DNA of 29,130 nt from a virus, in IMG/VR virus record IMGVR_UViG_3300047357_000385, positions 1 through 29,130 of that record. One strand, written 5' to 3'. The notes below the pieces were generated by a model, which had not been told where the DNA came from, did not search any database, and saw only the letters and a program-made list of their open reading frames with translations. Numbering within the stretch: the first letter of the stretch is position 1; every line of letters begins with the position of its first letter. A program made the position numbers and the translations under genes. Below are positions 1-29,130 of the stretch, piece by piece.

Positions 1-1
1 A

Positions 2-394
2 TTCTATAATTTATTTTTTGATTTATTCGGAGATGCTAAAGGATTTGTTACTAAATATATACACACAGTATTTTTAACACAGATGCTGTTAAAGAGTTTT
101 AACATAAAGTATGTTATGCACCAAGCGTTTTATCACCACCATGAACAAATGCTTAGAGAGTGGAACGACGAAGTTTACAGAGATAAAAACTTAGTAATGA
201 CAGACGAGCTGTCAACACTGTGGAACTTAATTGACGATAACAGTTTTATTAATAAAGACTCAACAGCACACAAAGTAATGATCGAAAAAGGCAACTTGGA
301 AGATTCTTTTATTGTGTACCACCCTAGTGCATTAGGTCATAAAATATGGGGCCAATACATGTTTGATTTTTGTAAAGAGAGAAATATTATATGA
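2..394 (+). CDS. SGNH/GDSL-type hydrolase, C-terminal part (5' truncated by window)
   Basis: The frame is open from base 2 with no start inside a natural N-terminus, so the gene begins upstream of the window. The visible 130 residues end with the motif YHPSALGHKIWGQ, which resembles the last block of SGNH/GDSL hydrolases, where the catalytic His sits in a D-x-x-HP...GH context followed by a helix. Such proteins remove acyl or acetyl groups from sugars or lipids; in marine phages they often sit with glycosyltransferases, as here. The stop overlaps the next start (ATGATG after ATAT). The catalytic Ser block is not visible, so the family call rests on the C-terminal block only. A related N-terminal half starts at 28709, but it lies at the other end of the window and need not be the same gene. 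Confidence 0.6.
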   Translation, partial: FYNLFFDLFGDAKGFVTKYIHTVFLTQMLLKSFNIKYVMHQAFYHHHEQMLREWNDEVYRDKNLVMTDELSTLWNLIDDNSFINKDSTAHKVMIEKGNLEDSFIVYHPSALGHKIWGQYMFDFCKERNII

Positions 395-1287
395 TGAAGA
401 ATATTGCAGTTGTACTTCGAGGACACTTACGAACATGGAGTTATAATTCTCCAGTTGTATTTGATTTCTTTGATAGTATTGCAGAAAATGTAGATTACTA
501 TTTGTTTACATGGAAAACACCAGATTTAAAACAACATCTAATAATTAATTCATTCGACGATGCTGGCAAAACACCTGTGTTTTCGTTAGCAGTAAATCCA
601 CAAGAAAGTTTATATACTTCTTGGAGTGGACCTGCACTACTTTCTACACTAGCGGCACCGCATATAAGACATAATCATCATCAGACACCATACGATGCTG
701 TTTTCGAAACTAGATTCGATGTACTTACTACTAGAGTACCTGATATTCCAGTTACGCCTATTGCAGAAAATACTTGGTATACAAACTCTTTTACAAACTT
801 AGTTGATAGATACGGAAATCGTAATGTAGGAATGAAAGATCATTTTCTTGCAGGCACAGTAGATACTTATTGTACTATGGCTGATAGAGTTGTTATACCA
901 GCATCAGAAACAAAAGAGTGCCATGTAGATATGTTAGAGTTTGCTAAAAGCAGAAATATAAAAGTATCCAATAGTTTAAAATGGGTCAACACAATGATGA
1001 GTAGGCCTTCAGATAAGTTTAGAGTACACGATCCTTTTGCATGGGTTAATCCACACCAGATAGCGATAGATGATCCAAGTATACCAGTATGGGAAGAGGC
1101 AACAATAGAAGAAAGAATAGATATGCTTGTACGAAGTGACATTGAGTGGAATGACTACATAACAGACAATGGAAATATTGGTGTAGGTCGACCAGGAGAT
1201 GCATTAACTCCAGAGTTACAAGAATACAAAAGAAGATTGGATTCAGGTGAATCTATGATGGGTTTGACAGACCTATTGTTTGATTGA
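391..1287 (+). CDS. Glycosyltransferase-like protein (298 aa)
   Basis: The N-terminus, KNIAVVLRGHLRTW, resembles phage and bacterial proteins annotated as putative glycosyltransferases that start with a beta-strand and a GHLRT motif. The segment YDAVFETRFDV (about residues 101-111) looks like the (T)RxD metal/nucleotide-sugar region of GT-A folds. The start overlaps the upstream stop by 4 bases and is preceded by AGAGAGAA, a usable ribosome binding site. No signal peptide or membrane segment is seen, so a cytoplasmic role in modifying glycans is inferred. The sugar donor and acceptor cannot be told. The last codons overlap the -35 box of the next promoter. It could also be a non-catalytic relative. 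Confidence 0.5.
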   Translation: MMKNIAVVLRGHLRTWSYNSPVVFDFFDSIAENVDYYLFTWKTPDLKQHLIINSFDDAGKTPVFSLAVNPQESLYTSWSGPALLSTLAAPHIRHNHHQTPYDAVFETRFDVLTTRVPDIPVTPIAENTWYTNSFTNLVDRYGNRNVGMKDHFLAGTVDTYCTMADRVVIPASETKECHVDMLEFAKSRNIKVSNSLKWVNTMMSRPSDKFRVHDPFAWVNPHQIAIDDPSIPVWEEATIEERIDMLVRSDIEWNDYITDNGNIGVGRPGDALTPELQEYKRRLDSGESMMGLTDLLFD

Positions 1288-1312
1288 CAAACAACGGAGA
1301 TTATAGTATAAT
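1284..1312 (+). promoter_or_regulatory. Consensus sigma-70 promoter; start codon falls at predicted +1
   Basis: TTGACA at 1284-1289 and TATAAT at 1307-1312 are separated by exactly 17 bp, a perfect match to the bacterial housekeeping consensus. The predicted transcription start, 7 nt after the -10 box, is base 1319, which is also the A of the ATG of the next gene. A GGAG lies at 1296-1299, but it would not be transcribed and is too far away to serve as a ribosome binding site. Confidence 0.85.
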
Positions 1313-1318
1313 ATCATT

Positions 1319-1633
1319 ATGGGACAGTATACAGATAAAGTTATGGAATACATGGAAATCATGGAATACATCGAAGAAGGCGACAAGATTTCTGCTTTAG
1401 AAGCAGGCGGTGGCCGAATGACTAAATGGTTTAACCATGGTGGAACACATATTGAATTTTTGCGTGATGGCATTGAGCACGATGGTGTAGTGTACAATAA
1501 GGGCGATGTTATTGAAACTGGACCACTAGATGATCTATATATTCATTATAACGAGAAATACAACAATGTAACGCCGTTATTTGAAAGTATTAGAAAACTA
1601 TTTAGGAAATCAGACGATGGCGATCAGAGTTGA
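1319..1633 (+). CDS. Small unknown protein (104 aa), probably leaderless
   Basis: No family is recognised. The protein is acidic at the start, with a repetitive Met/Glu/Tyr stretch encoded by the near-repeat ATGGAATAC...ATGGAATAC at about 1343-1369, and ends in a mixed-charge tail. The first ATG lies exactly at the predicted +1 of a perfect sigma-70 promoter, so the mRNA would have no 5' leader. No Shine-Dalgarno site is seen before this ATG or before the later in-frame ATGs (residues 9, 12, 15). Its end overlaps the next gene by 17 bases and contains that gene's AGGAAA ribosome binding site. An early regulatory or host-takeover role is possible but only a guess from the promoter. Confidence 0.6.
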   Translation: MGQYTDKVMEYMEIMEYIEEGDKISALEAGGGRMTKWFNHGGTHIEFLRDGIEHDGVVYNKGDVIETGPLDDLYIHYNEKYNNVTPLFESIRKLFRKSDDGDQS

Positions 1634-2045
1634 TGTACTGGGTAAAATAAAACAAGCAGAACAAATAGAGTACATGTGTTTTGATGCATTAAGATACTTG
1701 ATGCCTAGATTACAAAGACACATAGAAGTAGAAGTACATTTTGTAAATAAGTGCGATAATAATGTAGCAGGTGATTGTTACGGCGACCACGAAGAAGTTT
1801 TTATTAATATTGCAAAAAACAGTTACGACTACACTTATCCGTTTAATGAAAGAATACTAACCTTGTGTCATGAACTAGTACATGCGAAGCAATTTATTAA
1901 AGGTGAGCTTAGTGGTAGTGGCACAGTATGGAAAGGTGTTGATATGAGTTTAATCAGAGACATTAAAAATCAGCCGTGGGAACAAGAAGCATTTAAGTTA
2001 GAAGTTGAACTTTATAATAAATATATAACATTGTTTAGAGGATAA
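1617..2045 (+). CDS. HExxH zinc metallopeptidase-like protein (142 aa)
   Basis: The chosen start, MAIRVDVLGK, has AGGAAA 8 bases upstream (1604-1609). An in-frame ATG at 1581 lacks a good site and would extend deep into the upstream gene. The core is LCHELVHAKQF, a classic HExxH zinc-binding helix with the two His ligands and catalytic Glu. It is followed about 30 residues later by PWEQEAF, whose Glu could be the third zinc ligand, as in SprT-like and M78-type small phage peptidases. No signal peptide is present. Substrate is unknown. It precedes a peptide deformylase by one base, with which it is probably co-translated. Confidence 0.65.
   Translation: MAIRVDVLGKIKQAEQIEYMCFDALRYLMPRLQRHIEVEVHFVNKCDNNVAGDCYGDHEEVFINIAKNSYDYTYPFNERILTLCHELVHAKQFIKGELSGSGTVWKGVDMSLIRDIKNQPWEQEAFKLEVELYNKYITLFRG
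2016..2023 (+). promoter_or_regulatory. Possible T4-type late promoter before def
   Basis: AATAAATA matches the late-box pattern NATAAATA. The predicted start would be near 2029, leaving an 18-base leader that contains the GAGGATAAA ribosome binding site of the deformylase gene. The box lies inside the upstream coding region, in an AT-rich stretch, so chance is possible. Confidence 0.35.
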
Positions 2046-2046
2046 A

Positions 2047-2589
2047 ATGACAGAAAAAATGGAATGGCAAGCAGAACTAGTTGAACCTAGACATCCTGCA
2101 TTACACACTGCGGCAACAAAAGACCCTTTTGAAAGCACTGATATTGATTGGGTAGAAAGAGAACAAGCAATGTTTACTATTATGCACGACAACTTAGGCA
2201 TAGGACTAGCATCTCCTCAGTGTGGAGACCAACATAAAATGTTTGTTATGTCACATTCTACAAAAGGAGACATAGGTATATATAATCCTCAAATACTTGC
2301 AACAAGTGAAAGTACTTGCGTTATTGAAGAAGGCTGTTTAACATTCCCATTGTTGTATTTAAATATTACACGACCCGAGTCTGTTGTAGTTAAGTATCAA
2401 TCTGCAGACGGCACAGAGACAACAGAAACACTAACTGAAACAGATGCTAGAGTATTTCAGCATGAATTTGATCATTTAAAAGGACTGCTTTTTATTGATT
2501 CTACTTACTCTAGTGATTTAAAATTACAAAGAGCTCTTGCAAAAAGAGAAAAAACATTTAAAAAGATGGAGAAAATGACAAATGGATAA
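2047..2589 (+). CDS. def: Peptide deformylase (180 aa)
   Basis: All three family motifs are present in order: GIGLASPQ (residues 51-58; family GxGLAAPQ), EEGCLTF (94-100; family EGCLS, Cys97 binding metal) and QHEFDHLKG (138-146; HExxH, His139 and His143 binding metal, Glu140 catalytic). The enzyme removes the formyl group from the N-terminal Met of new proteins. Phage deformylases are known from marine T4-like phages, mainly cyanophages. Compared with bacterial enzymes, this one has normal length and a charged C-terminal tail. GAGGATAAA precedes the start. It sits directly after a small metallopeptidase and overlaps the next gene by 8 bases. The function is well supported; why the phage needs it is not shown by the sequence. 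Confidence 0.92.
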   Translation: MTEKMEWQAELVEPRHPALHTAATKDPFESTDIDWVEREQAMFTIMHDNLGIGLASPQCGDQHKMFVMSHSTKGDIGIYNPQILATSESTCVIEEGCLTFPLLYLNITRPESVVVKYQSADGTETTETLTETDARVFQHEFDHLKGLLFIDSTYSSDLKLQRALAKREKTFKKMEKMTNG

Positions 2590-3352
2590 ACCACATCTAT
2601 TGCTAGACTGGCACATGGACTGCAATACAGGTAAATTAACTTGTACATTACTCGACGGTGAATTAGTGTACGAAGCACACCAAGGCGGCCTAAACGGTTA
2701 CACTAAAACATACCAAGGCAAACCAACTCACATAGCAGACGACAACGAATGGACACAAGAAAAATTTTGGATCAGCAAAAACTGGTCTGACAAATACGGA
2801 CACTATCAGCCTGATGCAGACAGAGAAGGACTAGAGCCATCAACTGGTGAAATGGAAGGACGAGCAGAAGGACTAGGTGCAGAAGGCGAATATATTGATC
2901 ATTTACATAGAAGCCAATTTTTATTAGATGGCCTTGACTGTGCTCCAATATACGATGATGGATATAACAGGTTACATAGAGATCTCCCTAAGCCAGAATT
3001 TTGTACTCCGGATAAAGGTCTAACAATTTATAAAAAATTGCCAACTACTAAGACATTTTATTTCGACGATCAAGCACAAGAAACATTAGATTATGAAAAT
3101 CCTGCATTCGATGGCGAAACACAATGGCATGGTTCTATGCCATGTCAAATGCTACCCTTCATAAAAAGTTATATACTTAGTAGCCATGAAGAAATGCTTC
3201 TTGTTGGCATATCTGGAGTAGCAGTTAAAATGTGCCAAGACGGCGAGTGGGATGAACCAGAAAGACCAGAACTGCAAAAACATTTTACATATCCAACAAA
3301 AAATACTTTCAAACTTACTAAAGAAAATATAAACAATTTAGACAACGGCTAA
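2582..3352 (+). CDS. Unknown acidic protein (256 aa) between deformylase and GH6
   Basis: No family is recognised. The protein is hydrophilic and rich in Asp, Glu, Tyr and Trp, without signal peptide or membrane segment. A Gly/Glu-rich stretch lies near residues 85-105 (TGEMEGRAEGLGAEGE). The region WHGSMPCQMLPFIKSYIL is followed by a hydrophobic strand, MLLVGISGVAVKM. It starts inside the end of the deformylase gene, with GGAG about 10 bases upstream, and ends 3 bases before the GH6 gene, so the three are probably one unit. The position suggests it may act with the GH6 protein, but nothing in its sequence proves this. Confidence 0.6.
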   Translation: MDKPHLLLDWHMDCNTGKLTCTLLDGELVYEAHQGGLNGYTKTYQGKPTHIADDNEWTQEKFWISKNWSDKYGHYQPDADREGLEPSTGEMEGRAEGLGAEGEYIDHLHRSQFLLDGLDCAPIYDDGYNRLHRDLPKPEFCTPDKGLTIYKKLPTTKTFYFDDQAQETLDYENPAFDGETQWHGSMPCQMLPFIKSYILSSHEEMLLVGISGVAVKMCQDGEWDEPERPELQKHFTYPTKNTFKLTKENINNLDNG

Positions 3353-3355
3353 GTT

Positions 3356-4204
3356 ATGGAATATCCTTTTTGGGTCAATAATTTCGACAGAGTTAAAGAC
3401 CATCGACTTGCTTATCCTAGTGTTGCAAAAATATTTGAGCATCCTGTAAGTTTTTGGTATGGCGATAGGCAAGGCAAATACAGTTGTAATATTGACGATG
3501 GATTAGGCAGGCTAATGAAGCGAGTAGATCCACAGTTGCCTGTACTAGTTATATACAACATACCAGAAAGAGATGTAGGACATCACAGCAAAGGTGGTGC
3601 AAAAACCAGAGAAGCCTATATAGAATTTCTACATGCATTTTGTAGAGGTATAGGCGATAGAGCACCTATTGTTATATTCGAACCAGACGCAATACCACAC
3701 AGTACACTAATGGATAAGAGTGTTGCTGAGTCTAGACTAAGTTTGCTTAAAGAAGGCTTAGACGTGCTTACAAGCAACTCTAACGCACTTGTTTATGTCG
3801 ATGTAGGACACAGTAATTGGCTAGCACCAAGTGAAGTTGCTAAACTGTTAGACATTGTAAGCAATGATAAAGTAAGAGGCTTTAGTGTAAATGTAAGTAA
3901 CTTTAGAAGTACAAAAGAAAGTATGAAGTGGTCACTACAAATATGCGAACAAAGACCAAACGATCATTTTGTTATAGACACTAGTCGTAATGGCAACGGA
4001 CCACACGGTAATGATTGGTGTAATCCACCGGGCAGAAGTTTAGGTATACCTCCGACATGCAGTACCGGAGAAGAAAAATGTGATGCATTTCTTTGGATTA
4101 AGATCCCTGGAGAAAGTGATGGGAAGTGTAATGGTGGACCTAGAGCAGGACTGTTTTGGCCTGAGTATGCTGATAAACTAGTTAATAATACAGACTGGAT
4201 TTAG
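3356..4204 (+). CDS. Glycoside hydrolase family 6 (cellulase-type) catalytic domain, 282 aa
   Basis: The conserved GH6 blocks occur in the expected order: LVIYNIPERDVGHHSKGG (64-81), VIFEPDAIP (106-114), VYVDVGHSNWL (146-156), GFSVNVSNFRST (175-186), FVIDTSRNGNGP (205-216), DWCNPPGRSLG (220-230) and FLWIKIPGESDGKC (245-258). Asp111 of EPD corresponds to the general acid of the family, Asp73 of ERD to the second active-site Asp, and Asp255 of ESD to the C-terminal conserved Asp. GH6 enzymes cut beta-1,4-glucan from the non-reducing end or internally. The protein is just the catalytic domain: no signal peptide, no linker, no carbohydrate-binding module. It could be a virion protein, an enzyme released at lysis, or one used inside the cell. 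The family call is strong; substrate is inferred. Confidence 0.9.
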   Translation: MEYPFWVNNFDRVKDHRLAYPSVAKIFEHPVSFWYGDRQGKYSCNIDDGLGRLMKRVDPQLPVLVIYNIPERDVGHHSKGGAKTREAYIEFLHAFCRGIGDRAPIVIFEPDAIPHSTLMDKSVAESRLSLLKEGLDVLTSNSNALVYVDVGHSNWLAPSEVAKLLDIVSNDKVRGFSVNVSNFRSTKESMKWSLQICEQRPNDHFVIDTSRNGNGPHGNDWCNPPGRSLGIPPTCSTGEEKCDAFLWIKIPGESDGKCNGGPRAGLFWPEYADKLVNNTDWI

Positions 4205-4206
4205 TC

Positions 4207-4551
4207 TTAACTAACGCCTGAAGGGTCGTTATCTTCGATATCTGGTGTTACAACAACTTCAACATTAGGTGCTTCGATTTCGTTTTCTAAGTAATGTTTA
4301 GCTGCACCAATGTAGTCTGATGCCTTAACAACTTTACCTTGCCACCAATGTGGGAAATCAGTGTTACCATCCATTTTACCCATCATCTTGTAAAGCTCTA
4401 CACAGTACTTGCCTGTTTGATATAACTGTTTCATAATCATATCTTTTTCGTTATCAGTATGACCTGCAACAGTTTTAGTAACTTCGTCACCTGTTTCTGC
4501 TTCAGTTATTGCAAGACCTGCTAGTTGTTGTAATCTTTGAATTTCGTTCAT
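4207..4551 (-). CDS. Small late protein with LAGL motif and ITE cleavage-like site (114 aa)
   Basis: The N-terminus reads MNEIQRLQQLAGLAITEAET. The first 13 residues match a motif that recurs three times in the large neighbouring protein (EEINRIRKLAGL, EELDRLTSLSGI, INELKQLAGI). ITE followed by Ala at residues 15-18 looks like a T4 gp21 prohead protease site (I/L-x-E). The rest is helical and acidic with a Trp-rich stretch, FPHWWQGK, and an acidic tail. The gene is last in its transcription unit, 2 bases downstream of the large gene, and ends 2 bases from the convergent GH6 gene. A minor internal head or scaffold-related role is inferred from the motifs; no named family is recognised. Confidence 0.65.
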   Translation of the reverse strand: MNEIQRLQQLAGLAITEAETGDEVTKTVAGHTDNEKDMIMKQLYQTGKYCVELYKMMGKMDGNTDFPHWWQGKVVKASDYIGAAKHYLENEIEAPNVEVVVTPDIEDNDPSGVS

Positions 4552-4553
4552 TG

Positions 4554-6893
4554 TTAAATGCCTGCTAGTTGCTTTAACTCGTTAATTGCAACATCAATTG
4601 TGTTTTCAACTGCTTCGTCAACTATGTCTTCAATCACTTCTGATTGTTCTTCAACTGGATCACAGTCACATTCACCTGGCTCACATGGGCAATCTACCAT
4701 TCCGCATTGTGGACACTTCTCGCCACCTTCGTCTATTGCTTCGTCGCCGTATTCTTTTTGTATTTGATCGTAGTCGTATTGGCCTTTGTATTCAGCATCA
4801 AATTCTTCTTTAGACATGTCCATTGCGTCTTGGATAATGTCTTTTAATCTGCCTTCATTTACACCAAACTCATCTCTTATGCTAGATAGATCTAAACTTT
4901 CTTTTTCAAATTCAGCATCGTCTTCCATATCTAGTACTGGTACCATTGCATCATCATCGTATTCTTTTTCATCTTCGTCGTCAGTGTCTAATTGCATTGG
5001 CTCTACATCAATTTGCTTATCTATCTCAGTAGATTTAACTAAATCCATATTATGTATTGCATTGTTTAAAATCTTAAGAGCAAATGATTTATCTTCTGGC
5101 TCTAGTTCCATAATATTACGGCTATCTTCTAACTGTCTTACAATTGGACTAAGTCTATCGCTTATTGCTAAACCTTCTGCGTCATTAGATATACGAGCAT
5201 TAATTTCACCAAACATTAAATCTGGTCTTTTTGCAGTAAACTTTAAGAAAACTTCTTTTTTAATTGCTGGATCATTTAAGTCAGCATCTTCTGGGAATTG
5301 ATTAGCAATACTTTTAGCTCGTTGACTGCTTGGTATAGATTTACCGTCTACTTTCATTCCTTTTAAAGTGATATCTGTAAATTCTGCTTTTGCAGGATCA
5401 GCCGCTGCTGCATTTGCAGGTCTTGCTTCAGCATCTTTACGATCTTTTGGAGAGATTGTTAAAGGTGCATCATCATCTTTTTTACCTGCCGCATTAGATT
5501 TCTTCCACTTACGGTAAGCTGCACGTTCTTTACTTGTTTTAGGTCTTTCGCCTTTGTCAAAGTCTGGCATAGGTGCTTCTTCTATTCCTGATAAACTAGT
5601 TAATCTATCTAATTCTTCTTGCATACCTACTGAATCTTCAGTGTTTCCTTCTAGACTTGCTTGGCCTTCTTCTTGCATGCCTTGCTCAGTAAACTGTACA
5701 TCAAAGCCTACTATTTTAGATATTTCTGCTTCAAAACCTGAATCGGTGTATACTGTCCATGGACCATCATGCGAAACACTAACATGTGCATAATCATCTT
5801 CGTCCATGTCTTTATCTATAGCAACTTCTGTAACATTTACTGACTCAGGGTTTTTACCATCTTCGTCCCAAATGCTATCACCTCTTAATGAGATTGGCTT
5901 GTTAACAGGAATGACTTTTTCACCTTCTTCTGGTTGCTCTGGCTGTTCGCCTTCTGGTGCTACTGCTTCTGCTTCTAATTCAACACTTTCGTATTCTTTG
6001 TGATCTGCATCAGCAACTACTTGTTCTATATAACCGTGAACTACTTCATCTCTGTCGTCGTCCATATGTAAGCCATGGTCCATTGCAAACTCAGTCATTT
6101 CCTGATCAAGTTCTTGTTCGCTTATGCCCATTGCTTTTGCTAACTGCTGTTCGCCTTGTTCATATGCTGTAAGTAATTCGTCATACATTTCATCTTCTCT
6201 AGATGGTTCCATTGCAGGGTCAAAACTTTCCATAACAGGCTCTAAACCTGCAAGTTTTCTAATTCTATTAATTTCTTCTTTCATTTCATTTTGCCCTGTA
6301 ATTTTATTGTATATTAGTTCAAATATTTTTGGATCAAAGTTTCCAAATTGCTTAGTGTATACTTTTTCAGCACTTTCTTTATCTGGAGCATTCTTTAATG
6401 CATCTCTAAAAGCACTAGCACTTGCAATTTCATCACCTGTTTTAATAGTTGGTGCAAGTGTTATGTATCCTCTTTCAGCCATTGGCTTTGGATCCGTTCT
6501 ATATGTATTTATCTTCTGATAGTACTTTGGCTTTGGTTCTCCGCGAACGGTCATATCCAAATCAGTCTCAGGATCTACATTATTAAAAGGAAATCTGTCT
6601 AAGTCTTTCTCACCAACAGCAAAAATTATAACAGTATTGTCCTCATCAAAAGGATAATCATCTTTGTGATAAGGTCTTTTTGCTAGTAAAACTTTACTTG
6701 GATCAATGCCGTGTGCATTGGCTATCATTTGCTTTTCTTTAAAGTTAAAAGGTGATTTACCACTTTCTACTTTGTCACTGGTTCCAATATATACATCAGC
6801 TTCTGGAAACTGAGTTTGTAATTGGCTGTATACTTCTGCATGATGCGAAAGCATTGGCTGGAATCTACCTGGATAAATGATAACCTGTTTCAT
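4554..6893 (-). CDS. Large acidic mosaic protein with degenerate nucleotidyltransferase domain (779 aa)
   Basis: Residues 1-200 form a cytidylyltransferase-fold domain: IIYPGRFQP near the start and SASAFRDAL (158-166) in place of the family's ISSTxxR motif. The usual HxGH (in FHxGH) reads MLSHH at residues 14-18, so only the last His remains and activity is doubtful. The rest is very acidic and largely low complexity. It holds three copies of the LAGL motif (206-217, 426-437, 769-779), the first two preceded by Met as if former N-termini. A Cys cluster, CPQCGMVDCPCEPGECDCD (727-745), may bind zinc. The size, acidity and late promoter fit an internal virion or scaffold-associated protein, which is inference. 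Confidence 0.75.
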   Translation of the reverse strand: MKQVIIYPGRFQPMLSHHAEVYSQLQTQFPEADVYIGTSDKVESGKSPFNFKEKQMIANAHGIDPSKVLLAKRPYHKDDYPFDEDNTVIIFAVGEKDLDRFPFNNVDPETDLDMTVRGEPKPKYYQKINTYRTDPKPMAERGYITLAPTIKTGDEIASASAFRDALKNAPDKESAEKVYTKQFGNFDPKIFELIYNKITGQNEMKEEINRIRKLAGLEPVMESFDPAMEPSREDEMYDELLTAYEQGEQQLAKAMGISEQELDQEMTEFAMDHGLHMDDDRDEVVHGYIEQVVADADHKEYESVELEAEAVAPEGEQPEQPEEGEKVIPVNKPISLRGDSIWDEDGKNPESVNVTEVAIDKDMDEDDYAHVSVSHDGPWTVYTDSGFEAEISKIVGFDVQFTEQGMQEEGQASLEGNTEDSVGMQEELDRLTSLSGIEEAPMPDFDKGERPKTSKERAAYRKWKKSNAAGKKDDDAPLTISPKDRKDAEARPANAAAADPAKAEFTDITLKGMKVDGKSIPSSQRAKSIANQFPEDADLNDPAIKKEVFLKFTAKRPDLMFGEINARISNDAEGLAISDRLSPIVRQLEDSRNIMELEPEDKSFALKILNNAIHNMDLVKSTEIDKQIDVEPMQLDTDDEDEKEYDDDAMVPVLDMEDDAEFEKESLDLSSIRDEFGVNEGRLKDIIQDAMDMSKEEFDAEYKGQYDYDQIQKEYGDEAIDEGGEKCPQCGMVDCPCEPGECDCDPVEEQSEVIEDIVDEAVENTIDVAINELKQLAGI

Positions 6894-6898
6894 AACTA

Positions 6899-7438
6899 CT
6901 ATTTATCAATAATCCAAAAGCCTAATTCACCAATTTCTATGTGCTGTGGTTGTTCTATTGCAAATATAATGATGTCAGCACATTCTTGAGTCGTTAGTTT
7001 TGGTTTATCTACCATGCCGACTCTAGGAGTATCAATATATCCCGGATTTACATTTATAATTCGACATAGCCTGTGGTTCATCTGTTGCATTATGCCTGCT
7101 TGATGAGAAAGGGCGGCTTTGTATCCTGGATATCCTGAAAGATTGAACGAATGTCCTGGATATTTACTTGAACTTGATATGTTTACTATAGTTTTTGTGC
7201 TGTCATTTTGCCAAATGTCGAAAACATGCATTAATAGTTTCATTTGAGCATCTTCGGCGTATGCATTATTGATAAAAACATCACATCGTGCTATTCCATT
7301 TAATAATAAGTTGTTATTTTTAGTTATATCAAAACCGTTAGATCTACTAAAGCCACGACATTTGTGATTTTTGCTAAGATTGTCAAATAATGCTTGTCCA
7401 ATTCCATTAGTGTGTCCAGTAATAGCAATTTTACTCAT
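6899..7438 (-). CDS. Short-chain dehydrogenase/reductase (179 aa)
   Basis: The Rossmann nucleotide-binding motif is TGHTNGIG (residues 7-14; family TGxxxGIG). INNAY matches the NNAG element. NISSSS followed by YPGYK gives the catalytic Ser and YxxxK. NPGYIDTP matches the PGxxxT element after the active site. At 179 residues it is shorter than the usual 240-250, with compressed middle segments but all key motifs, so a working NAD(P)-dependent oxidoreductase is likely. Substrate unknown. GGAG precedes the start, which overlaps the upstream oxygenase gene by 8 bases. Together with that gene it may modify a sugar, lipid or small metabolite. Confidence 0.82.
   Translation of the reverse strand: MSKIAITGHTNGIGQALFDNLSKNHKCRGFSRSNGFDITKNNNLLLNGIARCDVFINNAYAEDAQMKLLMHVFDIWQNDSTKTIVNISSSSKYPGHSFNLSGYPGYKAALSHQAGIMQQMNHRLCRIINVNPGYIDTPRVGMVDKPKLTTQECADIIIFAIEQPQHIEIGELGFWIIDK
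6900..6907 (-). promoter_or_regulatory. T4-type late promoter, GATAAATA, 6 nt before ATG
   Basis: Read on the minus strand, GATAAATA is followed by GTAGTT and the ATG of the 779-residue protein. No ribosome binding site lies between. The box overlaps the final codons (GAT AAA TAG) of the upstream dehydrogenase gene, so part of the match could be coding chance, but it repeats the arrangement seen at four other minus-strand gene starts. Confidence 0.6.
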
Positions 7439-7961
7439 ATCTAACTCCTACAATATGGAATCTTGAGGTTGTACCCCAATTTATAGCACTGTGCAATTGC
7501 GAAGTATTAACTTCGTACGCATTTCCTAATGCCATATGGTGAAATTTTACAGTTGTTTCTAAACCATTTGCTGGTTTATCACCATAATAGCAAAAATACG
7601 AGTCATCATTTGTTTCTACAGGTATATGCAGTCTTTTATTAACTCTTTCGCTGTAAGCATCTGTGTGTATAGTGTAGCATTGCCCGGGAGGGATATGCAA
7701 CAACCGCCACCTGTAATAATTATTGTACTTAGTAATAAGTTCTGCAATGTAAGTACCTTCTAAATCTTTGTTTATTTGACTGTACATGCGTTCTGGCTTA
7801 CTTAGTTGGAGAGCTGAACCAATAGAACATGTCCAATCGTTCTCTCCTGTAACACTTGTAAGAGATATTTGCCTTTCGTCCCAAAAATTATTAGCACCTA
7901 ACAACAAACTCATGTCTTCGTACAGTCTATTTGTATCTATGTCAGTTGCTATAATTTCCAT
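7431..7961 (-). CDS. 2OG-Fe(II) oxygenase, aspartyl/asparaginyl hydroxylase-like (176 aa)
   Basis: The iron-binding facial triad is visible: HTD at residues 99-101 after LLHIPPGQCYT, and the distal His157 in QLHSAINWG, followed by Arg167 (SRFHIVG), which would hold 2-oxoglutarate. This order is typical of the aspartyl/asparaginyl beta-hydroxylase-like branch. Such enzymes hydroxylate proteins or small molecules and are frequent in marine T4-like phages. The start (TAATG) overlaps the stop of the upstream gene by one base, with no clear ribosome binding site, which suggests translational coupling. It is more distant from the tandem oxygenase pair at 11975-13272 than those two are from each other. 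Confidence 0.78.
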   Translation of the reverse strand: MEIIATDIDTNRLYEDMSLLLGANNFWDERQISLTSVTGENDWTCSIGSALQLSKPERMYSQINKDLEGTYIAELITKYNNYYRWRLLHIPPGQCYTIHTDAYSERVNKRLHIPVETNDDSYFCYYGDKPANGLETTVKFHHMALGNAYEVNTSQLHSAINWGTTSRFHIVGVRYE

Positions 7962-8632
7962 TATAATATTAGCGATGGAACTTGTTTATAATGTGTGTCC
8001 CATCCGAATAAGAATTTTGTTTTCCACTCTCTTTGATCGAACAAGCCGAGTAAGTCCCATTCTTGTTTCCTATCGTACATTTCTTCTGCTTTGTCAAACA
8101 AGTTATCATTGCCAACTATAACACTTTCAATTGCGTTAGTTGAGCTTCGTAATGATGACATATCAGAAAATTCATATTCTAGATTTACAAATTCAAACAA
8201 AGCATCGTCTTTACTTTTTGCATACAGACGACATGTTACACCCCACTTAGGTCTTACCTGAGTAAGTAATCTAGCACCGTGATAATTAAATTTTGTTGCA
8301 TATTCTATTAATTGAGATCTAGCATCGCCTTTGAAGTTAGAACGGAACTGTGTATAACTGTGTGAAATATGAAACCAGTCAGTATTTTTGCTTTCGTTTT
8401 TGTCGTCTAAATCAAAAGATAAATGTTCAGCAGATTGTTTTACTTTGTTTTCGAATCCTGCATCTATGTGCAATCCAGCATTCTCGTAATACTGCTGTTC
8501 AACTTCGCATAACGCAAATCCATTGGGGTCTGCGTAATCAAATTCGTGTCTCATTATGCCTGCAGGACCTGGGTCGATGGCATCAGTAATACATAATCTA
8601 TCTGGGTAAATAAAATCGTTTGCTTTGAACAT
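7961..8632 (-). CDS. Unknown late protein, paralog of the upstream neighbour (223 aa)
   Basis: No named family is recognised. The protein shares a pattern with the adjacent 210-residue protein (8654-9286): a YHGA/YHGYA segment, then TQVRPKWGV (against TQMRPKWGI), an acidic FxxxxxEY/FEWDD stretch, and a KQEWDLLGLFDQREWK block (against KDEWHHLDFFAQSKWK). The pair therefore arose by tandem duplication and diverged strongly. It has no signal peptide or membrane segment and is rich in aromatic residues. ATG lies exactly 5 nt after a late box. It heads a unit with an oxygenase and a dehydrogenase. A structural role is possible. Confidence 0.65.
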   Translation of the reverse strand: MFKANDFIYPDRLCITDAIDPGPAGIMRHEFDYADPNGFALCEVEQQYYENAGLHIDAGFENKVKQSAEHLSFDLDDKNESKNTDWFHISHSYTQFRSNFKGDARSQLIEYATKFNYHGARLLTQVRPKWGVTCRLYAKSKDDALFEFVNLEYEFSDMSSLRSSTNAIESVIVGNDNLFDKAEEMYDRKQEWDLLGLFDQREWKTKFLFGWDTHYKQVPSLIL

Positions 8633-8637
8633 GCATG

Positions 8638-8645
8638 TATTTATG
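8638..8645 (-). promoter_or_regulatory. T4-type late promoter, CATAAATA, 5 nt before ATG
   Basis: On the minus strand CATAAATA is followed by CATGC and the ATG at 8632. If transcription starts where T4 late promoters do (6th base after the box), the A of ATG is the first base of the mRNA. No ribosome binding site is present. Confidence 0.75.
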
Positions 8646-8653
8646 GGGAAATA

Positions 8654-9286
8654 CTAGCGCCATGCAACCATTTTGAACTGTTCTTGTCCTACGCCAAAGT
8701 AATCTGCTTTCCATTTACTTTGTGCAAAAAAGTCTAAATGATGCCATTCATCTTTGCGTTTAATAAGTTGTTGTGCGGCATCATCAAAGTCTGTGTTGTT
8801 AATAACTTTTTCTATTTCTATTTGCTTTTCAGCAACAACATCATATTCAAAGTCGTCCCATTCAAAATGAAACACTTCAAACACATCAGGATATTTTACA
8901 TAGTCTATACTGATGTCTATGCCCCACTTAGGACGCATTTGTGTTATCTTGTGTATGAGTGGTAAGCCTTCTGCATGGGCCATTAGTTGTTCTAGTGCAT
9001 AACCATGGTAACCTTTGCGTTCGTATAGATCTGCGTGATTGAGATGCACACCGCCAATGCTGTTATCAATATCTTCGTACCATTGTGTTTTGAGACTGTT
9101 ACGCCATCTAGTATTGCCTACGAAGCCATTATTTACTTCTGCATACATGTGTTCTAGTGGAGTTAAGTCGTAACCGTTTTGATCAAAGTTTGCAAGATGC
9201 CTTGCATGAGGTATAAAACCAATATCAATTGCGGTGCCCCATGTAGGGCGAGGATTTAATTTGTGACTAGTTCTTTTTAGTTGCAT
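8654..9286 (-). CDS. Unknown late protein, paralog of the downstream neighbour (210 aa)
   Basis: This protein is the tandem partner of the 223-residue protein at 7961-8632, sharing the TQMRPKWGI motif, the GYHGYALEQLM segment, the acidic FHFEWDDFEYD strand and the RKDEWHHLDFFAQSKWK block. No family name can be given. The start follows the TAG stop of the upstream 704-residue gene directly (TAGATG), so the two are probably coupled; no strong ribosome binding site is seen. The N-terminus, LNPRPTWGTAID, again contains a (R)PxWG motif, so the RPKWG element may be an internal repeat within the protein. Confidence 0.65.
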   Translation of the reverse strand: MQLKRTSHKLNPRPTWGTAIDIGFIPHARHLANFDQNGYDLTPLEHMYAEVNNGFVGNTRWRNSLKTQWYEDIDNSIGGVHLNHADLYERKGYHGYALEQLMAHAEGLPLIHKITQMRPKWGIDISIDYVKYPDVFEVFHFEWDDFEYDVVAEKQIEIEKVINNTDFDDAAQQLIKRKDEWHHLDFFAQSKWKADYFGVGQEQFKMVAWR

Positions 9287-11401
9287 CTACCATTTACGAC
9301 ATGACCAATAACGAGCTTTTGTCTTAGGTCCTGGGTTATCACAGTTATGTCTTGCTCTAAAACTTTTTCTTGCTTTAGGATTACTTTTTCTAATCTTCAT
9401 TGTTTTACCTTTAGCACTACTTCCGCCGTGTCCAAAGTTAACTTTTTTAACATTGCCTGTTTTAGGATCTTTAACATAAACTTTAAACTTCTTAACATCG
9501 CCTTGCATAGGTTTGTTTAGTTTAACTTTACGACCTTGGTATTCTGCTTCAAATGTATCTTGCTCACATAAACTGTAGCCTAGTACACCAAATATATCAT
9601 TGAAGTCTTCGTTGTCTTCTAGTGTTATTTCATCAGTGTGACCATATGACTCTTCAATAGAAGCCATTACTGGTCTGCCTTGATTCTTTTTAGTTTTATA
9701 ACTAGGCGAAGTTTTTTTCATTTGATTCTTACGAATTCTCATTAAGTCTTTGCCTAACTTAGTTTTAACATCTGCTTCTTCGCCGTCTTGTGACTTAAAC
9801 TTTTTAGTGTTCTTGTCAAATTGGAATTCTTTGCCTCTTTGATCTTTTACTGTGTCTGCAACACCAACATCTATGTATGCTCTTTCTGCTAGTCTGACAT
9901 CATACAGCATCTTTGCAAGATTTCTAATCATGTCTGCTACATCTGGATTAGTGCTTTCGAGTTCTGCGTATAGCTCTGGTGCTGACATTTCAGTCCAACG
10001 GTTTTCGTCACCTAATGCTTTTGCTAACATTTTAGCAACCATTGCATCGTCACTGCTTTCGTCAATAGATTCAATTTTCTTGCACTTGTTTACACGCTTG
10101 CCTTTGTTTTTGCCTGTACCTGGTTGTGTACCAACCTTCTTGTGTCCAGGCCAGCATTTTTCTGCACCGGCTTCTGTTACTGGTTCTTCATCATTCATTG
10201 TATCGAAAGTCTTAAAGAACTTACCGCCAATTTCTCTGGCTTTTTGTTTGCTGATTTCTGGATACATTTGTCTAAGTATGCTTGGTAATTCCATAGCATT
10301 AAATCTACCAGTTTCAACATAATTTTTGTGCAACTGTTTCATTGCACCTGCTAATATTTCATCTGAAGGTTGTGGCTTCTTAGCAAGTTCTGCTTTTTGT
10401 TTGGATCTCTCATCGTGATCTTTGATTTCTTTCCAGCTCACAGTATCATCAGCATATTGCATTTCGCCTTCGTCACAACCGTAATTGCCCCAGCCGTCAC
10501 AACTATCTTCTTCCTCTTCATAGTCGCCGTCTAGGTATCCTGAACCAGCACATTCTGGACATGTACCATCTTTGATATAATCGTCTTCGAATCCGCCCGT
10601 TAATGCATCTTGTAATTGATCGTATGCTTCTTTTCTTTGCTCAGCATCATACCAGTTATCTGGTTCACCAATCATTCCTTCTTCTGCTTCTTTAATTGAT
10701 TCTTCTTTTATTTGTTTTATGTGGAGTAGACCATGGTCCGGACTATTCTCATTCCAATAATATCGTGCGCCGTCAAAATCAGTAATGTCTGCGTCAGAAA
10801 CTTTATATTCACCATGACCAGTTATACTATTTTTAGCATCTTCTCTGCTACTTTTACTCATTTCAAAACAACGGCCATCTCTGTCATAACCTAACCCCCA
10901 ATAACCAATGCCAACATCAGCAAGTGTGAGTTCTTTGTTGCCGTCAATTATATGTGTGTTGTCGTCAATTCTCAGTTCATCAAACATGTCTTGCATATTT
11001 GCAGATTCTTTTAGTCTTGCTGAATGTTGCATTGCAGCTTTCTCAGAATCAAATGTGCCATGATCTTCGCCATTAATTTTTAAGTGAAATTTAGGTTTCA
11101 TTGAATCGCCGGATTTAGTAAGTTCAATTTCCTTACCATCGCGATTCATAATCATTGGATTTGCTTTTGCTTCGTCTAGTCCGACATAACGCCAGTTCCA
11201 AGCACCAGCACCTATGTAGCCGTCTTGTACATAGCCTGCCATGTACATAGCATCATCGCTATCGATACCTTTTTCTTCAGCCCATTTCATAATGTAATAT
11301 GAACGTTGGCTGTCTGCGACACCTGCAAATTTATCTACAACCTTAGGATCTGCTTTTGGATTGTCGTCGTAATAACCTTCTGTGATATTATGTATTTTCA
11401 T
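9287..11401 (-). CDS. Large mosaic late protein with ITE site, zinc-finger-like and basic C-terminal modules (704 aa)
   Basis: The N-terminus MKIHNITE|GYY carries an I-T-E|G site at residues 6-9, like T4 prohead-protease sites on capsid-targeted internal proteins. Residues 281-312 hold CPECAGSGYLDG and a later Cys pair, like a DnaJ-type CxxCxGxG zinc element. Residues 409-441 (VTEAGAEKCWPGHKK... NKCKK) begin with another V-T-E|A site. The last 85 residues are strongly basic and end in RARHNCDNPGPK and YWSCRKW, a conserved-looking Cys/His/Trp module that I associate with marine T4-like phage structural proteins. The pieces look like several small proteins joined. An internal head protein, possibly cleaved during maturation, is inferred. 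Confidence 0.75.
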   Translation of the reverse strand: MKIHNITEGYYDDNPKADPKVVDKFAGVADSQRSYYIMKWAEEKGIDSDDAMYMAGYVQDGYIGAGAWNWRYVGLDEAKANPMIMNRDGKEIELTKSGDSMKPKFHLKINGEDHGTFDSEKAAMQHSARLKESANMQDMFDELRIDDNTHIIDGNKELTLADVGIGYWGLGYDRDGRCFEMSKSSREDAKNSITGHGEYKVSDADITDFDGARYYWNENSPDHGLLHIKQIKEESIKEAEEGMIGEPDNWYDAEQRKEAYDQLQDALTGGFEDDYIKDGTCPECAGSGYLDGDYEEEEDSCDGWGNYGCDEGEMQYADDTVSWKEIKDHDERSKQKAELAKKPQPSDEILAGAMKQLHKNYVETGRFNAMELPSILRQMYPEISKQKAREIGGKFFKTFDTMNDEEPVTEAGAEKCWPGHKKVGTQPGTGKNKGKRVNKCKKIESIDESSDDAMVAKMLAKALGDENRWTEMSAPELYAELESTNPDVADMIRNLAKMLYDVRLAERAYIDVGVADTVKDQRGKEFQFDKNTKKFKSQDGEEADVKTKLGKDLMRIRKNQMKKTSPSYKTKKNQGRPVMASIEESYGHTDEITLEDNEDFNDIFGVLGYSLCEQDTFEAEYQGRKVKLNKPMQGDVKKFKVYVKDPKTGNVKKVNFGHGGSSAKGKTMKIRKSNPKARKSFRARHNCDNPGPKTKARYWSCRKW

Positions 11402-11406
11402 AACAG

Positions 11407-11414
11407 TATTTATC
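11407..11414 (-). promoter_or_regulatory. T4-type late promoter, GATAAATA, 5 nt before ATG
   Basis: On the minus strand GATAAATACTGTTATG places the start codon of the 704-residue protein exactly 5 nt after the late box, at the predicted first transcribed base. The ATG choice is supported independently by the N-terminal ITE motif, shared at the same residue position with the 242-residue late protein. Confidence 0.8.
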
Positions 11415-11428
11415 TTCTAAATACAAAC

Positions 11429-11644
11429 TTATGCTTCTATGTTTTTTGGCTTCCAGACAATTTGAATGCCTCTACGCTCTAACTCACGTTTACATTTCTG
11501 TTTTATTTTTGGTTTACCGTTAGCACTGTTTATATATTCAAACAAAACTTCTTTTGATTGATTTTTTATATAGTAGTGTTCAGTTTTTACTATTTTTGTA
11601 CCACGCTGTACAGTTTTCGCACTTGGCTTAAATTTAGTTGGCAT
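11429..11644 (-). CDS. Small basic conserved phage protein (71 aa)
   Basis: The protein is Lys/Arg-rich (TKFKPSAKTVQRGTKIVKTE, then KIKQKCKRELERRG). I recall similar short basic proteins in marine T4-like phages but know no function. The start codon overlaps the stop of the upstream 56-residue gene by one base and has AAGGAAG at good spacing. It is the last gene of the unit that begins at 13272. Nucleic-acid binding or a small virion component would fit the charge, as inference only. Confidence 0.65.
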   Translation of the reverse strand: MPTKFKPSAKTVQRGTKIVKTEHYYIKNQSKEVLFEYINSANGKPKIKQKCKRELERRGIQIVWKPKNIEA

Positions 11645-11814
11645 TATCTTCCTTGCCCCCTATAAACTGTAGTACTTCTCTTTTTACTTTTATTCATGGT
11701 AGACATGCCGACTTTGACACGCCTACCTCTACCGCCTACACCTTGCGATGTACACTTTTTACCTGTGCCATTTACTAATGACTTATTTTGGTTTCTTCTA
11801 CTTGCTTTTGCCAT
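11644..11814 (-). CDS. Very basic small protein (56 aa)
   Basis: The start MAKASRRNQNK at 11814 is chosen because AAGGAT lies just before it and the stop of the membrane-protein gene overlaps it (TAATG). An in-frame upstream ATG would run through that other gene. The protein is full of Lys, Arg, Gly and Ser (GVGGRGRRVKVG, KSKKRSTTVYRGQGR), with a single Cys. It has no hydrophobic segment. It resembles short basic proteins found in related marine phages but has no known function. DNA or RNA binding, or a packaged internal protein, is possible from charge alone. Confidence 0.65.
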   Translation of the reverse strand: MAKASRRNQNKSLVNGTGKKCTSQGVGGRGRRVKVGMSTMNKSKKRSTTVYRGQGR

Positions 11815-11978
11815 TATCCTTCTTTGGTTGCTATTGCCCAGATACCATATGCTAAACCAGCCCATGCTGCAATTTTAACAATGCCACCAAACAATATGAT
11901 TGCTAATGATCCAGCGATGATAACACCACCGTCCCAACTTGTTCTTTCTTTTACTCTTGCCTTAATCCAATCTATCAT
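11814..11978 (-). CDS. Small membrane protein (54 aa), holin-like
   Basis: This gene is shorter than common ORF cut-offs, but it has a strong GAGAGGAA site 5 bases before ATG and fits exactly between its neighbours: its start overlaps the upstream stop (ATGA) and its stop overlaps the next start (TAATG). The N-terminus MIDWIKARVKERTSWDGG is amphipathic and positively charged. It is followed by a long hydrophobic part, VIIAGSLAIILFGG then IAAWAGLAYGIWAIA, which could form two short membrane helices joined by a Lys-containing turn. A holin or another small membrane protein acting late is possible. No lysin gene is adjacent (the SleB-type gene is at 19759), so the holin idea is weak. Confidence 0.7.
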   Translation of the reverse strand: MIDWIKARVKERTSWDGGVIIAGSLAIILFGGIVKIAAWAGLAYGIWAIATKEG

Positions 11979-12625
11979 GTTTTATTCCTCTCTAGTTTTC
12001 TTATTCTATGAACAACTTCCTCGTATATCATTTCTAAAAATGAAATTCTTGCAAGTATTCGTGTTGTGCTAGGTTTTACCCTATGCCAGTGAGATGTATT
12101 TAATATCCCAGCCGTATATTTATATAATCCGTGATCCATAAACTCGCATTCTGAACCATCTTCGGTAATTACTAGGTTAATACAGCAATTAACTGGAAAA
12201 TTACTACTTTCTGCAGGTTTTACTAAATCGTGATTAGCACTATTGCCTTCTTTTGCTAATATTTCTTTTGGGTTAAATTTGATATCACTTAGTATGTTAT
12301 CTCTGTGCCACTCGTAGTCAGCACCACCGTCAAGATAAAAATACATACAGTGTGTCCAACCAGTTTCGCCAAACCATTCCTTAAAATTATCATAAAACTC
12401 TGCTAGTACTGGAGTGTTTTCGTGTACATACTGAAAGTCTAAAGTAACATCTGTTTTTCCAGAAGTTTTTGGTATAGGAAGTCTAAATCTATTTGCTTCA
12501 TTTTCTCTCATTGCAAGAGCTTCTTCTTTTAGTCTTTCTCTACTAGGCCAAAACTCGTGATTAATGTGTGTAAATGGCACTGAAGCCCAAGCAGGACCTC
12601 TGTGAACTCTGTTTCCGTGCATCAT
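11975..12625 (-). CDS. 2OG-Fe(II) oxygenase, tandem copy 2 (216 aa)
   Basis: WHRDN gives the HxD iron ligands (His107, Asp109), and LNTSHWHRV gives the distal His181, followed by Arg189 for 2-oxoglutarate. The segment NFPVNCCINLVITED is nearly the same as in the upstream copy. The two proteins have equal length and aligned motifs, so they are a tandem duplication. The family resembles phage aspartyl/asparaginyl hydroxylase-type oxygenases; substrate unknown. AGGAGA precedes the start, which overlaps the upstream stop (ATGA). Compared with copy 1 it has a different loop after HxD (residues 111-142), where substrate choice may lie. Confidence 0.8.
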   Translation of the reverse strand: MMHGNRVHRGPAWASVPFTHINHEFWPSRERLKEEALAMRENEANRFRLPIPKTSGKTDVTLDFQYVHENTPVLAEFYDNFKEWFGETGWTHCMYFYLDGGADYEWHRDNILSDIKFNPKEILAKEGNSANHDLVKPAESSNFPVNCCINLVITEDGSECEFMDHGLYKYTAGILNTSHWHRVKPSTTRILARISFLEMIYEEVVHRIRKLERNKT

Positions 12626-13272
12626 TGTAATTTTTTCTCCTGTCTTCTGACTTTGTGTACAACTTCTTCGTATAATAAATCATAAAAAGATATTCTTGCA
12701 AGTACTCTATACTTGGTTGGATATACTCTATGATATTCTGATGTGTTTAATATTCCACACTCATATTTGTATCCAACTATTTCCGAAGGGTTGAATTCAA
12801 CTGTTGTTTGATCGTCTGTAATAACTAAATTAATACAGCAATTCACAGGAGAGGTATCATAAGGTCTTCTAAAACCATCGGACGTTCCTTCTACTACACG
12901 ACCACTTTGTACATTATCTACATGCCAACTATATGTTGCACCAGCATCAATGTGGAAGTAGTGGCATGTAGTCCTTCCTAGGTCACTGCCAATCCAGTTT
13001 AAAAAATTTTCATAATATTCTTTTAGCAAAGGTGTTTTTTCTTGCATTCTAGACCAATCTAAAGTTACACCTGTAGCACCTTGTGTTAGATGTGGGCGAC
13101 TATTATCAAATTTTAAGGGTAGTTGAAATCTATGATCGTTATCTTCTCTCACAGACATTGCCTCGGCAAGCATACTTGATTTATCTGGCCAAAATTCATG
13201 CGTAATATGAGTAAAGGGTTCTTCGGTCCAAGCAGGACCTTTTGACAATCTGTTTCCATAATACCTAGCCAT
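12622..13272 (-). CDS. 2OG-Fe(II) oxygenase, tandem copy 1 (216 aa)
   Basis: SWHVDN supplies His117 and Asp119, LNTSEYHRV supplies His181, and Arg189 follows as the likely 2-oxoglutarate contact. SPVNCCINLVITDD is shared with copy 2. The N-terminus MARYYGNRLSKGPAW aligns with copy 2 (MMHGNRVHRGPAW), which supports this ATG as the true start. That ATG lies exactly 5 nt after CATAAGTA, with no ribosome binding site, so the transcript would be leaderless. It heads a five-gene late unit (to 11429). Possible roles include modifying host or virion proteins; nothing in the sequence decides. Confidence 0.82.
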   Translation of the reverse strand: MARYYGNRLSKGPAWTEEPFTHITHEFWPDKSSMLAEAMSVREDNDHRFQLPLKFDNSRPHLTQGATGVTLDWSRMQEKTPLLKEYYENFLNWIGSDLGRTTCHYFHIDAGATYSWHVDNVQSGRVVEGTSDGFRRPYDTSPVNCCINLVITDDQTTVEFNPSEIVGYKYECGILNTSEYHRVYPTKYRVLARISFYDLLYEEVVHKVRRQEKKLQ

Positions 13273-13277
13273 ACAAC

Positions 13278-13285
13278 TACTTATG
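13278..13285 (-). promoter_or_regulatory. Late-type promoter variant, CATAAGTA, 5 nt before ATG
   Basis: On the minus strand CATAAGTA is followed by GTTGT and the ATG at 13272. It differs from NATAAATA by one base (A to G at position 6), the same change as in the box at 15589-15596. The spacing to ATG is identical to the other boxes, and no Shine-Dalgarno site is present. Confidence 0.6.
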
Positions 13286-13302
13286 ACAACAGAGTTAAAT
13301 AA

Positions 13303-13587
13303 TTACTTTTTTTTGTTTTCTAGTTTAGCAAGTCTTGCTTCGAGATCATCAATTTTTGCAGTAACTTTAGGATAGCGTTTGCGCCATGCATTTTCATCTT
13401 CTGCTAACCATGTCCATCCCCAGCGTTGCACTAGGTAATCTAAGAACTGGTCAAATTTACTATAACACCATAAACCTGCTCTTGTTCCTTTGAACCATGC
13501 TAAGAATGCCGCACCTAAAAGTGCGCCTGCAATTGCAGTGTAGATCCACAGCCTGTCGCTGAGCATCGCTGATATAGTGTCTAACAT
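13303..13587 (-). CDS. Small membrane-anchored protein with C-terminal coiled coil (94 aa)
   Basis: A hydrophobic helix spans about residues 12-32 (LWIYTAIAGALLGAAFLAWF). It is followed by an aromatic-rich part (YLVQRWGWTWLAEDENAWRK) and a short charged coiled coil (IDDLEARLAKLENKKK). AAAGGA lies 5 bases before ATG. I recall close relatives in marine T4-like phages, without known function. The order (short periplasmic or cytoplasmic N-tail, one helix, coiled coil) could fit a spanin-, holin- or assembly-related membrane role. It is the last gene before the 13285 promoter, downstream of the structural genes at 13597-15487. Confidence 0.7.
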   Translation of the reverse strand: MLDTISAMLSDRLWIYTAIAGALLGAAFLAWFKGTRAGLWCYSKFDQFLDYLVQRWGWTWLAEDENAWRKRYPKVTAKIDDLEARLAKLENKKK

Positions 13588-13596
13588 AATAGTCCT

Positions 13597-14325
13597 TTAT
13601 TTTCCTGCTTTTTTAGCAAGGTATGCTTCAACATCGTCCCTATCAGAATCTTCTAAATATTTAATTTTTAGATTTACTAATGTTCTTTGGTCATTTGCTT
13701 CAACATACAAATCCATGTTTTTGAGGTGGTATGCAGCAACCTCGTCGCCTGCAGACGCCGCTTGTGATAGTTCTTTGCCTAGCGGAGTATCCTTCGCTGA
13801 TGGCATACTTAACCCAAGGGCAGCAATCAAGGCTGCAGCACCCATTGCTTTACGGATATTGCCGTTGCCTTCTTCCAAATCTGTGAGAACAACTCTTTTA
13901 CCGTCTTGAAACTCTATGTGTTTACCTAGTACTTTCATTAAATCTGCGTACTCTTCTTCAGTAGGATTTTTACTTTTCCATGTATCTAGAAATTTGTCAA
14001 TCATACCGTTAACGCCATGTTTGCCTTGTAAAACTAAAGGACCTTCATTCATTTGAGAACTGATATCTGACTTTTTGTTTTTTCTACTGTAGTCTTTTGG
14101 TGACTTGTGAGCACCAGCACCACTCTTGTTGCGAGAATGTTTTGCTACTGGGTTTGGTTGATTTTTGTTAGGCTCATAAGGCTTAGGCTTTTGAGGTTTG
14201 CTTTCTCCGACAAGTTTACCTTGCATAGGATGAGGGCTTTCGTGACCTGAGGAAGGTTTTATCTTCTTCGGTTTCTTGTCACTAGCCCTTGCTACCTTTG
14301 CTTCTGTAATATCGGAAATGTTCAT
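13597..14325 (-). CDS. Putative internal head protein with ITE cleavage-like site (242 aa)
   Basis: The N-terminus MNISDITE|AKVA has an I-T-E|A site at residues 6-9, the same position as in the 704-residue protein. Residues 15-95 are basic, Pro/Lys/Asn-rich and probably disordered. A second possible site is QMNE|GPLV near residue 93. The C-terminal half is helical, with a hydrophobic stretch MGAAALIAALGLSM (about 164-177) and an acidic end. T4 internal proteins carry a short capsid-targeting leader that is cut by gp21 after Glu; this protein fits that plan, including the basic DNA-binding-like body. No ribosome binding site is evident. The gene follows the two structural paralogs. Confidence 0.65.
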   Translation of the reverse strand: MNISDITEAKVARASDKKPKKIKPSSGHESPHPMQGKLVGESKPQKPKPYEPNKNQPNPVAKHSRNKSGAGAHKSPKDYSRKNKKSDISSQMNEGPLVLQGKHGVNGMIDKFLDTWKSKNPTEEEYADLMKVLGKHIEFQDGKRVVLTDLEEGNGNIRKAMGAAALIAALGLSMPSAKDTPLGKELSQAASAGDEVAAYHLKNMDLYVEANDQRTLVNLKIKYLEDSDRDDVEAYLAKKAGK

Positions 14326-14331
14326 AGTCTA

Positions 14332-14871
14332 CTATGGACCAGTTTGATCTAAATCAGGTCCTGTGTGTTTAATTCTGATTCTTGCACTACCTGCTGTAGC
14401 ACCGCCTTGAGTTACATAGGCGTAAATATCTGTTTCAGCAGTATAAGTGTGCTGTGTTTCTCCTATTGCTTGAGTTCCGTCTGGAGTCCAACCTTGAGAA
14501 AATAATCTATCGTTATCTGCAGCATCACCAATAGTAATATCAGTGAACCCATCATAGTCTGACCAGTTACCTGCAGTCTTTTCAATCATTGCACCTAGTA
14601 TAGTAGTGTTTGCTTTTGCAGTAAATAGATATTGATTGCCACCGTCATGAGTAACAGTCTCATTAACTGTCATAATACGATAGCCTGTTTCAGTTTCTAA
14701 TTGAGCTAAAGTAACAGCATGTTCAGGATCAGTACCTGGAGACATGATCATTATTTCAGCATTACCATCTTTATCTTGTAGTGCTACGGAGTTGCCGGAA
14801 CCTACAATTTTAGGTCCCTGCTTTCCTAACTCAACTGTTTGTCCAACACCTTTCAAATTGTATTGCTTCAT
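14332..14871 (-). CDS. Structural/surface protein, tandem copy 2 (179 aa)
   Basis: The N-terminus KQYNLKGVGQTVELGKQG repeats that of the neighbouring 201-residue protein (KKYNLKGVGANVELGKQG). The rest is rich in Thr, Gly, Asp and Asn with alternating polar/hydrophobic residues, as in beta-rich virion proteins. The segment HAVTLAQLETETGYRI aligns with HAITKAQLDDVSGDLI in the other copy. Marine T4-like phages carry such proteins, annotated as structural; decoration, whisker or fibre-base roles are possible. AAGGAAC lies before ATG. The shared N-terminal module probably attaches both proteins to the same virion site, while the remaining part differs. Confidence 0.75.
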   Translation of the reverse strand: MKQYNLKGVGQTVELGKQGPKIVGSGNSVALQDKDGNAEIMIMSPGTDPEHAVTLAQLETETGYRIMTVNETVTHDGGNQYLFTAKANTTILGAMIEKTAGNWSDYDGFTDITIGDAADNDRLFSQGWTPDGTQAIGETQHTYTAETDIYAYVTQGGATAGSARIRIKHTGPDLDQTGP

Positions 14872-14881
14872 AGTAAGTTCC

Positions 14882-15487
14882 TTATGCTATGTTACCTAGG
14901 TCGTTGTTTACATCTGCTGAACTTTGGATGCCACCGTAATCTGTAACAGTAATAACACCACTTGATATGACTAAACTAACTGAACCAACGCCTGCTGTAG
15001 CAGTACCTGGTGTTACTTTTAGTGTTAGTGTATCTGCTGAATCATATTCATATTGATATTGACTATGATACTGTCCTACGAGTTTAATATCTACATCACC
15101 GGATCTCATGTATCTAGATGCTGATCCGCTATCACCAACTTCTACAAAAGTTGCAGTGTTGTTATCTGCTGTCCATGCTGTTGGGATATCAACTGTTACG
15201 CCAATAACTCTAGAGCCTGAAGTTACATTTGCTAAGTTTACAGTGCCGGTATCATATTCGAATTCGGTAGTAAAATGCTGTATTAGGTCACCACTTACAT
15301 CGTCAAGTTGTGCCTTAGTAATAGCATGTCCTGCTAGAGTAGCATTCGCAATGCTTACTTTTTGTAATGCATCTGTATTGTTGAAGAATGAAACGGCGTC
15401 CGATGTACCGCTGATATAAGAACCTTGTTTACCAAGTTCTACATTAGCGCCTACGCCCTTTAAGTTATATTTTTTTATGTCTGCCAC
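14882..15487 (-). CDS. Structural/surface protein, tandem copy 1 (201 aa)
   Basis: The start is GTG at 15487 (V/M-ADIKKYNLKG), supported by AGGAA 10 bases upstream and by the N-terminal match to copy 2. The protein is Thr/Ser/Gly/Val-rich and beta-like, without membrane segment. The N-terminal module (residues 5-70) is shared with the 179-residue neighbour; the C-terminal part is different. It heads the late structural unit, behind a late promoter at 15530-15537 with a leader of about 37 bases. Unlike the other unit heads it has both a leader and a ribosome binding site, as expected for an abundant virion protein. Confidence 0.75.
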   Translation of the reverse strand: MADIKKYNLKGVGANVELGKQGSYISGTSDAVSFFNNTDALQKVSIANATLAGHAITKAQLDDVSGDLIQHFTTEFEYDTGTVNLANVTSGSRVIGVTVDIPTAWTADNNTATFVEVGDSGSASRYMRSGDVDIKLVGQYHSQYQYEYDSADTLTLKVTPGTATAGVGSVSLVISSGVITVTDYGGIQSSADVNNDLGNIA

Positions 15488-15529
15488 GGTATTTGATTCC
15501 TGCTGATAGAGTTGTTGTTATGTTCTATA

Positions 15530-15537
15530 TATTTATC
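15530..15537 (-). promoter_or_regulatory. T4-type late promoter, GATAAATA, with normal leader
   Basis: On the minus strand GATAAATA stands 42 bases before the GTG start at 15487. Transcription would start near 15524, giving a leader of about 37 bases that contains AGGAA. This is the conventional arrangement and contrasts with the zero-leader boxes elsewhere on this strand. Confidence 0.7.
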
Positions 15538-15588
15538 AAAAAATTAAAATGTGTTAATCAAAAATATTATTATTGAGGTGTATTTGTA

Positions 15589-15596
15589 TATAAGTA
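15589..15596 (+). promoter_or_regulatory. Late-type promoter variant, TATAAGTA, 5 nt before ATG
   Basis: TATAAGTA is followed by CTTAT and the ATG at 15602. The box differs from TATAAATA at one base. The 5-nt distance equals that on the minus strand. The only purine-rich site (GAGGTG, about 15575-15580) lies upstream of the box and would not be in the transcript. Confidence 0.55.
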
Positions 15597-15601
15597 CTTA
15601 T

Positions 15602-15790
15602 ATGAATTTGATGGTTATAGACGAAAAATATTGCATTGTTGACAACGACACCGTCATAATGACTGCTAACAGCACAGAAGAGCTGTATAGCAAAGCACTA
15701 CAGATATTACATGCATTTGAGAGCCCTGTAACTAACACTGTTCCAACACCTGAACAAACACAACAAGCAATAGACTTACTAACAAGTTAA
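15602..15790 (+). CDS. Small unknown protein (62 aa), probably leaderless
   Basis: The start MNLMVIDEKY at 15602 is chosen because of its exact distance from the TATAAGTA box. An in-frame GTG at 15551 would add 17 hydrophobic residues and has no ribosome binding site. The protein begins with a beta-like segment (VIDEKYCIVDNDTVIM), then a helix, and ends in a TPEQTQQAIDLL helix. No family is recognised. It lies just before the strong promoter of the structured RNA and tRNA-Glu unit, and on the opposite strand to the late structural genes that start 65 bases away. Confidence 0.55.
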   Translation: MNLMVIDEKYCIVDNDTVIMTANSTEELYSKALQILHAFESPVTNTVPTPEQTQQAIDLLTS

Positions 15791-15797
15791 AAATAGG

Positions 15798-15826
15798 TTG
15801 ACATAACACCTACTTCTTAGTATAAT
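15798..15826 (+). promoter_or_regulatory. Perfect sigma-70 promoter for RNA/tRNA unit
   Basis: TTGACA (15798-15803), 17 bp, TATAAT (15821-15826). The predicted start is 15833, which is the A of an ATG. It would drive a structured RNA followed by tRNA-Glu. Confidence 0.88.
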
Positions 15827-15832
15827 ATGTGC

Positions 15833-15904
15833 ATGTTGCAAACTCGAGTGGTATTTCGTAAATTGGGTCAATCCCTAAGTGTACCGTTTGCAATAGATGT
15901 TTAA
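15833..15904 (+). CDS. Possible leaderless 23-codon leader peptide
   Basis: Starting with the A of the predicted +1 base, the frame ATG TTG CAA ACT ... GAT GTT TAA encodes MLQTRVVFRKLGQ and ends in SVPFAIDV. There is no ribosome binding site, so it could only be read as a leaderless message. The same bases can fold into a stem (TTGCAAAC with GTTTGCAA), so the region may be an RNA structure rather than a gene, or both. The placement of ATG at +1 is the same as at 1319. Low confidence as a protein. Confidence 0.3.
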   Translation: MLQTRVVFRKLGQSLSVPFAIDV

Positions 15905-16008
15905 TAGGGGTCTTATGACTCGGGTAAAGGACAGGTCTGCGAATGTATGCGGAGTTCACAATTTAGTTACAACTGGCGTAACGACTGCAGACCATCCTTC
16001 CAATTTAT
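15833..16008 (+). ncRNA. Unidentified structured RNA upstream of tRNA-Glu
   Basis: About 176 bases between a consensus promoter and the tRNA contain no convincing gene but several helices. TTGCAAAC (15836-15843) pairs with GTTTGCAA (15886-15893), continued inside by GGTA (15850-15853) with TACC (15882-15885), and TTGGG (15863-15867) with CCCTAA. GGTCTGC (15934-15940) pairs with GCAGACC (15987-15993), enclosing GTTAC AACTGGC GTAAC (15966-15982). It does not look like a second tRNA: there is no GGTTCGAAT-type T arm. A tRNA-linked stable RNA, as known from T4 (RNA C and D), is one comparison. I could not match it to any named RNA family. Confidence 0.5.
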
Positions 16009-16083
16009 GCTCCCTTCGTCTAGTGGTTAGGACACCGGGTTTTCATCTCGGCAACAGGAGTTCGACTCTCCTAGGGAGTACCA
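16009..16083 (+). tRNA. tRNA-Glu (anticodon UUC), CCA encoded
   Basis: The cloverleaf can be drawn in full. The acceptor stem is GCTCCCT (16009-16015) with AGGGAGT (16073-16079), with a G-U first pair. The D arm is GTCTAGTGGTTAGGAC. The anticodon arm is CCGGG TTTTCAT CTCGG, with anticodon TTC. The T arm is AGGAG TTCGACT CTCCT. The discriminator base is A, and CCA is encoded at 16081-16083. tRNA-Glu reads GAA/GAG; GAA is very common in this phage's acidic proteins, so the gene probably supports late translation. It is transcribed with the upstream structured RNA. Confidence 0.95.
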
Positions 16084-16088
16084 GTTAC

Positions 16089-16117
16089 TTGACATACTCG
16101 TTGTGTTAGTTTATAAT
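16089..16117 (+). promoter_or_regulatory. Perfect sigma-70 promoter for uvdE
   Basis: TTGACA (16089-16094), 17 bp, TATAAT (16112-16117), starting 5 bases after the tRNA CCA. The predicted start near 16124 gives a 21-base leader with GGTAGGTAA before the ATG at 16145. Confidence 0.88.
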
Positions 16118-16144
16118 AACACTTTTACTACAGGTAGGTAATAT

Positions 16145-17191
16145 ATGTTCGACAATGATTTACAACGCATCGGTTTTTGCTGTAAGTATCTAGACCCAGA
16201 TCAATCGCAGAAACCCAAAGTACTAAAAGAAATACAACAAAATTTTACAGAGCGACAAACTACTGTTACATGGCTTAATAGACAAGACAAGGCTGTAGCA
16301 GAAGAGCGTATGCTTGACATTGCAACACACAACATGCAAAGTGCATACAACCTTGTTGAATATGTTAGTACCTTACCCGAAAATCGTAGAATGGTTAGAC
16401 TAGGTAGCAATCAGTTACCTGCCGCTACACATGAAAATTGGTCATACCTATGGCAAGACCCTACTAATGTTAAGATGTTAGAAGAAGGTTTTGCTAAAGT
16501 AGGCCAACTTGCTAGAGACAAAGATGTTCGTCTCAGTTTTCATCCAGGTCAGTTTTGTGTACTTGCCAGTGATAGGCCAGATGTTGTTGAACGCAGTATT
16601 GACGAGTTTGAGTATCATGTTAACATGGCAAGGTGGATGGGCTATGGCAAAGAGTTCCAAGACTTTAAGATTAATGTGCATGTATCCGGCAGGCTAGGTG
16701 CAGAAGGTCTTATCAAAGTATTGCCTCGTTTGTCACCCGAGGCACTAAATACAATTACGATCGAGAATGACGAGATGTGCTGGGGACTTGACGAGAGTCT
16801 CAAACTAGTAGACCATGTAGCACTTGTCCTTGACATACACCACCACTGGATTAGAGATGAAGAATACATACAACCACAAGATGACCGTGTTAAAGCAGTT
16901 ATCGACAGTTGGCGTGGAGTTCGCCCTGCTATGCATTACAGTTACAGTCGTGACGAGCATTTACCTAATACTAACGATACCCACACTCGTATGCATGATA
17001 TCGTGGGATTACTTGAAGAAGGTCACAAGAAGCAGAAGTTGAGAGCTCATTCAGATTATTTCCCTAACTATGATGCTAATGCATGGGCACTGAGCTTTTG
17101 GTCTCAGTTTGATATTCAGTGTGAGGCTAAGGCTAAGAACCTAGCAAGTGAGCAACTGTACAATCAGGCTATGAGAATGAATGAAAGTTAA
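16145..17191 (+). CDS. uvdE: UV damage endonuclease UvdE-type (348 aa)
   Basis: UvdE is a TIM-barrel, metal-dependent endonuclease that nicks DNA 5' of UV photoproducts and starts alternative excision repair. The characteristic blocks are present: RLGSNQLPA (86-94), LSFHPGQFCVLAS (130-142; family SxHPGQF), NVHVSG (177-182), ITIENDE (204-210; family ENDD/E metal ligands), VLDIHHHW (228-235; family DxHHH), and HYSYSRDEH. Length is near the usual 300 residues with a short C-terminal addition. The gene has its own consensus promoter and ribosome binding site, so early expression is likely. T4 itself solves the same problem with the unrelated DenV. The end overlaps the next gene by 11 bases. Confidence 0.9.
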   Translation: MFDNDLQRIGFCCKYLDPDQSQKPKVLKEIQQNFTERQTTVTWLNRQDKAVAEERMLDIATHNMQSAYNLVEYVSTLPENRRMVRLGSNQLPAATHENWSYLWQDPTNVKMLEEGFAKVGQLARDKDVRLSFHPGQFCVLASDRPDVVERSIDEFEYHVNMARWMGYGKEFQDFKINVHVSGRLGAEGLIKVLPRLSPEALNTITIENDEMCWGLDESLKLVDHVALVLDIHHHWIRDEEYIQPQDDRVKAVIDSWRGVRPAMHYSYSRDEHLPNTNDTHTRMHDIVGLLEEGHKKQKLRAHSDYFPNYDANAWALSFWSQFDIQCEAKAKNLASEQLYNQAMRMNES

Positions 17192-18455
17192 AGTATTTGA
17201 AGCAGTAGTACAACCAGTACAAACAGAACAGGGCGTTACTCTACTAATGGGTCGCTCTGTTGATCTGTATGTGTTGTTTAACAATCAAGATATATTTGAA
17301 TTTGTTCCAGAACCATCTGAGGCAGACATTGTGCCAATGATGTACGATAATGATTTAGATATAAATGTTGTATTTGAACAGTGTGCAAAGCACTTCAATA
17401 AAAATCAAGTGTCGGTGAACATTTCATCATTAATGCACATAGATGAAGTTACTATGTCTGACATAACAGTGTTTGTTGAAAGTTTAGATAGTGTCGAACA
17501 TCCTTTTAGAAAACTAATTCATCTACATAACGACATCGAACTTCGCGATAACAAAGACAGTCATCATAGTTTTGTATACACTGATTTCTTGTTTAACAGA
17601 TCGCATGTGTTGCATTTTGACAATAATTTTGTAGCAGAAAAATGGCCTACAATAACAAATTTTAATCACTGGTACAACAATTTTATTGAAGAGTTTCCTG
17701 AAAGCATTTATGGTCTTACACCAGATGCAGATATAGTACCTAAACTAAACAGGTACAGACTACTACACAAAAGTCGTATTGAGTTGACTGGAAAAATGTT
17801 TGTTACACCAAGTATAACACGCAGAGGTTCTGATGAAGTTCATGCTAAGTCTATGAGGAATGTTGCTAGGAGAGAACTAAACTCGTTCCTTTATGATTAT
17901 CAAGGATACATAGGAGACATGACACAAGGTGCTACACTAATACCTAACTACTCTCTAGAAGATGAGTTTGCTGTATTAGGAGTAAGAGGATATGGATTCT
18001 CTCCACCACATAACGATTTTTACGATACTTCTGTGTTAAGCATTTATATTGAAACATTATTATACTTAGATGCTATGAAAACTAAACTTATAACTGAAAA
18101 AACACTTACGCCAATGTGCAAAGGTCATTTTATAATGCCGCTTGGTTTTCCAGGAACTATAGAATTATTAAAACAAGAATATAAATTTAAATTCCCTGAT
18201 TGGATTGATTACAGTTACGATTCTATTCCGCTAGTTGCAGAAGTAAGCGATGCAGTATCAACAAAGACCTTTTTAAAAAGTGATAGGTGGGAATCATACA
18301 AGTCTTGTGTAAAAGAAGTACTTGCACTAGGAACGGACCATTTGTATGATTTGAAAAAAAGTTATGTAAACATCTTATTACACAATAGAAGCATAATGCG
18401 TGACCATGGACAAAAGTACGGTGTTCACGATGCAGTAGAAGAGATAATGTCATGA
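17181..18455 (+). CDS. Glycosyltransferase-like protein with ITEKT block (424 aa)
   Basis: The C-terminal third contains LITEKTLTPMCKGHFIM...PGTIELLK (about 303-331) followed by DYSYDSIP. This layout (TEKxxxP, then GHPF/FI, G-x-PG, then DESYD) recurs in uncharacterised marine phage proteins and resembles the nucleotide-binding half of GT-B/fucosyltransferase-like enzymes. Residues 1-250 have no recognisable motif. A comparable LITEKCLKGFVLGLPS block is in the minus-strand protein at 22834-24033, so the two may be distant relatives. Start overlaps uvdE by 11 bases; stop overlaps the next glycosyltransferase. A role in making or changing a surface glycan is inferred. Confidence 0.6.
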   Translation: MKVKVFEAVVQPVQTEQGVTLLMGRSVDLYVLFNNQDIFEFVPEPSEADIVPMMYDNDLDINVVFEQCAKHFNKNQVSVNISSLMHIDEVTMSDITVFVESLDSVEHPFRKLIHLHNDIELRDNKDSHHSFVYTDFLFNRSHVLHFDNNFVAEKWPTITNFNHWYNNFIEEFPESIYGLTPDADIVPKLNRYRLLHKSRIELTGKMFVTPSITRRGSDEVHAKSMRNVARRELNSFLYDYQGYIGDMTQGATLIPNYSLEDEFAVLGVRGYGFSPPHNDFYDTSVLSIYIETLLYLDAMKTKLITEKTLTPMCKGHFIMPLGFPGTIELLKQEYKFKFPDWIDYSYDSIPLVAEVSDAVSTKTFLKSDRWESYKSCVKEVLALGTDHLYDLKKSYVNILLHNRSIMRDHGQKYGVHDAVEEIMS

Positions 18456-19153
18456 ACATTTTAGTGTGCAAAAATTATACAATCAACGATCACACTAAGT
18501 GGTACAATGATAGAACTAACGAACAGAATTTAGAAAGTAATTACACTGGTATGGAAAAACTATGTGTTGCTAGTGCAGAAGAACACATACAAAATTTAGA
18601 CAAAGTAAAAGTGTTTAGAGGTGAAGCAGACAACATCAGAGATGTATTTAAAAAGAACTTTTACGAAATATATGAACTGTGGAAAGAAGGACATAATATT
18701 TTATATGCTGATCTTGATGTACTATTTGTAAAGCAAGTTAATTACTTTGACCAGATTAACAAGTTTGCAATGTTCAACTTAACTGACCCTACCTCAACAA
18801 GAGATGACTTTTACAATGTAGAGTTTGAACACTTTTTTAATTGTGGTATTAGATACTACCCAAAAGATATGAACCAAAGTGTTTGGGACCTAGGCATAGA
18901 GATGGTTGAAAATTGGAATCCTGATAGATGGGATAGTGAACAAATTATATACAATGCTATGATGTTCTCACAAGACATCAAGTTAGCAGAAATACTCAAA
19001 CCTTGGTTAGCATATCAAATGCTTACAGGCGGTCCTCAAGACTATAGACATAACAAAATAAATTTGTCTGATGCTAGAGCAATACATTTGCATGGCAGTC
19101 GTGATAGTGGAGATAGATTGCAGACAATGCAAAGGTTACGAACTTCCACCTAG
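18452..19153 (+). CDS. GT-A fold glycosyltransferase with DxD motif (233 aa)
   Basis: ILYADLDVLFVK (83-94) contains the Asp-Leu-Asp metal and nucleotide-sugar motif preceded by a hydrophobic strand, as in GT8/GT77-type nucleotide-diphospho-sugar transferases. NCGIRYYPK follows about 40 residues later, matching the 'N-x-G' acceptor-side element, then WDSEQIIYN, the conserved D/E-Q element. The protein lacks a signal peptide and acts in the cytoplasm. Its start overlaps the preceding gene by 4 bases (ATGA), so the two probably make one pathway. Acceptor and sugar are unknown. Confidence 0.78.
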   Translation: MNILVCKNYTINDHTKWYNDRTNEQNLESNYTGMEKLCVASAEEHIQNLDKVKVFRGEADNIRDVFKKNFYEIYELWKEGHNILYADLDVLFVKQVNYFDQINKFAMFNLTDPTSTRDDFYNVEFEHFFNCGIRYYPKDMNQSVWDLGIEMVENWNPDRWDSEQIIYNAMMFSQDIKLAEILKPWLAYQMLTGGPQDYRHNKINLSDARAIHLHGSRDSGDRLQTMQRLRTST

Positions 19154-19371
19154 AATTAACGGTGAGTTCCTATGTTAGTAAAACTTCAGGGCCCTGTTGT
19201 TTCTACTAAAAATGTTGGCACAGTCATTGTGTTCTCCTGGAACTATATAGCGTATTCTTAGAGGGACGCATTACTTTTAACTTGCTAGACTTTAATTTCT
19301 GTCCAACGCTTTTATTTAACTCTATACGCAGAAAAGTGTGGGAAAACAGGCTTTTTTACCGCAAATAAGTG
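19154..19371 (+). other. Gene-free segment with a branched RNA-like fold
   Basis: This stretch holds no ORF of normal size. Its first part can fold into a three-way junction. P1 is AGTTCC (19165-19170) with GGAACT (19239-19244). P2 is TTAGTAAAAC (19175-19184) with GTTTCTACTAA (19199-19209), capped by CAG GGCC CTG (19187-19196). P3 is CACA (19219-19222) with TGTG (19228-19231). A 29-codon ORF from ATG 19172 (MLVKLQGPVV...) preceded by GGTGAG lies in the same bases. The second part (19260-19371) is pyrimidine-rich with a T6 tract near 19352 and no structure I can defend. No riboswitch family was recognised. Confidence 0.4.
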
Positions 19372-19400
19372 TTGACAGGTGGGTTAACATAGTATATAAT
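19372..19400 (+). promoter_or_regulatory. Perfect sigma-70 promoter
   Basis: TTGACA (19372-19377), 17 bp, TATAAT (19395-19400). The predicted start near 19407 leaves a 24-base leader with GAGG at 19422-19425 before the ATG at 19431. Confidence 0.87.
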
Positions 19401-19430
19401 AGTAGAATACAAATTAAAAACGAGGATTAT

Positions 19431-19721
19431 ATGTTATTTGATAAGCCGTTAAAAAGTGGTGAAGTAATTACAACTAAATTAGTATCTGGCGAAGAACTAA
19501 TATCACGATTTGAAAAACAAGAAGGCGATACACTTACTTTAAGCAAAGTTGTTGTATTAGCACCAGGACAACAGGGTATTGGAATGGTACCGTGGTTAAT
19601 GAGTGCAGAGCCTAAGCATGTTGACATTAACATGACAACAGTATTAACATACGCTGTAACTCAAAAAGAAATTGCAGATAAGTATACTGAAATGACCTCG
19701 AGCATTCAGCTCATCAAGTAA
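19431..19721 (+). CDS. Small Sm/Hfq-like protein (96 aa)
   Basis: The start MLFDKPLKSGEV is chosen because GAGG lies 5 bases upstream; an ATG at 19338 would precede the promoter. The order of predicted strands (EVITTKLVSGEELISRF, TLTLSKVVVLA, GIGMVPWLMSA, VDINMTTVLTYAVT) with a short C-terminal helix resembles the Sm-like fold, and similar small proteins occur in marine T4-like phages. Sm-like proteins form rings that bind RNA. The strong early promoter and the neighbouring RNA structures fit an RNA-related role, but the fold call is by eye and needs testing. Confidence 0.55.
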   Translation: MLFDKPLKSGEVITTKLVSGEELISRFEKQEGDTLTLSKVVVLAPGQQGIGMVPWLMSAEPKHVDINMTTVLTYAVTQKEIADKYTEMTSSIQLIK

Positions 19722-19758
19722 ATTTACGCCAAGTGCGAATATTAGTGGGGGGCTTGAT

Positions 19759-20388
19759 ATGAAAGATCATTTATATGCTGCATCATTTGCAGGATTGCTA
19801 GTTTGGGGCATTGTAGGATTTACCAATTCTATAATGACCGAGAAACAAGAACAAGCATACTATCCTATTGCAATTCCAGAAAGTGTAACTGTCGTGGAGA
19901 CAGTTGAGCAAGTAGAAATTGATGTAGACGAAATGCATTGTCTTGCTAAAAACATTTATTTTGAAGCAAGGGGAGAATCTACTAAAGGTAAAATTGCAGT
20001 TGCAAATGTTACCATGAACAGAGTAGATAGTCCAAAGTATCCTAATACAATTTGCGGTGTAGTGTATCAAGCAAAGCATTCTAAGTGGTGGTTAGAACAT
20101 CACAACAGACTAGTTCCTATTAGGAATCAATGTCAATTTAGTTGGTACTGCGATGGCAAGTCAGATACACTTTACTTAACAGATAGTAAAGGTAGAGTTA
20201 TCAGACGCAATATGGAATCTTGGTTAGAGAGTATTAACATTGCCGAAGATGCTATTCGTGGTAACCTCAACTCAGTTATACCAACCAACGCATTATGGTA
20301 TCATGCAGATTTTGTACAGCCTTATTGGAGTACACATTACAAAAAGGTTGAGAAAGTAGGTGCTCATATATTTTATACATCAACTTAA
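19759..20388 (+). CDS. SleB/CwlJ-type cell wall hydrolase (209 aa), signal-anchored lysin
   Basis: CLAKNIYFEARGES (61-74) is the catalytic block of the SleB/CwlJ hydrolase family, with Glu69 as the likely active residue. ANVTMNRVDSPKYPNTICGVVYQ and NQCQFSWYCDGK follow in the usual family order, and NALWYHADFVQPYW closes the domain. These enzymes cut peptidoglycan, and in marine phages the family is a common endolysin. A hydrophobic helix at about residues 7-24 (AASFAGLLVWGIVGFTNS) could be a signal anchor that delivers the enzyme to the periplasm without a classic holin. GGGGGG precedes the start. Confidence 0.85.
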   Translation: MKDHLYAASFAGLLVWGIVGFTNSIMTEKQEQAYYPIAIPESVTVVETVEQVEIDVDEMHCLAKNIYFEARGESTKGKIAVANVTMNRVDSPKYPNTICGVVYQAKHSKWWLEHHNRLVPIRNQCQFSWYCDGKSDTLYLTDSKGRVIRRNMESWLESINIAEDAIRGNLNSVIPTNALWYHADFVQPYWSTHYKKVEKVGAHIFYTST

Positions 20389-20399
20389 TGGAATGAATA

Positions 20400-20963
20400 A
20401 TGTCATTACATAGATCCAATTGGTTACCTAAGATAGTCAAACAGCATCTAGGCGAAGTAAACACTGCCATCGAAGTTGGTGTGTGGCAAGGTGACTACAG
20501 TAGAGAAATTATACAAAAACTAGAACCCAAAATATTTGTTGGCGTAGATCCTTACGAGTTTAGAGAGGACTATGCTGACACACCTGACCCTAATGTTTTT
20601 AGTGAGCAAAAGAAGTTAGACAATTTATTTCTCAGCACACAAGAAAAACTAAACAGCATGGGTCATACACTTCTAAGAAGCACAGGCATAGATGCCGCAG
20701 GATTGTTTGGCGACAACAGCCTAGACTTTGTGTACATAGATGGTGATCATTCATATGACTTTGTGTCTAAAGATATTAAAGCATGGTGGCCAAAAATTAG
20801 AAGTGGTGGTATACTGAGCGGACACGATTACTGCTGGGGACACAGACCACGCAATATTCCGTTTGGTGTCATGGAGGCAGTTGACGAACATATTAGTAAC
20901 TACAATTTAGAAATGGATAAAACAGACGAAGAATTTGCTACATGGTGGACTATTAAACCATAA
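20400..20963 (+). CDS. SAM-dependent methyltransferase, class I (187 aa)
   Basis: AIEVGVWQGDYS (23-34) is motif I, binding S-adenosylmethionine; IFVGVDPYE (45-53) carries the acidic residue after strand 2; LDFVYIDGDHSYDFVSKDI (around 114-132) is motif IV of the Methyltransf_24 type, and GGILSGHDYCW follows. These cytoplasmic enzymes often methylate sugars or small molecules; those with the YIDGDHSY motif are often found in glycan clusters. Neighbouring glycosyltransferases and a sulfotransferase suggest a glycan or lipid target. GGAATG before the ATG is a weak ribosome binding site. Confidence 0.85.
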   Translation: MSLHRSNWLPKIVKQHLGEVNTAIEVGVWQGDYSREIIQKLEPKIFVGVDPYEFREDYADTPDPNVFSEQKKLDNLFLSTQEKLNSMGHTLLRSTGIDAAGLFGDNSLDFVYIDGDHSYDFVSKDIKAWWPKIRSGGILSGHDYCWGHRPRNIPFGVMEAVDEHISNYNLEMDKTDEEFATWWTIKP

Positions 20964-20971
20964 CTTAATAT

Positions 20972-20979
20972 CATAAATA
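20972..20979 (+). promoter_or_regulatory. T4-type late promoter, CATAAATA
   Basis: CATAAATA lies 45 bases before the nuclease start. Transcription would begin near 20985, leaving a 32-base leader with GGGAGAAAC, a good ribosome binding site. This is a normal leadered late arrangement in a gap between genes. Confidence 0.6.
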
Positions 20980-21016
20980 CTCGTACATAGGTAACAGTAC
21001 AAACAGGGAGAAACAC

Positions 21017-21490
21017 ATGTACGAGTATAAAGCGAATGTCGTCAAAATTGTTGACGGCGACACCGTCGATGTAAATATCGACTTAGGGTTTGGTGTTTGG
21101 ATGATGGACGAAAGAGTTCGCATCATGGGCATTGATACACCCGAATCAAGAACCAGGGATAAAGTAGAAAAACTTTTTGGCTTGGCAGCAAAAACAAAAT
21201 TAAAAGAAATACTAGGTAAGTCTTGCATACTTAAAACTCAGATTGCCAGAGATGGTGAAGATATGAGAGGTAAGTTTGGTAGAGTACTTGGTGACTTTAT
21301 AGCACTAGACGGTCGTATGGCAACAGACATATTAGTCGAAGAAGGACATGCAGTAGCATACTTCGGTGGCAGTAAAGAAGAAGTTCAAGCAAAGCATATG
21401 GTTAATAGAGATAAGTTATTGCGTGAAAAAGTTATACCTAAAGCAGAGTATGACAAAGCCGTTAAGTTAATGGAAAAGAAAAAGAAGTAG
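21017..21490 (+). CDS. Thermonuclease (SNase family, 157 aa)
   Basis: ANVVKIVDGDTVDVNIDLGFG opens the OB-fold with the calcium-binding DGDT. RIMGIDTPES corresponds to the R...DTPE element (catalytic Arg and Glu, eight residues apart), and FGRVLGDF supplies the second catalytic Arg in the position of YGR of staphylococcal nuclease. GHAVAYFGGS closes the core. Such nucleases cut DNA and RNA; without a signal peptide this one would act in the infected cell, perhaps on host DNA or in phage DNA processing. The Lys-rich tail (KLMEKKKK) may aid nucleic-acid binding. GGGAG precedes the start. Confidence 0.9.
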   Translation: MYEYKANVVKIVDGDTVDVNIDLGFGVWMMDERVRIMGIDTPESRTRDKVEKLFGLAAKTKLKEILGKSCILKTQIARDGEDMRGKFGRVLGDFIALDGRMATDILVEEGHAVAYFGGSKEEVQAKHMVNRDKLLREKVIPKAEYDKAVKLMEKKKK

Positions 21491-21493
21491 AAA

Positions 21494-22135
21494 ATGAATG
21501 CCAACTTTCATTTACACCCTCCTAAAACAGGTGGGTCGTCGATCATAACAGCATTGCTAGAACATAGTCCATCGTTTAAAGAAAAATATGGAAACTACTA
21601 TAAGCAACAAGTTTATGTTCATTATAGTCCAATCACTATCAAAATGGATGTTGGTAATTCGGTTACACTAGGTATTAGAGATCCTTATGAAAGATTAATT
21701 TCATTAACAAGATGGATTAATAGGCAAGGTATTTACGAAACTCATTACACTCTTAAGAAGCATTTTGCTGAAGCAAGAAGATACAGTAAAATAGATTGGT
21801 CTGAAGACCATGCTAGATTTAAAAACTTTGAATACAAATGGGCAATACAAGCCACACTCAATGATTGGGAAAATTCAGTTAACGAAGATTGTGAAGTTAA
21901 ACTTATACGGTTTGAAAACTTAGTAGAAGACTTTCAAGCAATATATCCAATAGAACTGCCCCATATTCATCATGTACCTGAACCAGTTCCATTTTCTCAT
22001 ATACAAGAAAACTTCGATTCACAGGAAACATTAGATAAATTTAATACATGGTACGAAAAAGATTTCGAAAGATATTCGTACACAATGATCACAGACATCA
22101 ATGACTTGTATCAAAAATATCAAGATAACGGTTGA
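21494..22135 (+). CDS. Sulfotransferase-like protein (213 aa)
   Basis: HPPKTGGSSI (8-17) is the PAPS 5'-phosphosulfate loop (family PKxGT/S-S) right after the first strand, and GIRDPYERLIS (60-70) is the 3'-phosphate-binding element (RDPxxRxxS). KLIRFENLVEDF matches the later conserved strand 'xxRyEdL'. The protein should move a sulfate group from PAPS to a sugar or other acceptor in the cytoplasm. It lies 3 bases after the nuclease gene. Together with glycosyltransferases and a methyltransferase it suggests decoration of glycans. Sulfotransferase-like genes are known from marine phages, but their acceptors are mostly unknown. Confidence 0.82.
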   Translation: MNANFHLHPPKTGGSSIITALLEHSPSFKEKYGNYYKQQVYVHYSPITIKMDVGNSVTLGIRDPYERLISLTRWINRQGIYETHYTLKKHFAEARRYSKIDWSEDHARFKNFEYKWAIQATLNDWENSVNEDCEVKLIRFENLVEDFQAIYPIELPHIHHVPEPVPFSHIQENFDSQETLDKFNTWYEKDFERYSYTMITDINDLYQKYQDNG

Positions 22136-22159
22136 CATTGAACATTGTTCGTGTATAAT
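22132..22159 (+). promoter_or_regulatory. Sigma-70 promoter for queD
   Basis: TTGACA (22132-22137), 16 bp, TATAAT (22154-22159). The predicted start is near 22166. The -35 box overlaps the stop of the sulfotransferase gene. Confidence 0.82.
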
Positions 22160-22165
22160 ATTACC

Positions 22166-22244
22166 AAGTGGATGGAAACATTAAGGCATCGACCCACTAT
22201 AAATATTCCGCACTAATGGCCTTCTAATTATTTAGGAGATACAA
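22166..22244 (+). promoter_or_regulatory. Structured queD leader containing a consensus late promoter
   Basis: The transcript from the sigma-70 promoter would begin at the first helix. AGTGG (22167-22171) pairs with CCACT (22194-22198). Bases in the loop can pair with the 3' side: GGAA (22174-22177) with TTCC (22206-22209), CATTA (22179-22183) with TAATG (22214-22218), and AAGGC (22183-22187) with GCCTT (22219-22223); the last two exclude each other. These crossing helices would make an H-type pseudoknot. TATAAATA (22198-22205) inside the leader is a perfect T4 late box with a predicted start at 22211. TTAGGAGAT is the ribosome binding site. No known riboswitch consensus could be confirmed. 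Confidence 0.45.
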
Positions 22245-22721
22245 ATGAATAAGAGATTTTATTCAGGTAAAACATATTCGCATTCAACTGGACACAGTTG
22301 TGCGTTTAGACAATGGCGAGCTGATAGTCATTGCAATTTAATTCATGGCTATGCTTTGCAGTTCGAATTTACTTTCGGTGGAGACGAACTTGATGAGCGT
22401 AACTGGATAGTAGACTTTGGTGGTTTGAAGCCACTTAAAGAATGGTTGAAGCACATGTTTGATCATACTTACTTAGTAGCAGAGAATGACCCAGAAATGG
22501 AAACTATTCAAATGTTACAAGACAAAGGTCTAATTGATATGCGAGTAGTATCGCATACAGGTTGTGAAAGATTTGCTGAAATGGCTTTTGACAAAGCAGA
22601 TGAAATTGTTAAAGAATTAACAAATGGAAGATGTTGGGTACAAAAGACTACAGTAAGAGAACACGAGCATAATAGTGCAACTGTTGAACTTAACGACCAT
22701 ACTAAAGTAAAATTTAGTTAA
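22245..22721 (+). CDS. queD: QueD / 6-pyruvoyl-tetrahydropterin synthase-like enzyme (158 aa)
   Basis: The family pattern is visible: STGHSCAF (His17, zinc ligand), HCNLIHGYALQF (Cys30 catalytic, His34 zinc ligand), WIVDFGGLKPLKEW, MFDHTYL (Asp73-His74, catalytic pair) and REHEHNSATV (Glu). QueD makes carboxytetrahydropterin from dihydroneopterin triphosphate, an early step towards preQ0, queuosine and 7-deazaguanine DNA modifications. The second His of the usual HGH is Tyr36 here, so one of three zinc ligands is changed. No queC, queE or folE is in the window. Two promoters, early and late type, lie upstream. Confidence 0.82.
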   Translation: MNKRFYSGKTYSHSTGHSCAFRQWRADSHCNLIHGYALQFEFTFGGDELDERNWIVDFGGLKPLKEWLKHMFDHTYLVAENDPEMETIQMLQDKGLIDMRVVSHTGCERFAEMAFDKADEIVKELTNGRCWVQKTTVREHEHNSATVELNDHTKVKFS

Positions 22722-22736
22722 ACAATTATAGGGCGT

Positions 22737-22768
22737 TACTGTGTGCCCGGCGACGGCCGATCACAGTA
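22737..22768 (+). other. GC-rich hairpin with GNRA-type loop after queD
   Basis: TACTGTG (22737-22743) pairs with CACAGTA (22762-22768). Inside, CCG (22747-22749) GCGA CGG (22754-22756) forms a small helix with a GNRA tetraloop. GGGC (22731-22734) could compete by pairing with GCCC (22745-22748). The segment is clearly more GC-rich than its surroundings and lies between convergent genes. No T-run follows, so a simple rho-independent terminator is not supported. Confidence 0.5.
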
Positions 22769-22804
22769 CTATATGATGATATACTATGAAGTTTAGAACG
22801 TAGT

Positions 22805-22833
22805 TGGCTTCCCTCACTGACGAGTGGGGGCCA
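22805..22833 (-). terminator. Possible hairpin terminator at the convergent gene ends
   Basis: CCCTCACT (22811-22818) GACG AGTGGGGG (22823-22830) forms an 8-bp helix with one T-G pair, extended past a CTT bulge by TGG/CCA. It starts directly after the TAG stop of the minus-strand gene. Neither side has a T-run, so termination may be weak or the hairpin may protect mRNA 3' ends. Confidence 0.4.
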
Positions 22834-24033
22834 CTATACTCCCAAAAGTTCCACAAGCGGTTTTACAATTAAAGAAGATAAGAACTCATTGTTCCTTAAT
22901 AATTCTTGATTGTGTCTTGCTATATCCTTGTCGCCTTTGTTTGTTTTTATAAACTCTGATGCTAAAGATATTCTCTCGTTGAGTGTATCTGCATAGTCGT
23001 AGTTACCTTGCATCTCAAAACCAAAATTGGATAAATGTTGATTAAAGTTTTTAGTAGATATTATAACAGAAGGCAATCCTAATACAAATCCTTTCAAACA
23101 TTTTTCAGTAATTAAAAACTTGTCATTGTGCGTTTCAATACCAATGTACCATTCGTACTCTTGCCAGTTAGAATTTAAATTCATATGATCAGAAAATATA
23201 ACTGCATCATCATACGGCAACCCTTTTGGTAGTTCATGTTTATGCTTATTAATAAATTGATCTACTATAACAGTCTCAACATCATTGTCGTGTAAACGAT
23301 TTCTAAGGTTAGGACTACCAGTAAAAGAATTTATCCTAGTAACTTGATCTTTGTTAATATAATGCAAACTCCAATCCGCATCTTGTAAAATACCTTTTTC
23401 TTCAAGTATAGAAAGTGCTTCTACACGCCAGTGCCTTGCTTTGTGTACTGGTACTAAAAACTTGTTTGTGGGCTTGGCACCTGTGGTAACAAGGTTACTC
23501 TTTTGATAATATGTACCAACACCGTAAATTACTATCGGTATTTCTAATCGTTTGTTTGCTGGTATACTATCTAAGTTCCAGTTGCCTGTGTTGTGTGTTG
23601 CTACTGCATACGCATATATAATGTCTCTTGCCTGTGCAACTTCCTCAGCAAGTTCGTTAAGTACTCTAGTTATAAAGAAGCCACCTTCAACAAAATCTCT
23701 TATAATTAATTTATGCTTGTTTAATAACTTTGCTATTTTGTGTTTTGGCCATGGAAGTTCTAATAGTTGCCTAGCACATATTTCGTAGTAACTATCATCG
23801 GGCTCGTTAGTTAATAATATCCTAGGATCAACACCTGCGCCTCCAAACTTTGTGCCCAATGTGATATTATGATCTGCTAATTGTTTAATAACACTATCGC
23901 CAATTACTTCTTTTACATGTTTAAATTGGTAGCCTAATGCGTAATTAGTATAACTAGGCAAACCACATAATTGCGACACTAAGCCTACACTACATAGTTC
24001 TAACGGTGCTACAGTCTCTATATTAATACCCAT
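22834..24033 (-). CDS. Glycosyltransferase-like protein with LITEK block (399 aa)
   Basis: The start MGINIETVAPLEL at 24033 is chosen because it lies 5 nt after a late box; an in-frame GTG at 24048 falls inside the box itself. The C-terminal part has EWYIGIETHNDKFLITEK (about 294-311) followed by CLKGFVLGLPSVIISTKNFNQHL and NYDYAD. This resembles the ITEKT block of the 424-residue protein at 17181-18455 and the donor-binding half of fucosyltransferase-like enzymes. The N-terminal part has no motif I know. It is the only minus-strand gene in its area and has its own late promoter, so it is expressed separately from its neighbours. Confidence 0.6.
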   Translation of the reverse strand: MGINIETVAPLELCSVGLVSQLCGLPSYTNYALGYQFKHVKEVIGDSVIKQLADHNITLGTKFGGAGVDPRILLTNEPDDSYYEICARQLLELPWPKHKIAKLLNKHKLIIRDFVEGGFFITRVLNELAEEVAQARDIIYAYAVATHNTGNWNLDSIPANKRLEIPIVIYGVGTYYQKSNLVTTGAKPTNKFLVPVHKARHWRVEALSILEEKGILQDADWSLHYINKDQVTRINSFTGSPNLRNRLHDNDVETVIVDQFINKHKHELPKGLPYDDAVIFSDHMNLNSNWQEYEWYIGIETHNDKFLITEKCLKGFVLGLPSVIISTKNFNQHLSNFGFEMQGNYDYADTLNERISLASEFIKTNKGDKDIARHNQELLRNNEFLSSLIVKPLVELLGV

Positions 24034-24038
24034 ATTGG

Positions 24039-24046
24039 TATTTATC
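24039..24046 (-). promoter_or_regulatory. T4-type late promoter, GATAAATA, 5 nt before ATG
   Basis: On the minus strand GATAAATACCAATATG places ATG 5 nt after the box. GGTGA just upstream overlaps the box and could be a weak ribosome binding site if transcription came from further away, but no upstream gene on this strand is near. Confidence 0.72.
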
Positions 24047-24097
24047 ACCCGTTTTAATAGACAATATTAAGTTTCAGTAAAAAAAATATAGGTAAAT

Positions 24098-25684
24098 ATG
24101 TATATGTTATTCGGAATTCTTACATTAATCACTGCTCTGGCTATTGCTGGGGTAGCGGCATGGTTTAGTATTGCAGGACTAATGGCTATCTTTAGTGCGG
24201 CAGCAATGCCTATTGCTGTTATGGCAGGAACACTAGAAGTAGGTAAACTACTTACTGCTAGTTGGTTATATAGGTATTGGCATGAAACAACTCTAGCACT
24301 CAAAACATATTTGAGCATTGCTGTGGCTGTTCTAATGCTTATTACAAGCATGGGTATCTTTGGATACTTGTCCAAAGCACACTTAGATCAAGCAAGTGAA
24401 AGCGGAGATGCATTTGCTATTGTAGAAAGACTAGACGGCAAGATTGCTAGAGAAGAAAATAAAATCAGCATACTAGAAGAACGCATTGTTAGTTTGCAAA
24501 CAGGTGGCGGCTTAGATGTTAGTGCTAGTATACAGCAACAAGAAACAATCAGAGATGGTGCTTGGGATAGAGTACAAGGCGATATAGATTATGCACAAGG
24601 ACAAATCCAAAGCATAAGAGACCAACTAGTTATCGACCTTAAAGCACAAGATGATAAACTAATACCACTGGATAAAATTGTAGACAGTTATGCAAGTCAA
24701 GGCACAGTTACAACTGAAACAGACAGTGGCGGAATATTTAGAAGTGCTGAAACAGAAACAGTAGACAATGTTGCACTAGCAAACGAAGTAAGGCTAGGAC
24801 AAAAAGCAGAGCGTGACGCAATATCAGATGAGAAAGATAAACTTAGACAAGTTGCACAAAACGATATTAAAGTACAACAAGCAAATATAGATAAGTATAG
24901 AGCTCAGGCACAAACTGTTATAGACAATGCTAACAAAGAAATAAACAGTTTGCGTGAAAACAGTAGTCAAGATCAAGACCAAATACTTATTAAGATTGAT
25001 GATTACAACGACCAAATTGATACTATCTATGATGGACTTATCGTAATCAAAGATGAAAAGTTTGAAGCAGAATCCGAAGTTAGAGCATTAGAAAAAGAAG
25101 TAGGGCCTATCAAATATGTAGCACAATTAATATTTGGTGGTGACAGCGAAGATTTACTTGACAAAGCAGTACAAGTGTTTATACTACTACTTGTATTTGT
25201 ATTCGACCCACTAGCAGTTATGCTAGTGATTGCGGCAAACCAAACGCTATTGCGTTATGGAATCAACTTAGAAAAGACAGGACCAGAAGATGGAGATACC
25301 ACCAGTCAACCCGATAACAAACCAAACACCTCAAGTACCTCTGGTACAGGAGAGACCCTTAGTGAAGGAAACAGTGAAGATACTGCCGAACACGGGGGAA
25401 CAACAGATAACGACCTACATTTACAACAGCAAGGGACAACTGGAGACCTCGACAGTGAGAAGCCAGACGATCAGCCTTCTGCTGTAGATGATGCAGCTTT
25501 AGCAATGGCTGAAAGTGCAGCTCTTAAAAAAGAATTAAAAAAGATGAAAAAAGAGTTGACCAAAAAGCCTAAAGAAGTTATAATAGAAAAAGAAAAAGAA
25601 GTAGACATAAACATAAAAGTACCAAAGTCGATCACTGCATTAGAAAAGAAACTGAGTAAGAGGCTTAGTAAAGATGACGACTAA
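24098..25684 (+). CDS. Membrane and coiled-coil protein (528 aa)
   Basis: The first 92 residues hold three hydrophobic helices (about 3-24, 26-45 and 71-92). A long helical, coiled-coil-like region follows (105-335: many Glu, Gln, Lys, Ile, Leu heptads), then one strong membrane helix (359-381). After it comes an Asn/Ser/Thr/Gly/Asp-rich linker (395-465) and a Lys/Glu-rich tail (KKELKKMKKELTKK... EKEKEVDINIKV). No enzyme motif is seen. I recall a similar conserved membrane protein in marine T4-like phages, without known function. TAGG lies before the ATG. The next gene overlaps its end and continues the charged coil theme. A role at the host inner membrane is inferred. Confidence 0.75.
   Translation: MYMLFGILTLITALAIAGVAAWFSIAGLMAIFSAAAMPIAVMAGTLEVGKLLTASWLYRYWHETTLALKTYLSIAVAVLMLITSMGIFGYLSKAHLDQASESGDAFAIVERLDGKIAREENKISILEERIVSLQTGGGLDVSASIQQQETIRDGAWDRVQGDIDYAQGQIQSIRDQLVIDLKAQDDKLIPLDKIVDSYASQGTVTTETDSGGIFRSAETETVDNVALANEVRLGQKAERDAISDEKDKLRQVAQNDIKVQQANIDKYRAQAQTVIDNANKEINSLRENSSQDQDQILIKIDDYNDQIDTIYDGLIVIKDEKFEAESEVRALEKEVGPIKYVAQLIFGGDSEDLLDKAVQVFILLLVFVFDPLAVMLVIAANQTLLRYGINLEKTGPEDGDTTSQPDNKPNTSSTSGTGETLSEGNSEDTAEHGGTTDNDLHLQQQGTTGDLDSEKPDDQPSAVDDAALAMAESAALKKELKKMKKELTKKPKEVIIEKEKEVDINIKVPKSITALEKKLSKRLSKDDD
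25290..25487 (+). CDS. Possible out-of-frame overlapping gene (65 aa)
   Basis: The frame lies within codons 398-463 of the membrane protein, in another frame. It starts MEIPPVNPITNQTPQVPLVQ, a Pro-rich segment, and continues with ILPNTGEQQITTYIYNSKGQ, which reads like a real folded beta-hairpin segment rather than a shadow. AGGA sits 8-9 bases before the ATG. In the main frame the same bases encode low-complexity linker, which would tolerate a second gene. Codon third positions in this frame are unusually G/C-rich for the phage, which argues either for overprinting or for chance. Moderate to low confidence. Confidence 0.4.
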   Translation: MEIPPVNPITNQTPQVPLVQERPLVKETVKILPNTGEQQITTYIYNSKGQLETSTVRSQTISLLL

Positions 25685-26225
25685 GGAAGAACTTCAGGCT
25701 ACACTAGATTCAGTTTGGGAGCGATACGGCACTGCTTTAACACAGTTGTCTACTGCACTAGACAAAATTGATAAGTTGGAAAAACGCAAACCGGAAATTA
25801 AGGAGATAGAAGTTGAGGTCGAGAAAATTGTCGAAGTTGAACGCAAGGTCGAGGTCCCAAAGGAGGTTGTGGTCACTCGCGAAGTCGAAGTCCCAGGCCC
25901 AGAACGAGTCGTCACAAAAGTCAACCCCGCTGACGCAGGACTCAGAAAAGAAATAAAAGAACTTAAGGCTAAAGTTAAGCAGTTAGAAAAGCAAAAAGAA
26001 AAAATAGTCACAGTAGAGAAATCTGCTAGTGGTGATTTGCGTGAAGCTGCAAGATTACTTGCTACAAGTGAAATGAACAAGGAGGACTTATCTGAAGATG
26101 AGATATTTGACTTATTGCAGAAAAGTTCCGAAGACGAAGTAAAGAAAAAAATCGGCTTTTGGGCTCAACCGTTACCAGATCCTGATCAACCAGAAACCAC
26201 TAAAAGGTACATAGGTAAAAAATGA
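25674..26225 (+). CDS. Charged coiled-coil protein with VEV-K/R repeats (183 aa)
   Basis: Residues 42-82 consist of short repeats of the type V-E-V-x-K/R (EIEVEVEKIVEVERKVEVPK, then EVVVTREVEVPG), followed by a Lys/Glu coiled coil (LRKEIKELKAKVKQLEKQKEK) and an acidic helical end. No family function is known. The start overlaps the membrane-protein gene by 11 bases, and the stop overlaps clpX by 4 (ATGA). The repeat DNA uses GTC and GAG codons that are rare elsewhere in the window. An adaptor or scaffold for the membrane protein or for ClpX is conceivable from the gene order only. Confidence 0.7.
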   Translation: MTTKEELQATLDSVWERYGTALTQLSTALDKIDKLEKRKPEIKEIEVEVEKIVEVERKVEVPKEVVVTREVEVPGPERVVTKVNPADAGLRKEIKELKAKVKQLEKQKEKIVTVEKSASGDLREAARLLATSEMNKEDLSEDEIFDLLQKSSEDEVKKKIGFWAQPLPDPDQPETTKRYIGKK

Positions 26226-27496
26226 CCGATACAAAGTTAAACTGTAATTTTTGCGGCAAGAATAGAGATCAAGTTGAAAAGTTAATTGCTGGTCCTAACG
26301 TTTACATTTGCAATGAATGTATTTCTATCAGTTATGAAATACTCGATGATGATAAGCATTTACTCTTTGAAGAGCTAGAAGATATCCCAACACCTAGAGA
26401 AATACACGACTATTTAAATTTATATATTACAGGACAAGATGAGGCTAAGGAAATACTTAGTACATCTGCATACAACCATTACAAAAGAATAAACCACAAA
26501 AGCACAGGCGATGTTGTAGTAGAAAAAAGTAATGTACTAATGATAGGTCCAACAGGTTCAGGTAAAACTTTATTTGCTAAAACACTTGCTAAAAAACTTA
26601 ATGTACCATTTGCTATTGCAGATGCTACAACACTAACAGAAGCAGGATATGTAGGTGATGATGTAGAAGCAGTGTTAGAAAGACTACTTGCAGTTTCAGA
26701 CTATGACATAAGCCTTGCACAAAAAGGCATCATATACATAGACGAGATAGATAAGAAAACTCGCAAAAGCGAAAGCAGTACTACAACCAGAGATGTAAGT
26801 GGTGAGGGTGTGCAACAAGCACTATTGCGTTTAATCGAAGGCACAGTTACTAAAGTTAAACTAGGAGCCGCGGCAAAAAGATTTAGCGAAGACTTAACAG
26901 AATTTGATACATCAAATGTTTTGTTTATTGTAGGTGGTGCATTTGTAGGCATTGAAGAATTTATAACTAAAAGAATAAAACAAAAAACAGGTGTTGGGTT
27001 CACTGGCAATGTTATCTCAAAAGACCAGTCTAATATAATACTAAAATCGTTACAACCAGATGATGTTGTTAAGTATGGACTAATACCAGAACTTGTAGGA
27101 AGACTACCTATTATAACTACATTAGACACATTGTCAGAAGAGCAGTTAGTAGAAATAATGCAGAATGTTAAAAATAGTGTAATTGATCAAGTAAAAGAAC
27201 TTATGATTTATAACAACATCGAGTTAGAGTTTAGCAATGATTACTATAGAGATGTTGCGAAGAGAGCAACTACAACTGGCATGGGTGCTAGAGCAGTTAA
27301 AAGCATTGTAGAGAACAGTTTGTTCTACTTAATGTATAATGCTCCAGAACTCCAGAAAGATAATGTAGTTAAGGTAAAATTCGATAAGTATCCAAGTAGT
27401 TCAGATAAACCTATGGCTTTTTACGAAGATGGCAATAGTAACCCTCTAGAAAATTACAGATTTTTTAGAAATGCTACACTTGACATTGCTAAATAA
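26222..27496 (+). CDS. clpX: ClpX ATPase (unfoldase), 424 aa
   Basis: The N-terminal zinc domain has Cys8, 11, 30 and 33 (CNFC...CNEC). The AAA+ core has Walker A GPTGSGKT (109-116), pore loop GYVG (142-145), Walker B IIYIDEID (170-177), the TTRDVSGEGVQQALL block (188-202), GLIPELVGRLP (286-296) and sensor 2 GARAVKSI. Length equals bacterial ClpX. ClpX unfolds proteins and feeds them to ClpP. The loop TGVGFTGN (256-263) takes the place of the ClpP-binding IGF loop, so partnership with host ClpP is plausible. The RKH substrate loop (GGRKHP in E. coli) is replaced by GAAAKRFSED (215-224). No clpP is in the window. It is the third gene of an overlapping set. Confidence 0.93.
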   Translation: MTDTKLNCNFCGKNRDQVEKLIAGPNVYICNECISISYEILDDDKHLLFEELEDIPTPREIHDYLNLYITGQDEAKEILSTSAYNHYKRINHKSTGDVVVEKSNVLMIGPTGSGKTLFAKTLAKKLNVPFAIADATTLTEAGYVGDDVEAVLERLLAVSDYDISLAQKGIIYIDEIDKKTRKSESSTTTRDVSGEGVQQALLRLIEGTVTKVKLGAAAKRFSEDLTEFDTSNVLFIVGGAFVGIEEFITKRIKQKTGVGFTGNVISKDQSNIILKSLQPDDVVKYGLIPELVGRLPIITTLDTLSEEQLVEIMQNVKNSVIDQVKELMIYNNIELEFSNDYYRDVAKRATTTGMGARAVKSIVENSLFYLMYNAPELQKDNVVKVKFDKYPSSSDKPMAFYEDGNSNPLENYRFFRNATLDIAK

Positions 27497-27508
27497 GAAT
27501 AGTATAAT
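27480..27508 (+). promoter_or_regulatory. Perfect sigma-70 promoter for bS21 gene
   Basis: TTGACA (27480-27485), 17 bp, TATAAT (27503-27508). The -35 box overlaps the end of clpX. The predicted start near 27515 gives a 29-base leader with AGGAAA (27535-27540) close to the ATG at 27544. Confidence 0.87.
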
Positions 27509-27543
27509 AGTTATAAACTAAATTTTTCACACACAGGAAATAA

Positions 27544-27939
27544 ATGAAAAACAACAATTGGAGCAAAGGTGTAAAGGAAGGGTTTAACAAACCTAGAAGA
27601 CATTTTAATAAGCCTCAAGAAAAACAGTTTCGCGGTGCTTCAGTCGAAGTACGCAACGACGATGTTAACGGTGCTATTAGGCGTTTGAAGAAAATACTCG
27701 AGCGTGACGATAGACAAAAAGACCTAGCAAAGAATGAATTTTACGAAAAGCCTAGTGCTAAGAAGAAGCGTAAAAAAGCTGCTGCAAAGTCTAGATGGAA
27801 CCGTGAAGTCGAAAACAAAAGAAGAGCAGGTACATGGGTAGACAGCGAAAGTGGTGACACATCTTGGATGAAAACCAAAAAGAAACGCAGAAAGCATGTA
27901 GAGTTACAGAAGAAAATTAAGGCTAGAGGCCGACTGTAA
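27544..27939 (+). CDS. rpsU: Ribosomal protein bS21-like, extended (131 aa)
   Basis: Residues 33-84 match bS21: SVEVRNDDVNGAIRRLKKI aligns with the family start (V-V-R-x-x-E-x-x-x-x-A-L-R-R-F-K-R), and NEFYEKPSAKKKRKKAAAKS with REFYEKPTxxRKRKxxxA. Normal bS21 has about 70 residues; this one has a 32-residue basic N-terminal extension and a 47-residue basic C-terminal tail with two Trp. bS21 sits on the 30S platform near the anti-Shine-Dalgarno and helps start translation. Phage-encoded bS21 is known, including from pelagiphages. The gene has its own consensus promoter and a good ribosome binding site, so early expression is likely. Confidence 0.85.
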   Translation: MKNNNWSKGVKEGFNKPRRHFNKPQEKQFRGASVEVRNDDVNGAIRRLKKILERDDRQKDLAKNEFYEKPSAKKKRKKAAAKSRWNREVENKRRAGTWVDSESGDTSWMKTKKKRRKHVELQKKIKARGRL

Positions 27940-28716
27940 ATGCGTATCGCCGTTGTTAGTGGAGGATTCGATCCACTACATTCCGGACACATCAATTACT
28001 TAGAATCAGCAGCCAAACTTGGCAGCAAGTTGATTGTATTAGTAAACAGTGACGAATGGCTCACTAAAAAGAAGGGCAGACCTTTTATGCCTTTTGAAGA
28101 ACGCTCAATTATAATTCAACGCATGGATATGGTAGACAATGTGTATGCTGTCGATGACAGTGATGGCAGTGTAACCAAAGGACTTGTAGATGTAAGAAAT
28201 GCGTTTGGTCATCAACACGAATATGTATTTTGTAATGGCGGCGACAGAGGTAAAGACAACATACCAGAAATGGATGTTGAAGGTTACGAGTTTGAATTTG
28301 CTGTAGGTGGCGATAACAAAGCCAACAGTAGCAGTTGGATATTAAAAGAATGGCAGTACCCAACAGAACGCAGAGTATGGGGCGAGTTTAGTGACTTGTT
28401 TCAAGACTCGGCAGTTAGAGTTAAAGAGCTAGTAATTGAGCCTGGTAAAGGCATCAGTTATCAGCGTCACTTTAAGAGATCAGAAATTTGGTTTGTAAGC
28501 AAAGGTGAATGCGAGATTAAGTATGGAGCAGACACTGAGTTACCAGAACATTATTCATACCATATATTAAAAACAGATCAGTCCTTTACAGTAAGAGCGA
28601 AAGCATGGCACCAGATTGTTAACAAAAGCACTGAGCCATGTCACATCATAGAAATACAATACGGCGAAGAAACAACCGAAGACGACATAGAAAGATTAGA
28701 GTATTACGATGGCTAA
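27940..28716 (+). CDS. Nucleotidyltransferase-cupin fusion (258 aa)
   Basis: Residues 1-135 are a cytidylyltransferase-type domain with the intact motif GGFDPLHSGH (8-17; HxGH = HSGH), the family of glycerol-3-phosphate cytidylyltransferase and the HldE nucleotidyltransferase part. Residues 140-250 are a cupin: VIEPGKGISYQRHFKRSEIW (165-184) and a following WHQIVNKS resemble the cupin of type II mannose-6-phosphate isomerase. The fusion should activate a phosphorylated sugar or polyol and perhaps isomerise or epimerise it. It follows bS21 directly, without gap, and overlaps the next gene by 8 bases. In contrast to the degenerate domain at 6893, this one keeps all catalytic residues. Confidence 0.8.
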   Translation: MRIAVVSGGFDPLHSGHINYLESAAKLGSKLIVLVNSDEWLTKKKGRPFMPFEERSIIIQRMDMVDNVYAVDDSDGSVTKGLVDVRNAFGHQHEYVFCNGGDRGKDNIPEMDVEGYEFEFAVGGDNKANSSSWILKEWQYPTERRVWGEFSDLFQDSAVRVKELVIEPGKGISYQRHFKRSEIWFVSKGECEIKYGADTELPEHYSYHILKTDQSFTVRAKAWHQIVNKSTEPCHIIEIQYGEETTEDDIERLEYYDG

Positions 28717-29130
28717 ATTAGTTGTTGCTGGATGTAGTTATTCAGATAGAACTAAAGTCCCTCTTTGTTACGGTGACTACTTGTCTAGAAAGATGCAGTG
28801 CGAGTATGTACACTTAGCTCGTGGTAGCAGTAGTAATGACAGTAGTTGGTTTAAGTTGTCTACACAAATATTAAACAATAACATATCCTCAGACGATATT
28901 GTAATACTACAATATACAGATGTATTTAGAAAACTGTTACCCAGCACACCCCCATATAAAAATAAAAATAATACAAGACCAGGACAAATAGAATCACACA
29001 ATACTCCTTATGGAAAAATGTATACTAGTGATTTTAAAATGCACAGTCATCAATGGCAAGAAGAGGATGAAAACAAAATTCTACACAAAGCATTTGAGGA
29101 TTTTGGAATATGCACAGAATATGATTGTGC
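28709..29130 (+). CDS. SGNH hydrolase-like protein, N-terminal part (3' truncated by window)
   Basis: The start MAKLVVAGCSYSD overlaps the preceding gene by 8 bases. GCSYSD stands for the block I motif (GDSxS/GCSxT) with the nucleophile Ser, followed by YGDYLSRKM and HLARGSSSNDSSW, the block II Gly/Asn region of SGNH hydrolases. VILQYTD is the next strand. The catalytic Asp-x-x-His block lies beyond the window. The gene is in a sugar-activating neighbourhood, so a glycan de-acylase is a reasonable guess. 140 complete codons are visible. Confidence 0.65.
   Translation, partial: MAKLVVAGCSYSDRTKVPLCYGDYLSRKMQCEYVHLARGSSSNDSSWFKLSTQILNNNISSDDIVILQYTDVFRKLLPSTPPYKNKNNTRPGQIESHNTPYGKMYTSDFKMHSHQWQEEDENKILHKAFEDFGICTEYDC

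Follow-up and report, generated by a model that had tools for sequence, protein, structure and literature searches.

Probable T4-type late promoters with the start codon at the predicted transcription start in a clade of IMG/VR phages

Late transcription of phage T4 is a textbook system. The T4 late box is an 8-bp TATA box recognized by gp55 together with gp33 and the gp45 clamp, and the late RNA starts at about the sixth base after the box. Late promoters with the NATAAATA box are known from T4-like phages (PMC2984593). The box described here is the same as that of the late promoters of the cyanophages S-PM2, Syn9, and P-SSM2 (PMC2984593), and it resembles the T4 late promoters in its 8-bp TATA-type form one helical turn before the start, in the lack of a -35 element, and in single-base deviations at some sites (PMC2988020). 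The difference from these phages lies mainly in the distance to the start codon. T4 leaders are long, and none of the 35 gene-proximal boxes of T4 (and 0/9 in KVP40) had 5 or 6 bases between the box and the ATG, spacings hereafter called N5 and N6. The three cyanophages together had 2 close boxes among 61, one at N5 and one at N6, and nearly all of their remaining boxes were ≥15 bases from the ATG. The original prediction that T4 uses leadered late mRNAs thus held, and the same applies to the cyanophages almost throughout. Unlike in T4, G is preferred at -13 in the boxes of the present clade.

Leaderless messages have been described elsewhere. The Thermus phage phiYS40 is also a lytic phage, in which most middle and late mRNAs are leaderless (PMC3594737), but its host is different, an IF2/IF3 change has been reported in it, and it is not known to use a gp55-type box. 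Bacterial leaderless genes of Deinococcus-Thermus and Actinobacteria likewise have a -10 box lying about 12 bp upstream of the start codon (PMC3160421; PMC12340547); those are chromosome genes served by a cellular sigma factor, whereas the present boxes are of the phage late sigma type and are accompanied by a leadered class. The pelagimyophages HTVC008M and Mosig and the methylophage Melnitz show the same N5 placement in weaker form, but they occupy a distant TerL branch, and no leaderless sigma70-type promoters were seen there. We did not find leaderless output from T4-type late promoters in the literature searched, from which subscription papers were excluded. Leaderless phage late mRNAs, -10 boxes at start codons, and T4-type late boxes are therefore known, and it is likely that only their combination is new.

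Late-type boxes of the window

We analyzed the 29,130-base IMG/VR virus record IMGVR_UViG_3300047357_000385 (positions 1 to 29,130), hereafter the window, which belongs to a marine relative of T4. A megablast search of the window against phage records gave no match among deposited phages. Among contigs with broad coverage, the closest is G007 (92 kb), which has 32 of the 37 called proteins in common with the window at a mean identity of 74% and carries T4-superfamily TerL, UvsW, UvsX, gp41, and nrdA. The clade sample comprised 13 contigs, the window and 12 relatives from IMG/VR, and comparator phages were added; the genomes have a G+C content of 34–39%. Genes were called with a simple codon-usage caller, boxes were counted as ATAARTA, and for each box the bases up to the first in-frame ATG of the following gene were counted.

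Six boxes had been predicted directly before start codons, and all six were found. On the minus strand, GATAAATA (6900-6907) precedes at N6 the ATG at 6893 of a 779-aa nucleotidyltransferase-like protein (box and start codon, 6891..6907). The same box occurs at N5 or N6 in 13 distinct homologues of this family, the window counted, down to a protein identity of 39%, and a few further homologues lack it. The start codon at 6893 is fixed by a GRFQPML motif near the N terminus, as had been claimed. Also on the minus strand and all at N5 are CATAAATA (8638-8645) before the ATG at 8632 of the gene 7961-8632 (8630..8645), GATAAATA (11407-11414) before the ATG at 11401 of the gene 9287-11401, which encodes 704 aa (11399..11414), CATAAGTA (13278-13285) before the ATG at 13272 of the gene 12622-13272 (13270..13285), and GATAAATA (24039-24046) before the ATG at 24033 of the gene 22834-24033 (24031..24046). 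Homologues of the 8632 gene in L015 and L016 have degenerate boxes (gtaaata/ctaaata) at the same position. The 11401 gene has an identical N5 box in L015 and L020 and belongs to a family (F0) of 13 leaderless genes from 11 contigs; the 24033 gene belongs to a family (F6) of 4 genes from 4 contigs. A homologue of the 13272 gene in L016 (37% identical) has GATAAGTA-N5-ATG, and one scan for relatives of this gene found none. On the plus strand, TATAAGTA (15589-15596) precedes at N5 the ATG at 15602 of a 62-aa gene. This box (15589-15604 with the start codon) is part of the perfect palindrome TATAAGTACTTATA and therefore forms a box on either strand; in L056, the homologous gene has kept ATAAGTA-N5-ATG and lost the palindrome.

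The box alone was not in excess in the window (18 ATAARTA seen, 20.9 expected). ATAARTA-N5-ATG occurred 5 times against 0.57 expected, a number reached in none of 100 dinucleotide shuffles, and the window additionally has one N6 site. The reversed-pattern control gave 0. These results establish the geometry of the boxes and its conservation.

The window also holds leadered promoters. CATAAATA is followed by 37 bases including GGGAG and the ATG at 21017 of a nuclease (20972..21019, plus strand), and TATAAATA by 39 bases including AGGAG and the ATG at 22245 of a QueD-like protein (22198..22247, plus strand). In regards to the minus strand, GATAAATA is followed by 42 bases including AGGA and the GTG at 15487 of a probable structural protein (15485..15537), a member of the leadered class with an alternative start codon and a Shine-Dalgarno-like site. 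The phage peptide deformylase gene (window 2047-2589; L163:7183-7722) is leadered in the window and leaderless in five relatives (family F4). A UvdE-like endonuclease gene is apparently leadered with a Shine-Dalgarno-like site in the window (16145), but in G009 (13154) it apparently has a sigma70-type promoter and no leader; a switch of class between relatives is conceivable for this gene.

Two distance classes and the marks of the inferred start site

The count over the window and its relatives gave N5 as a sharp mode, in agreement with the predicted excess of this spacing over a shuffled control. The 245 gene-proximal boxes of the 13 contigs were distributed as 89 at N5, 16 at N6, 2 at 0–4, 2 at 7–15, and 118 at 16–60 bases. 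The boxes of the clade form two separate classes, close and leadered. The nearly empty zone at 7–15 bases probably corresponds to leaders too short for a Shine-Dalgarno site. When every 7-mer was scanned without bias at distances of 0–29, ATAAATA at a distance of 5 was by far the most frequent over-represented word (72 seen, 0.96 expected). None of the other 20 permutations of ATAAATA exceeded 6, compared with 89 for the real box. The excess survives only two kinds of departure, another base at -12 or a G at -8; an A is required at -6, and no -35 element is present. The ATAA(A/G)TA form of the prediction requires a small correction: ATAAGTA boxes lie mostly away from gene starts (9 of 198 at N5) and are likely weaker candidates than ATAAATA boxes. 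The leaderless genes, 105 in all, belong to 50 sequence families, and the signal is therefore not one copied locus. Among them are genes for a PAAR tip protein, a head-tail adaptor, and virion proteins, which is what one would expect of late genes. In regards to the larger relatives, G002 (268 kb) had 8 of 48 boxes at N5, and G026 (246 kb) had 9 ATAAATA boxes at N5 and none at 0–4 or 6–10.

A Shine-Dalgarno match of ≥4 bases was found before 9% of leaderless genes, compared with 80% of leadered genes, 58% of inner operon genes, and 19% of random ATGs. The predicted lack of this site before first genes and its frequent presence before inner genes thus held clade-wide. The codon at N5 was ATG in 92 cases, GTG in 2, and TTG in none, and 89 of the 92 ATGs open frames of ≥50 codons. 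The absence of a Shine-Dalgarno site and the preference for AUG over GUG and UUG are the properties expected of leaderless messages. The first 40 nt of the leaderless genes are also less structured (-2.0 vs -2.9 kcal/mol, p=4e-4).

Bacterial RNA polymerase usually prefers a pyrimidine at -1 and a purine at +1. A pyrimidine precedes the ATG in 89/89 N5 sites, compared with 191/445 inner genes, and in 42/42 N5 families (p=4e-16); a purine precedes the ATG in 3 of the 16 N6 sites. In 54 of the 106 leadered promoters, in turn, the sixth base beyond the box is an A preceded by a pyrimidine, about twice the usual share (p=1e-9 vs other offsets). This start mark is independent of any ATG there and falls on the same sixth base as in the close class. 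The late-type box is thus TATAAATA-like, with a start mark about 6 bases downstream and without a -35 element, as in a T4-type late promoter. That +1 lies on the A of the ATG, as predicted, is very likely; it is supported by three independent lines, namely the peak at N5/N6 with the gap behind it, the pyrimidine-A mark in the leadered class, and the lack of Shine-Dalgarno sites, with the 5′ ends inferred and no RNA data. The transcription start could possibly lie one base off.

We searched for sigma70-type promoters as TTGAC-N16-18-TATAAT with some hexamer variation permitted. In the window, TTGACA (1284-1289), 17 bases, and TATAAT (1307-1312) precede at N6 the ATG at 1319 (1284..1321, plus strand), and the arrangement is kept before the orthologous gene in G007. 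The clade has 13 such promoters with the ATG at N6, 4 at N5, and 3 at N7, almost none at 8–18, and leadered ones from 19. This N6 is the same design as N5 of the late box, because, counted from +1, the -10 hexamer ends one base further upstream than the late box. The same count gave no such peak in T4, S-PM2, or the pelagiphages. Leaderless output is therefore not confined to the late class, and the label 'late' of the original prediction was too narrow. The placement recurs in the clade before UvsW, an exonuclease-like gene, and others. A further TTGACA-N17-TATAAT-N6-ATG at about 15797-15905 of the window is followed only by a frame of about 23 codons and lies upstream of a tRNA-Glu gene at 16009.

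Late factors and occurrence in other phages

A profile search did not find gp55, gp33, or gp45 on the window or the closest contigs, which are fragments. The best gp45 match on the close contigs (E=0.025) was to an antisense ORF and was unconvincing. The relatives G002 and G026, both with the N5 signal, encode gp55. In G002, gp55 adjoins the capsid and gp46/47 genes, and the close contigs were judged incomplete because these neighbours are also missing from them. The absence of gp55 from the close contigs therefore probably reflects missing parts of the genomes. That the window's own species uses gp55 is inferred, gp55 having been seen only in its relatives G002 and G026.

The window encodes a phage ribosomal protein bS21 (27544..27939, plus strand), a possible but unproven translation partner. 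A role of bS21 in favouring late phage messages has been proposed (PMC9723584). It is encoded by most clade contigs and by HTVC008M, Mosig, and Melnitz, the three tested isolates with the signal, and is absent from six phages without it (T4, KVP40, phiM12, and the three cyanophages). A perfect partnership was rejected, since G002 has the signal without bS21; bS21 therefore remains a lead only. PA5oct has bS21 with 11 pattern matches vs 6 in the reversed control, which also counts against perfect pairing. A ClpX-like gene stands beside bS21 in the window (26222-27939), PA5oct (169742-171161), and G026 (11227-13254; L269). An IF3-like gene was found in one contig only, G026, where it lies between the ClpX-like gene and bS21.

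HTVC008M, Mosig, and Melnitz together had 15 of 108 gene-proximal boxes at N5/N6. All nine N5 ATGs of HTVC008M (6280, 7562, 16007, 18916, 19456, 31132, 49760, 75559, and 142360) are annotated GenBank start codons, and the genes include the gp25 wedge protein, the DNA end protector gp2, a tail-tube-associated baseplate protein, and the tape measure; the gp2 gene is leaderless in all three isolates. The claim of a distinct strategy thus held against T4, but the pattern is not unique to the window phage, since the pelagiphages, G002, and G026 share it. In the TerL tree, the trait occurs on the window/G002 branch and in the pelagiphages and is lacking in the cyanophages and T4/KVP40. The starred branches of this tree force at least 2 changes; two gains or a loss in the cyanophages are both possible.

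Alternative readings and meaning

We consider it very likely (about 0.9) that these phages make leaderless mRNAs from T4-type late promoters and from some sigma70-type promoters, with the 5′ ends and the ribosomal route inferred. In the proposed mechanism, the T4-type late box would end 5–6 bases before the start codon, RNA polymerase would start on the A of the ATG to give a leaderless mRNA, and the ribosome would bind the 5′-terminal AUG to begin translation. Other late promoters of the same genome form a second class and would give a leader of 11–55 bases, usually with a Shine-Dalgarno site.

A chance origin of the boxes, as AT-rich words before start codons or as a relic of base composition, gains some support from the low G+C content of the genomes and from the lack of an excess of boxes alone in the window. 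However, this explanation is all but excluded by the shuffles, the reversed pattern, the permuted boxes, and the unbiased 7-mer scan, and T4 and S-PM2, of similar composition, show 0 and 1. It is also very improbable that the box is an mRNA recognition or processing element near the start codon of a transcript started upstream. This reading has no direct support; the leadered class has the same box far from the ATG with the start mark at the sixth base, and a pyrimidine/A rule is characteristic of transcription starts.

The box could instead be a promoter with translation from an internal ATG that has its own ribosome-binding site, the first AUG being unused or opening a short upstream frame. 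A Shine-Dalgarno-preceded in-frame ATG was present within 31 codons in 16 of the 89 leaderless genes (18%), and a minority of leaderless genes may therefore start inside. This share was not significantly above that of inner genes (11%, p=0.07), the GRFQPML family is conserved from the box-proximal N5 ATG onward, and the invariant pyrimidine before the ATG and the near-absence of GTG would be left unexplained by internal starts, so that we regard this reading as very unlikely for the class. Finally, the element could be the -10 region of host sigma70 or another sigma factor rather than a gp55-type box, in which case the mRNA would still be leaderless. The true sigma70-type promoters of the clade, which likewise put the ATG at +1, and the failure to see gp55 on the closest contigs speak for it. 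The base constraint speaks against recognition of the late-type box by host sigma70 (A demanded at -6, changes permitted only at -12 and -8, no -35 element), the box matches the NATAAATA late box of T4 and cyanophages (PMC2984593), and relatives with the signal encode gp55. We therefore consider this reading unlikely.

Leaderless mRNAs from T4-type late promoters remain the preferred reading, and because a subset of sigma70-type promoters has the same +1 placement, leaderless initiation would be a general design of the phage group. A bolder reading, which is no more than possible, is that a widespread marine T4-superfamily group runs two translation programmes, leadered with Shine-Dalgarno sites and leaderless, from one promoter system and steers ribosomes to the leaderless class by its own factors, bS21 in many and IF3 in one. 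A pelagimyophage study reported that late-promoter prediction failed (PMC7029224), and leaderless placement may, by inference, explain such failed searches. If the preferred reading is true, gene callers that expect Shine-Dalgarno sites would misplace starts in abundant ocean phages. The clade would further provide a natural two-class gene set, with some genes switching class between relatives, in which to ask when a ribosome prefers a leaderless message.
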